Shown here piece after piece: positions 1-64,000 of a stretch of 64,000 bases of DNA. The notes under the pieces were generated by a model. That model made no database searches, was not told the DNA's origin, and was given only the letters and a program-made list of their open reading frames with translations. Within the stretch, counting starts at the first letter, position 1. The number at the start of each line of letters is the position of its first letter. The stretch spans positions 310,001 to 374,000 of the forward strand of contig NZ_WUBR01000003.1 in the NCBI RefSeq assembly GCF_009807005.1, given 5' to 3'. This DNA comes from Aurantiacibacter rhizosphaerae. GTDB taxonomy: Bacteria; Pseudomonadota; Alphaproteobacteria; Sphingomonadales; Sphingomonadaceae. A program made the position numbers and the translations under genes.

Positions 1-656
1 GCAAAGCCCAGCAGCCGCTTGATACCGGCGGGGCCGGGCACGCCAAGGCGCACGGGCACATCGATGCCGCGTTCGCGCATATCGGCCAGCCATTCCACGA
101 TGGCATCATCGTCGAAAGCGAACTGCGTCACGACCAGCGGCACCATGCCATGGGCGGTGATGGCATCCAGCTTGCGCTGCATCCATACCCACAGATCATC
201 ACGAGAGACATTGGGGTGGCCTTCGGGATGGCCGCCCACGCCGATCACTTCATATCCGTATTTTTCCAGCAGGCCGGTCTCGATGATCTGCAGCGAATCC
301 TCGAACGGGCCTTCCGGCTCCGGCGGGTCACCTGCGATCACGAAGATGCGTTTCGCCTGGGCGCGCTGGGCGGTTTCGCGAAGGTAGTAGTCCAGTTCCT
401 CATGCGACTTGATGCGGCGCGCAGAGACGTGGGCAATGGGTTCGAAGCCCAGTTCGCGCACCACGCATGATGCCTCGATACGCTGCTCTATCTCTTCACC
501 GGGCAGGAAGGTGACGGCGATCTGCGTATCCGGGCGGATCAGCGGCGCGGCTTCGCGCAGGCCATCGATTTCCTTGGCGGTCATTTCAAGCGAATAGCCG
601 TCGACCATGTTGCCCATCGGCTTTTCCCAATTGGGATGGATCGCTGCGTAGGACAT
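1..656 (-). CDS. metF: 5,10-methylenetetrahydrofolate reductase, 3' end beyond window
   Basis: Flavoprotein of the MetF family that interconverts 5-methyl-THF and 5,10-methylene-THF. The 218 readable codons open at ATG 656, with GGAGAG eight bases upstream. The C-terminus lies outside the window. Visible segments include IFVIAGDPPEPEGPFEDS, GHPEGHPNVSRDD and PLVVTQFAFDDDAIVEW, all typical of the MetF TIM barrel. It is divergent from the hydrolase-ligM unit across a 136-bp promoter region holding an IclR-type palindrome. In Sphingobium SYK-6 a metF works with ligM to regenerate THF from the methyl-THF made by aryl O-demethylation. The same partnership is inferred here, with MetF running in the oxidising direction. 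The family call is secure; the catabolic role is inference. Confidence 0.9.
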   Translation of the reverse strand, partial: MSYAAIHPNWEKPMGNMVDGYSLEMTAKEIDGLREAAPLIRPDTQIAVTFLPGEEIEQRIEASCVVRELGFEPIAHVSARRIKSHEELDYYLRETAQRAQAKRIFVIAGDPPEPEGPFEDSLQIIETGLLEKYGYEVIGVGGHPEGHPNVSRDDLWVWMQRKLDAITAHGMVPLVVTQFAFDDDAIVEWLADMRERGIDVPVRLGVPGPAGIKRLLGF

Positions 657-753
657 TGTCTGCTCTCCTCTCTGGCCGCGGGACCTTACTTGCACGGGGT
701 CCACTGTCGGCAATGCGTGTTGATTGACAAACCCCCTAGCGCATGACGATAAA

Positions 754-769
754 TTCGTATAGACGAAAT
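754..769. promoter_or_regulatory. putative IclR-type operator between metF and hydrolase-ligM
   Basis: TTCGT-ATAG-ACGAA is an inverted repeat with perfect 5-bp arms in the divergent metF / hydrolase promoter. The 16-bp block ATTCGTATAGACGAAA fits the consensus TTTCGTATATACGAAA at 14 of 16 positions. The same consensus occurs just upstream of the IclR-family gene. It is therefore a candidate site for that regulator. Confidence 0.55.
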
Positions 770-792
770 TTTCAAGAACGCGAAGAAATTGA

Positions 793-1509
793 GTGGATGC
801 CGCCGAAATGCTGATGTTCCTGCCAGGCCTGATCTGCGATTCGCGCATGTATGCGCCGCAACAGTCCGCCTTCCCCGATGCAATCGTGGTGGATGGCTAT
901 GGCATGGCGGATTCGCTGGCAGAGATGGCGCGCATCGCGCTGGCGCAGGCGGATGAGCGCGGCGCTGAAAAGCTGGATGTGTTCGGCCATTCCATGGGCG
1001 GCCGCGTGGCGATGGAAGTCGTACGGCTGGCTCCGCACCGCGTGCGCAGGCTGGCGCTGGTATCCACCGGCATCCATCCGGTTGGAGAGAACGAACCTGC
1101 CAAGCGGGCAGAGCTGCAGAAGATCGGCTATGACAATGGCTTTGAAACCCTGGTGGACACCTGGCTGCCGCCGATGGTGGCTGATGCCAATCGTGACACG
1201 CCCGAATATGCGGTGATGCGCGAGATGTGCCTGTCCAAGGGGCAGGCCATGTTCGACGCGCAGATCAAGGCGCTGCTGGGCCGTCCGCCGTTCGATGATC
1301 TGCTGGCCCGGCTGACATGCCCCACGCTGGTGATGACGGGCGAACTGGATGCCTGGGCGCCGCCATCACAGCATGAAACCATCGCCAGCAAGCTTGCCAA
1401 TTCGCACCTGGTGATCGTGCCGGGTGCCGGGCACATGATCCAGCTGGAAGCGCCCGATGCCGTGAACAGGGCCGTGTCGGACTGGCTGGCAATGCCCGCC
1501 GATGGCTGA
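793..1509 (+). CDS. alpha/beta hydrolase
   Basis: Cytosolic alpha/beta-hydrolase-fold enzyme of 238 aa. The nucleophile elbow GHSMGG puts the catalytic serine at about residue 67, the acid lies in MTGELDAWAP, and the histidine in VPGAGHMIQLEAP. This is the MhpC/3-oxoadipate enol-lactonase type of architecture, but the substrate cannot be read from sequence. The GTG at 793 is the longest start; ATG 808 is equally possible, since neither has a strong ribosome-binding site. It lies 51 bp before the ligM-like gene on the same strand and probably shares its promoter. It could hydrolyse an ester or ring-cleavage product of the methoxylated substrates handled here. No signal peptide is seen. Confidence 0.8.
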   Translation: MDAAEMLMFLPGLICDSRMYAPQQSAFPDAIVVDGYGMADSLAEMARIALAQADERGAEKLDVFGHSMGGRVAMEVVRLAPHRVRRLALVSTGIHPVGENEPAKRAELQKIGYDNGFETLVDTWLPPMVADANRDTPEYAVMREMCLSKGQAMFDAQIKALLGRPPFDDLLARLTCPTLVMTGELDAWAPPSQHETIASKLANSHLVIVPGAGHMIQLEAPDAVNRAVSDWLAMPADG

Positions 1510-1525
1510 TTTCACCAAGAATTCT

Positions 1526-1537
1526 GTTTGAACAAAC
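1526..1537. promoter_or_regulatory. inverted repeat GTTTGAACAAAC before ligM-like gene
   Basis: Perfect 5-bp arms (GTTTG/CAAAC) around a two-base centre lie in the 51-bp gap between the hydrolase and the demethylase gene. They sit just upstream of the AGGAG ribosome-binding site. It could be an operator or a small mRNA hairpin. No second copy was noticed in the window. Confidence 0.25.
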
Positions 1538-1560
1538 TTCCTTAGGAGAGGACCTGAAAT

Positions 1561-2988
1561 ATGAGTGACCAGAACCTTCAGCAAAAGCTGGACGCACAAG
1601 GCGACGTTGTCGAATTCCTGCGCAACCAGCAGGTTGGCCCCAATGCCTATCCCGGCGTTCCGGCCGAATATTCCAACTGGCGCAAGGAACAGAAGGGCTG
1701 GGCCGATACCTGCGTTCTGTTCAACCAGAGCTATCACATGGTGGAACTGTATGTCCGCGGCCCTGATGCCATGGCGCTGCTGGAATATACCGCAATCAAC
1801 AGCTTCAAGAACTTTGCCGTCAACAAGGCGAAGCAATACGTGCCCGTCACGCCCGATGGCTATGTGATCGGCGACGTGATCCTGTTCTACCTCGACGAAA
1901 ACGAATTCAGCCTGGTGGGTCGCGCCCCGGCAATCGAGTGGGTGGAATTCCACGCACAATATCCCAAGCCCGATGGCAGCAAGTGGGACGTAACCGTCGA
2001 ACGTGACGAGCGTACCGCGATGCGCAGCGACGGTGTTCGCAAGAACTACCGCTTCCAGCTGCAGGGCCCCAACGCCATGAAGACGCTGGGAAAGGCGATG
2101 GGCCAGACCCCGCCTGACCTCAAGTTCTTCAACATGGCCCATATCGACATTGCCGGTAAGGATGTGATCGCCCTTCGCCACGGCATGGCCGGCCAGCCGG
2201 GTTACGAACTGTTTGGCCCATGGGAAGATTACAAGGCCGTGCATTCCGCACTGGTGGAAGCTGGCAAGGACTTCGGCCTGGAACTGGTGGGCGGCCGCGC
2301 CTATTCCTCCAACACCCTGGAATCCGGCTGGCTGCCTTCGCCGCTGCCGGCATTCTACACCGGCGACAGCCAGATGATGAAGGACTACCGCGCCTGGGCT
2401 TCGGGCAAGTCCTACGCCGGCATGTGCTCCATCGGCGGCAGCCACGTTCCCGACAGCATCGAGGGCTATTACCTCACGCCGTGGGACATCGGCTATGGCC
2501 ACATCGTGAAGTTCGATCATGACTTCGTGGGCCGTGAAGCGCTGGAGAAGATGAAGGACCAGAAGCACAAGCAGAAGGTCACGCTGGCACTGGACGATGA
2601 AAGCGTCAGCCGTACCATGTCCTCCATGTTTGCCGAGGGTGGCCGTGCCAAGTACTTCGAATTCCCCAGCGCGGTTTATGCCATGCACCCCTTCGACACG
2701 GTGAAGAACGCCGATGGCAAGGAAATCGGCGTATCCACCTGGATTGGCTATTCGTCTAACGAGGGCAAGATGCTCAGCCTCGCCATGATCGATCCCGATG
2801 AGGTCGAAATGGGCAAGGAAGTCACGCTGGTGTGGGGTGAGCCCGACGGCGGCACCTCCAAGCCCACCGTGGAGCCGCATGAGCAGACTGAGATCAAGGC
2901 CATCATCAGCCCTGTTCCCTATTCCAATGTCGCCCGCACCGGCTATGCCGACAGCTGGCGTGCAACGGGCGTTGGTGCTAACGCCTGA
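1561..2988 (+). CDS. ligM: THF-dependent aryl O-demethylase, LigM/DesA family
   Basis: GcvT-fold (T-protein-like) enzyme of 475 aa, near the length I recall for SYK-6 LigM (about 470). It should move the O-methyl group of vanillate, 3-O-methylgallate, syringate or a related substrate to tetrahydrofolate, giving a catechol and 5-methyl-THF. Conserved blocks include NKAKQYVPVTP, GDVILFYL, RHGMAGQPGYELFGPW and RAYSSNTLESGW. The last carries Tyr248, matching the substrate-binding Tyr247 of LigM. TAGGAG precedes ATG 1561 by about 13 bases. The divergent metF supplies the partner step for recycling methyl-THF. LigM, DesA and newer relatives that act on other methoxyarenes are hard to tell apart by eye, so the symbol marks the family rather than a proven substrate. 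Confidence 0.85.
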   Translation: MSDQNLQQKLDAQGDVVEFLRNQQVGPNAYPGVPAEYSNWRKEQKGWADTCVLFNQSYHMVELYVRGPDAMALLEYTAINSFKNFAVNKAKQYVPVTPDGYVIGDVILFYLDENEFSLVGRAPAIEWVEFHAQYPKPDGSKWDVTVERDERTAMRSDGVRKNYRFQLQGPNAMKTLGKAMGQTPPDLKFFNMAHIDIAGKDVIALRHGMAGQPGYELFGPWEDYKAVHSALVEAGKDFGLELVGGRAYSSNTLESGWLPSPLPAFYTGDSQMMKDYRAWASGKSYAGMCSIGGSHVPDSIEGYYLTPWDIGYGHIVKFDHDFVGREALEKMKDQKHKQKVTLALDDESVSRTMSSMFAEGGRAKYFEFPSAVYAMHPFDTVKNADGKEIGVSTWIGYSSNEGKMLSLAMIDPDEVEMGKEVTLVWGEPDGGTSKPTVEPHEQTEIKAIISPVPYSNVARTGYADSWRATGVGANA

Positions 2989-3011
2989 CACGAGGTTCCT
3001 TGGGAGAGGAG

Positions 3012-3044
3012 AAAGGGCGGCTCGCGCAAGCGGGTCGCCCTTTT
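3012..3044 (+). terminator. rho-independent terminator after ligM-like gene
   Basis: AAAGGGCG and CGCCCTTT form an 8-bp stem around a 16-base loop, followed by a final T of a short TTTT run. It starts 24 bp after the stop codon of the demethylase gene and should close the hydrolase-ligM unit. Confidence 0.6.
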
Positions 3045-3082
3045 GCTTGCGGGGAGGACGTATCTTGCGCCATGTGTGCCGC

Positions 3083-3733
3083 ATGCCGATCCGATTGCTG
3101 ATAGCCCTTTCCGCCCTGCTGCTTCCTGCCCCGCTGCTGGCCGAAGATAGTGATGCCACGCTGGAGGGGCACTGGGCCTTCCGTATCGACGAGGCGACGA
3201 TCTTCGTCTTCGCGCTGGACGAGCAGGAGGCAGGCGGCTGGGAAGGCAGCTGGACCCGGCCCGAAACCATCACCAGCAATGGCACGGTGTTCCGCGATAT
3301 GAGCGGGCAGGAAATTGTCGCTCCAATTGAAACCGCACTGCGGCGCAATGCGGTGCAGCTGACGTTTGCGGGGCCCAAGGCCGATGGGCGGCGCGATATC
3401 CTGCAGTTCCGCCAGACGGGCGAGAACGAGGCGCAGCTAAGCTATTACGGCATACCGGGCGATCCCTATCCGCTGATCCGGGTGCAAGCGGACACGGGGC
3501 TGGGGCCGTTCGATGAAGCGCGAATCTATGACCGTGACAATGCGATCACGCAGGCGGAATATGTTGCGCAGGCAGTGGAGCCAGAGCCGGTTGCGGAGGC
3601 CGAGCCGGAGATTGTTGCCGCTCCTGTTCTGGAGAGCGAGGCCGAGATGATGGCAGAGGTGGATTCCGAAGGCGAGGCTGAAGCGGCTCCGGAAAGCCCG
3701 CGTATAGGCGCCGATTTTCTCGACGGTATCTAG
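3083..3733 (+). CDS. exported protein of unknown function
   Basis: 216-aa protein with a clear Sec signal peptide (MPIRLLIALSALLLPAPLLA), cut near residue 20. The mature part starts with a compact domain of about 130 residues that looks beta-rich (LEGHWAFRIDE, GGWEGSWTRP). This is followed by an acidic Pro/Glu/Ala-rich tail (repeated EPEP, AEAEPE, EAEAAPES) ending in IGADFLDGI. ATG 3083 is chosen because it starts the signal peptide directly. The same frame is open further upstream into the ligM-like gene, but that part has no signal character. It stands alone behind a terminator and converges on the IclR gene. I do not recognise the family; a periplasmic binding or structural protein is possible. 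Confidence 0.6.
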   Translation: MPIRLLIALSALLLPAPLLAEDSDATLEGHWAFRIDEATIFVFALDEQEAGGWEGSWTRPETITSNGTVFRDMSGQEIVAPIETALRRNAVQLTFAGPKADGRRDILQFRQTGENEAQLSYYGIPGDPYPLIRVQADTGLGPFDEARIYDRDNAITQAEYVAQAVEPEPVAEAEPEIVAAPVLESEAEMMAEVDSEGEAEAAPESPRIGADFLDGI

Positions 3734-3755
3734 GGATGGGCGTTAGGCGAAGGGC

Positions 3756-4520
3756 CTAGCCGCCTTCAAGCAGCGCGGCAGATTTCTTCAATAGGTCGCG
3801 CACGCGCGCTTCGGTGGCGGCATCCGCCCGCACTTTTGGCATGGCGACGGAGATCGATCCCACGGGATTGCCGTCTATCATCACGACGCGCGCAATCCCT
3901 TCGATCCCGCGGGAGAATTCCTCGTTCGTGGTGGCAAAGCCGGTTTCGCGCGACTGGGCGATCTGCGCGCGCAGCGTGGCCTCGTCCGTCACCGTGTCGG
4001 GGGTGAAGTTTTCCCGCACGGTTTCGGCAAAATAGCGGTCCAGATCCTCTTCCGGCAGCGCGGCCAGCAGCACCTTGCCCGCCGCCAGCGCATGCATCGG
4101 CAGGCGTTGCCCGCTGGGCACGGAATAGCGCAGCGCCTGTTCGCTGCTCTCGGTGACGATAGCCTCTATCTCCCACCCTTCGCGGATAAAGAAACTAGTG
4201 GTTTCATCCAACTGCATGCGCAGCGTTCGCACCAGCGGGGCGGCGCGATCTCTCAACGTGTAATTGCCGCCCGTTGTCTGCAAACGCGCCAGACCCGGCC
4301 CGGCGGAATAGCGCCTGCCCTGCCGTTCCAGGTAATCACGTTCCACCAGGGTGGACAGCAGGTATGATAGGCTGGACACGGGGATGGCCAGCGCGGTGGC
4401 GATTTCCTGCGCTACCAGCGGGCGATCATGCGCCACGACATATTCGATGATGTCGAGCGTCCGCGTTGCCGATTTTACCTGGCTGTTCTGCGCTGGGTTC
4501 TTCGTGGTAGCCTCGGCCAT
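3756..4520 (-). CDS. IclR-family transcriptional regulator
   Basis: 254 aa, counted from ATG 4520; an in-frame TTG lies two codons upstream. The N-terminal winged helix (about residues 15-75) contains SATRTLDIIEYV and IPVSSLSYLLSTL. It is followed by the IclR effector domain, with LPMHALAAGKVLLAALP, EEFSRGIEGIARVV and PVGSISVAMP. IclR proteins bind as dimers or tetramers and sense small, often aromatic, acids. A palindrome lies 11 bp upstream of the start codon, and a sequence variant of it lies in the metF/hydrolase-ligM promoter. Autoregulation plus control of the demethylation genes is therefore likely. No good ribosome-binding site precedes either start, which could mean a leaderless or weakly translated message. 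Confidence 0.85.
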   Translation of the reverse strand: MAEATTKNPAQNSQVKSATRTLDIIEYVVAHDRPLVAQEIATALAIPVSSLSYLLSTLVERDYLERQGRRYSAGPGLARLQTTGGNYTLRDRAAPLVRTLRMQLDETTSFFIREGWEIEAIVTESSEQALRYSVPSGQRLPMHALAAGKVLLAALPEEDLDRYFAETVRENFTPDTVTDEATLRAQIAQSRETGFATTNEEFSRGIEGIARVVMIDGNPVGSISVAMPKVRADAATEARVRDLLKKSAALLEGG

Positions 4521-4530
4521 ACCCAAGCTA

Positions 4531-4546
4531 TTTCATATATACGAAA
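4531..4546. promoter_or_regulatory. putative autoregulatory operator of the IclR gene
   Basis: TTTCATATATACGAAA is a 16-bp palindrome with a single mismatched pair. It lies immediately upstream of the IclR start codon and matches the site at 754-769 through the shared consensus TTTCGTATATACGAAA. Confidence 0.55.
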
Positions 4547-4573
4547 ATTACGCAAGAGTGAAAATGCGGGGCC

Positions 4574-5701
4574 TCAGCGTAGGTTTTCGTCCGCAATATC
4601 TGCGCCGTCTCGCAGGGCCTGCAGCTTCGCCCAGGCCACCTTCGGATCGATCTTGCCATATCCCGCAAAGGTGCCGAAACCGCAATCCGTGCTGGCGATC
4701 ACCCGGTCCTTGCCCACGATATTGGCAAAGCGTTCGATACGCTGCGCGATCAGCTGCGGCGTTTCAACATAGTTGGAACAGGTATCCACCAGTCCGGGTG
4801 CCAGCACCTTCTCTGCGGGCAGATCAGCCTTGGCCCACACGGCCCATTCATGCTCGTGACGCGGATTGGCGGCTTCGAACAGGATCGTGGCTGGCCGCGC
4901 GGACAGCACGACATCGAGGATGGTTTCCAGCGGAATGTCGTGCGTGTGCGGGCCTTCGTAATTGCCCCAGCACACGTGCATACGCATCATCTCCGGCGCG
5001 ATGTTGGCGGTCGCTTCGTTCAGGGCATCAACATTGGCGCGGATCGCGGAGAGGAATTCAGCCTCGCTCATATCCTGATAGCCCGTGTGGCGGCTCATCG
5101 CGAGGTCGGGGCAATCCAGCTGCAATTGCAAACCGGCATCCACGATCGTCTCGTATTCAGGCCGCATCGCGGCAGCCAGATCGGCCAGATATGCCTCATG
5201 CGTGGGATAATACTGGTTCGGCTGGAACGCCGTAATCAGACCGGGCGATGCGGAGTTCAGGAATGCGCCCACACCATTGCCCTCAGCCTCCAGCGCGGTT
5301 TTGAACCGGCGGATATCGTCATGCAGCGGCTGCAGGTTCACCAGTTCCACCTTGTCGATGGCGCTGGCGCGGGTGAATTCCTGGCTGCCCATGATGTGAG
5401 ACAGCTTCTTTGCCAGTTCCGGCACCTCTGCCAGATCCTTCGCAGGCTTGCGCGGGGTGTGCCCGCCAAAGCCGGACAGACGTTCTATGATGTAGGTGGA
5501 ATAGCCAACCTTGCCCAGTTCGCCATCGCTTACCACGGATACGCCCGCTGCCACCTGCTGGCGCACGGCCTGCGTCACGGCATCCTGCACCACACGGTCA
5601 AATTCTTCCGCGTCGTATGGTTCGCCCTTGTCACGTGCCAGCAGCAGGGGGACGAGATTGCGTGCGCGCGGCAGGCTGCCGACGTGGCTTGTCTTGATCA
5701 C
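4574..5701 (-). CDS. MetE-core (cobalamin-independent methionine synthase-like) protein
   Basis: 375-aa single-domain protein of the UROD/MetE-like superfamily, matching only the catalytic C-terminal half of classic MetE. Likely zinc ligands lie in RMHVCWGNYEGPH (His and Cys) and in ASTDCGFGTF (Cys). The N-terminus MIKTSHVGSLPR is typical of the family. The start is GTG 5701 with GGGAG eight bases upstream. It is 12 bp downstream of an NTF2-fold gene and is probably co-transcribed with it from the promoter at 6110-6176. Members transfer methyl groups, or open epoxides onto a thiol in the coenzyme M branch. In this setting it could move methyl groups coming from O-demethylation to homocysteine or another thiol. 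That role is inference. Confidence 0.75.
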   Translation of the reverse strand: MIKTSHVGSLPRARNLVPLLLARDKGEPYDAEEFDRVVQDAVTQAVRQQVAAGVSVVSDGELGKVGYSTYIIERLSGFGGHTPRKPAKDLAEVPELAKKLSHIMGSQEFTRASAIDKVELVNLQPLHDDIRRFKTALEAEGNGVGAFLNSASPGLITAFQPNQYYPTHEAYLADLAAAMRPEYETIVDAGLQLQLDCPDLAMSRHTGYQDMSEAEFLSAIRANVDALNEATANIAPEMMRMHVCWGNYEGPHTHDIPLETILDVVLSARPATILFEAANPRHEHEWAVWAKADLPAEKVLAPGLVDTCSNYVETPQLIAQRIERFANIVGKDRVIASTDCGFGTFAGYGKIDPKVAWAKLQALRDGADIADENLR

Positions 5702-5713
5702 CTGGAATTCTCC

Positions 5714-6109
5714 CTAGGGAACGATGGCGCAGCCGACGCTGGCGATCTTTCCGTCTTTCATGTGGTAGTGAATGTACTGGCGCATTTCCTGCACCTCTCC
5801 GGCGGTAACCGGGAAAAACTGCTGCATGCCGCGCGAATCCAGCTCCTCTCGCGTCAAGTCCTTGATCCCTTCGAGGCGGATCAGGCCCTCCACCGCGACC
5901 AGCTCTGGCGAGGAGGCGAATTTCTCCACCGTCACGGTTTCGCGCACATATTTGTGCAGGAAGCTGTAGAATTCGCGCAGCTGCTCTCGCGTGCGGATTT
6001 CGATGCCGAAAAAGGCCATCTGCGGATTTTCGGCATAGAAATCGAACACCGCATCATAATCGCGCGCGTTGAAGGCGGCGGCGTAACGATCGTAATCTTC
6101 GCGGTTCAT
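5714..6109 (-). CDS. NTF2/SnoaL-fold protein (possible lyase)
   Basis: 131-aa cytosolic protein with the cone-shaped NTF2-like alpha+beta pattern. It has an N-terminal helix (NREDYDRYAAAFNARDYDAV), an acidic turn, then alternating strands ending in QYIHYHMKDGKIASVGCAIV. The start is ATG 6109 with GGAGGG upstream; the open frame runs further but the added part is intergenic. It is divergent from a second NTF2-fold gene at 6177 across a promoter with a perfect TAACGATCGTTA palindrome. It heads an apparent two-gene unit with the MetE-core gene. The family includes isomerases, dehydratases and the lignin-dimer formaldehyde lyases LdpA and PcfL. The substrate is unknown. Confidence 0.7.
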   Translation of the reverse strand: MNREDYDRYAAAFNARDYDAVFDFYAENPQMAFFGIEIRTREQLREFYSFLHKYVRETVTVEKFASSPELVAVEGLIRLEGIKDLTREELDSRGMQQFFPVTAGEVQEMRQYIHYHMKDGKIASVGCAIVP

Positions 6110-6135
6110 GCAAATCCCTCCATTGCCTCTCACCT

Positions 6136-6147
6136 TAACGATCGTTA
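6136..6147. promoter_or_regulatory. 12-bp operator, site A
   Basis: TAACGATCGTTA is a perfect 12-bp palindrome in the 67-bp promoter between two divergent NTF2-fold genes. The identical sequence recurs at 13788-13799, and 10/12 variants lie at 10562-10573 and 16918-16929. This site lies 30 bp before the rightward start codon and 27 bp from the leftward one. It is the proposed target of the MarR-family protein encoded at 10627. Confidence 0.65.
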
Positions 6148-6176
6148 GAATTCCTGCAACAGGAAGAGGAGAGGGT

Positions 6177-6566
6177 ATGAGCCGCACGCCGCAAGAAGAG
6201 GCGAACCTGGCGCTGGTGGTGGCGATGTTCGAAAACGTGTTGGTGCCGCTCAATAGCGCCCGCGTGGATGAATACATCGCAGAGGATTACATCCAGCATC
6301 ACCAGAACGTGGAGCCGGGACGAGAGGCGCTGAAAGGCTTTCTGGATTGGGCTGCAAGCCAGCCCGGAGAGGCCGAGCAGATTTTGCACCGCGCCTTCGT
6401 GGACGGCGATCACGTTACGCTGCATTATCACGTGATCCGGCATGACGGTGATCCCGGCTTCGCGGTGATGGACATCTTCCGTGTCGAGAACGGCAAGATC
6501 GCCGAGCATTGGGACGTGATGCAAGACATCAATCCCGATCGCCTCAACCCGCTGTCTCCATTCTGA
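6177..6566 (+). CDS. NTF2/SnoaL-like protein
   Basis: 129 aa, cytosolic, first gene of a rightward operon with an SDR and a DUF3237 gene. Motifs are EDYIQHHQNVEPGREAL (an active-site-type His pair in the SnoaL-like family), HVTLHYHVIRHDGD and the C-terminal KIAEHWDVMQ. This is the predicted SnoaL-like aldol-condensation-type subgroup. ATG 6177 follows AGAGGAGAGGGT. It is not closely similar to its divergent NTF2 neighbour, but it shares the YIQH...AEHWD pattern with the exported lipoprotein encoded at 24427. A lyase, isomerase or hydrolase step on a phenylpropanoid or dimer substrate is plausible; none is proven. Confidence 0.75.
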   Translation: MSRTPQEEANLALVVAMFENVLVPLNSARVDEYIAEDYIQHHQNVEPGREALKGFLDWAASQPGEAEQILHRAFVDGDHVTLHYHVIRHDGDPGFAVMDIFRVENGKIAEHWDVMQDINPDRLNPLSPF

Positions 6567-6576
6567 GGGTCTGGCC

Positions 6577-7326
6577 ATGAGATTTCAGAACAAGATCGTC
6601 CTCGTCCTTGGCGGCAATTCCGGTATGGGGCTGGCAGCGGCGCAAAGCTTTGCTGCGGAAGGCGCAAAGGTCCACCTGACGGGCCGCGATCAGCGAACCA
6701 TCGACAGCGCCGTTGCCAGTATCGACGGCGCGACGGGGTACCAGTCCGACATTGCCGATCCTGCCGCCACGCAGGCGGTGGTGCAGGCGATCGAGGAGGC
6801 CGATGGCCGCATCGACGTGCTCTATATCAACGCCGGCGTTGGCGGCTTTGCCCCCTTGCGCGATATCACCGAGGATGCGTGGGATCACACCCATGCCATC
6901 AATCTGCGCGGCTGCGTGTTCGCATTGCAAAAGGCCGTGCGCATCATGGGGAAGGGCGGCTCTGTCGTCGTCACCGGCAGCATTGGTGCGCATGGCGCGC
7001 TGGAAGGCAATGGCGCCTATGCTGCGGCCAAGGCGGGCCTGTTCATGGCGATGAAGGTGTTTGCAAAGGAACTGGTGGCAGAGGGTATACGCGTCAACGT
7101 CGTCAGCCCCGGCCCCATCGATACCCCGCTGCTCTATCGCAATCCTGGCATGACCGATGATCAGGTGGCGGGCCTGAAGGACATGATGATTGCCAACATC
7201 CCGATGAAGCGCATGGGCGAGGCGGACGAGGTGGCGAAAGCCGTGCTGTTCCTTGCCAGCGATGATGCCAGCTTCATTTCGGGCGCCAACCTGTTCGTCG
7301 ATGGCGGACTTATCGAACTGGGATAG
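6577..7326 (+). CDS. short-chain dehydrogenase/reductase (SDR)
   Basis: Classical SDR of 249 aa. The glycine-rich nucleotide motif is GGNSGMG (about residues 12-18), followed by NAG in YINAGVGG. The catalytic triad is Ser135 (VTGSIGA), Tyr148 and Lys152 (AYAAAK). The C-terminus FISGANLFVDGG is the family hallmark. A cofactor-binding Arg (TGRD) after beta-2 suggests NADP(H) or dual use. It follows the NTF2 gene by 10 bp with GAGGG as ribosome-binding site and precedes the DUF3237 gene by 2 bp. It may oxidise or reduce a side-chain hydroxyl or carbonyl of the aromatic substrate. Confidence 0.88.
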   Translation: MRFQNKIVLVLGGNSGMGLAAAQSFAAEGAKVHLTGRDQRTIDSAVASIDGATGYQSDIADPAATQAVVQAIEEADGRIDVLYINAGVGGFAPLRDITEDAWDHTHAINLRGCVFALQKAVRIMGKGGSVVVTGSIGAHGALEGNGAYAAAKAGLFMAMKVFAKELVAEGIRVNVVSPGPIDTPLLYRNPGMTDDQVAGLKDMMIANIPMKRMGEADEVAKAVLFLASDDASFISGANLFVDGGLIELG

Positions 7327-7328
7327 AC

Positions 7329-7859
7329 ATGACCGACTTCAGCGACACAACGCCGTTTACCGCACCTTTCAGCGAACTGGACAATCCACGCATGGAGTTC
7401 GTGATGGAGGTGCGGCTGACCTTTCCGGAGGTTTATTCCATCACTCCGCATCCCAATGGCGGCATGCGCAGCGCGGTGCTGGTGAAGGGCGGCACGTTCG
7501 AAGGACCGCATCTGAAAGGCCACGCCGTTCCCGGATCAGGGGGCGATTACGCCTATTTCCGGCCTGACGATGTGGCTGTGTTCGATGCGCGTTATCTGCT
7601 GGAGGAAGATGATGGCACCATCATCCTGCTCCACAACAAGGGTTTTCTCTGGGGCCGCCAGCCTGACACCATGCAGCGCCTGCGCGACTGGGCCTTTGCC
7701 GATGGTGAGCCGGTGCCCCATCCCGAATACTATCTACGCGGAAACCCCACCTTCGAATGCGCGGTGGGCAAGCATGACTGGCTGACCAAGCATGTTTTCA
7801 TCGGCGTGGGCGAGCGCAAGAGCGACGGCAATTGCCTGAGGTACTACGCGCTGACCTGA
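7329..7859 (+). CDS. DUF3237 (UPF0311) family protein
   Basis: 176-aa protein with the DUF3237 pattern: an opening strand MEFVMEVRLTFPEVYSI, then PNGGMRSAVLVKGGTFEGPHLKG, GSGGDYAYFRPDDVAVFDARY, GTIILLHNKGF and the C-terminal block KHDWLTKHVFIGVGER. The family forms a beta-barrel and is common in aromatic and steroid catabolic clusters of proteobacteria, but has no assigned reaction as far as I know. It is the last gene of the operon begun by the NTF2 gene at 6177, with 2 bp between stop and start. Its fixed position after an SDR suggests a lactone- or enol-processing step, which is conjecture. Confidence 0.75.
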   Translation: MTDFSDTTPFTAPFSELDNPRMEFVMEVRLTFPEVYSITPHPNGGMRSAVLVKGGTFEGPHLKGHAVPGSGGDYAYFRPDDVAVFDARYLLEEDDGTIILLHNKGFLWGRQPDTMQRLRDWAFADGEPVPHPEYYLRGNPTFECAVGKHDWLTKHVFIGVGERKSDGNCLRYYALT

Positions 7860-7983
7860 TTCCATTGCATTTTCCCAGCCGTGCCCGACACTTAGCTGGA
7901 AAGTATTAGAGAATACGGCATTTGGTCTGTATAAGGGGCCACCGCGACCATTCGCTTTTGGCCGCAGACTGGGGTGCTGCAGC

Positions 7984-8997
7984 ATGTACAGACTGGCTGG
8001 TTTCGATGTGCCCCGGCGCTTTGACGCGCCGATTGTCCGCGTGCTTGTGCAATGTCTGTTCGGCCTTGGTTGCACGCTGGCGATGATCGGCTTTCGCAGT
8101 TTCCTGGATGTGTGGGCGGCAACGGCGGGTCCTTTCGCGCTGGTTTATCCCACCGTTCTGATCGCCACGTTGTATGGCCATCTGAAGGCCGGCATCGTGA
8201 CCTATGTCACCAGTTTCCTGTGGGCCTGGTATTTCGTGCTGCCGACCGTCCACGGCTTTACCTTCGAAGTTGCGACCGATCCTTCGCGCGTGGTGATAAA
8301 TGGCGCCGCGGTGCTGGTGGTCATGCTGTTTGCCGAAAGCTTCCGCCGCGCGGTGGTGACGGCGATCGACCAGCGCGACGAGCAGATTGCACGTGCCACC
8401 ATGCTGCAGCAGGAACTGGAGCATCGCACGAAGAACAATTTCGCATTGGCTGCCAGTCTGCTGGAAATGCAGAAGCGCCGCGAACAGCTTCCCGAAGTAA
8501 TCTCTGCGCTGGAGCAGGCCATTGCCCGCATCCATTCCTTCTCCTCCGCCTATTCGAATCTGGCGCTGACGCAGGGTGAGGGGGCGATGGTGGCCATGCA
8601 GGATTATCTGGCCGACGTCGTTGACCGTGTTACGCGGGGAGCGTTCATGGACAATGTCAGGGTAGAGGTGGAGATCGATAGCGATACGCATCACATGCCC
8701 CGCGAAGTTGCCGTTGCCATTGGCCTCTTCACGAATGAGGCGCTGACCAATTGCGCCAAATACGCGTTCCCGAATGGGCGCGACGGGAATGTGAAGGTAA
8801 AGTTCACCGGCGCCAGCGATAACTGGTCCCTTGCAATCGATGATGATGGCATCGGCACCGCCGGGGTCAGCGCGGAATCAACCGGTATCGGGGAACGCCT
8901 GTTTGCCGCCTTCGCCCAGCAGGCAGGCGCGCAATACCACGTGGAAGCCACACCCAGCGGGCGCTCTCTCCGGCTTGCCAGCCAGGGACTGAACTAA
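7984..8997 (+). CDS. membrane sensor histidine kinase, DUF4118 + HisKA_2 type
   Basis: 337 aa. Residues about 20-115 hold four short membrane segments typical of DUF4118 (KdpD-like) sensors. A HisKA_2 dimerisation region follows, with the phospho-acceptor His147 in ELEHRTKNNFAL. The C-terminal ATPase domain shows an N-box (LFTNEALTNCAKYAF) and a G1-type motif (IDDDGIGTA). No response-regulator gene is adjacent, so it is an orphan kinase; in this order HisKA_2 kinases often feed the general stress response (PhyR). It is flanked by catabolic genes but lies in its own transcription unit. The 124-bp upstream gap has a GTATT-AGAG-AATAC repeat at 7903-7916. Confidence 0.82.
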   Translation: MYRLAGFDVPRRFDAPIVRVLVQCLFGLGCTLAMIGFRSFLDVWAATAGPFALVYPTVLIATLYGHLKAGIVTYVTSFLWAWYFVLPTVHGFTFEVATDPSRVVINGAAVLVVMLFAESFRRAVVTAIDQRDEQIARATMLQQELEHRTKNNFALAASLLEMQKRREQLPEVISALEQAIARIHSFSSAYSNLALTQGEGAMVAMQDYLADVVDRVTRGAFMDNVRVEVEIDSDTHHMPREVAVAIGLFTNEALTNCAKYAFPNGRDGNVKVKFTGASDNWSLAIDDDGIGTAGVSAESTGIGERLFAAFAQQAGAQYHVEATPSGRSLRLASQGLN

Positions 8998-9013
8998 GGC
9001 GCACCAGATCTAT

Positions 9014-9031
9014 CGGCACCGTGCGGTGCCG
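9014..9031. terminator. hairpin between convergent kinase and oxygenase genes
   Basis: CGGCACC-GTGC-GGTGCCG is a perfect 7-bp stem with a four-base loop in the 37-bp gap between two convergent stop codons. No T-tract follows on either strand, so it is a weak or factor-assisted terminator at best. Confidence 0.35.
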
Positions 9032-9034
9032 CGA

Positions 9035-10525
9035 TCACCCCTTGCGGCAGCTGTTCTCCAATTTAGCGCGGCTTACCCATGTACCATGAACCTGGCTGCG
9101 CAGCGGCCTGCCGGTTTTTATCGTGGCGATGGCACCGGCCTCGATATTGTCTGCTTCCACCACCCACAGCTCGCTAGAATAGTCGGACGGGTCGCCTGCG
9201 CCAGGAGGGCCGTTGGGCAGGTCTATCATGCACAGCAACCAGCCGCCGTGGCCTGCATCCGGCGATGGCACATGCGCGGGTTCGCTGATGGCGGCACCCG
9301 GCGGCGTTTCCATCATCGCCAGCTGGCCAGTGGTGGGATCGATCCGCAGCAGCGCGTTGAAATTGGCGCCCACCGGACCTCCCAGCATCGGCGGACCTTT
9401 CGCCTGCGGGTTCATGCTGAGATACCACGCTCGGCCATAAGGGCGGCCCTGCGCTGCATCCTCAACCCGGCACAAATCACCCGGAGGGCCAAGCGGCTGC
9501 TGCGCGATGGCCAGCTCATCCGCGCTCATGTCCACGCTCCACCGGGTCAGCGCGCCGCCGATTTCCTGCTGCGGGATATCGATGCCGCCCGCCTCGCGCA
9601 TGAAGCCAAAGGCGTTGGTATCGCTGAGGCACAGGTCCACATGCACCGTGTCGCCATCCTCGAAGGCGTTTACCTCGTGAAAGCAGGATACGCCCTTAGG
9701 CCCCTCTATCCACACCATTTCCGATACGTCGCCATATCGGGGCATGATGCCAAGATAGCTGGGCTTGTCCTGGTGATGAGCCCAATGCGCGCCACCTTCC
9801 TTCAGCCGGTCCAGATCGGCCAGCGTGGGGAAGATCGGGAAAATCGCGTAATTCTCCGTGATCACGAAATCATGGATGGTGGAGCAATAGGGTTGATCGA
9901 ACCATTGCTCCTTCACCAGATTGCCGTCCTTGTCCGCGATGCAATAGGCGACATCCAGGCTGCACAATCCGGCGGCCTGGTAACCGAAGAAGAACATCTC
10001 TCCCGTCTCCGGGTCGATGCGTGGATGGGCGGTGAAAGTCTCCGATTTCAGCTTGCCCTCATAATCCCAGCGCCCCTCTGTCGCCAGCGTGTGCGGGTTC
10101 ACCTCGTATCCGCGCCCGTCCTCCTTGGTCATGAACAGGCGGCCTGCGTGCCAGACGGGGGTGGTGTTGGCGAGCGTGCGATCCATGCCTTCCGCCGCCG
10201 GATCATCGGTGAAGGGGTTGCGATAACGGCCAAACAGCGCGCGGCCCGCCTCCTTCTCCGCCAGATAGCGCTGGGTTTCGACATATTTGATGCTGAAATC
10301 CACCTTTCCACCGGCAAAGCTGAAGGCCGAGATCATGCCATCGTGGTTCAGCGCGATATCATCTTCGAACATGGGATCTTGCGCGTTATCGGGCACGGCG
10401 CGGAAGAAGGTGCCGTCAATTGCGGCAGGGATTTCTCCGTGAACTTCCAGGTCCTGCAACTTGTATTCTTGCTGCCGCGGAGTATTCGTGCCGATGAAAT
10501 GGATGGTCTGCGGAAACGCGCCCAT
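9035..10525 (-). CDS. carotenoid oxygenase family, lignostilbene dioxygenase / isoeugenol monooxygenase-like
   Basis: 496-aa cytosolic seven-bladed propeller enzyme with a non-heme Fe(II) centre. The four iron histidines are visible: His167 (TAHPRID), His218 (STIHDF), His283 (CFHEVN) and His480 (QVHGTW). Family members cleave the interphenyl double bond of lignostilbenes to two benzaldehydes, or split isoeugenol or 4-vinylguaiacol to vanillin. Length fits this clade. ATG 10525 has AGAGG eight bases upstream. It is divergent from the MarR gene over a promoter with two overlapping TAACG half-sites. A vanillin-type product would feed the aldehyde dehydrogenases and the LigM-like enzyme encoded nearby. 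Exact substrate is unresolved. Confidence 0.88.
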   Translation of the reverse strand: MGAFPQTIHFIGTNTPRQQEYKLQDLEVHGEIPAAIDGTFFRAVPDNAQDPMFEDDIALNHDGMISAFSFAGGKVDFSIKYVETQRYLAEKEAGRALFGRYRNPFTDDPAAEGMDRTLANTTPVWHAGRLFMTKEDGRGYEVNPHTLATEGRWDYEGKLKSETFTAHPRIDPETGEMFFFGYQAAGLCSLDVAYCIADKDGNLVKEQWFDQPYCSTIHDFVITENYAIFPIFPTLADLDRLKEGGAHWAHHQDKPSYLGIMPRYGDVSEMVWIEGPKGVSCFHEVNAFEDGDTVHVDLCLSDTNAFGFMREAGGIDIPQQEIGGALTRWSVDMSADELAIAQQPLGPPGDLCRVEDAAQGRPYGRAWYLSMNPQAKGPPMLGGPVGANFNALLRIDPTTGQLAMMETPPGAAISEPAHVPSPDAGHGGWLLCMIDLPNGPPGAGDPSDYSSELWVVEADNIEAGAIATIKTGRPLRSQVHGTWVSRAKLENSCRKG

Positions 10526-10561
10526 GATTTTTACCTCTTCCCGTGATTCTTGCGGTAACGC

Positions 10562-10573
10562 TAACGTTTGTTA
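10562..10573. promoter_or_regulatory. 12-bp operator, site B (oxygenase / marR promoter)
   Basis: TAACGTTTGTTA matches TAACGATCGTTA at 10 of 12 positions. An extra TAACGC half-site overlaps just upstream at 10556. It lies between the divergent oxygenase and MarR genes, 53 bp before the MarR start, as expected for autoregulation. Confidence 0.55.
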
Positions 10574-10626
10574 CAATGAGTGCAAGACCGCATCCAGGGT
10601 TTGAGGATCGAAGTGGGAGTATGCGG

Positions 10627-11133
10627 ATGAGTGGAAAAGCCAGCCTTCACGGAAGCGAAACCGGCGAGGTGGTGCTGCTGCACCGCCTGCTGAAGCTGAC
10701 GAATAGGCTGATGGCGCCATTCTCCACCCATCTTGCCCACCGATACAAGATCAGCGTGAACGAATTTCGCCTGTTGATGACGGTGGGCGCGCTGGGCCGC
10801 ACCGCCAGTCACGAGGTGGCCGATCTGACGGGTGTGAACGCGATGAGCATCAGCCGCGCGGTGGCCACCCTGCAAAAGCACGGGCGCATCGTGGTGGAGC
10901 GGGACGAGAGCAACAAGCGCCGCAAGTGGCTGAGCCTGACCGACGAGGGAAAGCGCCTGTACGAGATCATGCGCCCGCAATCGGAAACCGTGGCGCATTA
11001 CCTGTTCGGCAAGCTGGAGCCTACCGAACTGGAAGGCTTCGCCAGTATCGTGGAACGCCTTATAGAGCGGCTGGATGCAGAGGACGAGGATGGCAATTCC
11101 GTCTTCCTCGAACGCACGAAACCGGCGGAGTGA
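10627..11133 (+). CDS. MarR-family transcriptional regulator
   Basis: 168 aa from ATG 10627, which has GGGAG at 7-base spacing; ATG 10621 and ATG 10576 are in frame but poorly placed for that site. The winged helix-turn-helix spans about residues 45-105: ISVNEFRLLMTVGAL, ASHEVADLTGVNAMSISRAVATL (recognition helix) and VERDESNKRRKWLSLTDEG (wing). MarR proteins are dimers that usually repress divergent operons and release DNA on binding phenolic ligands. Four palindromic sites of one type lie in divergent promoters of this island, one of them in this gene's own promoter. It is the best candidate regulator of that set. It is followed after 2 bp by an NTF2-fold gene. Confidence 0.88.
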   Translation: MSGKASLHGSETGEVVLLHRLLKLTNRLMAPFSTHLAHRYKISVNEFRLLMTVGALGRTASHEVADLTGVNAMSISRAVATLQKHGRIVVERDESNKRRKWLSLTDEGKRLYEIMRPQSETVAHYLFGKLEPTELEGFASIVERLIERLDAEDEDGNSVFLERTKPAE

Positions 11134-11135
11134 GC

Positions 11136-11561
11136 ATGACCGAGGAACAGCGCCGCGCGATCGAGGCCGATGTAACGCGCCTGATCCATGAATATGTTTG
11201 GGCGAATGACGCGCAGGATTGGCAGCGGTGCGCAGCGCTCTACACCGAAGATGCCGTGTTCCGGCGGCCCAGCGGCGGTGATCCCGTGCTGGGGCGCGAT
11301 GCGATCCTCGCCAGCTTCACCGCGCGTGCGCCCCGTGCTCAGCGGCACGTGATGGCCAATACGCTGGTTGACCTGGTGAGCGAGAGCGAGGCGAGGGCGA
11401 AATCGGTGATCGTGCTCTACATGGGCGATGCCAGCGATGATGGCCTGCCGGTGCAGGATGCCAAGTCTCCGCTGATCGGCACGTTTGAGGATCGCTGCGT
11501 GCTGACAGGCGATGGCTGGCGCTTTGCGGAGCGGACCGGCGGGCTGGATTTCCGGCCTTAG
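11136..11561 (+). CDS. NTF2/SnoaL-like protein
   Basis: 141 aa of the SnoaL_4 type: an N-terminal helix pair (EADVTRLIHEYVWANDAQDWQ), CAALYTEDAVFRRPSGG, a GRDAILASF helix, HVMANTLVDLVSE, and a terminal strand DGWRFAERTGGLDF. ATG 11136 follows GGAG in the end of the MarR gene, and the two are surely co-transcribed. Its stop codon overlaps the stop of the convergent MFS gene by two bases. Its linkage to MarR and its promoter shared with the divergent oxygenase suggest it acts just before or after the stilbene- or propenyl-cleaving step. Biochemical function is not known. Confidence 0.72.
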   Translation: MTEEQRRAIEADVTRLIHEYVWANDAQDWQRCAALYTEDAVFRRPSGGDPVLGRDAILASFTARAPRAQRHVMANTLVDLVSESEARAKSVIVLYMGDASDDGLPVQDAKSPLIGTFEDRCVLTGDGWRFAERTGGLDFRP

Positions 11562-12793
11562 CCGACAGGCCTATCCGCCTGCGCTTCCACCACTTCGCGC
11601 CGTTTCAGCGCAGCAGGCACCAGCAGGGCAATTGCAACGCAGGCAAGGGCCGGTATCGCGGCGACGCCTAGGAAGTCTTTAGGCGCGACAGAGGTTGCGA
11701 GCATCCATCCCCCCAGTGGCGGACCGGCAAATGCCCCAAGCCGTGCCACCAGCACGCCTACGCCCACGGCGCTTGAAAGCATGCGGGCGGGGAACAGATA
11801 TGCAGCCAGGCCCGGCAGCACCATGCCGCCTGCATTGGCCCCGCCAACGCCCACCATCAGCAGCAGCGTCCAGCGGGTCTGGTCTGGCGCCGTCAGCCAG
11901 ATCGCCGCGAAGCTTGCTGCCATCGATCCGAACAGCAGCACTAGCGTCAGTCGCTTGTGCCAACGGTCCAGCAGCAGGCTGGCGGCAATGCCAATGCCAA
12001 GGCCCGCCAGATTGGCGACCCCTGTAACGCGCGCCGCGGCGTCCAAGGTCATGCCGGCACCCGGCAGCACCGTGGGCAGCCAGCTGTTCAGCAGGTAGAG
12101 ATTGCACGCATTGAAGGCGAGCAGCGCGGCGAACACGGCAAAGGGAAAGACCCACGGCGATTTGAACAAGGCGAGTTGCGGCAGCGGCTCCTTCGCCGCT
12201 TTCTCCTCAGTACCTTCGGTATCGCCGAAGCCGGGTATGCCCGGATGGAGGATCGGCCAGAGTGCAATGGCGAGAATAATGGCGAAGGCACCGGGCACAA
12301 GGAACAGCCCCTCCCAGCCCAGCAGGTCCACGATTTCGGGGGCCAGCAGACCGGCCAGCGCAAGGCCGATGGGAATGCCGGCGGAAACCACCGCCATGAT
12401 GGTTGCGCGCAGGCGCGGTGGCGCAAGCTCGGCGGACAAGGCGCTGACATTGGGCAGGCATGCGCCCAGCGCTAGACCGGTCAGCAATCGCCAGACAAGG
12501 AAGCCGGTAATGCTGGTAGCGCTGGCCGTGCCAAGCGTGGACAACCCCGTGACGAGGCAACCAAGCACGATAAGTGTGCGCCGCCCGAAACGATCACCCA
12601 AAGGTGCGATCAGCGCGCCGCCTGCGCCAAGCCCGATCAGCAGGGCAGTAAAGACCCAACCGAATCCGGCAGGATCGAGGCCCAACGCCCCCTCCAGCCG
12701 GGGTACGGCCAGCGCCATGGCGGCGATATCAAAGCCTTCCATGACGAAAATACCGCCCAGCAGGACGAGCGAGACAATGCTGCGGCCGTTCAT
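11558..12793 (-). CDS. MFS transporter, aromatic acid:H+ symporter-like
   Basis: 411 aa with twelve predicted membrane segments. Segment 1 carries VMEGFDIAAMALAVP, resembling the DGFD motif of PcaK/BenK-type aromatic acid symporters. The loop 2-3 signature is GDRFGRRT. A cytosolic loop with EKAAKEPL separates the two halves. ATG 12793 is preceded by GGAGG at 7-base spacing. It is 21 bp downstream of the two-domain NTF2 gene and runs from the same promoter (13715-13865). It likely imports the aromatic acid or a phenolic used by this island. An export role cannot be excluded from sequence. Confidence 0.82.
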   Translation of the reverse strand: MNGRSIVSLVLLGGIFVMEGFDIAAMALAVPRLEGALGLDPAGFGWVFTALLIGLGAGGALIAPLGDRFGRRTLIVLGCLVTGLSTLGTASATSITGFLVWRLLTGLALGACLPNVSALSAELAPPRLRATIMAVVSAGIPIGLALAGLLAPEIVDLLGWEGLFLVPGAFAIILAIALWPILHPGIPGFGDTEGTEEKAAKEPLPQLALFKSPWVFPFAVFAALLAFNACNLYLLNSWLPTVLPGAGMTLDAAARVTGVANLAGLGIGIAASLLLDRWHKRLTLVLLFGSMAASFAAIWLTAPDQTRWTLLLMVGVGGANAGGMVLPGLAAYLFPARMLSSAVGVGVLVARLGAFAGPPLGGWMLATSVAPKDFLGVAAIPALACVAIALLVPAALKRREVVEAQADRPVG

Positions 12794-12814
12794 GTGCGGT
12801 CCTCCGCAATCCGA

Positions 12815-13714
12815 TCAGGCAACACGGTGCAATCCTTCCCCGCCCGACAATGCCTCGTCCCGCCCGTCCCACGGGCTTGGCATGCGATAGGGCACGGTGA
12901 GGAAATTGGCCTCCACCTGTTCAATCGCACCGTCGCGGATGCGGAAGGCTTCGGCCAGGTAATAGCTATGCGGGCGGCGCACCGGGCTGCTGGCTTTGGT
13001 GCCGTCGGTCAGCTCGTACTCTCCCAGCCTGCCCGAATGATCGATGAAGCCATAGGCCAGCACGATGCCGCGTTCGGTATCCACCAGTGGAAAGCGGCGG
13101 GCGCGCAGATCGTCATCATAGCGATACCAGCCCAGCGCGAACTGCTCCTCGCAGCCAAGACGCGCCACGGGCAGGGGGAAGTCTTCGTTATTGGTGGTCT
13201 GCACGCCGTTTTCCACGCGGTTGCAATGCGGCCAGAACTTCGTGTTGATCGTGCCGTCGTTGCGCTCGATCGTTTCGAAATAGCCATCGGCCACGCGCAC
13301 CAGTTCTTCCCGGCTGGAACGCGCCTCGTCCGCCACCAGCGCCTCCATCACGCGCTTTCGATCAAATCGCTGCGGTCCGAAGGGGAAACCCTCGTCCTTG
13401 TTGCGCGCCACCACGGTTTCGATACCGACGATCTGATCGCCCGATATTTCCAGCCGGATGCAGGCCGGGTTCAGCGCATCTGTCTCCTCCACCGCGGTGA
13501 ACACGGCCACCTGTCCGCGCGCGGCTTCGGCAAAGCGAAGATCGTAATCATGTTTCGCAGTGATCGTGTTCCACAGCCCATCGCCCACCGATAGCGCCAC
13601 GTTATTCTCGGTGTTGAACGCATGCGGCGCTATTGGCGCGAGCGAGGGATCCTTCGTCGACAGCGCTGCCAGATAAGCGTCCAGCACGGTATAAAGATCA
13701 CTACGAGACGCCAC
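12815..13714 (-). CDS. tandem NTF2-like two-domain protein
   Basis: 299 aa from GTG 13714, chosen because GGGAG lies six bases upstream; the open frame extends further but only through promoter sequence. Two consecutive NTF2-like halves are seen (about residues 5-135 and 145-285). Each has a helical start (LYTVLDAYLAALSTKDPS; RVADGYFETIERNDGT) and a conserved type of block around NTENNVALSVGDGLW and NRVENGVQTTN. It resembles DUF8021-type tandem proteins, for which I know no assigned reaction. It is cytosolic, leads an operon with the MFS permease, and is divergent from the flavoprotein operon over operator site C. It may dehydrate, isomerise or cleave a dimeric phenolic substrate. Confidence 0.7.
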   Translation of the reverse strand: MASRSDLYTVLDAYLAALSTKDPSLAPIAPHAFNTENNVALSVGDGLWNTITAKHDYDLRFAEAARGQVAVFTAVEETDALNPACIRLEISGDQIVGIETVVARNKDEGFPFGPQRFDRKRVMEALVADEARSSREELVRVADGYFETIERNDGTINTKFWPHCNRVENGVQTTNNEDFPLPVARLGCEEQFALGWYRYDDDLRARRFPLVDTERGIVLAYGFIDHSGRLGEYELTDGTKASSPVRRPHSYYLAEAFRIRDGAIEQVEANFLTVPYRMPSPWDGRDEALSGGEGLHRVA

Positions 13715-13740
13715 GGCCTTCTCCCTCACCCTCAATGCCA

Positions 13741-13752
13741 CTGTTATAACAG
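13741..13752. promoter_or_regulatory. palindrome CTGTTATAACAG
   Basis: Perfect 12-bp palindrome 27 bp upstream of the tandem NTF2 start codon. It contains GTTA and TAAC half-sites in the order opposite to the 12-bp operator family. It could be a secondary site of the same regulator or a leftward promoter element. Confidence 0.35.
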
Positions 13753-13787
13753 GGGTCTCTTGACTCAAGGCCCTGCTAGCTGAAAAG

Positions 13788-13799
13788 TAACGATCGTTA
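13788..13799. promoter_or_regulatory. 12-bp operator, site C
   Basis: TAACGATCGTTA is identical to site A, in the divergent promoter between the tandem NTF2-MFS operon and the flavoprotein-cytochrome operon. It lies 66 bp before the flavoprotein start. Confidence 0.65.
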
Positions 13800-13865
13800 A
13801 AGTCGCGTTGGCAGGCAAGGAGGCAGAACCCTTGCTCGCGGCGCGTGGGAGAGGAAGTATAGACT

Positions 13866-15428
13866 ATGGCGGAAACACCGCTACCACCGGGATTATCGGC
13901 CATGCGGCTGGATGCCGCGCGCGTTGCGCTGGAGCAGGCATTGGGGGCATCGAAGGTTTTCTTCAAGCTTCTGGATCAGCGATCCTATCAGGACAAGTTC
14001 GCGGTGGACGATGCCGCGCACCATCCCGCCGGTGCCGTTGCGCCCGATACGGTGGAGGAAATTCAGGCGGTGGTGCAGATCGCCAATGAATACCGCCTGC
14101 CGATCTTCCCCATCGCGCGCGGAAAGAACCTGGGATACGGCGGCACTGCGCCCGTGCTGGCTGGCAGCGTGGTGCTCGATCTGTCGCGCATGAAGAAGAT
14201 CGAGTTCGACGAGGAAATGGGCACCGTGCTGCTGGAGCCGGGCGTGGGTTTCTACGACCTCTACGATTACATCCAGCGCAACAACCTGCCCTACTGGCTA
14301 TCCACCCCCGGCAACAGCTGGGGCAGCGTGATGGGCAACGCGCTGGATCGCGGCGTTGGCTACACGCCCTATGGCGAGCACACGAAGAACATCTGCGGGC
14401 TGGAGGTGGTGCTGGCCAATGGTGAGGTGGTGCGCACCGGCATGGGCGCTTTCACCGATGCGCCGACATGGCAGGCCTATCCCTTCGGCTTTGGTCCGGG
14501 TTGGGACCAGATGTTCGTACAGTCCAACTTCGGCATCGTCACCAAGATGGGCATGTGGCTGATGCCGGAGCCGGAAAGCCTGATGGGCATGGATGTCGAG
14601 TTTGACCGGCCCGAAGATCTGAAGGTGATGATCGATACCATCGCCCCGCTGCGCCGCGAACGCCTGCTGACCCAGTCACCTAGCATCGGCAACTGGATGC
14701 GCGCCGCCGCCGTGCTGACCACGCGCGACCAGTGGACCGACGAGCCGGGAGCGATTTCGGATTCGGTGATCGACGCGATCCGCAAGCAGTTCAACATCGG
14801 CTGGTGGGGCGTATCCCTGCGCCTTTACGGGCGGGAGGACGTGAACAAGGCGGCTTACAAGGTGCTGGAGGAGGCCATGGGCAATGCCGGGCCGATGGCG
14901 ATCAAGCCCACCAGCTGGCGCAAGGGCGAGCCGCTGGAATATACCGGCTGGACAGGCACGCCGATGACCTTCCCGATGCAGAACGTGAACTGGTATGGCG
15001 GGCGCGGCGGGCACATCGGTTTCTCGCCCATCATCCCGCAGGATGGCGACAAGGCGCTGGCGCAGTTCCGCCGCACCTATGCGCGCTATCAGGAATACGG
15101 GATGGATTATCAGGGCAGCTTCGCGTTCGGCGAGCGGCACATGACCAATGTGAACGCGATGATCTTCAACAAGGACGATCCGCAGATGATGGCAAAGGTC
15201 GATCCGTTCTTCCGCACCTTGGTGGCCGATGCGAAGGAGCATGGTTACGGCGAATATCGCACCCATCTGGATTACATGGACCTCGTGGCAGACAGCTATG
15301 ACTTTAACGGCGGATCGCTGAACCGGATGAACGAGGCGGTGAAGGACGCGCTCGACCCCAACGGCATTATCGCGCCGGGCAAGAGCGGTATCTGGGGCAG
15401 CGCCTACAGGCAGGAGCGGCAAGCGTGA
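13866..15428 (+). CDS. FAD-linked 4-cresol dehydrogenase / vanillyl-alcohol-oxidase family flavoprotein
   Basis: 520 aa, about the length of the flavoprotein subunit of p-cresol methylhydroxylase (PchF). The N-terminal FAD_binding_4 domain shows PIFPIARGKNLGYGGTAP and GSVVLDLSRMKKIEF; LSTPGNSWGSVMGNALDRG is the typical pyrophosphate-binding stretch. The C-terminal substrate domain follows and ends with DPNGIIAPGKSGIWG. Enzymes of this group hydroxylate or dehydrogenate 4-alkylphenols (cresol, eugenol, propylguaiacol) at the benzylic or allylic carbon. A cytochrome c gene directly downstream indicates a dehydrogenase that passes electrons to cytochrome rather than an oxidase. No signal peptide is evident, as is also puzzling for some relatives. 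Which residue binds FAD covalently was not determined. Confidence 0.85.
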   Translation: MAETPLPPGLSAMRLDAARVALEQALGASKVFFKLLDQRSYQDKFAVDDAAHHPAGAVAPDTVEEIQAVVQIANEYRLPIFPIARGKNLGYGGTAPVLAGSVVLDLSRMKKIEFDEEMGTVLLEPGVGFYDLYDYIQRNNLPYWLSTPGNSWGSVMGNALDRGVGYTPYGEHTKNICGLEVVLANGEVVRTGMGAFTDAPTWQAYPFGFGPGWDQMFVQSNFGIVTKMGMWLMPEPESLMGMDVEFDRPEDLKVMIDTIAPLRRERLLTQSPSIGNWMRAAAVLTTRDQWTDEPGAISDSVIDAIRKQFNIGWWGVSLRLYGREDVNKAAYKVLEEAMGNAGPMAIKPTSWRKGEPLEYTGWTGTPMTFPMQNVNWYGGRGGHIGFSPIIPQDGDKALAQFRRTYARYQEYGMDYQGSFAFGERHMTNVNAMIFNKDDPQMMAKVDPFFRTLVADAKEHGYGEYRTHLDYMDLVADSYDFNGGSLNRMNEAVKDALDPNGIIAPGKSGIWGSAYRQERQA

Positions 15429-15439
15429 GAGAGATCGGC

Positions 15440-15868
15440 ATGAAACGCATCGGATTGATCGCAGGCGCCATGGCCCTGGCCGGATGCGCAGGGGTAGCAC
15501 TGGCCCAGAGCGCGGCCGGCATTGACGACGAGACGGAAGCCGCCGCCGAAAGGCAAGGCGGCCCGCTGCCCATGCCGCAACCTGTCACCATGGCACAGCG
15601 GCCCAACGCGACGGGCGGAGAGGCGCTGTATGTCGAATATTGCGCCATGTGCCACACGGCCAACGGCATGGGCACGGGCCTTCTTGCCCGCCGCCGCGAC
15701 GATGCCTTGCTGGAAGAGCGCGGCGATCTGGCCGCGGCCTTCGTGGTGGTGGCCGCGCGCAACGGCATCGGCAATATGCCCGCCATCCCGCGCGGCGAGG
15801 TTTCGGACGCTGACCTGCAGGCAATTGGCGAATATCTTGCCGCCGGTCCGCATGAGGTGACGCCATGA
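15440..15868 (+). CDS. cytochrome c subunit of the 4-alkylphenol dehydrogenase-like enzyme
   Basis: 142 aa from ATG 15440, with a GAGAGAG ribosome-binding site; a GTG at 15425 overlapping the flavoprotein stop is the alternative. The signal region MKRIGLIAGAMALAGC ends in a possible lipobox (LAGC), so the protein is either periplasmic or lipid-anchored. The heme motif is CAMCH in EYCAMCHTANGMG, and the likely axial Met lies in IGNMPAIPRGEV. It corresponds to PchC, which takes electrons from the flavoprotein and passes them to the respiratory chain. It overlaps the next gene by ATGA, showing a tight three-gene operon. Confidence 0.83.
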   Translation: MKRIGLIAGAMALAGCAGVALAQSAAGIDDETEAAAERQGGPLPMPQPVTMAQRPNATGGEALYVEYCAMCHTANGMGTGLLARRRDDALLEERGDLAAAFVVVAARNGIGNMPAIPRGEVSDADLQAIGEYLAAGPHEVTP

Positions 15869-16389
15869 AAGTAACCCGCAGAGCCGTGATCGCCGGTGCC
15901 ATAACTATTCCCGCCATCGCGGGGCTGGGCAGTTTTGCGCTTTCGCAGGGTAACGGCGGGCCGCTGGCCGGAGTCTACGATCCTGGCCTCCCTGCCGGAA
16001 AGCGCCTCGCCAGCATGCTGCGCGATGCGGGCCGCGGCGCGCGCGCGGTGGAGGGGGACCGTATCCGGCTGGCCCGCGAATTGTTTGCCGAAAAGCCCCC
16101 GCTGTTGGCGGGCGTAACGCGATCTGCCGATGCGCTGCTGTTTGCCGAAGTGGGGGCGGAAGAAGGCTATGACCTGAAGCTGGAACTGCGCGGCAACCGC
16201 CACGGCTGCTCCGGCAACAGCTGCTACGCGGAATGGAATCCGCTCAGCCGCCAGATGGTGGGCGCAGGGCCGGATTGGCTGGGCGCCTTTGCGGGCTTCG
16301 TCGCCAATCCCTCATCCCCCGTGCCGATGGATGGCGGCGCGGGTGACGAGGCGATGTCGACGGCCTGGCTGCTGGTGCGCCGCGCCTGA
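15865..16389 (+). CDS. exported protein of unknown function, third gene of the flavocytochrome operon
   Basis: 174 aa. The N-terminus MKVTRRAVIAGAITIPAIAG has twin arginines and a hydrophobic core, so it is a probable Tat (or Sec) substrate. The mature part contains LRGNRHGCSGNSCYAEWNPLSRQMVGAG, with two cysteines four residues apart (C-S-G-N-S-C). ATG 15865 overlaps the cytochrome stop as ATGA. I recognise no family. Its place directly after the flavoprotein and cytochrome suggests an assembly, maturation or docking factor for that periplasmic complex. This is inference from the operon only. Confidence 0.65.
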   Translation: MKVTRRAVIAGAITIPAIAGLGSFALSQGNGGPLAGVYDPGLPAGKRLASMLRDAGRGARAVEGDRIRLARELFAEKPPLLAGVTRSADALLFAEVGAEEGYDLKLELRGNRHGCSGNSCYAEWNPLSRQMVGAGPDWLGAFAGFVANPSSPVPMDGGAGDEAMSTAWLLVRRA

Positions 16390-16392
16390 TTC

Positions 16393-16890
16393 CTATTTGC
16401 GAATGATCAGCGAATCGGGCCGCTTGCGCGGTTTCCATTCGCCGTGGCCGGGGAAGCGTTCCAGCACCTTGCCATCCCACAAACGCACGATGCGGGTCTG
16501 GAAGCGCCATTTGCCGTCCTCGCCTTTCACCGCGTGATCGTCATACCAGCCGCAGAAGCGCAGTTCGTATGGCGGCTCGTCATGGCATTCGGTGACGAAA
16601 GCGAAACCGCGCATTTTCACGCTGCCATCATCTTGCGGGAAATACTGCACCTGCGTGACGTGGTGCTGGCGGCCGGGGAAGCCGGGGGCACCCGCATAAT
16701 GCGCCATCAGGCCGCGAATCCCCTCGTGACCGCGCCAGATGTCCGGGTCTTCGAACACCTCCTCGCTCATCAGGCAGTCTTCGGTAAAACATTCCACCAG
16801 CCCATCGGCATCGCCTGTATCCAGCGCCCAGCTATAGGCGGCGATCAGGTCTTGCAGGCCAAGGCGGTCTTCAATCGAAATGGTCGTCAT
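16393..16890 (-). CDS. NTF2/SnoaL-like protein
   Basis: 165-aa SnoaL_4-type protein. It begins TTISIEDRLGLQDLIAAYSWALDTGD, a common start for ring-hydroxylating-dioxygenase-beta-like and dehydratase-like NTF2 proteins. It goes on with LVECFTEDCLMSEEVF, GHEGIRGLMAHYA, RQHHVTQVQYFPQ and a C-terminal WRFQTRIVRLWDG. ATG 16890 has GGGAGAG upstream; the longer open frame only adds promoter sequence. It is divergent from the NmrA-quinoprotein-ALDH operon over operator site D. The paired histidines in RQHHVTQ are candidate catalytic residues. A lyase or dehydratase reaction on the island's substrate is likely but unproven. Confidence 0.72.
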   Translation of the reverse strand: MTTISIEDRLGLQDLIAAYSWALDTGDADGLVECFTEDCLMSEEVFEDPDIWRGHEGIRGLMAHYAGAPGFPGRQHHVTQVQYFPQDDGSVKMRGFAFVTECHDEPPYELRFCGWYDDHAVKGEDGKWRFQTRIVRLWDGKVLERFPGHGEWKPRKRPDSLIIRK

Positions 16891-16917
16891 GATCTCTCCC
16901 TCATATTGCACCAATCG

Positions 16918-16929
16918 TAACAGTCGTTA
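16918..16929. promoter_or_regulatory. 12-bp operator, site D
   Basis: TAACAGTCGTTA matches the site A/C sequence at 10 of 12 positions and keeps both TAAC and GTTA arms. It lies between the NTF2 gene (start 16890) and the NmrA gene (start 16982). Confidence 0.55.
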
Positions 16930-16981
16930 TGATGATCGCAAGCGGCCAGCAGCCAGAATGGGCCGCAAAAGGGAGAGTTTT

Positions 16982-17890
16982 GTGGCAAGAATCATCGTAT
17001 CCGGCGCGTCCGGCCAGTTTGGCCACGCCGCCGCCTCGCAATTGCTGGACATGGGTGAGGATGTGATCGCCCTGTCGCGCAACACCGACAAGCTGGCCGA
17101 TCTGGCAGAGCGCGGCGCAGATGTGCGATCCGCCGATTTCGAAAGCCCTGACGGTTTGGAAGAAGCGATGGCCGGCGGTGAAAAACTGCTGCTGATTTCC
17201 ACCACCATGGTGGGGGAGCGCCCGCGCCAGCATGGCAATGCGATCGATGCGGCCAAGGCTGCCGGTGTGAAGCACATCGTCTACACCTCCATCGTCGATG
17301 GCGGTAATCCCGATCATCCGGCGGTGGAACAGCACGATCACTGCGCAACGGAAAAGCTGCTGCGCAATTCGGGCGTTGCCTACACCATCCTCTACAACAG
17401 CCAGTATGCGGAGGCGGTGGCCACGGCGATGGCCATCCCCGCGCTGACCGCCGGATCGAAGCCCGACAATTGCGGCGACGGCAAGATCGCCTTCGTCAGC
17501 CGCGACGATTGCGTGCGCACCGCCGTTGCCGTGCTGACGCAGGAAGGGCACGAGAACACCACGATCAACGTGACCGGGCCGGAATTGCTGAGCGTGCCGA
17601 AGGCGATGGAACTGGCATCCGAAATGGCGGGCAAGCCGATCGAGATCATCCCTGTCACGGATGAGGAAATGTACGAATATTTCGATACGCTGGGCGTCGC
17701 GCGCAAGGCCGCGGACGTTGACGTGAACGGCCCGATCCCTTGGGCCAGCGAAGGCATGGTGACATTCGGCCAGGCCATTCGCGAAGGCTATTTCGACGTA
17801 AAATCCGACGCGGTGGAGCGCATCACCGGCCAGAAGCCGCGCACCCTGCGATCCGTTTTTGAACAATACAAGGGGGCATGGCCCGCATGA
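16982..17890 (+). CDS. NmrA-like NAD(P)-binding oxidoreductase
   Basis: 302-aa atypical SDR of the NmrA/QOR2 type, starting at GTG 16982 after GGGAGAG. The N-terminal Rossmann motif is VSGASGQFGHAAA, followed by ALSRNTDKLADLAERGADV. Later blocks KHIVYTSIVDGG and YTILYNSQYAEAV are typical of the subgroup, which lacks the classical Tyr-Lys pair. Members reduce quinones, act as redox sensors, or reduce benzylic ethers in the plant relatives (phenylcoumaran and pinoresinol reductases belong to the NmrA-type superfamily). It leads an operon with the quinoprotein dehydrogenase and ALDH. A reductase for a lignan-like or quinone intermediate is possible. Confidence 0.75.
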   Translation: MARIIVSGASGQFGHAAASQLLDMGEDVIALSRNTDKLADLAERGADVRSADFESPDGLEEAMAGGEKLLLISTTMVGERPRQHGNAIDAAKAAGVKHIVYTSIVDGGNPDHPAVEQHDHCATEKLLRNSGVAYTILYNSQYAEAVATAMAIPALTAGSKPDNCGDGKIAFVSRDDCVRTAVAVLTQEGHENTTINVTGPELLSVPKAMELASEMAGKPIEIIPVTDEEMYEYFDTLGVARKAADVDVNGPIPWASEGMVTFGQAIREGYFDVKSDAVERITGQKPRTLRSVFEQYKGAWPA

Positions 17891-20109
17891 ACCGCATCCT
17901 CGCAATCGCCGCTGTCATCGGGCTTTCCGCATGCACCGCAGCGGCTGTATCAGAGCCAGAAACCGCAACCCCGCTGGCGTTCCAGGACATGCCGCTTGGC
18001 GCGGGCGAGAACTGGGACAATCCCGGAGGCGACTGGGGCGAAAGTCATTTCTCGCGGCTGGAAACGATCAATCCCGGCAATGTCAGCCGCATGGGCCTGG
18101 CCTGGGAATACGACCTTGGCACCTCCCGCGTGCAGGAGGCGACGCCTGTAGTGATCGACGGGGTGATGTACACCTCCGGCAACCTTGGCCGCGTGTACGC
18201 GCTGAATGCCGCGACGGGCGAGGAATTGTGGACCTTCACGCCTGAGCTGGACATGCAGGTGAACCGCTTCGCCTGCTGCGATCAGGCCAATCGCGGCGTT
18301 GCCGTGAGCGGTGACAAGGTGATGGTGGCCGCGCTGGACGGCAGGCTGTGGGCACTGGACAGGGCGACGGGCGAGCCGGTGTGGAGCGTGGACACCGTGG
18401 TGGATCACACGCGCGGATACACCTCCACAGGCGCGCCCGAAGTGGCAGGCGATCTGGTGGTGATCGGCAATGGCGGCTCTGAATATGATGCGCGCGGCTA
18501 TGTGACGGCATATAATATCGCCGATGGCTCGCAGGCGTGGCGGTTCTTCACGATTCCCCACGATCCCGCCGAAGGCCCGCAGGAAAACCCCGAACTGGTG
18601 CCTGCGCTGGAAACATGGTCCGAAGAAACCCGCTGGGATATCGGCGGCGGCGGGACGGCATGGGATGCCATTGTCTACGACCCGAAATTTGACCAGGTGA
18701 TCGTGGGCACTGGCAATGGCGGCCCCTATCCGCAGGCAGTCCGTTCGCCCGGCGGGGGTGACAACCTGTACCTCAATTCGCTGGTGGCGCTGGACCGCGA
18801 GACGGGCCGGATGAACTGGCATTTTCAGGAAACGCCGCAGGACAATTGGGATCTCACCGCCACGCAGCCGATGATCCTCACCTCGCTGGATATCGATGGA
18901 GAGCAGCGTCCCGTCATTCTCCACACGCCGAAGAACGGCTTCTTCTTCGTGGTGGATCGCGAGAACGGATATGCCCACGCGGCCAATCCGATCGTGCGCA
19001 CCAATTGGGCGGACGGCTTCGACATGGAAGCGCAGCGTCCTAACATCACCATGGAAGATGCCGATTATTCCAATGGGCCCAAGATCGTGTTTCCCGGCTC
19101 TCCTGGTGCGCGCAATTGGTATCCGGCGGCCTATGATCCCACGCGTGACACCTATTTCGCGCATGTGCTGGATATGGGGAACCTGCTGTTCCTGCCCGGA
19201 CCTGTCGACAATGTGGAGCGCAAGGAAAAGGCGCTGAACGCGGGCGCTGCCATCATCTTCACCCCCGATCTGGAGGCTGCCGCCGCCACTCTGCCGCCGC
19301 CGCTGCGTGCCGCAGTGCAGGCGCAGGCCGCGTGGGAATGGGTGAAGCAGAAACCCTTTGAAAGCCAGCTGCGCGCCATCGATCCGATGACCGGTGAAAC
19401 GAAATGGGCGGTGGAGCAGCTGGGCTGGCAGGATCGCAACGGCGTGCTGGCCACGCAAAGCGGCCTGGTGTTCCACGGCAATGTGGCAGGCACCGTGTTT
19501 GCGCGCGACGCCGATACCGGAGAGGCGCTGTGGAGCATCGAGACAGGCTCCACCATTATGGCCGCCCCGATGACCTACATGGTGGACGGCGTGCAATATG
19601 TGGCCGTGCAAACCGGCTGGGGCGGCGGCGGCTGGGGCTTCGTGCCCCGCTATTCCGCAGCCTATTCCAAGGGGAACGCCAACCGCATTCTCGTTTTCCG
19701 ACTGGACGGCGGGCAGGTGGCAATCCCCGAAGACCTGCCGCCGCTGCAACCCGCGCCCGAACCGCCGGAACAGTTTGCAGATGCAACGCCAGAGATGATC
19801 GCGCGCGGCGCAGCCATGTTCACCGAGAATTGCACCATGTGCCATTCCAACCAGCCCCGCGCCGGGCTGCCGGACCTGCGCCGCATGAACCGCGGCATAC
19901 ATGGCGGCTTCCAGCAGATCGTGCGCGGCGGGCTGTTCGTCAGCCGCGGGATGCCGCAGTTCGAGGATTTGCTGAGCGAGGAGGATGTGCATGCCATCCA
20001 CGCATGGCTGATCAGCGTGCAGGGCCCCTTGCGTGAGCGGGAGCTGGAGCTGCAGGAAAAAGGCCTGCCGCTCGACACGCAATCGCTGACCATTCTCTCC
20101 AACTATTGA
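17887..20109 (+). CDS. PQQ-dependent quinohemoprotein alcohol dehydrogenase, calcium-type signature, lipoprotein
   Basis: 740 aa from ATG 17887, which overlaps the NmrA stop as ATGA and has AGGGGG ten bases upstream. The N-terminus MNRILAIAAVIGLSAC ends in a lipobox, so the enzyme is probably anchored in the periplasm. The eight-bladed PQQ propeller (about 35-610) contains the vicinal disulfide Cys130-Cys131 (FACCDQ) and the catalytic Asp322 in DNWDLTATQP. The residue two after the catalytic Asp is Thr324, not Asp, as in calcium enzymes. A C-terminal cytochrome c domain has CTMCH (649-653) and a Met in RGMPQFEDLL. It should oxidise a primary or benzylic alcohol and pass electrons through its own heme. 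Confidence 0.88.
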   Translation: MNRILAIAAVIGLSACTAAAVSEPETATPLAFQDMPLGAGENWDNPGGDWGESHFSRLETINPGNVSRMGLAWEYDLGTSRVQEATPVVIDGVMYTSGNLGRVYALNAATGEELWTFTPELDMQVNRFACCDQANRGVAVSGDKVMVAALDGRLWALDRATGEPVWSVDTVVDHTRGYTSTGAPEVAGDLVVIGNGGSEYDARGYVTAYNIADGSQAWRFFTIPHDPAEGPQENPELVPALETWSEETRWDIGGGGTAWDAIVYDPKFDQVIVGTGNGGPYPQAVRSPGGGDNLYLNSLVALDRETGRMNWHFQETPQDNWDLTATQPMILTSLDIDGEQRPVILHTPKNGFFFVVDRENGYAHAANPIVRTNWADGFDMEAQRPNITMEDADYSNGPKIVFPGSPGARNWYPAAYDPTRDTYFAHVLDMGNLLFLPGPVDNVERKEKALNAGAAIIFTPDLEAAAATLPPPLRAAVQAQAAWEWVKQKPFESQLRAIDPMTGETKWAVEQLGWQDRNGVLATQSGLVFHGNVAGTVFARDADTGEALWSIETGSTIMAAPMTYMVDGVQYVAVQTGWGGGGWGFVPRYSAAYSKGNANRILVFRLDGGQVAIPEDLPPLQPAPEPPEQFADATPEMIARGAAMFTENCTMCHSNQPRAGLPDLRRMNRGIHGGFQQIVRGGLFVSRGMPQFEDLLSEEDVHAIHAWLISVQGPLRERELELQEKGLPLDTQSLTILSNY

Positions 20110-20126
20110 TCGCAGGAGATCCGACG

Positions 20127-21596
20127 ATGACCCCCAATGGCGTGAACGTGAAACACCCGGACAAGCTTTTCATCGGCGGCGAATGGGTCACCCCTGCCTC
20201 CAATGAAAGCATCGAGGTGGTGAACCCGGCCAGCGAGGAGGTGGTGGCCCGCACTGCTGCCGCCGGAAACCGCGACATGGATGCCGCCGTCGCCGCCGCG
20301 CGCGATGCGTTTGACAACGGCCCGTGGCCGCGCCTTTCACCGATGGAGCGGATGGCCAAGCTGATGGAGATGGTCGATCACCTGGAAACCCGCGTGCCCG
20401 AACTGGCGGCCGCATGGTCTGCCCAGATCGGCGGCCTCGCCAGCACGGCGGGGCCGATGCATGCTGGCGGTGTGGCGGGCCTGCGCGGCATTGCCTCTCT
20501 GGGTGAACGCTTCGCCTGGGTGGAGCAGCGCCCCGGCATGGCGGTGGACACGGTTACCGTGGTTCGCGAACCTGTTGGCGTCGTCGTCGCCATCGCGCCG
20601 TGGAACGGGCCGTTCGCCATCATGGCCAACAAGGTGTTCTACGCCCTGATTGCTGGCTGCACCGTGGTGATGAAGCCTTCGCCCGAAACCCCGCTGGAAG
20701 CCTATATCATCGCCGAAGCGGCAGAGGCCGTGGGAATGCCAGCGGGCACGGTGAACCTCGTTCCTTCTGATCGGGAGGCGGCGGACCACCTGATTCACTC
20801 CACCGATATCGACAAGATCACCTTCACCGGCTCCACCGCGGCGGGCAAGCACATCGCCAGCGTAGCAGGCGGCAACATGGTGCGCGCGACGTTCGAACTG
20901 GGCGGCAAGAGCGCGGCGATCATCCGCGACGACTTTCCCATCGAGGCGGCGGCGGGAATTCTTGGCAACACCATCACCGTGATGAGCGGGCAGGTCTGCG
21001 CCATGCTGAGCCGCGCCATCGTGCCGAAGGCTCGGCATGACGAACTGGCCGAGGCCATTGCAGGCGTGATGAAGGGCGTCAAAATCGGGCACCCCGATGA
21101 CGAGGATACCCAGCTTGGCCCCGTTGCCATGCACCGCCAGCTTGAGCGTATCGAGATGTATATCGAGGCAGGCAAGGCGAGCGGCGCGGACCTTGTGACC
21201 GGCGGCAAGCGGCCTGCCCACATGAACAAGGGCTATTACATGGAGCCCACGCTGTTCGCCAATGTCGATAACACGTCACGAATAGCGCAACAGGAAATCT
21301 TCGGCCCCGTGCTGTGCCTGATCCCGGCGGAGGACGAGGAAGATGCCATCCGCATCGCCAACGAAAGCGACTTCGGCCTCAACGGCAGTGTCTTCACCAA
21401 TGACGCGCAAGCCGCCTACGACATCGCCCGCCGCGTGCGCACTGGCGTGGTCGGCCAGAACGGCATGCGCATGGAGTGGACCGCACCCTTCGGCGGCTTC
21501 AAGCAATCCGGCATTGGCCGCGAAGGCGGCGACGAGGGCATCCACGCCTATGTCGAGACGAAGACGATCCTGACGGATGCCGGGGTTGAGGTTTAG
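20127..21596 (+). CDS. NAD(P)-dependent aldehyde dehydrogenase
   Basis: 489-aa class-3-fold aldehyde dehydrogenase. Motifs are IAPWNGPFAIMANK for the cofactor, FTGSTAAGKHIAS, the general base Glu257 in FELGGKSAA and the nucleophile Cys291 in SGQVCAMLSR. The family end motif GGFKQSGIGREGG is intact. AGGAG precedes ATG 20127. It lies 17 bp after the quinoprotein gene and completes an alcohol-to-acid pair: periplasmic alcohol oxidation and then aldehyde oxidation in the cytosol. It also could oxidise vanillin-like aldehydes released by the lignostilbene-type oxygenases. The particular aldehyde is not readable from sequence. Confidence 0.88.
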   Translation: MTPNGVNVKHPDKLFIGGEWVTPASNESIEVVNPASEEVVARTAAAGNRDMDAAVAAARDAFDNGPWPRLSPMERMAKLMEMVDHLETRVPELAAAWSAQIGGLASTAGPMHAGGVAGLRGIASLGERFAWVEQRPGMAVDTVTVVREPVGVVVAIAPWNGPFAIMANKVFYALIAGCTVVMKPSPETPLEAYIIAEAAEAVGMPAGTVNLVPSDREAADHLIHSTDIDKITFTGSTAAGKHIASVAGGNMVRATFELGGKSAAIIRDDFPIEAAAGILGNTITVMSGQVCAMLSRAIVPKARHDELAEAIAGVMKGVKIGHPDDEDTQLGPVAMHRQLERIEMYIEAGKASGADLVTGGKRPAHMNKGYYMEPTLFANVDNTSRIAQQEIFGPVLCLIPAEDEEDAIRIANESDFGLNGSVFTNDAQAAYDIARRVRTGVVGQNGMRMEWTAPFGGFKQSGIGREGGDEGIHAYVETKTILTDAGVEV

Positions 21597-21747
21597 TACC
21601 AACTGGCGAACTGGTTCGGAGATCTGACCCCTTGCAATCGCAAGTGCATTGAGTCATTTCCGGTGTGCCGAAAATAGAGTTGCAGGTTGGTAGTTCCTGC
21701 GCCCGTCCATCGGGTTCTTCCCTGCCACGGCGTCAACCCAATTGTTT

Positions 21748-21780
21748 GGGAAGGCGCTGCTGTGGGTTTCGCGCCTTCCC
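21748..21780. promoter_or_regulatory. long inverted repeat upstream of DUF1772 gene
   Basis: GGGAAGGCGC and GCGCCTTCCC form perfect 10-bp arms around a 13-base loop, ending 21 bp before the DUF1772 start codon. No T-tract follows. It could act as a factor-assisted terminator of the upstream operon or as a translation-control hairpin. The rest of the 205-bp gap (21597-21801) shows no gene. Confidence 0.35.
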
Positions 21781-21801
21781 GGCTGATGCCGAGGAAATAC
21801 C

Positions 21802-22239
21802 ATGTTCGAACTATCACTGGCCGCTCTGATCTTTGTCGCGCTTTTTACAGGGGCAGCGCTCTATATCTCTCTGGTCGAACATCCCGCGCGGCTTGTTCTG
21901 CCGGACGATCCATTGTTAGCGCAGTGGCAACCGAGCTATAGGCGGGCGTTACCGATCCAGTCCGGATTGGCTATTGCCGGCGGTTTGACGGGGCTGATCG
22001 TGTGGTACATCTCCAGCGATTGGCGATGGCTTGCCGGAAGTATCGCCATTCTCGCAAACTGGCCGTACACCTTGATCGTGATGATGCCCGCAAACAAGCG
22101 GCTGATGGCCATGGCGCAAAATCAGGCTGGCGCTGAGAGCCGGGCTTTGCTGACCCAATGGGGCAGGCAGCATGCTGTCAGAGGCGCGCTCGGCGCAGCA
22201 GCACTGGCGCTGTTCGCCTTGGGTGCTACCGGGTTATGA
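21802..22239 (+). CDS. DUF1772 family membrane protein
   Basis: 145 aa with four predicted membrane segments, in the arrangement of DUF1772 (anthrone-oxygenase-like) proteins. Conserved features are ALYISLVEHPARLVL at the end of the first segment and LANWPYTLIVMMPANKRLM before the last. ATG 21802 is preceded by GAGG. It is a single-gene unit converging on the second quinoprotein gene (5 bp between stops). Fungal relatives oxidise anthrones without a cofactor; bacterial members are uncharacterised as far as I know. A role at the membrane in aromatic or quinone oxidation would suit the neighbourhood but is not shown. Confidence 0.72.
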   Translation: MFELSLAALIFVALFTGAALYISLVEHPARLVLPDDPLLAQWQPSYRRALPIQSGLAIAGGLTGLIVWYISSDWRWLAGSIAILANWPYTLIVMMPANKRLMAMAQNQAGAESRALLTQWGRQHAVRGALGAAALALFALGATGL

Positions 22240-22244
22240 AGCAT

Positions 22245-24425
22245 CTAATCAATCCCGATCGCCGCCAACAGTGCCTCGTCCAAATCCAGCGCCGTATCAC
22301 CCGCCGGGAAGCCGTTCTGCTCCAGCATATAGGCTGTCACCGCCAGGTAATCCGGATCGCTGAGTGAGCCGGGTGAGCCCATCGGCATGGCGTCGCGGGT
22401 GTAGGCGAACAGTTCCGCCACGCTGCGACCGCGCCATTTGTTCATGAAGGCGACGCCGCGGATCGGGGCCGTGCCGCCTGCGCCTTGCAGGTCTGCTCCG
22501 TGGCAGGCGGCGCAGTTGGTCTGGTAGACCGCGAGGCCTGCCTGGGCTTGCGCGGCGGAGAACACGCCGTCCGACGCAGCACGGCTGAAACCGCCGATAT
22601 TGCCGCCCGGTGGCGGTGCATCGGCAGAGCCCATCGCGCCTTGCGGGTTCACCTGCTCCCGCTTCGGTCCGCGGTGGCCGATGCCGGCTTCGGGTAGAGC
22701 GAAAACGAACAGCGTGTTCTGCCGCCCGTGCTGGATTTCGGGCGTAAAATTGTCGCTGAGCCAGAAGCCGGTGGAGACAGCGACATATTGCTGCCCGTCC
22801 ACGGCGAAGGTGGCGGGATATCCGGTGACCGAACTGCCCACGTTCATGGACCACAACACCTCGCCGCTGCGCTGGTCCATCGCCAGCACAAAGCCCTCCG
22901 CATCGCCCGCGAACAGCAATCCGCCACCCGTGGTGAGCAGCGATTGCGTGCCCGCGCGCTGCTGATAGGTCCACTCGCTTGCCCCCGTCACCGCGTTCAC
23001 CGCGTGGATCGCGCCGATCATGCCGCCTGCTTCCGGGTCCGCATAAGTGCGGCTGGCGATGCCATAGACGCCGGTATCGCCTTCGCCCGGATCGAGGGCC
23101 GACATTTCCGCACAGGTGTTGGTCAGCGGGAAATACATGGTCTGCGTCAACGGGCTGTAGGCCGGCGCGTAGTAATTTGCGCCGCCCGTGGGGCCGGGAC
23201 AGATGGTGATGCTTTCGCCATAGGCGGTGGGGATCGTTTCGGGGTTCACCGTCACGCGCCCGCTCTCGCCATCGATGCTGGCCACGATATTCTGCCGCAA
23301 GGAGGGCCGCGCCCACAGGAATTTGCCCGTTTCGCGGTCCAGCGTGTAGATCACCCCGGTCTTGCCCGGCACGCCGGAGAGGGTGCGATACGTGCGGCCC
23401 GGCTGGATATCGGGCGCCATCCATTCAACGTCTGCCGGATCGGGCGCCACCTGCTGATCTATCAGCATGCGCGGGAAGGTGTGGTCCATGTCCCACTGGT
23501 CCACCAGATGCTGGTAATGCCAGACGATCTCGCCCGTCGCCACGTCCAGCGCCAGCGTGGAATTGTGATAGAGATAGGTCTCGTCATTGCCCGCCAAGCG
23601 GATTTTCGGCGTCGGCGCGCTGACGGATGTGCCCATGTAGACAAGGCCCAGTTCCGGATCGAAGCTGGGGATCATCCATGCGCCCACCTGCTGCCTGTCC
23701 TCCAGCGGCACATCGCCCCATGTCGCATCATTGGGATCGTCACCTTGCGCGATGGGGCTGGTGCGCCACACCTCCTCTCCCGTCTCGGCGTTGTGCGCGG
23801 TGATGATGCAGGCCTGCGGACCTCCCTCTGGCTGGCAGGAGCGCCCGGTGATGGCGAGACCGTTGGCGATGATCGGTCCGCTGCTCTGCTTGGCCCCCTT
23901 GTGATAATCCAGGATCTGCGTTTCCCACACCAGTTCGCCGGTGCGGGCATCCAGCGCATAAAGATAATCGTCAGCGCCGTTGCCGATGATGAGATTGCCG
24001 TAAAGCGCCACGTTGCGCGTGGTGTCATACACCGGCAGGATCTGGCCGATATCTTCGGGCAGGTCGCGGGCATAGCGCCACAGCAGCTGGCCAGATGCTG
24101 CATCGATGGCGTGGATGGTGTCGGCGGGGCCGGGGAAATACATGATCCCGTCATGCACCAGCGGCGTGCCTTCCTGGTGACCGGGATTGAGCGGCATGGC
24201 CCACACCATGCGCAGGTTTTGCACGTTGCCCGTGTTGATCTGGTCCAGCGGGGAATAGCCCCAGCTATCCAGCGTGCGCCGCCAGCTGAGCCAGTCGGCA
24301 GGATCGGGGTTCTGAATTTCCGCATCGGTAACCGGGACGAAATCCGGCACGCCCTGCGCAGATGCGGCGGTGATAACCAGCGCCGTCAGCGCGGTGCCAA
24401 GTGCAAGCTTTCCCATCCGCGCCAT
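22245..24425 (-). CDS. PQQ-dependent quinohemoprotein dehydrogenase with lanthanide-type Asp signature
   Basis: 726 aa from ATG 24425, with GGAG at 7-base spacing; the longer open frame only runs back into the upstream gene. A Sec signal (LALGTALTALVITAASAQ) directs it to the periplasm. The PQQ propeller carries the catalytic Asp312 in VDQWDMDHTF. Two residues on is Asp314, the extra carboxylate that marks lanthanide-dependent XoxF/ExaF-type enzymes. The adjacent-cysteine disulfide of most alcohol dehydrogenases is missing; a spaced pair in GRSCQPEGGPQACI may replace it. A C-terminal cytochrome c domain has CAACH (638-642) and a probable Met ligand in AMPMGSPGSL. It follows the exported NTF2 lipoprotein gene with one base between. 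Confidence 0.86.
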   Translation of the reverse strand: MARMGKLALGTALTALVITAASAQGVPDFVPVTDAEIQNPDPADWLSWRRTLDSWGYSPLDQINTGNVQNLRMVWAMPLNPGHQEGTPLVHDGIMYFPGPADTIHAIDAASGQLLWRYARDLPEDIGQILPVYDTTRNVALYGNLIIGNGADDYLYALDARTGELVWETQILDYHKGAKQSSGPIIANGLAITGRSCQPEGGPQACIITAHNAETGEEVWRTSPIAQGDDPNDATWGDVPLEDRQQVGAWMIPSFDPELGLVYMGTSVSAPTPKIRLAGNDETYLYHNSTLALDVATGEIVWHYQHLVDQWDMDHTFPRMLIDQQVAPDPADVEWMAPDIQPGRTYRTLSGVPGKTGVIYTLDRETGKFLWARPSLRQNIVASIDGESGRVTVNPETIPTAYGESITICPGPTGGANYYAPAYSPLTQTMYFPLTNTCAEMSALDPGEGDTGVYGIASRTYADPEAGGMIGAIHAVNAVTGASEWTYQQRAGTQSLLTTGGGLLFAGDAEGFVLAMDQRSGEVLWSMNVGSSVTGYPATFAVDGQQYVAVSTGFWLSDNFTPEIQHGRQNTLFVFALPEAGIGHRGPKREQVNPQGAMGSADAPPPGGNIGGFSRAASDGVFSAAQAQAGLAVYQTNCAACHGADLQGAGGTAPIRGVAFMNKWRGRSVAELFAYTRDAMPMGSPGSLSDPDYLAVTAYMLEQNGFPAGDTALDLDEALLAAIGID

Positions 24426-24426
24426 C

Positions 24427-24975
24427 TCAGTTCTCCACGCGCTGATCATTGGGATCAATCTGTGCATCTGTTTTCAGCATCGGATCCCAATGTTCGGCAA
24501 TCAGCCCGTCTTCTATGCGAAAAAGATCGAACCACGTGGAGTAATAGGTGCTGCCGCTGTCATCATCCTGCGCGCGCAGGAAGGCGATGGTCACGTAATT
24601 GCCCTCTGCCATGATATGCACCATCGGCAGTTCCAGCCGATCCTCGATGGCGCGTTCCGGCCGGGTGCGGCGCACGTAATCCTGTAGGCCCGCAAGGCCC
24701 TGTTCGGCGTTGGGATTGTGCTGGATGTAGTCGGCTGCGATAAATTCGCCCGCGCGGTCTGCAAGGCCAGCTTGCAGCACGATGCGATACATGTCGTAAA
24801 CCAGCCGTTTGTTCGCCTCCAGCGCGGGATCGTCGCTGGCCAGCAAAACCTCGTGATCGGCTGGCAGTTCGGGCGGCGTCGCATCTGCAGGTGCGGTTGC
24901 GGCGGCTTGTGCCGTCGCCATGCTGCTGCAGCCTGTCAGCAAGATGGCAGCCGTGACAGTGATAATCGAACGCAT
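24427..24975 (-). CDS. NTF2/SnoaL-like lipoprotein (exported)
   Basis: 182 aa. The N-terminus MRSIITVTAAILLTGC is a lipoprotein signal with lipobox LTGC. A low-complexity Ala/Pro/Thr linker follows, then a SnoaL-like domain with AADYIQHNPNAEQGLAGL and the C-terminal LIAEHWDPM. These motifs match the cytosolic protein encoded at 6177, so the two look like paralogues in different compartments. GGGAGGG precedes ATG 24975. It is co-transcribed with the periplasmic quinoprotein (one base apart). An NTF2-type lyase or isomerase placed outside the inner membrane beside an alcohol dehydrogenase suggests a first extracytoplasmic processing step of a dimeric phenolic. Confidence 0.75.
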   Translation of the reverse strand: MRSIITVTAAILLTGCSSMATAQAAATAPADATPPELPADHEVLLASDDPALEANKRLVYDMYRIVLQAGLADRAGEFIAADYIQHNPNAEQGLAGLQDYVRRTRPERAIEDRLELPMVHIMAEGNYVTIAFLRAQDDDSGSTYYSTWFDLFRIEDGLIAEHWDPMLKTDAQIDPNDQRVEN

Positions 24976-24988
24976 AAAACCCTCCCTC

Positions 24989-25005
24989 TGGCACCAGTGA
25001 TGCCA
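24989..25005. promoter_or_regulatory. putative operator TGGCACCAGTGATGCCA
   Basis: A 17-bp palindrome with one mismatched pair around a central G, in the 99-bp promoter between the NTF2 lipoprotein-quinoprotein operon and the TonB receptor operon. It differs from the two other operator families of the island and points to another regulator, not encoded next to it. Confidence 0.4.
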
Positions 25006-25074
25006 AAGCCGGGGTGACGCGACAAGCTTTCCCCGTTAAGGCGCCGGACAAAATCAATTCGGATACTGTTACCC

Positions 25075-27081
25075 ATGAAATATCTCCTGCTTGCCAGCGC
25101 TGCCACCGCGCTTCTCACCTCACCTGCGGCCGCGCAGGACAGAGAAGATGAAAACGTGATCGTCGTGCTGGGCGAAGGGCTGCCCGATACGCCCGGCGTG
25201 CCCGCCTATTCCGTGGTGGAGCTGGAGCGGGAGCAGATCGTCAACACCGGCTCCGGCACGTTTGAGGATGCACTGGCGAATGTGGCGGGCTTCCAGCAAT
25301 TCCGCCGTTCCGACAGCCGCAGCTCCAACCCCACGGCGCAGGGCGCCACCTTGCGCGCATTGGGCGGCAATGCCTCCAGCCGGGCGCTGGTGCTGCTGGA
25401 CGGCGTGCCGATGACCGATCCGTTCTTCGGCTATGTACCCTTCAATGCCATCGCGCCTGAACGGCTTTCTTCCATCCGCGTAACGCGTGGCGGCGGCTCA
25501 GGCCCGTTCGGTTCGGGCGCGCTGGCTGGCGTGGTCGAGGTTCAGAGCGCCAATGCGCAGGAACTGGGGCTGGTGAATGCACAGGCGCTGGTGAACGATC
25601 GCGGCGGCACGCAGGCCTCGCTGACTGCTGCGCCTTCATGGGACGGGGGCTATGCCGTGGCCAGCGGGCGCTGGGACAGGGGCAAGGGCTTCTTCACCAC
25701 GCCGGAGGCGGACCGCGTGCCCGCCACCGCGCGCGCCGCCTACGACAGTTGGTCTGCCAGCGGGCGCATCGTGCAGCAACTGGGTGAGGATCTCGAAGTC
25801 CAGCTTCGCGGCCTTGCGTTCGAGGACAATCGCACGCTGCGCTTCGAGGGCGCAGACAGCCGCATTCGCGGTGAGGACGTATCGCTGCGCGTGGTGTCGC
25901 GCGGGGACTGGCAGGTGGACGCGCTGGCCTATGCCCAGTGGCGCAATTTCAGCAACGTGGTGATCTCGTCCACCCGCTTTGTGAAGGTGTTGGACCAGAA
26001 GGATACGCCCGCCACGGGCCTTGGCGGCAAGATAGAGGTGCGCCCGCCTGTTGGAGATAACCACACGCTGCGCATCGGTGCCGATTACCGCCGCAGCGAC
26101 GGCGATCTTTTCGAAGACAGCTTTTCCGCCTTTTCCGGGAATTTGACCGAGAACCGCTTTGCAGGCGGCACGAACACGGACCTTGGGTTCTTCATCGATC
26201 ATGACTGGACCTACGGCCCGATCACGCTGACAGGCGGGCTGCGCGCCGATCGCTACACCATAAAGGACGGTTTCTATCGCGCCCTTGCCGCCGATGGCGC
26301 GGTGATTACGGACGACACCTATGCCGACCGTTCCGATTGGGAAATCACCTGGCGTGCAGGCGCGAGGGTGCAGATCGACCGCGCCCTCACCATGCGCGCC
26401 GCGGCCTACAGCGGGTTTCGCCTGCCCACCATCAACGAGCTTTACCGCCCCTTCGTGGTTTTCCCCGTGGTAACGCAGGCAAATGCCGCCTTGGAGCCGG
26501 AGCGGCTGGAAGGCTGGGAGCTGGGCATGGACTGGCAGGCCGCCGATTTCATGACGCTGTCTGCCACCTTCTTTGACAACAAGGTGGAGAACGCCATCGC
26601 CAATGTGACGCTGCAGCCCAATTTGCGCCAGCGCCGCAATCTGGATGCGATCGATGCGCAAGGGCTGGAAGTGGCCACCGCGCTGGACTTCGGCCAGTTC
26701 GATTTTACCGGCACACTGGTGTTCACCGCGCCGGAGATCGAAGGCACCGGCCCCGCCAGCGTGCTGGACGGCAATCTGCCGCCGCAAACGCCCACCTTCG
26801 CCGCCAGCGCAACGGCCAGCTGGCAGCCGGTGGACGGTGCGGTGCTGGCCGCCACTTTGCGCCATGTCGGCAAGCAGTTCGAAAGCGATCAGGAAACAGA
26901 GCCATTGCCCGCTACCACCACGGTGGACCTGTTCGCGCAGGTGCCGCTGTTTGGTCAGTTGTCGGGCGTGGCGCGGGTGGAAAACCTGCTGGATGAAACA
27001 GTCGTCACCCGCAACAGCGGCGGTGCCATCGATATCGGCGCGCCGCAGACGTTCTGGATAGGGCTGCGTTACGGGTTCTGA
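25075..27081 (+). CDS. TonB-dependent outer-membrane receptor
   Basis: 668 aa. A signal peptide (MKYLLLASAATALLTSPAAA) is followed by the plug domain (about 40-150), with GTFEDALANVAGFQQ, ALVLLDGVPMTDPF and RVTRGGGSGPFGSGALAGVVEV. A 22-strand-type barrel ends in the terminal aromatic IGLRYGF. The size fits siderophore, vitamin or small-aromatic receptors rather than the 900-1100-aa glycan type. It leads an apparent operon with an ALDH, a zinc ADH and an esterase. It is therefore likely to import the aromatic substrate of this island, as DdvT does in SYK-6 for a lignin biaryl. Iron uptake is the alternative. The start at ATG 25075 lacks a strong ribosome-binding site. Confidence 0.87.
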   Translation: MKYLLLASAATALLTSPAAAQDREDENVIVVLGEGLPDTPGVPAYSVVELEREQIVNTGSGTFEDALANVAGFQQFRRSDSRSSNPTAQGATLRALGGNASSRALVLLDGVPMTDPFFGYVPFNAIAPERLSSIRVTRGGGSGPFGSGALAGVVEVQSANAQELGLVNAQALVNDRGGTQASLTAAPSWDGGYAVASGRWDRGKGFFTTPEADRVPATARAAYDSWSASGRIVQQLGEDLEVQLRGLAFEDNRTLRFEGADSRIRGEDVSLRVVSRGDWQVDALAYAQWRNFSNVVISSTRFVKVLDQKDTPATGLGGKIEVRPPVGDNHTLRIGADYRRSDGDLFEDSFSAFSGNLTENRFAGGTNTDLGFFIDHDWTYGPITLTGGLRADRYTIKDGFYRALAADGAVITDDTYADRSDWEITWRAGARVQIDRALTMRAAAYSGFRLPTINELYRPFVVFPVVTQANAALEPERLEGWELGMDWQAADFMTLSATFFDNKVENAIANVTLQPNLRQRRNLDAIDAQGLEVATALDFGQFDFTGTLVFTAPEIEGTGPASVLDGNLPPQTPTFAASATASWQPVDGAVLAATLRHVGKQFESDQETEPLPATTTVDLFAQVPLFGQLSGVARVENLLDETVVTRNSGGAIDIGAPQTFWIGLRYGF

Positions 27082-27132
27082 TAGCCAAGGCCGAAACCCC
27101 GACCTAGGCTGACCATCGAAGGGGAGAGATAG

Positions 27133-28572
27133 ATGGGCAAGCTGGACGTCATCAACCCGCGCACGGGCGAGGCGGATCACGCGATCACGCCCGCCACGCG
27201 CGAAGAGATTGCCGGGAAGGCCGCCGCCTTGCGCGCGGCGCAGCCTGCGTGGGAGGCGATGGGCGTTGAGGCCCGCTGCGGCGTGATGGCGCGCTGGCTG
27301 GGCGCGGTAAAGGCGCGCGCCGCCGACATCGGGGAGGCCGATGCGCATGACACGGGCGGCTGCCACACCAGCTATCTGCAGGGCTTCATCACCATGGGCA
27401 ATATCGGCGGCTGGCTGGAGGATGCGCCAAAGGCCTTTGCCGCGCTGGATTACGATGCATTGAGCCCATCCATGCCATCCGTGCGCGTGCAATCGCAGGT
27501 GGTGGCCTATCCGCTGGTGGGCGTGATCTCGCCCTGGAATGCGCCGCTGATGCTGGCCCTGCTGGATGCCGTGCCCGCGCTTTTTGCAGGTTGCTCGGTG
27601 TTGCTCAAACCCTCCGAAGTCACGCCGCGCGTGATCGAAACATTGTTCGAAACAGTGCGCGAGGTGCCGGAACTTGCGGCGGTGTTCGACTACGTGGCCG
27701 GTGCGGGCGATGTGGGCCAGGCGGTGATAGATCAGGCGGACACCATCTGCTTCACAGGCTCCGTTCCTACGGGTCGCAAGGTGGCGGTGGCCTGTGCCGA
27801 GCGGCTGATTCCCTGCCACTTGGAACTGGGCGGGAAAGACCCGTGCATCGTTACCGAAAGCGCCGATCTGGAGCGTGCCGTCACGGCCGTGCTGCGCGGC
27901 GCGGTCTATGCCACGGGGCAGGTCTGCTATTCGGTGGAGCGGGTGTATGTGCACCGTGCCATCCACGATGATTTCGTCGCGCGGCTGGTTGAGAAAGCGC
28001 AGGACGTCCGCCTCAACGCCGACAATCCGCGCGCCGGCCATATCGGCCCCTTCACCCATGGCCCGCAGGCAGACATCGTTGCAGCGCATATTGCCGAGGC
28101 CGTAGCCAAGGGCGCGAAGGTGGAATGCGGCGGAGAGATCGAGGAGATTGGCGGCGGACGCTACCTGCGGCCAACCGTGCTGACGGGCGTTACGCATGAC
28201 ATGGCAATCATGCGGCAAGAAACCTTCGGCCCCTGCATCCCGGTGATGGCATTTGCCGATACTGATGAGGCTGTTCGCCTTGCCAATGATACGCACTTCG
28301 GCCTCACCGCCAGCGTGATCGCAGGCAGCGAGGAGGAGGCAGAGGCTATCGGGCGGCGGCTGAATGCGGGCGGTATCTTTTTGCAGGATACCTTCCTCAC
28401 CTTTGCCAAATCCCGCACATTCGGCAGCGACAGCTTCGGCTGGTCCGGCCACGGCTCCCCGCGCATCGGGCCTGAAAGCCTGCGCCGTTTCCTGCGCCGC
28501 AAGAGCCTGCTGACGCAGACGGGCGAGGTGGCTGATATTCAGGATGATCATCACCTGGGGAACGCGTCATGA
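27133..28572 (+). CDS. aldehyde dehydrogenase
   Basis: 479-aa aldehyde dehydrogenase with VISPWNAPLMLALLDAVPAL, FTGSVPTGRKVAVA, Glu231 in CHLELGGKDPC and the nucleophile Cys265 in TGQVCYSVER. The C-terminal region (SDSFGWSGHGSPRIGPE) departs somewhat from the usual GGxKxSG block, so it belongs to a less common branch. GGGGAGAG precedes ATG 27133. It overlaps the zinc ADH start by ATGA, so the two are translated together. They form a cytosolic alcohol-to-aldehyde-to-acid module, plausibly for coniferyl- or vanillyl-type compounds (inference). Confidence 0.86.
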   Translation: MGKLDVINPRTGEADHAITPATREEIAGKAAALRAAQPAWEAMGVEARCGVMARWLGAVKARAADIGEADAHDTGGCHTSYLQGFITMGNIGGWLEDAPKAFAALDYDALSPSMPSVRVQSQVVAYPLVGVISPWNAPLMLALLDAVPALFAGCSVLLKPSEVTPRVIETLFETVREVPELAAVFDYVAGAGDVGQAVIDQADTICFTGSVPTGRKVAVACAERLIPCHLELGGKDPCIVTESADLERAVTAVLRGAVYATGQVCYSVERVYVHRAIHDDFVARLVEKAQDVRLNADNPRAGHIGPFTHGPQADIVAAHIAEAVAKGAKVECGGEIEEIGGGRYLRPTVLTGVTHDMAIMRQETFGPCIPVMAFADTDEAVRLANDTHFGLTASVIAGSEEEAEAIGRRLNAGGIFLQDTFLTFAKSRTFGSDSFGWSGHGSPRIGPESLRRFLRRKSLLTQTGEVADIQDDHHLGNAS

Positions 28573-29675
28573 AGATCACCGCAGCACTTTCAGGCCGGGG
28601 CGGGGACGCGCCGCAGTTGGTGGAACTGGAACAGGAAGCCCCGCGCGCTGGCGAGATGCGGATCAGGCTTGTCGCCACCGGCATCTGCCACACCGATTTG
28701 CACGAGCACCCCGGCAGGCATTCCCCGCAACCCATCGTGCTGGGCCACGAAGGCGCAGGCGTGGTGGAGGAACTGGGCGAGGGCGTGAGCGGCTTTGCCG
28801 TGGGCGATCACGTGATCCTGTCCGGCAGCAGCTGCGGCAATTGTCCGTCCTGCCTTGCCGGGCGGCCCACCTATTGCGACCTTGCCATGCCGCTGTGCTT
28901 CGGCGGCAAGCGGCTGGATGGATCCACCGCTCTTTGCGAAGGCGATGCAAGCATCCATTCTCATTTCTTCGGCCAGTCCAGCTTTGCCACCCACGCCATC
29001 GTGCCGCAGCGCACGGCGGTGAAGATGGCGAAGGACCTGCCGCTGGAAATGCTCGGCCCGCTGGGCTGCGGCGTGGTGACGGGCGCGGGCGGCGTGATCG
29101 AGGCGCTGAAGGTTGGCTTTGGCGATACCATTGCGGTGCTGGGAACGGGCGGCGTGGGCCTGTCCGCGGTCATGGCGGCGCGCCTGGTGGGCGCGAAAAG
29201 GATCGTGGCGGTAGACCTGTCTGACGAGCGTTTGGAATTGGCCCGCGAATTCGGCGCGACCGATTGTTTTCGCGGCGATCAGGATGATCTGGCCGACGCG
29301 ATCCGCACGGTGACGGGGCGCGGCGTGAATTTCACCTTCAACACCACGAACACGCCCGCCGTCCACACGCTGGCGCTGGAGGTGCTGGCGATGAACGGCA
29401 CCGCCGGTTTCGTGGCCGCGCCGCGCGGGGAATGGGCGCCGCAGATGTTCGGCATGCTGGCAGGGGGGCGCCAGCTTCGCGGCATCTTGGGCGGCGATGC
29501 CAATCCGCGCACCTTCCTGCCGCAGCTTGCCGAATATTGGCGACAGGGCGATCTGCCGTTTGACCGGATGCTGAAATTCTATCCCTTTAGCCAGATCGAA
29601 ACCGCATGGGCCGATGCCGCCAGCGGCGCTGCGATCAAGCCCGTCCTGCTGATGGAGAACCATGATGACGCCTGA
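28569..29675 (+). CDS. zinc-dependent aryl/benzyl-alcohol dehydrogenase-like (MDR)
   Basis: 368-aa medium-chain dehydrogenase. Catalytic zinc ligands are in ATGICHTDLH and LGHEGAGVV. The structural zinc cysteines are in SSCGNCPSCLAGRPTYC, and the NAD site is AVLGTGGVGLSAVMAA, followed by VDLSDERL. The closest recognisable type is the benzyl-alcohol dehydrogenase (XylB/AreB) branch. The start overlaps the ALDH stop (ATGA), and its own 3' end overlaps the esterase start by 14 bp. It likely interconverts an aromatic primary alcohol and aldehyde with NAD. Confidence 0.87.
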   Translation: MKITAALSGRGGDAPQLVELEQEAPRAGEMRIRLVATGICHTDLHEHPGRHSPQPIVLGHEGAGVVEELGEGVSGFAVGDHVILSGSSCGNCPSCLAGRPTYCDLAMPLCFGGKRLDGSTALCEGDASIHSHFFGQSSFATHAIVPQRTAVKMAKDLPLEMLGPLGCGVVTGAGGVIEALKVGFGDTIAVLGTGGVGLSAVMAARLVGAKRIVAVDLSDERLELAREFGATDCFRGDQDDLADAIRTVTGRGVNFTFNTTNTPAVHTLALEVLAMNGTAGFVAAPRGEWAPQMFGMLAGGRQLRGILGGDANPRTFLPQLAEYWRQGDLPFDRMLKFYPFSQIETAWADAASGAAIKPVLLMENHDDA

Positions 29676-30528
29676 CCTGCGCGCGAAAATCGAAGCGCTC
29701 GGCAATGATCTCTCGTCGGAAATGCTGGGCGGAACGCAGGCCATGATGTCTGCGATCAATAACGGCATGGCGGCAGGCACCGATGTGACGCGCGATCTAG
29801 CCTACGGGCCAGACGAGCGCCACCGGCTGGACGTTTTTACCCAAGGCTCTCCCGCTGGCGCGCCGGTGCTGGTCTATGTCCACGGTGGTGGTTTTGTGAT
29901 GGGGGACAAGCACACCGAGGGTTCTGCCTTCTATTCCAACATCGGCGATTTTGCCGCGCGGATGGGCTGGGTGGGCGTGACCATGACCTATCGCCTGGCT
30001 CCCGCTCACCGCTTCCCCAGCGGCGTGGAGGACATGACGCTATTCGTCGACTGGCTGCGTGACAACATCGGCCAGCATGGCGGCGATCCCGCGAAGATCG
30101 TGCTGATGGGCCAGAGCGCCGGGGCCAGCCACATCGCCAACTACCTGGCGCATGCAAGCGACCATGCGAAAGGCATGGCGGGCGCCGCATTCCTCAGCGG
30201 CATCTACGACGTTGGCACCTGCGCGCACAATGATTTCAACAAGGCCTATTACGGAGAGGAAACCTCAGGCTGGGGCGCGGCATCCGCGCTCGCAGGCTTG
30301 CTGACCTCCGAAGTGCCGATGCAGTTCAGCGTCGCCGAGTTCGATCCCGATGATTTCCAGAAACAGGCCGCGCAGCTGGTGGAGCAATGGATGGCCAGCA
30401 AAGGCCGCCTGCCCGAAATGCATTACCTTTCAGGCCACAACCACCTGACGCCGGGCCTCTCCATCGGCAGCAGCCAGCAGGAAACGGAGCGGATGGTGGC
30501 AGGCTTCGTTCAGCGCGTGACGGGCTAG
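29662..30528 (+). CDS. HSL-family alpha/beta hydrolase (esterase/lipase type)
   Basis: 288-aa carboxylesterase of the hormone-sensitive-lipase family. The oxyanion motif HGGGF is in VYVHGGGFVMGDKH. The nucleophile is Ser152 in MGQSAGAS, and the Asp and His are likely in VAEFDPDDF and SGHNHLTPG. No signal peptide is present. The ATGATG start overlaps the end of the ADH gene and has GGAG upstream, so it is the last gene of the TonB receptor-ALDH-ADH operon. It may release aromatic acids or alcohols from esters such as feruloyl or acetyl esters. The specific ester is unknown. Confidence 0.83.
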   Translation: MMTPDLRAKIEALGNDLSSEMLGGTQAMMSAINNGMAAGTDVTRDLAYGPDERHRLDVFTQGSPAGAPVLVYVHGGGFVMGDKHTEGSAFYSNIGDFAARMGWVGVTMTYRLAPAHRFPSGVEDMTLFVDWLRDNIGQHGGDPAKIVLMGQSAGASHIANYLAHASDHAKGMAGAAFLSGIYDVGTCAHNDFNKAYYGEETSGWGAASALAGLLTSEVPMQFSVAEFDPDDFQKQAAQLVEQWMASKGRLPEMHYLSGHNHLTPGLSIGSSQQETERMVAGFVQRVTG

Positions 30529-30538
30529 GGCGAAATCC

Positions 30539-31945
30539 CTATCGCGGCACCCAGCAGCCGTGAAAAGCCATCGGCATTGCAAAGGGCAGCTTGATCGTGG
30601 CGATCGGCGGGCGGCTTACATCATTGCCGTCCAGCACCAGCAGGTCCGCGCGCTTTTCCTCGAACCGGTCGACCACGGTGAGGATGAAGCCGTCACCTTC
30701 CGGAGCATCGACGCTGCGTGGCACGAAGACTGGTTCCTGCGAGGCGGCACCGACAAGTTCGTGCACCCGCAATTCGCCTGTGTCCCACATGATCTGGCCC
30801 ACGCCCATCTGCGGAAAATCGCGCAGCGCGAAATAGCCTGTGGTGTGTTTTTGCATGGCGAAGCGGTCATCGATCCTCGGCATATCGCCTAGTGCGCCTT
30901 CCACGGGTTGCAGGCTGACAGCCTCGTCATCCGGCTTTGACAGGTCAAAGATGATGCGCGTGATCTGCGTGATCGTTTCAGGCATGGCGGGGAAGCGCCC
31001 GCTCTTGTCCGCGAAAAAGCTGAAGCAGTTTCCGGGGGAGGCGGGGGTGTCGATGATCACCTTGTCGCCATCGGTATAGGCATTCATCACATGGCCCATC
31101 ACCAAGCCGGGAATGTCGAACCAGCGCATGTCACGCGCGGGATCGCCATCGCGCGGCACCACGCCCCACTTGCCGGGCAGGTCGGGATCGTATTGGTAAT
31201 ATGGCCCGCCATCGCGCAGGCGCGCATCGTCCGCCACCAGCGGCATGATCGGAAAAACCAGATGCTCGCGCGTTACGCCCCAGTCGTGGCTCAGCCCGGG
31301 ATAGGGCGTGTCGAACATCTGTTCGCGGATCAGCTTTCCGTCCTTGTCGAAGACATGCAGGCTGGCCCTCGTATCCGGCTCCCCCTCTGCAAAAACGCCG
31401 TAGCTCCACCATTCGCCCGTCACCGGGTCGATCTTGGGATGGGCGGTCAGCGCGGTGGATTGAAGCGCGCCGAAATCGCCGACGCCCACCGTTTCCAGCG
31501 TTTCAAGATCGATCTCGTAGGGATGCGAATCCTCGCGCAGGGCGAACAGCTTTCCGTGATGCTCGAAGGCGAAGGTGTTGCCGGTGTTATCGCGCTGCGG
31601 CAGGTTGGATACGCTGGGATCGTCCGTATGCCTGTTGCGATAATGGCCGTACAGCCGTCGCCGTGCGTTGCGCTCTGCCTTCAGCCGCTCGGTCTGCACA
31701 TAGCGGCTGCGGAAGGAGACATGGCCCTCCTCGAAATGGAAGGCGCTGATCATGCCATCGCCATTCAGGATAATGTCATCCTCGAGGCTGGGATATTGCC
31801 GGTCCCCGCCGCTGCGATAATAGGAGCCTTGCAGTTCGGGCGGGATCTCTCCCTCCACCTCGCATTCGAAGACATCCGCCTCGAAACGCATGGGCTTGCG
31901 TTCCTGCAGGCCAAAGCTGGCAAAGGTGTGAAATACTTCCGGCAT
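30539..31945 (-). CDS. second carotenoid oxygenase family enzyme, lignostilbene dioxygenase-like
   Basis: 468 aa. All four iron histidines are present: His169 (TAHPKID), His220 (LSHDWG), His285 (MGHVMNAY) and His462 (FHGCWVPR). It is only moderately similar to the enzyme encoded at 9035, so it is a distinct paralogue rather than a recent copy. It probably has a different stilbene or propenylphenol preference. ATG 31945 follows AGGAGAG. It is divergent from an NTF2-fold gene at 32004 over 58 bp and converges on the esterase gene. The NTF2-plus-oxygenase pairing mirrors the lyase-then-cleavage logic of LdpA/LsdD in beta-1 lignin-dimer breakdown. The assignment to a reaction is inference. Confidence 0.87.
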   Translation of the reverse strand: MPEVFHTFASFGLQERKPMRFEADVFECEVEGEIPPELQGSYYRSGGDRQYPSLEDDIILNGDGMISAFHFEEGHVSFRSRYVQTERLKAERNARRRLYGHYRNRHTDDPSVSNLPQRDNTGNTFAFEHHGKLFALREDSHPYEIDLETLETVGVGDFGALQSTALTAHPKIDPVTGEWWSYGVFAEGEPDTRASLHVFDKDGKLIREQMFDTPYPGLSHDWGVTREHLVFPIMPLVADDARLRDGGPYYQYDPDLPGKWGVVPRDGDPARDMRWFDIPGLVMGHVMNAYTDGDKVIIDTPASPGNCFSFFADKSGRFPAMPETITQITRIIFDLSKPDDEAVSLQPVEGALGDMPRIDDRFAMQKHTTGYFALRDFPQMGVGQIMWDTGELRVHELVGAASQEPVFVPRSVDAPEGDGFILTVVDRFEEKRADLLVLDGNDVSRPPIATIKLPFAMPMAFHGCWVPR

Positions 31946-32003
31946 TGCTCTCTCCTGTGTAGGACATAGTCAACGCGAAGCTACGCAAAAGTGCAAGGGG
32001 ACA

Positions 32004-32570
32004 ATGATGAGTGAATGTTGGCCGGATGGCGTGCCGCAGATAATGCCCGCGCAGGATCGCGCGGAAATAGAAGAATTGTTCGCCAGATATGCATGGGGGA
32101 TAGACCTGGCGGACGAGGAACAGGCGATAGCCACCTTCGCCCGCGATGCGGAATTCGATCACCTGTGGCAGGGGCGGGTGAAGGGCCACGATGCCATTCG
32201 CGAGAACCTGCGCAGCCTGTGGTACGATCGCCAGCACTGGTGGTATGGCCGCCAGCACATCATGAACCAGTTCATCATGGACCCGCGGCCAGAGGGTGCC
32301 CGCGTGCGCTGCTTCTTCCAGATCCTGCAATGGAATGCCGACTATCGCACCAATTTCGTGTTCGGCATCGGCACGCGCGACGATCGGCTGATCAGGGAAG
32401 ACGGGCGCTGGAAATTCTGGCGCCTGACGGTGAACGCCTGGACGGAGGTGGACCAGGTGCCGTGGAAGGGAGAGCGCAAGCTGCCGCAGCGCCCGCCCTA
32501 TCGCAGCGATCCTGCCGATACGCGCCCGTTTGACGAACAGACGCATGATGCGTTTGACGACGGGAAATAG
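32004..32570 (+). CDS. NTF2/SnoaL_4-like protein paired with oxygenase 2
   Basis: 188-aa cytosolic protein. The NTF2-like core runs from RAEIEELFARYAWGIDLADE through FARDAEFDHLWQGRVKGHDAIRENL and HWWYGRQHIMNQFIM to GRWKFWRLTVNAWTEV. A Pro/Arg-rich tail of about 25 residues (LPQRPPYRSDPADTRPF) is unusual for the family. It starts at ATG 32004 (or 32007) after AAGGGGA. It is divergent from the second lignostilbene-type oxygenase and lies just before the convergent ppx gene, marking the end of the catabolic island. A gamma-formaldehyde-lyase-like role (LdpA/PcfL type) is a testable idea. Confidence 0.75.
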   Translation: MMSECWPDGVPQIMPAQDRAEIEELFARYAWGIDLADEEQAIATFARDAEFDHLWQGRVKGHDAIRENLRSLWYDRQHWWYGRQHIMNQFIMDPRPEGARVRCFFQILQWNADYRTNFVFGIGTRDDRLIREDGRWKFWRLTVNAWTEVDQVPWKGERKLPQRPPYRSDPADTRPFDEQTHDAFDDGK

Positions 32571-32582
32571 GGCGGCAGCCGC

Positions 32583-34094
32583 CTAGGCGGAATGGCCGTT
32601 TACATCGCCCACGGTCATCTCATGCTTCAGGCCAAGCCAGTCGGCCAGATTGGCAAGTTCGGTTTCCACCGTGTCCGCCATCATATGCGCGCGGCTTTCA
32701 TCGAAGCGCAGGACCAGTGTATCGCCCTCGCGCCGCAATGTGCTGCTGAGCAGGGAAATCCGCGTGCCTGCCCCGATCCGGCGGCACAGCCTGTTGGCCA
32801 GCCCCCAGGCGGAGGCGCGGTGCAACTGGTCTTCATCGGCCATACGCAGATATTCCGGCACGATCTTGGGCTGGGCGCAGCTTGCCCGCAGGCATTGCGC
32901 GATCATGGCCCGGCCCGTGTGATCTAGGCCGACCCAGCGTTTTTCCAGCGCCCAGTCCGTGGAGTGCTGGATGCGCATGTTGGGCTCTATCCGCGCGGTT
33001 GCCGCTGCCAGCATGGTGGCAGCCAGGCGAATGCGCTCGCTACCCCTGTTGCGTCCGTCCACAGCTTCCGCCGTCCACGCCGCCTCCAGCGTGGCATTGG
33101 TGATATCCGCACCGCGCGGCGTGGCGAAATGGGTGACGGCGGTCAGCAACGGGTCCTGATCGCGGGCAATCGTGCTGAGGGCGGAAAACAGCACGCCTTC
33201 GCGCAGGCCCCATGCCGAGATCACGATAGCTTCGGGCTTAAATTCACGCAGCATCACGCGCAGCATGGCCGCCGCATCCGGCAATCCGGCGGCGCGGTTG
33301 GACGATATGCCGGGAATGGAGGACAGCGCATCGGGATCGGCCTTGGCCAGCTTCTTGGCGACCTTGTCCGCCTCCCCCGCCGTTAGGCAGAAGGCTTGCG
33401 GATCCTGTATCGGATATTGGGCATTGTGCATGGCATAATTGGCCAGCGCCCGCCACGTGCCGCCGACAAGGTACAGCGGGCCTTCCTGCTGGCTGGCAAA
33501 GCCTGCGGGCTGCAGCTGCTTCCTGATAGCCTTGGCGAATTTCTCATCGCCGCTTTCGCGAATGGCGGGCAGGCGCAGCGTGCCAAGCGGCAGGCTGATC
33601 CCGTCGTGGCAATCGCCCTTTTCAATGGCGACAAGTTCAAGGCTGCCACCACCCAGATCGGCCACCACGCCCTTTGCGCCGGGAAATGCGCCGATGACGC
33701 CAAAGGCTGAAATCGTCGCCTCTTCCACGCCGCTCAGCACCCTCGGCTCCAGCCCCAGCGCGCGCACCTTCTTGATGAATTTCGCCCCGTTGCTGGCATC
33801 GCGTGCGGCGGCGGTGGCGACGGTGGTGATATCGCTGATGCCCAGATCGCGCAGGATCGCGGCAAAGCGGGCCAGCCCTGCCAGCGCCATATTCTCCGCT
33901 TCCTTGGGAATGGCACCGGTTTCAGCCAGATCGCGGCCAAGCCGCGCGGTGACTTTCTCGTTCAGCCATACATTGGGCGCGCGCTTCGGCCCGGAATACA
34001 CCACCAGGCGAACGGTATTGGAGCCAATATCGATGACGCCGCGATCGGGCACTTCGATGTGCGCATTGCCGCGCTTTGCCGCGGGTGCGGTCAT
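32583..34094 (-). CDS. ppx: exopolyphosphatase, Ppx/GppA family
   Basis: 503-aa ASKHA-fold phosphatase that hydrolyses terminal phosphates from polyphosphate (or pppGpp). N-terminal motif GVIDIGSNTVRLVVY is the phosphate-1 loop, GVVADLGGGSLELV the phosphate-2 loop, and LSGVEEATISAFGVIG lies between them. A C-terminal HD-like region (about 320-500) is present as in the long Ppx form. ATG 34094 overlaps the ppk1 stop by ATGA with GGGAG upstream, so it is translationally coupled to the polyphosphate kinase. Together they set polyphosphate level in the cytosol. Confidence 0.92.
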   Translation of the reverse strand: MTAPAAKRGNAHIEVPDRGVIDIGSNTVRLVVYSGPKRAPNVWLNEKVTARLGRDLAETGAIPKEAENMALAGLARFAAILRDLGISDITTVATAAARDASNGAKFIKKVRALGLEPRVLSGVEEATISAFGVIGAFPGAKGVVADLGGGSLELVAIEKGDCHDGISLPLGTLRLPAIRESGDEKFAKAIRKQLQPAGFASQQEGPLYLVGGTWRALANYAMHNAQYPIQDPQAFCLTAGEADKVAKKLAKADPDALSSIPGISSNRAAGLPDAAAMLRVMLREFKPEAIVISAWGLREGVLFSALSTIARDQDPLLTAVTHFATPRGADITNATLEAAWTAEAVDGRNRGSERIRLAATMLAAATARIEPNMRIQHSTDWALEKRWVGLDHTGRAMIAQCLRASCAQPKIVPEYLRMADEDQLHRASAWGLANRLCRRIGAGTRISLLSSTLRREGDTLVLRFDESRAHMMADTVETELANLADWLGLKHEMTVGDVNGHSA

Positions 34095-36274
34095 ACCGCT
34101 CCCTTGCGCAGGGCAAGTTTTGGAATGCGATCATCCTTCAGCGCGCCGCCGCGACCGGATAGGGAGGGATTTGTCATGAAGTAATCGTGGCAGTTGAAGC
34201 CATCGCCCTCAACCCCCGGATCGCTTTCCACCCGCTCGTATTCCCCCGTTTCGCCGTCCAGCAGCCAGCTTTGCTCCGTATCCAGCAGGTTGGCGAGCAG
34301 CACTTGTTCCAGGATCTGGTCGTGCACCGTCTCATTCGTGATGGGCACCAGCGCCTCGACTCGGCGATAGAGGTTACGGTCCATCATGTCGGCGCTGGAG
34401 ATATAGACCTTCGCCTTGTCGCTGGGCAGGATCTCGCCATTGCCGAAGGCGTAGATGCGGCTGTGTTCCAGGAAGCGCCCGATGATCGATTTGACGGTGA
34501 TATTGTCGGACAGGCCGGGAACGCCGGGCCGCAGGCAGCAGATGCCCCGGCACACCAGCACCACCTGCACACCGGCCTGGCTGGCCTCGTACAATTTATC
34601 GATCACGCGCTTTTCGGTGATCTGGTTCACCTTCCACCAGATCGTGGCGGGCTGACCCGCTCTTGCCAGTTCAATCTCCCGCTCGATATCCGCCAGCAGC
34701 GTGTCCAGCAGGTTGAGCGGGGATATGGCCAGCTTCTCCATCGCCTGCGGCTCCACATAGCCGGTGATGAAGTTGAACAGTTTCGACGCATCGCGCCCGA
34801 TGGCGGGATCGGCGGTGAAGTAGCTGAGATCGGTATAGATCTTGGTGGTGACGGGGTGGTAATTCCCGGTGCCGAAATGGCAGTAGGTGCGATAACCGCC
34901 TTCCTCCTGCCGCACGACCATGCTGATCTTGGCGTGGGTTTTCCAGTCGATAAAGCCGTAGATCACCTGCACCCCGGCGCGCTCCAGTTCGCCCGCCCAT
35001 TTCAGGTTTTGCTCTTCGTCGAAACGGGCTTTCAGCTCCACCACGGCGGTGACGGATTTGCCGTTTTCCGCCGCCTGGGTCAGCGCGTTGACCACCTGCG
35101 ATTGCTGGCCCGCACGATACAGCGCCTGCTTTATGGAAATGACGTTGGGATCATTGGCCGCTTGCCGCAGGAAATCCACCACCACCTCGAAACTTTCGTA
35201 GGGGTGATGGATCACGATGTCCTTTTCCTGCACGGCGGCGAACACATCGCCATCATGCTCCATCACCCGTTCCGGATAGCGCGGCGAATAAGGCGTGAAC
35301 TTCAGGTCTGGCCTATCCTCTTTCACCACCTCCTCCAGCCCGGCGATGCCCAGCATGCCCTCGGTCTTGGTGATGAAGGCCTGCTCTAGCTCCAGCTTGT
35401 CGCGCAGCATATCTTCCGCGTTGGGATCGAAGCTTTCGTCGATCTCCAGCATGATGACCTGGCCGCGGCGGCGGCGCTGGATGGCGCTGCGGAAATAGCG
35501 GACAAGATCCTCCGCATCTTCCTCGATTTCAATATCGCTGTCGCGCAGCACGCGGAACACGCCATCGCCGGTGATATCGAAACCGGGAAACATCAGCGTG
35601 GCATAGCGGCATACCAGCCGCTCCACCGCCACATAGATCGCCTGATCGCCCGGAATGCGCACGAAACGCGGCAGGGCGCTGGGGATCAGCACCATCTCCA
35701 CCAGCTGGCTGCCGTCTTCCTTGCGCTTCAGATTGAACAATGCGCCAAGGCCGCGATTGGCAACGAAGGGGAAGGGATGCGCCGGGTCGATCGCCTGCGG
35801 CGTGATCACCGGCATGATGTGATCGAGGAAATATTGCCGCAGCCATTCCTCGGCCTCGGCATCCAGCCTGTCCTCACCCTTGATATGGATGCCCTGTTCG
35901 GCCAGCAGCGGATGCAGCTGTTTCAGGATGGCTTGCTGGCGTTCTTCCAGCTCGCGGTATTTATCTCGCGTGGCGACGAGCTGCTGCTTTGGCGTGCGCC
36001 CGTCCAGCGACATTTCGGCAACCCCGCTGCGCACCTGCCCCACAAGGCCGGCGACACGGATCATCATGAATTCATCAAGATTGCTGCCGGAAATAGACAG
36101 GAACCGCAGCCGTTCCAGCAGGGGGTAGGAACTGCGCGCAGCCTCCGCCAGAACGCGCTCGTTGAATGACAGCCACGACATCTCGCGGTTGAAATAGCGC
36201 TCTTCGGGCGCGAAGCTTTCGAGGTCGATCCCGGCGTCTGCCTGTGTGTCCGGGGTTGTCGGGGCGGTGCTCAT
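34091..36274 (-). CDS. ppk1: polyphosphate kinase 1
   Basis: 727-aa PPK1 with the usual four-domain layout. N-terminal blocks are RYFNREMSWLSFNERVL and ISGSNLDEFMMIRVAGL. The middle has DVFAAVQEKDIVIHHPYESF. The two catalytic phospholipase-D-like domains hold the histidines in YCHFGTGNYHPVT and FLEHSRIYAFGNG; one of these is the residue phosphorylated in the reaction. It makes polyphosphate from ATP reversibly. ATG 36274 has GAGG upstream. It lies 89 bp downstream of virB11 on the same strand, so read-through from the secretion operon is possible. The C-terminus is a little longer than in E. coli. Confidence 0.93.
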   Translation of the reverse strand: MSTAPTTPDTQADAGIDLESFAPEERYFNREMSWLSFNERVLAEAARSSYPLLERLRFLSISGSNLDEFMMIRVAGLVGQVRSGVAEMSLDGRTPKQQLVATRDKYRELEERQQAILKQLHPLLAEQGIHIKGEDRLDAEAEEWLRQYFLDHIMPVITPQAIDPAHPFPFVANRGLGALFNLKRKEDGSQLVEMVLIPSALPRFVRIPGDQAIYVAVERLVCRYATLMFPGFDITGDGVFRVLRDSDIEIEEDAEDLVRYFRSAIQRRRRGQVIMLEIDESFDPNAEDMLRDKLELEQAFITKTEGMLGIAGLEEVVKEDRPDLKFTPYSPRYPERVMEHDGDVFAAVQEKDIVIHHPYESFEVVVDFLRQAANDPNVISIKQALYRAGQQSQVVNALTQAAENGKSVTAVVELKARFDEEQNLKWAGELERAGVQVIYGFIDWKTHAKISMVVRQEEGGYRTYCHFGTGNYHPVTTKIYTDLSYFTADPAIGRDASKLFNFITGYVEPQAMEKLAISPLNLLDTLLADIEREIELARAGQPATIWWKVNQITEKRVIDKLYEASQAGVQVVLVCRGICCLRPGVPGLSDNITVKSIIGRFLEHSRIYAFGNGEILPSDKAKVYISSADMMDRNLYRRVEALVPITNETVHDQILEQVLLANLLDTEQSWLLDGETGEYERVESDPGVEGDGFNCHDYFMTNPSLSGRGGALKDDRIPKLALRKGAV

Positions 36275-36363
36275 TGCGCCTCAAACGCTCCTGCTGGCCT
36301 GTCTGTGATACTGGTGTGCGAACGGCGATGGGTTGTCATGGAAATAGCGCCGGATGGCGGCAA

Positions 36364-37434
36364 TCAGTTCCACGTCTCCACCAGATCGCTGGCACGGGTA
36401 ATCGCGGCAATTCCGCGCTTCCCCTCCGCGCGCTTCAGCTGAACGATCACGTCAATCACGCTGGCGGCATAGGATATGGTGTCTGAGCGGGAGAGGCCGA
36501 TGCCCGTCTGCATGACCATCAGGCTCAACTGTTCCAGCGCGCCGCGCAGGCTGTTGGCATGGATGGTGGAGAAACTGCCCGGATGGCCGGTGTTGATCGC
36601 CCGCAGGAAGGAGACGCTTTCCGCCCCGCGCAATTCACCCAGCACGATGCGATCGGGGCGCAGGCGCAGCGCCGATTGCAGCAATTCGTTGGAGGTGACC
36701 TTGGCCTCCCCCAGTTCACCCTTCACCGCCACCAGGCCCACGGCATTGGCGCCGGGAAATTTCAGTTCCGGCGTATCTTCCACCAGAACCACGCGCTCGT
36801 CCCGCGGGATTTCGCCCAGCATGGCATTGAGGAAGGTGGTCTTGCCGGTGCTGGTGCCGCCGGAAATCAGGATGGTCTTCTTGGCGCGGATCGCGGCGCG
36901 CAGGAAATCGATGGGCTGCACCTGCGGATCGGGCATGTCGGCCTCGCTATCCTGCAACAATGGCCCGGTGTCATAGGCATCCAGTGGCAGATCCAGCCGG
37001 CGGTGGCGGCGGATGGCCATGGCCCAGTGCTTGCGCGTGGCGGGCGGGCCGCAGAACTGGATGCGCGCGCCATCGGGCAGGGTTGCGCCCAGCAGCGGAT
37101 GTTCGCGATTGATGCCCTGGTGGCTGATGCGCGCCACCTGTTCGGCCAGGCGCTGCACCAGCTTGTCGTCTATCGTATCAAGCGCGATGCGTTGCATGCC
37201 GGGAGTGGCGGCATCCTCCACCCACATTTCCCCCGGCTTGTTCACCAGTATCTCGGTTACGGTGTCGCGCTCCAGCCATTCCCGAAACGGCGCGAGATAG
37301 GCATCGAGATACACCGATCCGCTGGCCACCTTGGGCGCGTCCGCTGGCGGCCCAGCCATAGGCGGGGCTGCGGCCTTGCTGGCGGTTGTCTTACCGGCAG
37401 GGTCTTCCCCAAGGTGATGGATCTCGGCTGACAT
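36364..37434 (-). CDS. virB11: type IV secretion ATPase VirB11
   Basis: 356-aa secretion-superfamily hexameric ATPase at the inner face of the cytoplasmic membrane. Walker A is SGGTSTGKTTFLNAM (about residues 191-205), the Asp box is VLVEDTPELKFPG, Walker B is RIVLGELRGAESVSFL and the His box is TGHPGSFSTIHANS. The N-terminal domain (VTEILVNKPGEMWVED) is typical. The first 40 residues are Ala/Pro-rich and poorly conserved. It is the last gene of the VirB operon, 9 bp after virB10. It powers pilus formation or substrate transfer with VirB4. Confidence 0.92.
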   Translation of the reverse strand: MSAEIHHLGEDPAGKTTASKAAAPPMAGPPADAPKVASGSVYLDAYLAPFREWLERDTVTEILVNKPGEMWVEDAATPGMQRIALDTIDDKLVQRLAEQVARISHQGINREHPLLGATLPDGARIQFCGPPATRKHWAMAIRRHRRLDLPLDAYDTGPLLQDSEADMPDPQVQPIDFLRAAIRAKKTILISGGTSTGKTTFLNAMLGEIPRDERVVLVEDTPELKFPGANAVGLVAVKGELGEAKVTSNELLQSALRLRPDRIVLGELRGAESVSFLRAINTGHPGSFSTIHANSLRGALEQLSLMVMQTGIGLSRSDTISYAASVIDVIVQLKRAEGKRGIAAITRASDLVETWN

Positions 37435-37443
37435 GCGGGCCGC

Positions 37444-38583
37444 TCAATTAACCTTCGGGGCCTGGCTGAAATCCAGATCGCGCGCGGTATAGACGCGGAT
37501 CGGTTCACCCATGCGCACGCGCACGGTGGGCGGCCGCTGGCCATCCTGCTGCAATGCGGTGTTGGCGGCATTCTGCCCGCCGCCCAGCACGATGGATGCG
37601 CCGCCGCTGGCAACGGTGGTCAGCCCGCCAATCACGGACAGCAGCATGGCCGAACCGAAGCGGCTGAAGAAGTGGTTGTCCACTTCTCCAGCAAGGCCGG
37701 CGGTGCCATCGAAGCTGGTGGCCGGGCTTTGCAGCGATACCGTCACGCCATCGGGGCGGATCACCCGCTGCCAGATGACATAGGCACGGCGCTGGCCCGC
37801 CTGCAGGCCGGACTGGTATTGCCCGACAAGGCGGCTGGAACGCGGGATCAGCACGCTGCTGCCATCGAAGGATCGGACATCCTGGCTCACCACGGCGCGC
37901 ACGAAGCCGGGCACATCGGTGTTGATGGCGGTTTCCAGGATCGCCGGGATCATGGTGCCCTGCGTTACCGTGGTGGCCGGGTTCACATCCTGCGTTGCGA
38001 CAGCGGGGCCGCCGCCGACACCGCCGATGCGGGCGGCAAATTCATTGGCCGCTCCGCTGCCGGGGGTGACTGCACCGCCGGGGGTGGATGCCTCTGCAGC
38101 CGCGGCATTGGCCGCAGCGGCGCGTGGCGCGACCCCGCCATCGAAAACGAGGGTGGGCGAGGAATAGGGATTGGTGGCCGGGCCATAGGCGGCGTTGGTA
38201 TTCGGTGCGCGAGACAGCACGGGGCTGGGCGCAGGGTCAGACATGGGCTGCACCCCGGCATTGGCGCTGGGCAGGCCATCGGCGGGCATCGGCGCCATTG
38301 CCACTGGCGCGGGCGGCGGCGCGGGTGCTGCGGCCTCCGCCGCGGCCTGCTGATCATCCGTGCGGCTGGCGTTCAGCCCCCACAATGTGGCCGCGCCCAG
38401 CAAGGCGACGAAGCCGACACCTGCCAGCAGGCCCAGCGTATCGCGGCTGCCCTTGCGATTGGCCACAGCGGGGTAGGACGTACGGCTGGCAAGGTCGATA
38501 ACCTCGGTCGTCTCGTCATCGCGCGGGTCCACGTCATTGGCGTGGGCGGCGTTCTTTTCGGGCAGTCGCATGGCAAGTTTCAT
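37444..38583 (-). CDS. virB10: type IV secretion core protein VirB10
   Basis: 379 aa from ATG 38583, which has GGAG at 7-base spacing; a start 18 codons upstream would overlap virB9 and is less likely. The order is a cytosolic N-terminus, one membrane segment (LGLLAGVGFVALLGAATLWGL), then a long periplasmic Pro/Ala-rich linker (about 65-190). The C-terminal TrbI domain follows, with QGTMIPAILETAINTDVPG, IPRSSRLVGQYQSG and a putative outer-membrane antenna region FGSAMLLSVIGGLTT. VirB10 spans both membranes and joins the ATPases to the VirB9 channel. Confidence 0.9.
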   Translation of the reverse strand: MKLAMRLPEKNAAHANDVDPRDDETTEVIDLASRTSYPAVANRKGSRDTLGLLAGVGFVALLGAATLWGLNASRTDDQQAAAEAAAPAPPPAPVAMAPMPADGLPSANAGVQPMSDPAPSPVLSRAPNTNAAYGPATNPYSSPTLVFDGGVAPRAAAANAAAAEASTPGGAVTPGSGAANEFAARIGGVGGGPAVATQDVNPATTVTQGTMIPAILETAINTDVPGFVRAVVSQDVRSFDGSSVLIPRSSRLVGQYQSGLQAGQRRAYVIWQRVIRPDGVTVSLQSPATSFDGTAGLAGEVDNHFFSRFGSAMLLSVIGGLTTVASGGASIVLGGGQNAANTALQQDGQRPPTVRVRMGEPIRVYTARDLDFSQAPKVN

Positions 38584-38605
38584 ATGCGTATCTCCAATTC
38601 GCCGT

Positions 38606-39391
38606 TCAGGCGCCCTGCTGGGCGGTGCCATCGGCATTCACTGCGCCGACGGGGCCTTGGTTCACCAGCATGGCGGCATCATCGCCGGAACGCAGGATGA
38701 TCTCGCTGGGCACGATATCCAGCACGATCGTATCCCCGCGCACGGCGAAGTTTACAGGGCCTTCGCTACCCTCGTGATCTTTCACCAATATGGCAGGCAT
38801 GGGCTGGCCAGATGGCCATGCCAGGAATGTGGCTGTGCCATCGTCGTAAATCCGTTCCGGCAGCAGCGCACGATCACCGCTGGTGGCCCAATCGAAATTC
38901 AGCGTGGTGGGATCCAGCACGGCGTAATCATCATTCGCAGCGGCCAGTTCCACGGCATTGGCGCGCCCACCGGGATCAGCCGAGGCGAGGGCGGTATCCT
39001 CCACCGGTTCCACCTCCACTGGATAGGTGAAGGTGAGCACATACAGCGGGGTGCGATTGGCCGGGTTGGCCACCAGATCGAACAGATAGGTGTGGCGATT
39101 GGTCACCACCGTCATATTGGTGGCAGCGCGCGGCTCCAGCGGCTTTACGAACAACAGGTTGGCGCGGCGATTGGGCGTGACCTGCCAGCTGGTGGAATCG
39201 CCGATGGCAACGTTTTCGATCGCTTCCCCATCGCCGAACTGGATGGTGGATTGCACATTCACCTTGCCCTCGATCCGCACCACCTGGGTGGAATCATAGA
39301 GCCGTTCCTGAAGGCGCGGGTCCTGCGCTGTGGCAGGTGCGGCAATCAGGGTGGAAGCAAGGAGGAGCGCAGCAAGGCTGGCGCGGATCAT
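38606..39391 (-). CDS. virB9: type IV secretion core protein VirB9
   Basis: 261 aa with a Sec signal (MIRASLAALLLASTLIAAPATA). The N-terminal domain shows QVVRIEGKVNVQSTIQF and the typical GDSTSWQVTPNRRANLLFVKPL. The C-terminal domain, which in known systems pairs with VirB7 and VirB10, has LNFDWATSGDRALLPERIYDDGTATFLAWPSG and a closing GDTIVLDIVPSEIILRSGDD. Its ATG overlaps the virB6 stop (ATGA). No virB7 lipoprotein gene was found beside it, so the VirB9 C-terminal domain may be stabilised in another way. Confidence 0.9.
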   Translation of the reverse strand: MIRASLAALLLASTLIAAPATAQDPRLQERLYDSTQVVRIEGKVNVQSTIQFGDGEAIENVAIGDSTSWQVTPNRRANLLFVKPLEPRAATNMTVVTNRHTYLFDLVANPANRTPLYVLTFTYPVEVEPVEDTALASADPGGRANAVELAAANDDYAVLDPTTLNFDWATSGDRALLPERIYDDGTATFLAWPSGQPMPAILVKDHEGSEGPVNFAVRGDTIVLDIVPSEIILRSGDDAAMLVNQGPVGAVNADGTAQQGA

Positions 39392-40581
39392 GACAATTTC
39401 TCCGAAGTTCGAACGGGCGCAGATTTGAAGCGGCTGCCAATGCCGCGGGCGCGGGAAGGGGCAGCGGTGCCGCTGCGCGATTGATCACTGTGGCCGCCCT
39501 GCACGATGCGGGTATCGCGGCCACCGCTTGTGCTGCCGGTATCATTGGCGGCGGCGGGCGTGTTTGCCGTAACGCGGATATCGCGTGCGGGCGGCGGGGT
39601 GGACTGGGCCGCGCGGTCGCGGGCGCTGGTGGCGGTGAGTGCTTGTGAAGGCGGCGCAGCAGCGGGCGCGGAATAGGCGGTGTTGGCGCCGCCGCGTTCA
39701 TCCGCACGCGCGCTTTGCGACAGGCCGAACACGCTCCACCCGGCCACCATCGTCGTGGCGACTTTCAGCACCATGAACATCAGCGCCAGATGCACCGCAC
39801 CGATCATGAAGAATGCCATCGCGGGGCGCACGTCGATCTGGCCCGGCGTGCTCATCAGGCTGGAGAGGACCGGTATCGCCAGTTCCAGCATCAGCGATCC
39901 GCCCAGCACCGCGAACAGCGGGGCCAGCGCCATCAGCACCACGCCCTTCAGCCAGCCGACGAACAGGCCGCGCGTGCCATCGAACAGCGCCAGCAGGATG
40001 AAGATGGGACCAAGGCCCATCAGGATGGCCAGTGCGATCTTGCACGTGGCCAGCACGCCAACCGTGCCCAGCAGCAGCATGGTGCCGCCCGACCATAGCA
40101 GGCCCGGCGGGGAGAAGAGGGAAGTGTCATTGGCCATGGCATCGCCGCCCGATGCCTCCATCAGCGACAGCATCACCACGTCCAGCTTGTCTGCAAAAAT
40201 GATGGTGGCGGACCCGTCCGTACCCATCAGCACGGTGGCGATCTGATCGGGCGCGCCCACGGCAAGGTTCCAGAACACGCTTTGAAACGCCACCCAGCTG
40301 GTGGCAAAGGTGATCACCAGCACCAGCGTAACCATGCGCGGCGTCAGCGATGACAGGCCCAGCCGCGTGCGCCCGGTGATCATGCCAAAGCCGAGGAACG
40401 CGATCCACAGCGTCAGCAATATGGTGAGCGCGGGGCCAAAGCTGCCTTCCGCGCTGAACAGGCGATTGAACGCGGCCTGCGCCATTTCCGACGCAGCGCA
40501 ATCCACCCCGCGCAGGGACGCGCCGATACCGGCACCCACGCCCTCCATGGCGCGCATGCATTGGGCAGACGCGGCGCTCAT
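39388..40581 (-). CDS. virB6: type IV secretion inner-membrane protein VirB6/TrbL
   Basis: 397 aa with at least six membrane segments: FGPALTILLTLWIAFLGFGM, MVTLVLVITFATSWVAF, LLLGTVGVLATCKIALAILM, GPIFILLALF, MALAPLFAVLGGSLML and AMAFFMIGAVHLALMFMVL. The block ALAILMGLGPIFILLALFDGTRGLF is the conserved VirB6 core. A hydrophilic cytosolic tail of about 100 residues, rich in Ala, Ser, Arg and Thr, ends the protein. ATG 40581 overlaps the virB4 stop as ATGA. It forms part of the inner-membrane channel. Confidence 0.88.
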   Translation of the reverse strand: MSAASAQCMRAMEGVGAGIGASLRGVDCAASEMAQAAFNRLFSAEGSFGPALTILLTLWIAFLGFGMITGRTRLGLSSLTPRMVTLVLVITFATSWVAFQSVFWNLAVGAPDQIATVLMGTDGSATIIFADKLDVVMLSLMEASGGDAMANDTSLFSPPGLLWSGGTMLLLGTVGVLATCKIALAILMGLGPIFILLALFDGTRGLFVGWLKGVVLMALAPLFAVLGGSLMLELAIPVLSSLMSTPGQIDVRPAMAFFMIGAVHLALMFMVLKVATTMVAGWSVFGLSQSARADERGGANTAYSAPAAAPPSQALTATSARDRAAQSTPPPARDIRVTANTPAAANDTGSTSGGRDTRIVQGGHSDQSRSGTAAPSRARGIGSRFKSAPVRTSEKLS

Positions 40582-43013
40582 TCGGCGGCCTGCCAGTTGA
40601 AATCATCGTCTTCCAAGGGCTGCGCGCTGCCAGGCCATGGCCTGTTGGTGAGCGCGGGATACCATTGCGCAGGATCATCGCCTACCGCTTCGCGCAGCAG
40701 GTCCAGCCGGCGCACGCTGCTTTCACGGCCGGAGAGCATGGTGAGGACCTCCGGCGCGCCGGAAAGATCCAGCCGCACGACGACGCTGGCATCGGGCTGG
40801 CGGACAAGGAAACAGCGGCTGTGTGCGGGCAGCGACTTGATCAGCGCCAGCTCATGCTCTGTCAGGCCGAAGCCGTCGCAGTAATCCTCTGCCCGTGCGC
40901 GGGCGTTGGGCATGAAGACCATCGTCGCCGTCTGCTCCACCAGCGCGGTGGAAATCTTGCTGTCCAGCGCATCGCGCGCCGATTGCGTGGCAAAGCCGAC
41001 CAGCGCATTGCGCTTACGCAGTGTCTTCAGCCAATCCCGGATGCGGGCTGCAAACACCTCGTCATCCAGCGCCTTCCACCCTTCGTCGATCAGCACCATC
41101 GTGGGCTGGCCGTCCAGCCGTTCGTCAATGCGGTGGAACAGGTACATCATCACAGGCGTGCGCAGCTTGGGATTTTCCAGCAGCGCGGTCATGTCGAAAC
41201 CCATCACGCGGGTGGACAGGTCCAGCTTGTCGACATCGTTATCGAACAGCCAGCCGTGCTCGCCATCCTCGATCCAGGCAGACAGGCGGTCTGCCAGATC
41301 GCCGGGCTGGGGACGTTTCGCGCCCGATACCAGCTCCTTGAAATAGCGCAGGCGCCGCAGCGATGGATCATTGGCATAGGCCGCGTCTACCGCCGCCGCG
41401 ATGGTGGCGCTTTCCTCCGGCCCCTCCGCCTTCAACACGACAGTCAGCCAATCGCGCAGGAAACCGCGGTTGGCAGGCGTATCGGGCAGGGCCAGCGGGT
41501 TGAACCCGGTCGGCTCTCCCGAACGGATGCGATCATAGGTGCCGCCGATGCCGCGAATGAACAGCTCTGCGCCGCGATCCTTGTCGAACAGGATGGTGCG
41601 CGGATTGAACTTCTGCGCCTGCGCGGCGAGGAAATTCATCACCACGGTCTTGCCTGAACCCGACGGCCCGATGACGGAGAAATTGCCCAGGTCGCCGTGG
41701 TGAAAATTGAAGAAGAACGGCGTCGAACTGGTGGTTTGCAGCAGGGTCACCGCCTCGCCCCAGTGGTTGCCATCGGCCTGTCCCAGCGCAAAGCCATGTA
41801 GCGAACCGAAGCTGGCCATATTGGCTGTGCTGATCATGGCGCGGCGCACGACGTAGTGCTCGTTACCGGGGAACTGGCCCCAGAAGGCAGGCTCCAGATT
41901 GGTATCCTCGCGCACGGCAATCGCGCCGGTATCGGCCAGGCTGGCAGCGACAGAGGCGGTGGCATCGTCCAGCCGTTCCAGATTGCGTTCGCGTACCAGC
42001 ACGGTGAGGTGGTGATCGCCGAATGCGACGGAGCCCGCGCCAAGCTCGTCCCGCGCGGCCATCATCTCGGCGCGCTCTGACTGGGCTTCCTCGTCCGCGC
42101 TTTTCAGGCGGCGAATGGCGAGGTCGATCTTCTCCCGCGCGGTCTGCCGTTCTTCGGGCGCAAAGCTTTCCGTCACGATCATTTCGTAAGGCAGGCGCAG
42201 CATGCCATCCAGCAGGCCGGGGCTGGTGGCGTCGGGATAATCCTTCAGGCTGAGGATGGAGGCGAAATCCGCCCCGCCCGATCCACGCAGCTCCATGGCA
42301 TCCAGGCCGAAGCTGGCACGGCGATAGGGCAGCATCAGGCCGATATCGGTGTCCTCTTCCGGGCGGCGCACCGGGCGCATCTCGCCATTATACAGCGCGC
42401 TGAGCAGTTCCAGCACTTCATTGTTCGTGTTGCCCGATGGGCCGACATAATCGCCCAGCGGCTGCGCCCCGTAATCGCCAAGGCTGGCGGAAAGCGCCTG
42501 CAAGGCCGCGCGCAGCGATCGCAGATCCTTGGGATCGACCTCGTGCTCTGTATCCTTGCGGCGCAGCATCTTGCTGGCCTTTTCGGCAAGGCCCGCCTTG
42601 CCCCGTGCAGGGCGGCGCACCAGCGTGACGAACTGATCGTTCACGAACAGGGAACCGGAGGAAAGCTTCTCTCTCCAGCGCGCATCAATATGGGCGGACA
42701 GCGGATCTTCAAATCCGGCTTCCAGCTCCACGCTCACACGGCGGCGGATCACGTGGTGATACATGACGAACCGCGCATCCAGATTGCTGCGCAGCATCAC
42801 TTCGCGCGTTTGCGCATGGGCATTCAGGGCATCGGTATCTTCGGTTTCGAACAGCAGGCCAGGCACCTGCAGTGCGGCCATCAGCGAACCATCGCGCAGC
42901 AGCATGACATTCTGATCAACCAGTCGCGCATAGGACAGGCGCTCACCGGCGTGCGCTTCCTTGGCGCTCCAGGCTGCGGCTCCCAGTCGCCATTTGGGCC
43001 ACTTGGTTTTCAT
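40578..43013 (-). CDS. virB4: type IV secretion ATPase VirB4
   Basis: 811 aa from ATG 43013, which has GGAG at 7-base spacing; a GTG six codons upstream is the alternative. The N-terminal CagE/VirB4 domain (about 20-430) is followed by the ATPase domain. Walker A is GPSGSGKT (449-456), and Walker B is MVLIDEGW with Asp643-Glu644. The C-terminus contains RKRNALVGFATQSARDAL, as usual. It is an inner-membrane-associated motor for pilus assembly and transport. Its place between VirB3 and VirB6 follows the common order, but no VirB5 gene sits between B4 and B6. Confidence 0.93.
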   Translation of the reverse strand: MKTKWPKWRLGAAAWSAKEAHAGERLSYARLVDQNVMLLRDGSLMAALQVPGLLFETEDTDALNAHAQTREVMLRSNLDARFVMYHHVIRRRVSVELEAGFEDPLSAHIDARWREKLSSGSLFVNDQFVTLVRRPARGKAGLAEKASKMLRRKDTEHEVDPKDLRSLRAALQALSASLGDYGAQPLGDYVGPSGNTNNEVLELLSALYNGEMRPVRRPEEDTDIGLMLPYRRASFGLDAMELRGSGGADFASILSLKDYPDATSPGLLDGMLRLPYEMIVTESFAPEERQTAREKIDLAIRRLKSADEEAQSERAEMMAARDELGAGSVAFGDHHLTVLVRERNLERLDDATASVAASLADTGAIAVREDTNLEPAFWGQFPGNEHYVVRRAMISTANMASFGSLHGFALGQADGNHWGEAVTLLQTTSSTPFFFNFHHGDLGNFSVIGPSGSGKTVVMNFLAAQAQKFNPRTILFDKDRGAELFIRGIGGTYDRIRSGEPTGFNPLALPDTPANRGFLRDWLTVVLKAEGPEESATIAAAVDAAYANDPSLRRLRYFKELVSGAKRPQPGDLADRLSAWIEDGEHGWLFDNDVDKLDLSTRVMGFDMTALLENPKLRTPVMMYLFHRIDERLDGQPTMVLIDEGWKALDDEVFAARIRDWLKTLRKRNALVGFATQSARDALDSKISTALVEQTATMVFMPNARARAEDYCDGFGLTEHELALIKSLPAHSRCFLVRQPDASVVVRLDLSGAPEVLTMLSGRESSVRRLDLLREAVGDDPAQWYPALTNRPWPGSAQPLEDDDFNWQAAE

Positions 43014-43077
43014 GTCTTTACTCCATGCCACCCATTTGCAGGCGGCGGTTCGCTTTCGCCCGGACCGTTTTACAAGG

Positions 43078-43359
43078 TCAGGCGGTGTAGCTGTTGCAGC
43101 CCCAGCGGCTGTAATTCTTCACTCGCGGGCATTTGCTGACCTTGGTCAGCCACAGATCGAAAATGCGCGGTTCCCGCAGGCAGGCGAAATAGCCGATCAC
43201 GTGCATGATGATGGGGATCGGCAGGATCCACAGGCTCTTCAGGATCAGAAACGCCTCTGTCGTCACCAGCGCATTGATGATGAAATAGTTGAACGTCACG
43301 CCCGCAAACATCTGCGGGCGGGTCAGCGCGCGATGAACGGGGTGGCGGATCAGTTGCAT
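43078..43359 (-). CDS. virB3: type IV secretion protein VirB3
   Basis: 93 aa from ATG 43359; the longer frame reads back over the virB2 end and is not used. A short N-terminus (QLIRHPVHRALTRPQMFAGV) is the VirB3 signature. Two adjacent membrane segments follow (FNYFIINALVTTEAFLIL and LWILPIPIIMHVIGYFA), then ACLREPRIFDLWLTKVSKC. It is an inner-membrane protein that works with VirB4. It lies 10 bp after virB2 and 64 bp before the virB4 start. Confidence 0.88.
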   Translation of the reverse strand: MQLIRHPVHRALTRPQMFAGVTFNYFIINALVTTEAFLILKSLWILPIPIIMHVIGYFACLREPRIFDLWLTKVSKCPRVKNYSRWGCNSYTA

Positions 43360-43369
43360 TGCGGGGCCC

Positions 43370-43663
43370 TTACCCTGCCGCGCCCTGGATGCCCGCCACG
43401 ATGGAGGCAGCGCCAAAGATGATGAAACAGCCCAGGATCACCGTCGCGCCAAAGCGCCAGTTCATTCGCCCCGTCAGCATCATGAAGCCCACGGCCGCCA
43501 CGGCCATCACCGCAACGGCGGTGGCCACGCTGCCCAGCAGGGTGTTCTGCATCCAGCCAAGGGCGTTGTTGATCGGGCCGGACCCTGCGGGATCCTGCGC
43601 ATAGGCAGCCGAAGGCGCGATCAGCACTGCAACAGCGGCGGCAAGGCGGTAGAAAGCAAGCAT
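43370..43663 (-). CDS. virB2: type IV secretion pilin VirB2/TrbC
   Basis: 97-aa pilin precursor. Signal peptide MLAFYRLAAAVAVLIAPSAAYA is followed by a short polar stretch and two hydrophobic helices (LLGSVATAVAVMAVAAVGFMML and FGATVILGCFIIFGAASIVAG). These are joined by the basic loop TGRMNW, exactly the VirB2 plan. Its ATG lies two bases after the virB1 stop. It would form the pilus shaft or line the channel. Confidence 0.9.
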   Translation of the reverse strand: MLAFYRLAAAVAVLIAPSAAYAQDPAGSGPINNALGWMQNTLLGSVATAVAVMAVAAVGFMMLTGRMNWRFGATVILGCFIIFGAASIVAGIQGAAG

Positions 43664-43665
43664 TG

Positions 43666-44304
43666 TCAGTCGGAACTCCGGGAATGGTCGGACAGGCGGC
43701 CCATGATCGCAGCGACATAGACCTGTGTTTCTCTAATACGCGGGATACCGCCGGATCGGATCACCCGACCGGGGCCGGCGTTGTAGGCGGCCAGCGCCTT
43801 TTCCAGATCGCCGTCGAACCGGTCCAGCTGCTCTCTCAGGTAGCGTGCGCCCCCTTCAAGATTGGCAAGCGGATCGTCGGGATCGACGCCAAGATCGCGG
43901 GCGGTGCCCGGCATAAGCTGCGCCAGGCCCCGCGCACCGGCGGGGGAAACGGCATCTGCGCGCCAGCGGCTTTCCTGCCACACCACCGCTTCCAGCAGGG
44001 CGGGCGACAGGTCAAACCGATGCGCCAGATCGGCAACATAGGCGGCGTAGGCTGCGGGTATGGCGGATGAATGGCGCAAGGTGTCGGCCACCGCGCCTTC
44101 CGGCACCAGCGCCATGGCGTGCTCGGGAATTTCGGTAATGGGGGTAGGCGGGAGGATTGCATTCATTCCAACGCGTTCCACTGGACCTGCGATCCACTGG
44201 GCATCGCCAGCGGCGGATACCTCCAGCACATCCGCCTGCGCGGGCTGCGCGCAGAGGCCGGCCAAAGCCAGCGCAAATGTGGATGTGCCAAAACGCAGAA
44301 TCAT
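43666..44304 (-). CDS. virB1: lytic transglycosylase VirB1
   Basis: 212 aa from ATG 44304 with GGAGGG upstream; a start 16 codons earlier is disfavoured by that site. A signal peptide (MILRFGTSTFALALAGLCAQPAQA) is followed by a spacer and a C-terminal SLT domain (about 95-205). The catalytic residue is Glu111 in AVVWQESRW, with GARGLAQLMPGTARDLGV and KALAAYNAGPGRV as the other family motifs. It opens peptidoglycan locally for the secretion apparatus. It is the first gene of the VirB operon. It could equally serve as a general SLT enzyme, but the 2-bp link to the pilin gene supports VirB1. Confidence 0.88.
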   Translation of the reverse strand: MILRFGTSTFALALAGLCAQPAQADVLEVSAAGDAQWIAGPVERVGMNAILPPTPITEIPEHAMALVPEGAVADTLRHSSAIPAAYAAYVADLAHRFDLSPALLEAVVWQESRWRADAVSPAGARGLAQLMPGTARDLGVDPDDPLANLEGGARYLREQLDRFDGDLEKALAAYNAGPGRVIRSGGIPRIRETQVYVAAIMGRLSDHSRSSD

Positions 44305-44415
44305 CAAACCCTCCAAGGCCGCCCCAATGCGTACAACAAATGACAACGGCATGACAGTCCGGGCTAAACCTCACCATTGTGCAGTCGCTGTGCGAACCCT
44401 TTCTAAGGCGCGCAG

Positions 44416-44448
44416 CAAAAAGCCCGGAAAGCCGATGCCTTCCGGGCT
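44416..44448 (-). terminator. rho-independent terminator after the TPR gene
   Basis: On the minus strand, AGCCCGGAA and TTCCGGGCT form a perfect 9-bp stem with a ten-base loop, followed by a T-run (TTTTT counting the last stem base). It lies between the small TPR gene and virB1, so the VirB operon needs its own promoter in about 44305-44415. Confidence 0.75.
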
Positions 44449-44511
44449 GTTGTCACGTTATTCGCGCCGGGGCATCCACAGGCCCCTAAATAGAAGTAGC
44501 TGAACCGGCGA

Positions 44512-44874
44512 TTATTCCGCTGAGCTATCCAGCGACGACAGCGCCAGCCGCGCGGCGCGGCGGGAATCGATCCAGTCGCCATTCGCCAGTTCCAGTTCGT
44601 ACCGGTCCTCGCTGTTGATGGCATCGCGGTAAGCCTGCTGCGCCAACTGGTATTCTCCCACCGCAGCATAGGCTGCGCCAAGGTTGATCAGCAGCGCGGG
44701 ATCGCTGGGGTTTTCCGCCCGTGCCTGCTCCAGCTGGGCGATGGCCGTGCGCGCTTTGCCCGAAACCAGCGCATCATACTCAACATCGCGGGTTTCGATA
44801 TCAGGCGTGGTGGTGGCGGCCGTGGGGCCGGCCTGCGCCAGCATGAGAAATGCCAGGGTAGCGGTTGCAAACAT
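44512..44874 (-). CDS. small exported TPR-repeat protein
   Basis: 120 aa. The short hydrophobic N-terminus MFATATLAFLMLAQAGPTAA is a probable signal peptide. Residues about 38-90 hold TPR-like helices (GKARTAIAQLEQARAENP, DPALLINLGAAYAAVGEYQLAQQAYRDAI). The C-terminus is RRAARLALSSLDSSAE. GGGAGAAG precedes ATG 44874. It is a single transcription unit closed by the terminator at 44416-44448 and is divergent from the lipoprotein gene at 45137. TPR modules bind partner proteins; the partner is unknown. A link to the neighbouring VirB operon is not supported, as a terminator separates them. Confidence 0.75.
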   Translation of the reverse strand: MFATATLAFLMLAQAGPTAATTTPDIETRDVEYDALVSGKARTAIAQLEQARAENPSDPALLINLGAAYAAVGEYQLAQQAYRDAINSEDRYELELANGDWIDSRRAARLALSSLDSSAE

Positions 44875-45012
44875 CGTCTTCTCCCAAAGTTCGTTGAATG
44901 CAATTTGCGCGCATCACGGCCCTATCGCAACAAAATCGTCATCTTGTCACAAAAGCGCAATATTCGGCCATGGCAAAAGTTTTTGCACGTTAAATCAATC
45001 GGATAATCGCAA

Positions 45013-45029
45013 TGTGACAATCGGTCACA
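45013..45029. promoter_or_regulatory. inverted repeat TGTGAC-N5-GTCACA in divergent promoter
   Basis: TGTGAC and GTCACA arms are perfect over 6 bp with a five-base centre. The repeat lies within the 262-bp region between the TPR gene and the lipoprotein-TonB receptor unit. It resembles a CRP/FNR-type site but with a spacer one base too long. Further TGTCA-like elements occur nearby (TTGTCACA at about 44945, GTGTCATT at about 45054). No gene is seen in this gap. Confidence 0.35.
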
Positions 45030-45136
45030 CGAAACCGTAACACGGTCGCCAAAGTGTCATTTGCCAAGCCTAGCCGTCCCCTTGCGACATCGCATTCGCA
45101 TTTTCTGATTCTCGGTTTTTGAGGGGACCGCTCGCT

Positions 45137-46711
45137 GTGACTACTTTTTCTCGCTCTTTGATCCTTGGTTGTTCCGTTCTGGCGCTGGCCGCCTGCGGAC
45201 CCGATGAGATCGCTTCGCCCGGCACCGGCGGCAATGTGACGATCAACAACGGCACGCCGACACCATCGCCCACCGCAACGCCCACGCCCACCACATCCCT
45301 GATCACGCCAGCGGGTGGCTGCCCCACGATTGCCGATTCCCAGGGCCTGACGGACGAGGGCACCATCAGCAACTCTGCCGGGGACGAGTGGCGCGTGTGC
45401 GCAACGCCGCTGCGCTTCAACGCCTCCTCCACCCTGCCGCAGATAGACGGCCTGCTGTATCGCCTGCCCGGCCAGGTTAACGTGGGCACCGATGGCGGCC
45501 CCGCTGCAGACAATAGCGACGGCCTTTCCGATACCAATGTCGAACTGACCATCGAGCCGGGCGTGATCATCTACGCCGCCGGTTCTTCCTTCCTGAACGT
45601 GACGCGCGGCAACTCCATCGATGCCAACGGCACGGCAGACAAGCCGATCATCTTCACCAGCCGCGACAATATCGTTGGCCTCAACAACGCCAACTCCTCC
45701 GGCCAGTGGGGCGGTGTGGTGCTTTCGGGCCGCGCGCCGATAACCGACTGTTTCGAAGCGCTGGCAACGCCCGGCACGGTGGATTGCGAACGCCAGGTGG
45801 AAGGCGCGTCCGACCCCAGCTTCTTCGGCGGCAACGATCCTTCCGATTCCTCCGGCTCGCTCAGCTATGTGCAGATCCGCTATTCGGGCTTCGTCCTTTC
45901 GGGCGACAATGAACTGCAGTCGCTCACCACGGGTGGCACCGGATCGGGCACCACGCTCCACCACATCCAGTCGGTCAACTCCTCCGACGATGGCGTGGAA
46001 TTCTTCGGCGGCATCGTGAACATCAGCAACCTGATCGTGGCCGGTGCGGAAGACGATTCGCTCGACACCGATACGGGCGTGAAGGCCAATATGCAGTACG
46101 TCCTGGCCGCGCAGCGCGACGGCATTGGCGACGCGATTATCGAGGCCGATTCCAACAACGGACTGGAAGACCAGACCCCGCGCCAGAACACCAGGGTCAG
46201 CAACTTCACCTTCATCCAGCGCAAGGCGGATGACCAGGTGGTGCGGATCCGTGGCGGCGCGGATTACAGCCTTTCGAACGGCGTGATCTTCGATGCCACC
46301 GGCGCCACGCCGTGTATCCGCATCGACACACCCGAAGCCGTTCGCGCAGCCAATGCCGGCCTCGACGATGTCGGCCCACCGGAATTCAACTCGGTAGCCC
46401 TCGATTGCGCCACCGATTTCCGCGACGGCAGCGGCGTGACCGCAGCAGAAGCCGAAGCAATCTTCGATAGCGGAACGGGCAATGACAAGGCCTACACCCA
46501 CACGATTGCGAACGGTTACCTGAACGGTGCCAATGAAGATGGCTACACGCCGATCTTCGATGCAACCGCGCTGTCGAGCTTCTTCGATACCGTCACCTAC
46601 ATCGGTGCGGTTTCGGCTTCGGACGACTGGACGCAGGGCTGGACCTGCGATTCCGCGGCGGTCTCCTTCGGCAACAACACCGGTGCCTGCACCGAAATTC
46701 CGGCTTTGTAA
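45137..46711 (+). CDS. large lipoprotein, probable beta-helix surface protein
   Basis: 524 aa from GTG 45137, with GAGGGGA nine bases upstream. The signal SLILGCSVLALAAC ends in a lipobox (LAAC). A Pro/Thr/Ser linker (NGTPTPSPTATPTPTT) follows. The rest is rich in Asn, Asp, Gly and Ser, with short repeated strands (TIEPGVIIYAAG, NSIDANGTADKPIIFTSRDN, YVQIRYSGFVLSG, IQSVNSSDDGVEFFGGIVNISNLIV), the look of a right-handed parallel beta-helix. Several cysteines may form disulfides. It lies 103 bp before a TonB receptor on the same strand. It may be the surface ligand-capture partner of that receptor. The ligand is unknown and I cannot name a characterised homologue. Confidence 0.7.
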   Translation: MTTFSRSLILGCSVLALAACGPDEIASPGTGGNVTINNGTPTPSPTATPTPTTSLITPAGGCPTIADSQGLTDEGTISNSAGDEWRVCATPLRFNASSTLPQIDGLLYRLPGQVNVGTDGGPAADNSDGLSDTNVELTIEPGVIIYAAGSSFLNVTRGNSIDANGTADKPIIFTSRDNIVGLNNANSSGQWGGVVLSGRAPITDCFEALATPGTVDCERQVEGASDPSFFGGNDPSDSSGSLSYVQIRYSGFVLSGDNELQSLTTGGTGSGTTLHHIQSVNSSDDGVEFFGGIVNISNLIVAGAEDDSLDTDTGVKANMQYVLAAQRDGIGDAIIEADSNNGLEDQTPRQNTRVSNFTFIQRKADDQVVRIRGGADYSLSNGVIFDATGATPCIRIDTPEAVRAANAGLDDVGPPEFNSVALDCATDFRDGSGVTAAEAEAIFDSGTGNDKAYTHTIANGYLNGANEDGYTPIFDATALSSFFDTVTYIGAVSASDDWTQGWTCDSAAVSFGNNTGACTEIPAL

Positions 46712-46719
46712 CGGTGATG

Positions 46720-46750
46720 GCGGGGAGGGGGCACATCGCCTCCTCCCCGC
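46720..46750 (+). terminator. GC-rich hairpin between lipoprotein and TonB receptor genes
   Basis: GCGGGGAGG pairs with CCTCCCCGC-like sequence (GCCTCCTCCCCGC) around a short loop, 8 bp after the lipoprotein stop codon. Only TT follows, so it may attenuate rather than stop transcription into the receptor gene. Confidence 0.4.
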
Positions 46751-46814
46751 TTCACACTGCGGGCCGTGCTGCCCGCCTTCAATCTGTTAATCGACTCATG
46801 AGGGGGTCATACCA

Positions 46815-49523
46815 ATGACAACTGGCAAGCGGCTGGCGGGGCTGCTCTTGCTCACCACCGCGCTCTCCATTCCGGGCGCGGCATTTGCCCAGGCAACATC
46901 CGGCAGCGCGCTGTCTCCTACTGAGGAGGATGTGGAGCGCGATGATCTGCTGGATGAAAATCCGGAGCAGATGCCGGAAGAGATCGAAGAAACCGATATC
47001 TCGGTTCCGGGTGGCTCCATCATCGTGACCGGGCGTATCAATCGTGACCCCACGCGCAATTCCTCCCAAGTCGTCAGCGTGCTTTCGACAGAACAGATCG
47101 CGCGTACGGGTGAGGGGGATATCGCCGGTGCACTGAACCGCGTAACGGGGCTTTCGGTACAGGGGCAGGGCTTTGTCTATGTGCGCGGCCTTGGCGATCG
47201 CTATTCGCTGGCGCTGCTGAACGGCCTGCCGCTGCCATCGCCGCAGCCGCTCAGCCGCGTGGTGCCGCTGGATATCTTCCCCACCAGCGTGGTGTCATCC
47301 AGCCTGGTGCAGAAAACCTATTCCGCCAATTTCCCCGGTGAATTCGGCGGCGGCGTGATCAATCTCACCACCCGCGCCATTCCCGATGAAAGCTTTTTGG
47401 AAGTCAGCGGCGGCATCAGCGGCAATACCGAAACCACGTTCCACAATGGCCTTGCCTATTATGGGTCCGACTTTGACTGGTTCGGTTTCGACGATGGCAC
47501 GCGCGATGTACCGCCCGCCCTGCAGAACTATTTCGATAGCGGCATCAGGCTGAGCGATATTCCGCTGGACGCCTCGCAGAACTTCAACGATGCGCCATTC
47601 ACCCAGCTCGACATTGGCAAGCAGCTGGGCAATCCCAACCTGATCCTGCTGCAGAAGATCGGGGATATTCCGGTCAACTGGTCTGCCGGTATTACCGCGG
47701 GCCATTCGCTGGATGTTTTTGGTGACGGCCTGTTGGGCATCGTGGCCACCGCCTCTGTCAGCAACAGCTGGCGCACGCGCGACATTACCAAGCAATCCAT
47801 CCTCGCCGATTTCACGCTGGATAGCGATTTCAACGATCTGGTGACGGATAACCGCGTGCTGGTGAATGCGCTGCTGGGCTTTGGCCTGGAGGTGGGCGAT
47901 CATAAGTTCCGCTGGACCAATCTGTTCATCCGCGACAGTTCGAAACTTGCGCGCCTTTCGCGGGGTGAGGATTTCCAGGATAACGACAGTATTCAGCAGC
48001 AGCAGACCGCATTTTTCGAACGCCAGCTGATCGATACGCAGCTGGTGGCCGAAATGGAGTTTGGCGATCTGGGCGTGGACCTGCGCGGCGGCTATGCCCG
48101 CACGGATCGCGAAGCGCCGTATGAATACACCTTCACCTATGTGCGCGATAATGCGCAAGGGGCCCTGAGCGACCAGTTCATCAACGTGCTGGACCGGCAG
48201 ACGGGCGATGCTTCCGTGGTGTTCTCCGATCTTCAGGAAGAGCTTTACGCAGGCGGCATCGATCTGAGCTATCCGGTGTTCGACAATCTGGGGCTGACGG
48301 TGGGCTATGCCTATTCCGATACGGATCGCTATTCCGAACGGCGCGAATTCCTGTTCAACGCGCCCACCAGCTTCCCCGATGCCGTGGGCCTGTTGCGACC
48401 CGATCTGCTGCTGGGCGATGCCATTCTGGACGCCTTCGATGTGGGGCTGATCGAATCCACGCAGAACGATCCCGCCTTCGCCTCCGCACTGACGGTGCAT
48501 GCCGCTTACGGCAAGATCAACTGGGAGCCTGTGCTGGGCGTGATCCTGGATCTGGGCGTGCGGTATGAAACTGCCGATCAGACGGTGGACCCGGTGGATG
48601 TGTTCAACACGCCCATCGGTTCTGGCAGCAGCACCGCGCTCAGCAATGAGTACTGGCTGCCCGCCGCCACGCTGACGGTGGAGCCGATGGAGAACCTGCA
48701 ATTGCGTGCCAACGCCTCCACGACATTGGCGCGCCCGCAATTTCGTGAACTGATTTTCCAGACCTATTATGACCCCGAAACGAACCGCCAGTTCAACGGC
48801 AACCCCTTCCTGGTCGACAGCGAGCTGACCAATTTCGAACTGCGCGGGGAATATTACTTCGGCGGCGGAGACAGGGTTTCGCTGGCCGGTTTCTACAAGG
48901 AAATCGACAAGCCGATCGAGGCATTCTCCAGCTTCTCCGACAATGCGCAGCTCACCAGCTTTGCCAACGCGCCCAGTGCCGTGCTGTGGGGTGTGGAAGC
49001 GGATCTGCAATACACCTTCGATCTCTACAATCTGGGCGGCTTTTTCGAAACGAAAGAGCTGCTGCTGATCAGCAACTACACCTACACCAATTCCGAAATA
49101 TCGGTGGTGGACGGCGATATCACGCGCCTGTTCCCCGGCGGTGATACGCCGGCATCCAACCTGTTCGTGGACGGTGTGCCGCTGACCGGGCAATCCGATC
49201 ACCTGGTGAATTTCCAGCTGAGCTTTGAAGATACAGAGCGCCTTCAACAGTTCAGCGTGCTGTTGAATTACGCCAGCGAGCGTGTGACCAGTCGCGGTAC
49301 GTCCGGCCTGCCGGATATCCTCGAAGACCCCGGCCTCACCGTGGATCTGGTGGCGCGGCATGGCTTTGATCTGATGAGCAATGAGGTTGAGCTTAAGCTG
49401 GAAGCGCGCAACATTTTTGGCCGGCCGAACGAGGAATATCAGACGGACGGGACAAACAGGGCAGAGATCAACAGCTACGAACGCGGAACGAAGCTGTCCG
49501 CATCGCTCTCCTTCACATTCTGA
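46815..49523 (+). CDS. TonB-dependent outer-membrane receptor
   Basis: 902 aa. A signal peptide (LAGLLLLTTALSIPGAAFA) is followed by an acidic N-terminal extension with VERDDLLDENPEQMPEEIEE. The plug domain shows SIIVTGRINRDP, GDIAGALNRVTGLSVQGQGFVYVRG, LNGLPLPSPQPLSRVVPLDIFP and FGGGVINLTTRAIP. The beta-barrel ends in the signal GTKLSASLSFTF. ATG 46815 follows GAGGGGG. It pairs with the lipoprotein gene upstream, an arrangement like receptor/surface-lipoprotein uptake pairs. It is much larger than iron-siderophore receptors (about 700 aa), so a bulky substrate is likely. Nothing nearby tells what it is. Confidence 0.87.
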   Translation: MTTGKRLAGLLLLTTALSIPGAAFAQATSGSALSPTEEDVERDDLLDENPEQMPEEIEETDISVPGGSIIVTGRINRDPTRNSSQVVSVLSTEQIARTGEGDIAGALNRVTGLSVQGQGFVYVRGLGDRYSLALLNGLPLPSPQPLSRVVPLDIFPTSVVSSSLVQKTYSANFPGEFGGGVINLTTRAIPDESFLEVSGGISGNTETTFHNGLAYYGSDFDWFGFDDGTRDVPPALQNYFDSGIRLSDIPLDASQNFNDAPFTQLDIGKQLGNPNLILLQKIGDIPVNWSAGITAGHSLDVFGDGLLGIVATASVSNSWRTRDITKQSILADFTLDSDFNDLVTDNRVLVNALLGFGLEVGDHKFRWTNLFIRDSSKLARLSRGEDFQDNDSIQQQQTAFFERQLIDTQLVAEMEFGDLGVDLRGGYARTDREAPYEYTFTYVRDNAQGALSDQFINVLDRQTGDASVVFSDLQEELYAGGIDLSYPVFDNLGLTVGYAYSDTDRYSERREFLFNAPTSFPDAVGLLRPDLLLGDAILDAFDVGLIESTQNDPAFASALTVHAAYGKINWEPVLGVILDLGVRYETADQTVDPVDVFNTPIGSGSSTALSNEYWLPAATLTVEPMENLQLRANASTTLARPQFRELIFQTYYDPETNRQFNGNPFLVDSELTNFELRGEYYFGGGDRVSLAGFYKEIDKPIEAFSSFSDNAQLTSFANAPSAVLWGVEADLQYTFDLYNLGGFFETKELLLISNYTYTNSEISVVDGDITRLFPGGDTPASNLFVDGVPLTGQSDHLVNFQLSFEDTERLQQFSVLLNYASERVTSRGTSGLPDILEDPGLTVDLVARHGFDLMSNEVELKLEARNIFGRPNEEYQTDGTNRAEINSYERGTKLSASLSFTF

Positions 49524-49539
49524 CGGCAACTAACGGCGC

Positions 49540-49582
49540 GAGAAAAGCGGCCTCTCACCTTGGGTGAGGGGCCGTTTTCGCG
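49540..49582. terminator. bidirectional terminator between TonB receptor and regulator genes
   Basis: GCGGCCTCTCACC and GGGTGAGGGGCCG pair in an interrupted stem around a short loop, flanked by AAAA on the left and TTTT on the right. It serves the convergent receptor (stop 49523) and regulator (stop 49600) genes. Confidence 0.7.
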
Positions 49583-49599
49583 TCTGGCGATGGAGCAAA

Positions 49600-50274
49600 T
49601 CAGATCAGGTCGAGCACATAGCCCTTGCCATGCACGGTGCGCAGCAATTGCTCCGCCCCCACATCGCGCAGCCCCTGGCGCAGGCGCTTGATCCACACAT
49701 CCACGGTGCGCAGGTAATCGGGGTCACCATCCTTGCCTAGCGCATCCACCAGTTCCTGGCGCGACAACACGCGATTGGGATTTTCGGCCATGAAGCGCAG
49801 CACGCGAAATTCATTGGGCCGCAGATCGATCAGATCGCCATCCCAGCGCGCCTGTTCACCCGCGACATTGATCTGCAGATCGCCAAATTCCAGCATCTGC
49901 GGCTGGTTGACGCAATGACGCTGCGCAAACAGCGCCAGCACCCTGTCCAGCATGCCTTGTCGGCCCAGCGGTCCAACTGCGTAATCATCGGCACCGGCCT
50001 TCAACGCACGGCGGCGATCTTCGGGATCGTCCTCCTCTAGCACCATCGTGATATGCGCCTCGCTCATCCGCGGATCGGCGCGCAGGCGGCGGATCATTTC
50101 CAGGCCGGACAGCCTATCCATCACCCAGTCCACGAACACCCAGGCATTGCCGTTCGCCAGCGACAATGGCCCGTCCGGCGTCAGCGCGGCGAAGCGGAAC
50201 ACGGCGCTGCCATGCTCGAAATCCGCAAAGCGCGCCGCTTCGCTATTGGTCGTGAAAATGCTGATGCGGTCCAT
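49600..50274 (-). CDS. OmpR/PhoB-type response regulator with degenerate receiver domain
   Basis: 224 aa. The C-terminal winged-helix domain (about 125-224) is intact, with LIDLRPNEFRVLRFMAENP, LSRQELVDALG, VDVWIKRLRQGL and LRTVHGKGYVLDLI. The N-terminal receiver keeps a possible phospho-acceptor, Asp49, in VFVDWVMDRLSGLEMIRRLR. It lacks the acidic pair that binds magnesium (the first strand reads ISIFTTNSEA). The conserved Lys is replaced in ADDYAVGPLG, and the Thr/Ser switch is replaced in ITMVLEED. It is probably regulated without classical phosphorylation. No kinase gene adjoins it. The ATG at 50274 has only a weak ribosome-binding site. Confidence 0.82.
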   Translation of the reverse strand: MDRISIFTTNSEAARFADFEHGSAVFRFAALTPDGPLSLANGNAWVFVDWVMDRLSGLEMIRRLRADPRMSEAHITMVLEEDDPEDRRRALKAGADDYAVGPLGRQGMLDRVLALFAQRHCVNQPQMLEFGDLQINVAGEQARWDGDLIDLRPNEFRVLRFMAENPNRVLSRQELVDALGKDGDPDYLRTVDVWIKRLRQGLRDVGAEQLLRTVHGKGYVLDLI

Positions 50275-50380
50275 TCGCCACTGCCCGGTTGTTTCAGCCT
50301 GACAATTGGCAAGCCAGCATGACCGGTCTGTGACAAAGGCGCGGCAATTCGCACCAATTCAGACAGTGGCACCAGCGCGA

Positions 50381-51892
50381 TCAGGCGATGGGCGGAGCGG
50401 GGCAGTACTTGCTCAGATAATCACGATGGGCGGGCATGTGCTGAACCAGGAACCGGATGGATTTCTCGATCTCGTCCAGCTCGCTCTTGGTGGCGGCCAT
50501 ATCCAGCGTTTCGGCCATCGCGTTATGGCCCTTCATGTCTATTCCCTGGCCCATCATGACCGCCGCCCAGCTGGTTTCGGTGAACAGCTCGTCCTCCTCC
50601 CGGAAGATCTGGCCCGTCTCCTGAAACAGCGCGACGCGTTCGGTCAGGCTGTCGGGCACGCTCATGTTGCGGCAGTAATTCCAGAACTCGGAATCGTCGC
50701 GCGTCGTGGTGTTGTAATGCAGGATCAGGAAATCGCGGATGCGGCGGTATTCGGTGCCGGTCAAGCGATTGAAGGTTTCGCGCTGCGCATCGGTGATGCC
50801 GTCCAGCGACAGCACCGCGATCAGCTTTGTCAGCCCTGTGTTGATGAGGTGAATTGAGGTTGATTCCAGCGGCTCCATAAAGCCTGCCGAAAGGCCCAGC
50901 GCCACCACATTGCGGTTCCAGAACTTCTTGCGCCGCCCGGTGACGAAGCGCAGGTGGTTCGGATCGGCGGTGGGCTTTCCGGCAAGGTTGCCCACCAGAA
51001 TATCGGTCGCCTCGTCAGCCTCCATGAAAGCATCGCAATAGACATGGCCGTTGCCGTTGCGATGTTGCAGCGGCACCTGCCATTGCCAGCCCGCGCTGTG
51101 CGCCGTGGCGCGCGTGAAGGGTGCGGGCGGACTGCCATCGTCGCGATTGCAGGGCAGGGCGACGGCGCGATTGCACGGCAGCCAGTGGGTCCATTCCTCG
51201 TAACCTGTCTTCAGCGTCTGCTCGATCAGCAAGCCGCGAAAGCCGGAGCAGTCGATGAACAGGTCGCCCCCTATCACTTGCCCATCCTCCAGCGTGACGG
51301 AGGCGATATCGCCCGTTTCCGCATGCTGGGTGACGTCGGACACCTTGCCCTCCTGCCGCACAACGCCGCGCCCCTCTGCATATTTGCGTAGGAATGCGGC
51401 GTAGCGTCCGGCGTCGAGATGATAGGCGTAATTGATGGGCGGCAGATCCTCTCGCTTGGTATCCGCCGTGCGCGCGAACTTGCCGAAATATGCGGCCATC
51501 GTTTCTGCATTGAAGACCTGGATCGGGCGATTGTCGCCGCGCGTCTTCATGTAATGCCACACGTGGTGGAACGACATGGCGCCGATCTGATAGCCGTAAT
51601 TGCCGAAAGGGTGGATGTAGCTGTCGCCCACCGCGCCCCAGTTCACGAACTGGATGCCCAGCTTGAAACTGCCTTGCGAGGCGGCCAGCATCTCTCGCTC
51701 GTCGATCTCCAGCAGCTGGTTGAAATCGACGAAGGGCGGGATCGTTGCTTCGCCCACGCCCACGGTGCCGATGGCTTCCGATTCCACCAGCGTGATGGAA
51801 AGCTCCCGCCCCTTCTTCAGCCGTGAAAGCGTGGCGGCGGCCATCCATCCGGCAGTGCCGCCGCCAACGATAACGATTTTATCGATTGCCAT
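50381..51892 (-). CDS. flavin-dependent tryptophan-halogenase family protein
   Basis: 503 aa from ATG 51892; the longer frame runs into the promoter. The FAD motif GGGTAGW (10-16) and the family motif WxWxIP, here WQWQVP (270-275 region), are present. The catalytic lysine is Lys77 in QGSFKLGIQF, matching Lys79 of PrnA. The conserved FMEPLESTSIHLI block (from about residue 339) carries the active-site Glu-Ser. All residues expected for halogenation are there, although most relatives in TonB-receptor loci have unknown substrates. A partner flavin reductase is not encoded nearby. It is divergent from the 1112-aa TonB receptor over a promoter with two lacO-like sites, so it is probably controlled with the glucan genes. 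Confidence 0.87.
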   Translation of the reverse strand: MAIDKIVIVGGGTAGWMAAATLSRLKKGRELSITLVESEAIGTVGVGEATIPPFVDFNQLLEIDEREMLAASQGSFKLGIQFVNWGAVGDSYIHPFGNYGYQIGAMSFHHVWHYMKTRGDNRPIQVFNAETMAAYFGKFARTADTKREDLPPINYAYHLDAGRYAAFLRKYAEGRGVVRQEGKVSDVTQHAETGDIASVTLEDGQVIGGDLFIDCSGFRGLLIEQTLKTGYEEWTHWLPCNRAVALPCNRDDGSPPAPFTRATAHSAGWQWQVPLQHRNGNGHVYCDAFMEADEATDILVGNLAGKPTADPNHLRFVTGRRKKFWNRNVVALGLSAGFMEPLESTSIHLINTGLTKLIAVLSLDGITDAQRETFNRLTGTEYRRIRDFLILHYNTTTRDDSEFWNYCRNMSVPDSLTERVALFQETGQIFREEDELFTETSWAAVMMGQGIDMKGHNAMAETLDMAATKSELDEIEKSIRFLVQHMPAHRDYLSKYCPAPPIA

Positions 51893-52027
51893 GGTGTTGC
51901 TCGCTAAATCCTCTCGCCAATGGTCTAGCCATGTTCGGGGCGCTGCACAAAACGGTACGAAGGTCCGTAATGTCTTGGCCCCGGCCAACCACTAATGCAA
52001 AAAAGTTACACTACCCAAGGCAAAATG

Positions 52028-52037
52028 TGAACGTTCA
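52028..52037. promoter_or_regulatory. LacI-type operator O1 (halogenase / TonB receptor promoter)
   Basis: TGAACGTTCA is a perfect 10-bp palindrome with the central CG usual for LacI-family operators. Its centre is 22 bp from that of the second site at 52047-52062, about two helical turns. It lies in the 264-bp divergent promoter. Confidence 0.6.
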
Positions 52038-52046
52038 TTTTTGCAG

Positions 52047-52062
52047 TTGTGAACGCTCACAA
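52047..52062. promoter_or_regulatory. LacI-type operator O2
   Basis: TTGTGAACGCTCACAA differs from the symmetric lac operator core (TTGTGAGCGCTCACAA) by one base. Arms TTGTGA/TCACAA are perfect and the centre is CG. It lies 95 bp before the TonB receptor start. The LacI-family protein encoded at 56623 is the likely binder. Confidence 0.65.
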
Positions 52063-52156
52063 TAATGATATGAAAAGCACATCGCGCCGTATGGGCGCCA
52101 TGATTTTTGACGATATCACCTGAAAAAATTCAGGTGGATCAAAGGGGAGGCAGACA

Positions 52157-55100
52157 GTGTCAGCTCGAATCGAAAGCCGCATTTCATCCTTCGGCAACCG
52201 CGCTCGTGCGCTTGCCGGCGTATCGGGCGTTGCCTTGTGCATGGCCGCCAGCAACGTTGCGTTCGCGCAGGAAACTCTTGAAGAACAGCAAGAGCAGGAA
52301 GCCGGTGAAGCGGACGTCAACACCATCGTGGTGAGCGGATTTCGCGCCTCGCTGCGTTCCGCGCAGGACTTCAAGGAAAATGCCGACACCGTCGTTGACG
52401 TGATCACGGCAGAAGATGTCGGCGCGCTGCCGGATCGCTCCGTTACCGAAGCCTTGCAGCGCGTTCCCGGCGTCAACATCGGTCGTTTCGAGAAAACGTC
52501 CGACCCCGATCGCTTCTCCGTCGAGGGCACCGGCGTTATCATCCGCGGCCTGCCCTATGTGCGCAGCGAACTGAATGGCCGCGATATCTTTTCCGCCACC
52601 GGCGGCCGCAGCCTGAGCTTCGAGGATGTTTCTCCCGAACTGGTGGGCCGCGTGGAGGTGTACAAGAACACCACAGCTGACATGATCGAGGGCCAGATTG
52701 CCGGCCTGGTAAACCTTGTCACGCGCAAGCCGCTGGACAATCGCGGCCTGCATCTCGCCGGTTCGATCGAGGCCAATTATGGCGATCTGCGTGAAGAATG
52801 GTCTCCCACCTTCAACATCCTGGGCTCCAACACGTTTGACACTGGCATCGGCACCTTCGGCCTGCAGCTGTCCTATTCCTATTCCGAACTGAAGAGCCGT
52901 ACCGACGCTTCGCAGGTTGCCGATCCCTGCTATCGCAATGCCGATCTTTCGGGCGGCTGTCTGCGCGTGTTCGATGTGAACTCCGGCGGTTTCGGCGATG
53001 TGCAGAATTTCACGCAGGATAACTTCCCGCCTGCAGGTTCCGTCATCGTGCCGCAATATGCAGGCGTGCGCACCACCGATCTTGATCGTGATCGCGAGGC
53101 GATTTCGGCCATCGGCCAGTTCGAGAGCAGCGACGGGCGTTTCCTCGTCACAGCGGAATATCTGCGTTCCAAGGCGCAGTTCTTCACCGAAGAGTATGCG
53201 CTGCTGGGCCGTATCGACGATGGCGTGTCTGCGCCCGATCCGCGCCCCGGCACCGATTTTACCTTCGATGAAAACGGCCTGTTCCAGACCGGCATTCTGA
53301 CCGACAATGTGGGCAATGCCTATGCAACGCCGTTCGGCCTTGGCGGCATTCCGGTGGATTCCCTGCGCTTCCTGCGCGACACCGAAACGGTGACGGAAGA
53401 CTATTCCGTCGATGTCTTCATGGAATTGACCGATCGCCTTCGTGTGAAATTCGAAGGCCAGATCGTGCAGTCCGATCTGCAGCGTGATTCCGTGTTCGGC
53501 GCGCTCAGCACCTGGGCGGATATCGATCTGGACCTGACGGGCAAGACGCCCAACGTGCAGTTCCTCGCCCCTCCGGGTGCGCCTGCGGATTACTTCTCCA
53601 GCGGCTTCTACACCTATTACTGGTTCGGCCTGGACAGCCGTGAGCGCAACGATGGCGAGATGTACACTCTGAGCGGCGATGTTGAATATGACATCGGCGA
53701 AGGTTTCCTGCGCAAGGCATCCTTCGGTGCGCGCTGGGCGGACCGCGATCGCACCACCCGCAACACCAATTTCAGCACCTGGGGCAACCTTTCGGCACCG
53801 TGGACGGGCCGTGGCGGCTGTGCGCCCTGGGGTGAAGGCGCGGGCTGTTTCTCCGAGGGCCCCGGCCCATTCGGCAACGGCTTTATTCCGGGCCGTTTCT
53901 ACACCGGCCTTCCCGGTCAGGAATTTGCCATTGCAGGCGGCGCATTCACGGATGATTTCCCCGATGCGTCCCAGCTGCGCAATCCCTTTGGTGACAACTT
54001 CCAGCGTGGCGAGGCGGGTACGCCGATCCCCAATGGCGAAGCCTATTTCTATGGCGGGGACGATTTCCTGGCGGATTACCTTGCCGGCAAGACCGATCAG
54101 GAATGGCAGGCGATCACAGATTTCTCCATCTCGCCAGAGCGTTTCAACCTTGGCGTAAACGGCCGGTCCTACTTCAACCCGGTTACCGGAGAGACAACCG
54201 CCTGCGACATCTTCTGCCCGCCGGACATCTCCAACGTTACCGAAGTCACCAAGGCTGCCTATGCCCGCCTCGACTTCGGCCATGATTTCGACAGCGGCTG
54301 GTCGCTGGGCGGCAACATCGGCGTGCGTTACGTTGAAACCGCAGTTAGCTCCGACGCGCTGGTCGGCTTCCCGCAGGCGAACCAGTTCGACGATCCCTCC
54401 ATCGGCGGGAACGGCGATGGCGTGGTGCAGGTGGCCGAGATCCAGAACCTGTGCCAAAGCCCGGTACCGGCTGGCCAGCAGCGGCTCTATTGCCAGCTGA
54501 CCGGCGCTCGCCTGGCCGAATTTGCATCGCTGTTCACCGGCGAAGCTATCCCTGACGATCGCGACATCACCTTCGATCACTGGCTGCCATCCTTCAACGT
54601 GCGCTTGGACAGCGGCGATGGCTGGGTGTTCCGCGGTGCCGTTTCTAAGGGTATCTCGCGGCCTGATCTACAATTGTTCAACGCAGGCGGCGTGCTGGGC
54701 TTCAGTGGCCGGGTGGACTCCGGTCCGCTGCTCAGCCTGGATACCGGCAACCGCAACCTGCTGCCTGTTGAAGCGTGGAATTACGATCTCTCGGTTGAAT
54801 GGTATTTCGACTCGGTCGGCTCCATCACTGCGGCAGGTTTCGTGAAAGACATCAGCGGCATCGTCAGCCGGGGTACGGGTGTCGTCAATTACACCAGCCC
54901 GACGGGCGTATCGCAGGACGTGATCATCAATGGCCCCGCCAACGATATCGACGGCACGCTGTACGGTGTGGAACTGGCCTATCAGCAGGTTTACGACTTC
55001 CTGCCGGGCCTGCTCAGCGGACTGGGCAGCCAGCTCACCTATACCTATGTGAATGGCGACGATTTCCCCAACCCGCTGATCTCCGGCATCGGCTCGCCTT

Positions 55101-55495
55101 CGGTGGCCAGCGCTGGCGCGCCGCTTAACGGCAGCCCGTTTGTAAACCAGCAGCCGCTGCAGGGCATCTCTGAGCATACCGTCAACGCGACGCTGTTCTA
55201 CGAAAAGGGTCCGATCTCGCTGCGCACCGCCTACAACTGGCGCTCCGCCTTCCTCATTACACCGCGCGATGACATTTTCCCGTTCTCGCCGATTTATCAG
55301 GAAGCCACGGGCCAGCTCGATGCCTCCATCTTCTATGACCTGACGGAGAGCATCAAGGTTGGCGTCCAGGCGGTGAACCTGCTGGATGAAGTGACCGAGA
55401 CATCGCAGGTCATCGATTATGACGGCACCCGCGTAACGCGCTCTGCATTCCGCAACGACCGCCGCTTTACCTTCCTCGTTCGTTTCGACTTCTAA
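52157..55495 (+). CDS. large TonB-dependent receptor, glycan-uptake type
   Basis: 1112 aa, starting at GTG 52157 seven bases after AGGGGAGG. A signal peptide ends at about residue 37 (VAFA-Q). The TonB-box-like and plug region contains NTIVVSGFRASLRSAQDFKE, DVITAEDVGALPDRSVTEALQRVPGV, RGLPYVRSELNGRD and MIEGQIAGLVNLVTRKPLD. This is the pattern of Caulobacter/Xanthomonas carbohydrate receptors of about 900-1100 aa. The barrel ends in RFTFLVRFDF. It should import beta-glucan oligosaccharides produced by the GH16 enzyme. It is followed by a strong terminator, so the hydrolase genes have a separate promoter. Confidence 0.9.
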   Translation: MSARIESRISSFGNRARALAGVSGVALCMAASNVAFAQETLEEQQEQEAGEADVNTIVVSGFRASLRSAQDFKENADTVVDVITAEDVGALPDRSVTEALQRVPGVNIGRFEKTSDPDRFSVEGTGVIIRGLPYVRSELNGRDIFSATGGRSLSFEDVSPELVGRVEVYKNTTADMIEGQIAGLVNLVTRKPLDNRGLHLAGSIEANYGDLREEWSPTFNILGSNTFDTGIGTFGLQLSYSYSELKSRTDASQVADPCYRNADLSGGCLRVFDVNSGGFGDVQNFTQDNFPPAGSVIVPQYAGVRTTDLDRDREAISAIGQFESSDGRFLVTAEYLRSKAQFFTEEYALLGRIDDGVSAPDPRPGTDFTFDENGLFQTGILTDNVGNAYATPFGLGGIPVDSLRFLRDTETVTEDYSVDVFMELTDRLRVKFEGQIVQSDLQRDSVFGALSTWADIDLDLTGKTPNVQFLAPPGAPADYFSSGFYTYYWFGLDSRERNDGEMYTLSGDVEYDIGEGFLRKASFGARWADRDRTTRNTNFSTWGNLSAPWTGRGGCAPWGEGAGCFSEGPGPFGNGFIPGRFYTGLPGQEFAIAGGAFTDDFPDASQLRNPFGDNFQRGEAGTPIPNGEAYFYGGDDFLADYLAGKTDQEWQAITDFSISPERFNLGVNGRSYFNPVTGETTACDIFCPPDISNVTEVTKAAYARLDFGHDFDSGWSLGGNIGVRYVETAVSSDALVGFPQANQFDDPSIGGNGDGVVQVAEIQNLCQSPVPAGQQRLYCQLTGARLAEFASLFTGEAIPDDRDITFDHWLPSFNVRLDSGDGWVFRGAVSKGISRPDLQLFNAGGVLGFSGRVDSGPLLSLDTGNRNLLPVEAWNYDLSVEWYFDSVGSITAAGFVKDISGIVSRGTGVVNYTSPTGVSQDVIINGPANDIDGTLYGVELAYQQVYDFLPGLLSGLGSQLTYTYVNGDDFPNPLISGIGSPSVASAGAPLNGSPFVNQQPLQGISEHTVNATLFYEKGPISLRTAYNWRSAFLITPRDDIFPFSPIYQEATGQLDASIFYDLTESIKVGVQAVNLLDEVTETSQVIDYDGTRVTRSAFRNDRRFTFLVRFDF

Positions 55496-55525
55496 AGTCG
55501 GAGCTCCTCCGGACGAGAGAACCAG

Positions 55526-55563
55526 ATGGGCCCCTGCGTATCCAAACCGCAGGGGCCCATTTT
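55526..55563 (+). terminator. strong rho-independent terminator after the TonB receptor
   Basis: ATGGGCCCCTGCG and CGCAGGGGCCCAT form a perfect 13-bp stem with a nine-base loop, followed by a short T-run. It starts 31 bp after the stop codon. Confidence 0.8.
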
Positions 55564-55631
55564 CGTATCGGCGTTGCAGCTTGGGCGATTTTCTGCCTGT
55601 CTAGAATCTTGCGGGAAGGAAGCAGCATCTC

Positions 55632-56618
55632 ATGATCAGGAATGCCTCTGCGTTACAGGCCGGTGCGGCATGTCTTGCCATGCTCCTTCCGCTGGGCGGC
55701 TGCGGCACCGATGGCGCGAGGCTCCCCTCCGCCGTGGAGGCTGCGCAATCGGAAGAGTGGCAATTGATGTGGGCCGACGAATTTGATGGCGCCGCTGTCG
55801 ATAAAGACCGCTGGACCGTGGTTGAAGACTGCTGGGGCGGCGGAAATGAGGAGCGGCAATGCTACACCGCGCGGCCGCAGAACGTGGCGGTGAATGATGG
55901 AATGCTGATCATCACCGCGCGTGAAGAAGCATTCACCGGCCCTGCGTGGCCCGCAAGTTTCGGCCCCGCCGATGCCGATCCTGCCGAGACTGCGACAAAG
56001 CCCTTCACCTCCGCCAAGCTGACAACGCAAAGCCATTCCGCATGGACCTATGGCCGCTTTGAAATGCGCGCTCGCCTGCCGCAGGGGCAGGGCGTGTGGC
56101 CCGCCTTCTGGATGCTGCCCGAAGGCAGCGCATATGGCAGCTGGGCCGCATCGGGCGAGATTGACATTCTGGAGGCGGTGAACCTGGGCGTGGAATGTGA
56201 GAAATGCGAAACCGGCGGCGAGAACAGCCTGCTGGACACGCTGCATTTCGGCGGCCAATGGCCGGATAACGACTTTTTCGGCACGGAGGTTTCCATGCCT
56301 GCCATTCTGGACAATGGCTTTCACACCTATGGCGTGAACTGGGAAGAAGGGCGGTTTACCTGGACCTTCGACGGAGAGCCCTATGCCACCGCGCAGGCAA
56401 GCGACTGGTTCACCACCGCCACCAGCAACCCCGATGCGCCATTCGACAAACCATTCCACCTGATCATCAACCTTGCCGTGGGCGGCGGCCTGCCGGAGAG
56501 CCGCGGACTTGGCGGCGTGTCTGCCGCGGATTTTCCCAAGCGGATGGAGGTGGACTGGGTTCGAGTCTGGCAATGCGGCGCAGACGCGTCTAGCACGCGG
56601 GCCTGTACGGGGAATTGA
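55632..56618 (+). CDS. GH16 endo-beta-glucanase (laminarinase type) lipoprotein
   Basis: 328 aa. The signal ACLAMLLPLGGC ends in a lipobox, so the enzyme is membrane-anchored. The GH16 jelly-roll spans about 45-320. The catalytic motif is EIDILE with nucleophile Glu176 and acid/base Glu181. The extra residue within the motif marks the beta-bulge form, found in laminarinases and lichenases of the GH16 family. Other blocks are WADEFDGAAVDKDRW, YGRFEMRARLPQGQGVWPAFWMLP and LIINLAVGGGLPE. It should cut internal beta-1,3 (or mixed) glucan links outside the cell or in the periplasm. It lies 4 bp before the LacI gene. Confidence 0.88.
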   Translation: MIRNASALQAGAACLAMLLPLGGCGTDGARLPSAVEAAQSEEWQLMWADEFDGAAVDKDRWTVVEDCWGGGNEERQCYTARPQNVAVNDGMLIITAREEAFTGPAWPASFGPADADPAETATKPFTSAKLTTQSHSAWTYGRFEMRARLPQGQGVWPAFWMLPEGSAYGSWAASGEIDILEAVNLGVECEKCETGGENSLLDTLHFGGQWPDNDFFGTEVSMPAILDNGFHTYGVNWEEGRFTWTFDGEPYATAQASDWFTTATSNPDAPFDKPFHLIINLAVGGGLPESRGLGGVSAADFPKRMEVDWVRVWQCGADASSTRACTGN

Positions 56619-56622
56619 TTCC

Positions 56623-57681
56623 ATGGCGCGTCGCCGACAATCGGTAACGATCAAGCATGTAGCTGCAGATGCAGGCGTTTCGCTGCAAACCGTCAGCCGC
56701 GTCATCAATAACGAGGCAAACGTCCGCCCGGAGATGAAGGCGCGGGTGCAGGCCTCCATCGACAAGCTTGGCTATGTCCCCTCCATCGCCGCGCAGAGGA
56801 TGAGCGGATCGCGATCCTACCTGATCCTTGCCCTCAACGATCGGCAGCGCACGATAGAGGACTGGCGCGCCCGTGAGGGCAGCGACTGGATCGACCAAAT
56901 GTTGCTGGGCGGCATGCTGAAATGCGCCGAATACGGATACCGCCTGATTTTCGAACTGGTGGATACGCACAGCGATCATATCGAGCGCGAACTGAAGGGC
57001 GCGATTGCCGCGTTGCAGCCCGATGGTGTGATCCTGACCCCGCCGCATGGTGACAACGCGCTGATCACCGGCCTGCTGGACAAGCACAAGATACCCTATG
57101 TGCGCATCGGTTCGCGCGCCAATGGCGGCGCGTTGTCGATCTCCATGGGCGATGATGCGCTGGCGCGGATGGCCACGCAGCACCTGATAGACAAGGGGCA
57201 TATGCGCATCGGCTTTATCGCAGGGGCGCGCGAATATGCCGTCAGCCAGTGGCGCAAGGAAGGCTGGCTGGAGACGATGCGCGATAATGGCTTGGCGACA
57301 GACGGCCTGTGCGAACGCGGCGATTTCAGTTTCGCTTCGGGAGAGCAGGCAGCGCGCATCCTGCTGGAAAGCCGGGCGCGGCCCACGGCGATCATCGCCA
57401 GCAACGATCAGATGACGATGGCCACCAACAAGGTGGCACACGAACTGGGCCTGAAAGTGCCGGGCGACCTATCCCTGATCAGCTTTGACAACACCCCCGT
57501 GGTGCGCTTCGTGCAGCCGCCCCTGACGGCAATAGACCAACCGATTGCGGAAACCGTATCGCGCGCCGTGGAACTGCTGATCAAGTCGCAGCGCGGGGAG
57601 GAGCTTCCCCCATTGCCCCTGATCGTGGAGGGCAGCCTGGTTGAACGCAATTCGGTTGCCGCGCCGCCGAAATCGAAATGA
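56623..57681 (+). CDS. LacI-family transcriptional regulator
   Basis: 352 aa from ATG 56623. The helix-turn-helix and hinge occupy residues 8-60 (VTIKHVAADAGVSLQTVSRVINN, then VRPEMKARVQASIDKLGYVPSIAAQRMSG). The periplasmic-binding-protein-like sensor follows, with RMATQHLIDKGHMRIGFIAG, RPTAIIASNDQMTMAT and DLSLISFDNTPVV. Such proteins repress sugar genes until an oligosaccharide or its product binds. It sits in the GH16-LacI-MFS operon, overlapping the MFS start by ATGA. Central-CG palindromes upstream of the TonB receptor and the GH3 gene are probable targets. Confidence 0.9.
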   Translation: MARRRQSVTIKHVAADAGVSLQTVSRVINNEANVRPEMKARVQASIDKLGYVPSIAAQRMSGSRSYLILALNDRQRTIEDWRAREGSDWIDQMLLGGMLKCAEYGYRLIFELVDTHSDHIERELKGAIAALQPDGVILTPPHGDNALITGLLDKHKIPYVRIGSRANGGALSISMGDDALARMATQHLIDKGHMRIGFIAGAREYAVSQWRKEGWLETMRDNGLATDGLCERGDFSFASGEQAARILLESRARPTAIIASNDQMTMATNKVAHELGLKVPGDLSLISFDNTPVVRFVQPPLTAIDQPIAETVSRAVELLIKSQRGEELPPLPLIVEGSLVERNSVAAPPKSK

Positions 57682-58883
57682 CGCAGCAGGTGGGCGCGCC
57701 GACATCGGCCGACCGCCAGAGCATGCGTTTCATGCTGCTTTATGCGCTCGCCTCCGCCGGTGGGGCGATGGCCTATATCCCATTCCTCACCATCCTTTTG
57801 CCCGTGCGGGTGGAGGCGATGGCGGGCGGCGCGCATATCAGCTGGCTGGCCTATTGCGCCTTCGTTGGCGCGGTGGCCGCCAGCCTTGCACATATCCTGT
57901 TTGGCTGGCTGTCCGACCGCACGCAAAACCGGGGTGGGTGGATTGCTGCCGGGCTGGTGCTGAGCTGCTCGATGCTATTTGCCATGACGACGGCAAGCGA
58001 TCTTTCCACGCTGCTGGCGGTGCTGGTGGCCTGGCAGATCTCGCTCAACATGATGCTGGCCCCTTTGGCGGCGATGGCGGGCGATTTCGTGCCCGATCGG
58101 CAGAAGGGGCTGCTGGGCGGCCTGCTGGCATTTTCGCCCGCCATAGGCGCTGCATCGGGCGCATTGGTGACGATACCCGGATTGGCCGATGCAGATTCGC
58201 GGCTGGCCATCGTGGCCGTGCTGGTGGCGATATGCGTATTGCCCGTGCTGCTGTTCGCCCGGCCAAGGGCCTTTCCCGAATTGATGGAGCCGGTGCAGCA
58301 GCAGAGGGGCGCGCGCGATCCCCTGCCGCGCAGGCTGGTGGTGCGGATGTGGTTTGGCAGGCTGCTGGTGCAGATCGCGGAGGCTGCCCTGTTCGCCTAT
58401 CTCTATATCTGGCTGCGCAGCATATCTGGCACCATACAGGACGATGACGCAGCGCAGGTGTTCACCGTCACCCTGTTCGTGGCGGTGCCGGCAACCCTGA
58501 TCGTTGGCCGATGGGCTGATCGCAACAATCGGCCGATATTGCCGCTGGTGATCTGCGCCGCCGTGACGGCTGCTGCGCTGGGCGTGATGGCAACGGCCAC
58601 GGCGCTGCCGCTGGCGATGATCGGCTATGGCCTCTTTGGTTTTGCATCGTCCATCTTCCTGGCCTTGCATTCGGCGCAGACATTGCGCGTGTTGCCACGG
58701 CCCCAGCATCGCGGGCGTGACCTTGGATTCTTCAATCTCACCAACACCGTGCCATCGCTGGTGATGCCCGGATTGACACTGGCGATGGTGCCGGTGTTCG
58801 GCTTTTCCGGCCTGTTTGTGCTGCTGGCCGTGCTGGTGGTGCTGGCCGCCCTGCTGCTCGCCACCGTTCCCCGACCTCAATAG
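57678..58883 (+). CDS. MFS transporter (sugar-related)
   Basis: 401 aa with about twelve membrane segments, for example FMLLYALASAGGAMAYIPFLTILLP, WIAAGLVLSCSMLFAM and FFNLTNTVPSLVMPGLTLAMVPV. Loop 2-3 holds FGWLSDRTQNRGG, the MFS signature. The pattern is that of MFS proteins adjacent to LacI/GH genes in sphingomonads, probably inner-membrane uptake of glucose, laminaribiose or short oligosaccharides. ATG 57678 overlaps the LacI stop. It is 70 bp before the GH3 gene. Confidence 0.8.
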   Translation: MTQQVGAPTSADRQSMRFMLLYALASAGGAMAYIPFLTILLPVRVEAMAGGAHISWLAYCAFVGAVAASLAHILFGWLSDRTQNRGGWIAAGLVLSCSMLFAMTTASDLSTLLAVLVAWQISLNMMLAPLAAMAGDFVPDRQKGLLGGLLAFSPAIGAASGALVTIPGLADADSRLAIVAVLVAICVLPVLLFARPRAFPELMEPVQQQRGARDPLPRRLVVRMWFGRLLVQIAEAALFAYLYIWLRSISGTIQDDDAAQVFTVTLFVAVPATLIVGRWADRNNRPILPLVICAAVTAAALGVMATATALPLAMIGYGLFGFASSIFLALHSAQTLRVLPRPQHRGRDLGFFNLTNTVPSLVMPGLTLAMVPVFGFSGLFVLLAVLVVLAALLLATVPRPQ

Positions 58884-58921
58884 GCGCTTGCCACAAGCGG
58901 AAAGGCATGTCAGAACCTTTT

Positions 58922-58937
58922 TTGAGAACGTTAACAA
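58922..58937. promoter_or_regulatory. LacI-type operator O3 upstream of the GH3 gene
   Basis: TTGAGAACGTTAACAA is a 16-bp imperfect palindrome (six of eight pairs match) with the same AACGTT core as O1. It ends 16 bp before the GH3 start codon, where a bound repressor would block expression. Confidence 0.5.
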
Positions 58938-58953
58938 TTTGCCGAGGATTGTG

Positions 58954-61359
58954 ATGCGACTGGGTTTTGGATTGCGTGCCGGAGTGGCCCTTGCCGCTGT
59001 AAGCCTGGGGCTGGGGGCCTGTGCCACCGTGCCCACGGATACAGGCGTGCAGCAGGGTTCCGAAGTGGAAGCCACAGCAGCCGCCAGTACAGAGGATGCG
59101 GTGGTTGCCGACCTCCTGTCCCGCATGTCGCTGGAGCGCAAGATCGCCCAGCTGATCCAGCCGCAGATCAACAGCTTCACGCCTCAGGATATGGAGCGTT
59201 ACCGCTTCGGCAGCTATCTGAACGGCGGCAATGGCGGACCCTATGGCGATGAATACGCGCCGGCTTCCGAATGGCTTCGCTATGCGGACGAGATGTATGA
59301 TGCATCCGTGCAGCCGCTTGCCAATGGAGAGCCGGCCATTCCCACGATGTGGGGCACGGATGCCGTGCATGGCCACACCAATGTGGTGGGAGCCACGATC
59401 TTCCCGCACAATATCGCGCTGGGCGCGGCAGGCGATGCAGATCTTGTGCGCCGCATCGGCCATGCCACCGCGGTGGAGATCGAGGTTACCGGCATCGACT
59501 GGAATTTCTCCCCCACCGTCGCCGTTGCGCAGGATGATCGCTGGGGCCGGACCTACGAAAGCTACTCCGAGAACAAGGAACTGGTGGCCGCGCTGGGGGC
59601 AGCTTTGGTTGAAGGGTTGCAGGGCAATCCCGCCAATGCCGACTATCTCGGCACGGGCCGCGTTATCGCCACGGCGAAGCATTTCTTCGGCGATGGTGGC
59701 ACGGATAACGGCGTGGACCAAGGCGAAGTCACCGGCGACCTTGGCGAACTCATGGAAATCCACGCCTATCCTTACCCTGCCACGATCGATGCCGGGGTGG
59801 AGGCGATCATGGCCAGTTTCAACTCCATCAATGGCCGCAAGATGCACGGCAACGAGCAATTGCTGACAGACGTGCTGCGCGGGCAGATGGGTTTTGACGG
59901 GCTGGTTGTGGGCGACTGGAACGGCCACGGGCAGGTGGCAGGATGCACCGTTACCGATTGTGCGCAATCGCTGCTGGCGGGCCTCGATATCTACATGGTG
60001 CCTGACGACTGGAAGGGCCTGATGGAAACGCTGATCGCGCAGGTTGGCGATGGCACCATTCCCATGTCCCGCGTGGACGAGGCGGCAGAGCGCGTATTGC
60101 GCGTGAAATACCGTGCCGGATTGCTGGGCGATGATGCGCAACTTCCCTCCGAACGCGGCGTTGCCGGTCGGTTCGACATGCTCGGCTCCCCCGAACATCG
60201 CGCCATCGCGCGCGAAGCCGTGGCCCGTTCGCAGGTCATCCTGAAAAACGATGGCGTGCTACCGCTGGCTGCCGGTGCAAATGTGCTGGTGGCGGGCAGC
60301 GCGGCTGACAATATCGGGCAGGCTGCTGGCGGCTGGACGCTGACATGGCAGGGCGGGCGCGAACTGGATCGCGATCTGTTCCCCAATGCTACCTCCATCT
60401 GGGAAGGGCTGGAAACCGCAATCACGGGCAATGGAGGCACGGCCACGCTTTCCGCAGACGGCAGCTTCACGCAGCGCCCGGATGTGGCCGTGGTGGTGTT
60501 CGGTGAACGCCCCTATGCCGAATTTGCCGGAGACCGCCCCGATCTTGTATTCCGCGACGAGGAAGGGCTGGAACTGTTGCGCAGCTTCCAGGCGCAGGAC
60601 ATTCCCACCGTGGCCGTGTTCCTTTCAGGTCGCCCGATGTGGATGAACCGCGAAATCAACGCCTCCGATGCTTTCGTGGCATCATGGCTGCCGGGCAGCG
60701 AAGGCGCGGGTGTGGCCGACATTCTCACCGGCGCGCGCCAGGCGACGGGTCGCCTCTCTTTCAACTGGCCTGCCGAATGTGAGGGAGAGCCGCTGAACAA
60801 TGCCGAAGGTGCGCAATTCCCCTTCGGCTATGGCCGCGCGCTTTCCGACACCTCCTCGATCGGCACCCTGCGTGAAGATTGCGCTGCCCTGCTTGTTGGC
60901 CCGGCGCGCGAACTCTTTGCTTCGGGTCGTCTAGGCGAGGGCGTAACCGCCAATGTCGGGGCTAGCACCCTGCCGAACCTGCTGGGCAGCGGAGGCGGCG
61001 TGACCGCACGCGGGTACGACCGCAATGCCCAGGAAGATTCGCGCGAGATCGCCATGGCCGCCGGTTCCGAACTGACGCTGATGCAGGACGAGGACAGCGG
61101 CGGTGCCTACCGCATTACCTACGAAGTAATGGCACGCCCTTCCGGCCCCGTCACACTGACGACCGGCGATGGCGTGATCGACCTGACCTCGCATTTCGCC
61201 CACGCCTTCGAAAAGGGCTGGCGCGAGATGGTGATTACCGAAGCTTGTGCCGGATCGCTGGGCGAGAGCATCACCTTTGCGACGGAAGCGGACATCGCGT
61301 TCCGCATTGCCGAGGTATCGCGCACCGATTTGCCAGAAGACACTGAATGCTCTTTCTGA
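58954..61359 (+). CDS. GH3 beta-glucosidase lipoprotein
   Basis: 801 aa from ATG 58954 (GAGG upstream). The signal AGVALAAVSLGLGAC ends in a lipobox. The TIM-barrel domain (about 45-390) contains IPTMWGTDAVHGHTNVVGAT, TAKHFFGDGGTDNGVDQG and the nucleophile Asp321 in LVVGDWNGHGQV. The alpha/beta sandwich and a C-terminal extension of about 180 residues follow, the latter with carbohydrate-binding-like strands (GAYRITYEVMARPSGPVTL). The size matches ExoP-type 1,3/1,4-beta-glucosidases. It should degrade beta-glucan oligosaccharides to glucose in the periplasm or at the membrane. The LacI-type site O3 lies just upstream. Confidence 0.9.
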   Translation: MRLGFGLRAGVALAAVSLGLGACATVPTDTGVQQGSEVEATAAASTEDAVVADLLSRMSLERKIAQLIQPQINSFTPQDMERYRFGSYLNGGNGGPYGDEYAPASEWLRYADEMYDASVQPLANGEPAIPTMWGTDAVHGHTNVVGATIFPHNIALGAAGDADLVRRIGHATAVEIEVTGIDWNFSPTVAVAQDDRWGRTYESYSENKELVAALGAALVEGLQGNPANADYLGTGRVIATAKHFFGDGGTDNGVDQGEVTGDLGELMEIHAYPYPATIDAGVEAIMASFNSINGRKMHGNEQLLTDVLRGQMGFDGLVVGDWNGHGQVAGCTVTDCAQSLLAGLDIYMVPDDWKGLMETLIAQVGDGTIPMSRVDEAAERVLRVKYRAGLLGDDAQLPSERGVAGRFDMLGSPEHRAIAREAVARSQVILKNDGVLPLAAGANVLVAGSAADNIGQAAGGWTLTWQGGRELDRDLFPNATSIWEGLETAITGNGGTATLSADGSFTQRPDVAVVVFGERPYAEFAGDRPDLVFRDEEGLELLRSFQAQDIPTVAVFLSGRPMWMNREINASDAFVASWLPGSEGAGVADILTGARQATGRLSFNWPAECEGEPLNNAEGAQFPFGYGRALSDTSSIGTLREDCAALLVGPARELFASGRLGEGVTANVGASTLPNLLGSGGGVTARGYDRNAQEDSREIAMAAGSELTLMQDEDSGGAYRITYEVMARPSGPVTLTTGDGVIDLTSHFAHAFEKGWREMVITEACAGSLGESITFATEADIAFRIAEVSRTDLPEDTECSF

Positions 61360-61472
61360 CATCGTTGTCTTTCCCCAATGCCGCCGAGTGTGGCAGGGAT
61401 TTGATTTGACGATCATACATTGATTCGCGCGGACCCGTTTTTACAAGGCGGGCTGCAACCAGGGAGAATGAA

Positions 61473-62936
61473 ATGGCCCTAGCGCCCGATGTTTCCAGCA
61501 GCACTGATCCGCGCCCGGCGGTGGATGACGATACGCCCCCGGTAAACGCGCCGGGCCTGCAGTATTTCGTCTTTGGCCTGTTCTTTATCTTCGGCGGGAT
61601 CACCTCGCTGAACGACGTACTGATCCCGAAGCTGCGCGAGCTGTTCACCCTCTCCTATACAGAGGCGATGCTGGTGCAGTTCTGCTTCTTCGCGGCCTAT
61701 CTGCTGATCGGCATTCCCGGCGCGAAGCTGGTGAAGAAGATCGGCTATATGCGCGGCGCGGTGGCGGGCCTTTGTACCATGATCGTGGGCTGCCTGCTGT
61801 TCATTCCCGCCAGCCAGACGGCAACCTATGCCATCTTCCTTGGCGCCTTGTTCATCCTCGCCAGCGGCGTGGTGATCGTGCAGGTTGTGGCCAACCCGCT
61901 GATCAGCCTGCTCGGCCCGCCATCCACGTCTCACAGCCGCCTTACCTTTGCGCAGGCGTTCAACTCTCTGGGCACCACCGTCTTCCCGATCGTGGGCGCA
62001 GCCGTAATCCTGGGCAGCCTGGCGGAAATGTCAGCAGATCAGTTGGAAGGCGCTGCCTTGCAGGCATACCGCGCTGCGGAGAGTGAGGCGATCTGGCAGG
62101 GCTATCTGGGTGTTGCCGCGCTAATCGCGGTGGTGGCAGCGGCCGTATGGATGTTCCGCAACCGCCTGCCGCATGATGCGGCGCTGATGGGCGAGGGCGA
62201 TCTTGTTTCATCGAAACGTTATCTGATCGGATTGGCGCTGGCTGCCATTGGCGTATTCGTCGCCATCCAGGTCAGCGGGTGGTTGGGCGTCCTCATCATT
62301 CTGCTCGCACCGGCCTATTGGCTTTACGACAACCCGCTGTTGAGGCGCACACGCTTCAGCTACGGCGCGCTGTGCATCTTTCTCTATGTGGGTGCCGAGG
62401 TTTCCATCGGGTCCATCGTCATCAACTACCTCATGCTCGAACGGGTCATGGCCGATGGCGGTCCGATCACGGCATGGCTGAATGACTTTTTCGGCGCTGA
62501 ACCTGACGCAGTTGAATGGATGATCGGCCTGTACTGGGGCGGCGCGATGGTGGGCCGTTTCATCGGCTCTGCCGCCTTGCGGGTATTCAGCCCCGGCAAG
62601 ATACTGGCCTTCAATGCCATCGGCGCGATAACATTAATACTGATCTCGACCAACACATCTGGCGAGCTTGCCGGCTTCACTTTGCTGGCCGTGGGCCTGA
62701 TGAACTCCATCATGTTCCCCACCATCTTCTCGCTCGCATGTGAGAAGCTGGGGCCGCAGGCGGCGGACGGATCGGGGATCATCAACGTCGCCATCTTCGG
62801 TGGCGCGGTGGTGCCGCTGCTGTACGGTGTGGTGGCCGATGCCACCGGAGGAAACCTGGCGCTGGCGATGACAATTCCCATCGTCTGCTACGCCATAATC
62901 GCAGGCTTCGGCCTCTTCGCGCGTCGCCCGGCATAA
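61473..62936 (+). CDS. FucP/GluP-family sugar:H+ symporter (MFS)
   Basis: 487 aa with about twelve membrane segments. The family block FGLFFIFGGITSLNDVLIPKLRELF in the first segment and LTFAQAFNSLGTTVFPIVGA in the middle are typical of the FucP/GluP glucose-galactose permeases. The N-terminal 25 residues are polar and cytosolic. ATG 61473 follows AGGGAG. It has its own 113-bp upstream region, without a lacO-like site that I could see. It likely imports the glucose set free by the GH3 enzyme and closes the glucan locus. Confidence 0.87.
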   Translation: MALAPDVSSSTDPRPAVDDDTPPVNAPGLQYFVFGLFFIFGGITSLNDVLIPKLRELFTLSYTEAMLVQFCFFAAYLLIGIPGAKLVKKIGYMRGAVAGLCTMIVGCLLFIPASQTATYAIFLGALFILASGVVIVQVVANPLISLLGPPSTSHSRLTFAQAFNSLGTTVFPIVGAAVILGSLAEMSADQLEGAALQAYRAAESEAIWQGYLGVAALIAVVAAAVWMFRNRLPHDAALMGEGDLVSSKRYLIGLALAAIGVFVAIQVSGWLGVLIILLAPAYWLYDNPLLRRTRFSYGALCIFLYVGAEVSIGSIVINYLMLERVMADGGPITAWLNDFFGAEPDAVEWMIGLYWGGAMVGRFIGSAALRVFSPGKILAFNAIGAITLILISTNTSGELAGFTLLAVGLMNSIMFPTIFSLACEKLGPQAADGSGIINVAIFGGAVVPLLYGVVADATGGNLALAMTIPIVCYAIIAGFGLFARRPA

Positions 62937-62958
62937 TCAAAAAGAAAGCCGGAAAGCG

Positions 62959-62996
62959 AAAAGGGCGGCAGATCGGTAAGGATCTGCCGCCCTTTT
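62959..62996. terminator. bidirectional rho-independent terminator
   Basis: AAAAGGGCGGCAGATC and GATCTGCCGCCCTTTT form a perfect 16-bp stem with a six-base loop. It serves both the sugar permease (stop 62936) and the convergent gcvPB gene (stop 63020). Confidence 0.88.
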
Positions 62997-63019
62997 ATTA
63001 TGGGCATTGTGAGGAGGGC

Positions 63020-64000
63020 TTATTCGCCTTCCGGCCTCTGCCACGCCAGCACGGGCTTGCGCGCAGCCTGCGCCTCGTCCAGCCTTGCGCGCGGGGCGTG
63101 GTGCGGCGCGGTTTGCAACGTCTCGTCACCGGCCTTTGCGCGTTCCGCCAGGGAACGCATGGCCGTGGCGAACTGGTCCAGCACGGCCTTGCTCTCCGTC
63201 TCTGTCGGCTCCACCAGCATCGCGCCGTGCACCACCAGCGGGAAGTACATCGTCATCGGGTGGAAACCCTCATCGATCAGGCCCTTCGCCAGATCGAGCG
63301 TGGACGTCCCCTCGGCGAAGCCATGATCGCTAAACAATGCCTCGTGCATGCAGTGCCCGGCATCGCCGAAGGGTGCATCCAGCACATCATCCAGGCTGCG
63401 CAGCAGGTAGTTCGCATTCAGTACCGCATCGCCGGAGGCTTGCCGCAGACCATCCGCGCCGTGGCTGAGGATGTAGGTCAGCGCGCGGGTGAACATGCCC
63501 ATCTGGCCGTGAAACGCCGTCATCCGGCCAAAGCTGCCGGGGAACTCATCGCCCACGTTTTCCTCTTCCACGAGGTGGATCTCGCCAGTGCCCGCATCCT
63601 TCGTCACGAAGGGCAGGGGTGCAAACGGAGCCAGCGCTTCTGACAGCACCACCGGGCCGGAGCCGGGGCCACCGCCGCCATGCGGGGTGGAGAACGTCTT
63701 GTGCAGATTGATGTGCATGGCATCCACGCCAAGATCGCCAGGACGCACACGGCCCATGATGGCGTTGAAATTCGCGCCGTCACAATACACCAGTCCGCCC
63801 GCATCATGCACCGCGTCCGAAATGGCTTTCATGTCGCGTTCGAACAGGCCGCAGGTGTTGGGGTTGGTGATCATCACGCCCGCCACATCGGGGCCAAGCC
63901 GCGCCTTCAGCGCCGCCAGATCCACCCGGCCATCCTTGCCAGCGGGGATATTCTCCACCTCGTAACCGGCGAAGGCCGCGGTGGCGGGATTAGTGCCGTG
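63020..64000 (-). CDS. gcvPB: glycine dehydrogenase (decarboxylating) subunit 2, 5' end beyond window
   Basis: The last 326 codons of the PLP-dependent P-protein beta subunit of the glycine cleavage system. The frame is open to the window edge (HGTNPATAAFAGYEVENIP). The PLP lysine lies in MHINLHKTFSTPHGGGGPG, and CDGANFNAIMG and MITNPNTCGLFE are typical P-protein blocks. The C-terminus is short and charged. It decarboxylates glycine and passes the aminomethyl group to the H-protein. It is a housekeeping gene and marks the right border of the glucan locus. Confidence 0.93.
   Translation of the reverse strand, partial: HGTNPATAAFAGYEVENIPAGKDGRVDLAALKARLGPDVAGVMITNPNTCGLFERDMKAISDAVHDAGGLVYCDGANFNAIMGRVRPGDLGVDAMHINLHKTFSTPHGGGGPGSGPVVLSEALAPFAPLPFVTKDAGTGEIHLVEEENVGDEFPGSFGRMTAFHGQMGMFTRALTYILSHGADGLRQASGDAVLNANYLLRSLDDVLDAPFGDAGHCMHEALFSDHGFAEGTSTLDLAKGLIDEGFHPMTMYFPLVVHGAMLVEPTETESKAVLDQFATAMRSLAERAKAGDETLQTAPHHAPRARLDEAQAARKPVLAWQRPEGE

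Follow-up and report, generated by a model that had tools for sequence, protein, structure and literature searches.

The kind of system considered here is already known. In the pin pathway for pinoresinol of Novosphingobium rhizosphaerae LY, a DUF3237 decarboxylase (PinX), a flavocytochrome (PinVW) and a lignostilbene-dioxygenase homologue (PinU) have been described (PMC12607616, PMC12997858), and the stilbene-forming routes described for aromaticivorans involve NTF2 proteins (LdpA, PcfL), DCA-C oxidases, decarboxylases and lignostilbene dioxygenase (LSD) (PMC12997858). The window, that is, the whole stretch of 64,000 nucleotides of Aurantiacibacter rhizosphaerae DNA that was analysed, holds one DUF3237 protein, one flavoprotein with its cytochrome and one LSD under a putative operator, a likeness to the pin pathway in domain-level homology only; NTF2 proteins, a putative decarboxylase and an LSD, the kinds of protein named for the aromaticivorans routes, are also present. 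It differs from the pin pathway in that the window set adds a PQQ dehydrogenase and an aldehyde dehydrogenase (ALDH). The PDB matches of its NmrA protein name no pinoresinol reductase, the enzyme represented by PinZ in the pin pathway. Judged by its domains, the gene set closely parallels stilbene-forming lignin-dimer pathways with a DUF3237 decarboxylase, a flavocytochrome and a NOV2-type LSD, and for this reason the "undescribed aromatic pathway" of the original prediction was only half right. A dimer derived from lignin or lignans is the presumed substrate, which the genes of the set probably turn into a stilbene-like compound that would then be cleaved.

Regulators of lignin aromatics are also known. 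DesR of Sphingobium sp. SYK-6 was described as an autoregulated MarR-type repressor, released by vanillate and syringate, with similar inverted repeats in several promoters and with ligM, desB and desR as targets (PMC6888825). It resembles the present case as a MarR-type regulator tied to lignin-aromatic genes in a sphingomonad, but its repeats, described as GTTTGTGT(A/C)ACATAC, are not of the TAAC-N4-GTTA type, and the element in the window has the form A-N3-TAACRNNYGTTA-N3-T instead of the 15-bp DesR-type repeat GTTTGTGTNACATAC (PMC6888825). No 20-bp operator was found in front of the DesA-like gene of the window (1561-2988), where the matches are only the four described below. FerC, of the ferulate operon of SYK-6, is likewise a MarR-type sphingomonad regulator according to the title of its paper. 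The main text of the pin pathway paper (PMC12607616) nowhere mentions "MarR", a limited literature search returned no dedicated MarR regulator for dimeric aromatics, and neither the operator nor its link to such a pathway was found in the literature searched.

The element found in the window is a 20-bp palindrome, A-N3-TAAC-R-N2-Y-GTTA-N3-T, a putative operator. Its four copies lie between divergent gene starts: O1 (ACCTTAACGATCGTTAGAAT, 6132-6151) between NTF2a on the minus strand and NTF2b on the plus strand, O2 (ACGCTAACGTTTGTTACAAT, 10558-10577) between LSD (minus) and marR (plus), O3 (AAAGTAACGATCGTTAAAGT, 13784-13803) between the gene at 12815-13714 (minus) and the flavoprotein gene (plus), and O4 (ATCGTAACAGTCGTTATGAT, 16914-16933) between NTF2e (minus) and the NmrA gene (plus). 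These intergenic regions span 67-151 bp, the upper value, at the 13788 site, presuming a flavoprotein start at 13866, where the script used here picked 13902. Counting the window itself, the core was kept in 5/5 aligned loci for O1, 6/6 for O3 and 7/7 for O4, and in the six aligned loci of O2 bar one base in L038; altogether, 98-100% of the operator core was conserved, as against 53-71% at the remaining intergenic positions. The original prediction had described a 12-bp palindrome, with exact copies of TAACGATCGTTA at 6136-6147 and 13788-13799, variants matching it at 10 of 12 positions at 10562-10573 (TAACGTTTGTTA) and 16918-16929 (TAACAGTCGTTA), and all four sites in short divergent regions, one of them the marR promoter. 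Positions, placement and palindromic form were verified, and the conserved flanks extend the length to 20 bp. A fifth loose match had been missed, TAACGATCGTAA at 6084-6095 on the plus strand, which is not counted as an operator because it lies inside the coding start of NTF2a (5714-6109) and its flanking A/T are misplaced.

The genes under the putative operators number 17, in place of the 16 or so first proposed, the set itself being unchanged. Leftwards of O1, on the minus strand, NTF2a (5714-6109; SnoaL_2, PF12680) is followed by a MetE-core (Meth_synt_2) protein (4574-5701; PF01717). On its other side, on the plus strand, stand NTF2b (6177-6566; SnoaL_2, PF12680), whose closest solved chain is 3g0k ("putative membrane protein", E 7e-41), an SDR oxidoreductase (6577-7326; PF13561) and the DUF3237 protein (7329-7859; PF11578, 118.6 bits), which shares its domain with the decarboxylase PinX. 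A PDB search with NTF2a and NTF2b (E up to 1) returned no chain named as LdpA type. O2 separates the NOV2-type LSD (9035-10525, minus; NCBIfam equivalog NF053780, 858.7 bits against a cut-off of 650; PDB match 6ojr, LSD isozyme I, E 2e-101) from marR (10627-11133, plus) and from NTF2c (11130-11561, plus; SnoaL_4, PF13577), which overlaps marR by 4 bases. At O3, the minus strand carries a 299-aa conserved protein (12815-13714), 70-91% identical in four relatives, and an MFS transporter (11558-12793; PF07690); the former was originally taken for a tandem NTF2 protein, the one entry of the gene list that was not confirmed, with no Pfam or PDB match and an AF2 model of pLDDT 31.6. On the plus strand follow a VAO/PCMH-family flavoprotein (13866-15428, start 13866 or 13902; PF01565/PF02913), whose PDB matches, obtained like its domains with 13902-15428 as query, were 8s7t (E 1e-135), eugenol oxidase 5fxd and PCMH 1dii, then a cytochrome c subunit (15425-15868; PF13442) and a protein without Pfam family (15865-16389) whose Tat-like signal was judged by eye. 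Finally, O4 stands between NTF2e (16393-16890, minus; SnoaL_4, PF13577) and, on the plus strand, an NmrA-like reductase (16982-17890; PF05368; nearest solved structures YtfG and triphenylmethane reductase), a PQQ alcohol dehydrogenase with cytochrome domain (17878-20109; TIGR03075, 505 bits against a cut-off of 480) and the ALDH (20127-21596; PF00171).

The 20-bp pattern matched four times in the window and never in 100 shuffles (mean 0.00), and seven times in the whole 3.4-Mb genome. With up to two mismatches, the 12-mer gave five matches in the window (mean 0.58 and largest count 3 in 100 dinucleotide shuffles), and its exact form occurred four times in the genome against about 0.05 expected from composition, two copies being in the window and two in a second catabolic locus. 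Genome-wide, the loose 12-mer was not enriched (58 matches vs 82 for the reversed pattern), so that the 10/12 similarity by itself proves nothing and the signal lies in the strict core with its flanks. The core TAACNNNNGTTA (TAAC-N4-GTTA) occurred 16 times in the genome, which is no excess over the composition expectation of 15.5, with 12 copies intergenic, 2 within genes and 2 at gene borders. When 3328 gapped palindromes (256 half-sites with spacers of 0-12) were compared, TAAC-N4-GTTA ranked first, with 35 intergenic matches and 1 coding match in the 182 kb (12.9% intergenic) formed by window positions 1-22000 and loci L038-L045; L046, a locus that has no perfect site, was left out. Gene calls, and with them the intergenic and coding classes, the synteny and the relatives' loci, came from a codon-usage script of our own and no standard gene finder; a few called starts are probably wrong, and the "coding" matches in L044, L065 and one in L071 resemble miscalled starts.

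The proposed regulator, marR, encodes a 168-aa MarR-family winged-helix protein with both domains above their curated cut-offs (PF01047, 29.0 bits vs 24.6; PF12802, 29.3 vs 27) and with the MarR fold, a helical frame with winged helix. As in the promoters of most orthologues, a palindromic operator-like element stands in its own promoter: of 30 orthologue loci, its own included, 27 have TAACNNNNGTTA in front of marR, and one more has it with one mismatch. The marR upstream region of L037 held no site, and in L028 the sole upstream site was about 540 bp away. A synteny comparison showed the four-promoter layout to be kept in near relatives, and plasmids of Sphingobium sp. V4 and Novosphingobium sp. 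RL4, both outside the set that defined the motif, had 3 and 4 core sites in the neighbourhood of marR. No perfect site was found in the loci of Novosphingobium mathurense (L046) and Novosphingobium sp. PP1Y (L069), which had only one-mismatch sites. In each, one of these precedes marR, and as many sites were reached by 31 and 11 of 100 shuffles, respectively.

Across 298 genomes of the family, 148 sites of the 20-bp form were counted in the 31 genomes with a strong MarR orthologue and 23 in the other 267, and at least two such sites occurred in 30/31 vs 0/267, although the compared genomes are kin and p-values overstate their independence; a fragmented genome (G117) had one site. The shorter core TAACRNNYGTTA averaged 8.1 per genome in the 31 with a strong orthologue and 1.3 in the 263 without, an imperfect separation in which 5 of the 263 had 6-9 sites. 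Four genomes with a weak MarR match (83-116 bits) were set apart in the core count (0, 5, 4 and 5 sites) and were included among the 267 for the 20-bp form. Binding of MarR to the 20-bp palindrome is supported by this comparative evidence, and the element was assigned to a MarR regulon, as originally predicted, because it is conserved in most orthologue marR promoters, its 20-bp count tracks MarR better than IclR or the dioxygenase, and the four-promoter layout is kept.

It is improbable that the palindrome is instead the operator of another regulator, whether of CRP/FNR type or the neighbouring IclR (3756-4520), with marR merely among its targets. Sites described for the CRP/FNR-family HcpR2 (GTAACnnnnGTTAC) and for NssR (TTAACnnnnGTTAA) are similar, sharing TAACnnnnGTTA with this element (PMC1274295), but they belong to another protein family and to nitrosative-stress genes, and they extend into a G/C or T/A pair that is not conserved here: at position 0, over 60 sites read on both strands, G made up 42%, A 27%, C 18% and T 12% (0.14 bit). 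In addition, no CRP/FNR domain was found among the part of the window's genes scanned with Pfam. As for IclR, its orthologues occurred in 45 of the 298 genomes, and 30 of the 31 with strong marR were among them, but the 15 IclR genomes without strong MarR had at most one 20-bp site each; in the 12 of these without any MarR match the core count was 0-5 (median 1), and G213, of the same genus, with IclR present and MarR absent, had 0 sites. The dioxygenase gene was rejected as the true correlate on the same ground, at most one 20-bp site per genome without strong MarR. At E 1e-180, LSD orthologues were found in 35 of the 298 genomes, and the six without strong MarR (G034, G050, G185, G195, G228 and G265) had 0, 0, 1, 1, 0 and 0 sites of the 20-bp form and 0, 5, 5, 6, 4 and 5 of the shorter core; G111 and G275, with MarR and no LSD at that threshold, had 4 and 2 of the 20-bp form. 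Only the 20-bp form separates the LSD genomes without strong MarR, which the shorter core TAACRNNYGTTA does not do cleanly.

The architecture of the promoters points to how a MarR dimer may act on them. The palindrome ends (TANNRT, either strand) fit -10 hexamers, and at O1, O2 and O4 TTGC boxes that fit -35 elements stand outside at a spacing of 16-17 bp; the fourth promoter pair has a conserved operator, O3, but no TTGC box was found there at the fixed spacing. TTG at -11 to -9 was present on 34/96 sides that have a gene start no more than 160 bp away vs 0/32 other sides, whereas T at position 16 was kept equally on both (79/96 and 29/32, p 0.40) and is thus part of the operator and not a pure -10 signal. 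The palindrome ends, and the TTGC at -35 spacing on gene-bearing sides, do fit promoter boxes. That the palindrome is no more than the constrained core of a divergent promoter, without any regulator site, is nonetheless very improbable: the outer A/T are also retained where a side has no gene start, and the 20-bp element is nearly missing (23 sites) from the 267 genomes without the strong orthologue, although promoters are universal.

MarR (10627-11133) is best read, with high confidence, as a probable repressor of its own gene and of a catabolic regulon made up of several operons, acting through the 20-bp palindrome as a symmetric promoter switch. Its dimer would bind A-N3-TAAC-R-N2-Y-GTTA-N3-T, and, with -10 hexamers at the ends and TTGC boxes outside, a single bound dimer, placed between -35 and -10 at O1, O2 and O4, could turn transcription off in both directions at once. 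An aromatic pathway intermediate would then release the dimer, de-repressing all operons including marR. FerC responds to CoA thioesters. Some MarR proteins are activators, and the set includes an MFS gene; that MarR activates here, or mainly senses a transported or oxidised stress compound and not a pathway intermediate, is nonetheless unlikely, since operator and proposed -10 boxes overlap, which favours repression, and the sphingomonad MarR protein DesR is described as a repressor released by vanillate and syringate (PMC6888825). The locus offers a clean candidate case of a divergent promoter pair in which a single palindrome would serve both as operator and as the two -10 boxes.

The regulatory unit of four promoters is supported as predicted, but the regulon probably reaches beyond the window, with three or more additional loci as probable members. 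A wider reading, held tentatively and at somewhat less than an even chance, is that one MarR protein commands a "dimer regulon" of the window and these loci, which would serve an undescribed stilbene-forming route for a dimer of lignin or lignan origin. In this reading, PQQ dehydrogenase and ALDH replace the GMC oxidases that stand beside the same operator in relatives, and the majority of the promoter pairs would be symmetric units, with the palindrome as operator and both -10 boxes. The 20-bp operator marks lignin-dimer-like pathway genes in Aurantiacibacter, Altererythrobacter, Sphingobium and Novosphingobium relatives, and, being precise and portable, it would allow NTF2, MetE-core, cupin and hydrolase genes of unknown role to be assigned to one pathway. 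The system also offers a candidate biosensor for dimeric aromatics.

About 20 kb around LSD was examined in five of the six LSD genomes without strong MarR (all but G034; L070 to L074). Core TAACNNNNGTTA sites, beside homologues of the pathway genes, numbered 4, 5, 5, 2 and 1; most had the form TAACAATTGTTA, and most were without both of the outer bases. A MarR protein 31-35% identical was encoded in all but one of the five stretches. These loci may be a divergent version of this system. Separately, GMC oxidases were observed beside the same operator in relatives.

The two exact and two 10/12 copies of a 12-bp palindrome, TAACGATCGTTA, which the original prediction had assigned to four divergent promoters, were confirmed at their positions in the candidate operators O1 to O4 (window 6132..6151, 10558..10577, 13784..13803 and 16914..16933), each located between divergent genes with starts 67 to 151 bp apart (151 bp if the flavoprotein starts at 13866). 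A further copy, the fifth, differs at one base and was found at 6084-6095, within an NTF2 gene (5714-6109). With at most two mismatches allowed, the window contained five matches; 100 shuffles gave 0.58 on average and never more than 3. The exact 12-mer occurred four times in the whole genome (3,418,029 bases), about 0.05 being expected from composition. A genome scan of intergenic versus coding copies had also been called for. In it, the 8-base core TAACNNNNGTTA (TAAC-N4-GTTA) was intergenic in 12 of 16 copies, with two in genes and two at gene borders (binomial p 2.5e-8 against 13%), but composition predicts 15.5 copies, so that there was no excess, and loose matches to the palindrome showed no enrichment: there were 58, against 82 for the same pattern reversed. 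The unusual feature of the core is its intergenic placement, not its number.

The placement of the copies stands, but the operator is predicted to span 20 bp rather than 12. In a profile of 60 sites chosen by the TAAC/GTTA core, R and Y were found inward of the two core halves in all 60, and 89% of half-sites had A at -3 or, as its mirror, T at 16; both outer bases were present in the four window sites. The resulting form, ANNNTAACRNNYGTTANNNT, was matched four times in the window, never in 100 shuffles and seven times genome-wide, where about 0.14 would be expected from composition. Outside this form, TTG was observed at -11 to -9 on 34 of 96 sides that have a gene starting no more than 160 bp away versus 0 of 32 other sides (p 9e-6), whereas the terminal T was found on 79/96 and 29/32, respectively. 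Because T appears on both types of side and TTG only on gene-start sides, we read the outer A/T as part of the operator and assign TTGC to the promoter. In this arrangement, TTGC would be the -35 box and the operator end TANNRT the -10 box, with a 16-bp spacing (17 bp for the rightward O1 promoter), and at O1, O2 and O4 a single dimer could lie over the -10 box and spacer of each divergent promoter; the geometry of O3 is unlike that of the other three. By analogy with MarR biology and with the sphingomonad repressor DesR, a MarR protein that vanillate and syringate release (PMC6888825), we infer that MarR represses these promoters and that an aromatic intermediate would release it.

The association of the sites with marR (10627..11133, + strand) was followed across 298 genomes of the family, in which p-values are indicative only, since the genomes are related. 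The 31 genomes with a strong marR orthologue averaged 8.1 copies of the pattern TAACRNNYGTTA (median 8, range 1-13), and 263 genomes without it averaged 1.3 (median 1, range 0-9; Mann-Whitney p 2e-19). For the 20-bp form, 148 sites were found in the 31 genomes versus 23 in the other 267 (at most one each), and at least two sites were present in 30/31 versus 0/267; the three same-genus genomes lacking the orthologue had none. The neighbouring IclR regulator gene (3756-4520), used as a control, was present in 45 genomes, 30 of them among the 31, and the 15 remaining (e.g., G213) carried at most one 20-bp site. The lignostilbene dioxygenase (LSD, 9035..10525) had orthologues in 35 genomes, and the six without a strong MarR held 0 or 1 20-bp sites and 0, 5, 5, 6, 4 and 5 sites of the shorter core. 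About 20 kb around LSD were examined in five of these six (L070-L074; genus g50 and G195), revealing homologues of the same pathway genes and, in four of the five stretches, a MarR of 31-35% identity. The TAACNNNNGTTA sites there numbered 4, 5, 5, 2 and 1; most read TAACAATTGTTA, and most did not carry both outer bases. Genus g50 had 4-5 core sites in five of six genomes and one in G127. Since LSD loci without a strong MarR hold core sites and a diverged MarR, the core may predate the 20-bp form, and in these loci the regulator has perhaps diverged and its operator shifted.

A scan of genome contigs retrieved nine loci, from an uncultured Sphingomonadaceae bacterium, two Aurantiacibacter, an Erythrobacter MAG, Altererythrobacter, Sphingobium jiangsuense, a Sphingobium MAG, a Caulobacteraceae MAG and Novosphingobium mathurense. 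Eight contained three to five core sites within 17-20 kb; the N. mathurense locus had no mismatch-free core site. Of 3328 gapped palindromes (4-base halves, spacers 0-12) tested over window 1-22000 and L038-L045, the top-ranking one was TAAC-N4-GTTA, with 35 intergenic matches and one coding match (12.9% of bases being intergenic), and in aligned intergenic regions the core was 98-100% conserved versus 53-71% at other positions. A few genes being absent from our gene calls or from single loci, both named Aurantiacibacter loci retained the four promoter pairs, as did, for the most part, the uncultured locus and the same-genus G103: MetE-NTF2a / NTF2b-SDR-DUF3237 at O1, LSD / marR-NTF2c at O2, MFS-12815 protein / flavoprotein-cytochrome-Tat at O3, and NTF2e / NmrA-PQQ dehydrogenase-ALDH at O4. 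In L043 and L045, marR lies downstream of a GMC gene whose promoter holds the site. The 299-aa protein of window 12815-13714 showed 70-91% identity in four relatives and no Pfam or PDB match. A gene of 521-525 aa, absent from the window, separates the Tat gene from O4 in L061 (16813-18381), L065 (16980-18557) and L040 (16869-18434), and the product of the L061 copy has a match in the tannase/feruloyl esterase family.

Three plasmid records, which had played no part in defining the motif, were retrieved by protein search, and stretches reaching 12 kb to either side were examined. The Sphingobium sp. V4 plasmid had three core sites (NTF2b/marR gap, before an MFS gene and before one other gene) and that of Novosphingobium sp. 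RL4 had four (before a TonB receptor, before ALDH, in the NTF2b/NTF2a gap and before MFS). The Novosphingobium sp. PP1Y stretch had no perfect core site, and its two one-mismatch sites, before marR and before GMC-LSD-ALDH genes, are a number also reached in 11 of 100 shuffles.

The regulon is predicted to reach beyond the window. In the same genome, 20-bp sites were found at C1:203205, upstream of hydrolase-CMD-NTF2-NTF2-SDR genes, whose homologues also carry core sites in G103 (L056) and G014 (L064); at C2:989691, near a TetR gene; and at C1:1020301, in the gap between MFS and same-strand cupin, cupin, cupin-like, SDR and ADH genes, as also in G103 (L057). This MFS-cupin-SDR-ADH locus, conserved with its 20-bp site in L048 (428-4400) and L057, is a candidate further branch. 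Two other sites lack one outer base or have T at position 5: C1:215099, at a GMC oxidoreductase gene (also in G103, L056), and C1:435731, between divergent PQQ dehydrogenase and MetE genes.

MarR regulators that control their own gene together with an aromatic pathway are an already known sort of system. In the open-access text covered, no paper on this operator was found, the matches being a soybean-locus paper and the CRP/FNR motifs of PMC1274295, nor any relevant link between lignostilbene and MarR; the main text on the pinoresinol pathway (PMC12607616) does not mention MarR, and a DAP-seq study of 44 N. aromaticivorans factors included three MarR proteins (PMC12352068).

Regarding the pathway, LSD passes the NOV2 equivalog cut-off, and the set also comprises a VAO/PCMH-type flavoprotein with cytochrome, a DUF3237 protein, a PQQ dehydrogenase and an ALDH. 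In the pinoresinol pathway, the lariciresinoate decarboxylase PinX is of the DUF3237 type and a relative of PhcG/PhcF (PMC12607616), and the pathway also includes the flavocytochrome PinVW and the LSD homologue PinU (PMC12997858). In five relatives (L042, L043, L045, L061 and L065), a GMC oxidoreductase gene adjoining an O1-type operator precedes NTF2b and SDR, followed by DUF3237 in four, the L043 sequence ending before that point. PhcC and PhcD are members of the GMC family. Because the enzyme set parallels the Pin proteins and a GMC gene lies beside an O1-type operator, we infer a route of dimer degradation in which the side chain would be oxidised to an acid, followed by decarboxylation, a further oxidation and cleavage of the double bond.

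A DesA/LigM-type syringate O-demethylase homologue (1561-2988; NF047633, 829 vs 800 bits, both NCBIfam equivalog cut-offs passed) lies near the IclR gene and probably forms a separate regulatory unit, since no operator was found in front of it. A second block (22245-32570), in which the operator was not found, encodes a PQQ dehydrogenase, NTF2, TonB receptor, ALDH, zinc ADH, esterase and a second LSD homologue that falls below both LSD equivalog cut-offs. Proteins of the MetE core (Meth_synt_2) adjoin the operator in two catabolic loci (window 4574-5701 and L003 7909-9027).
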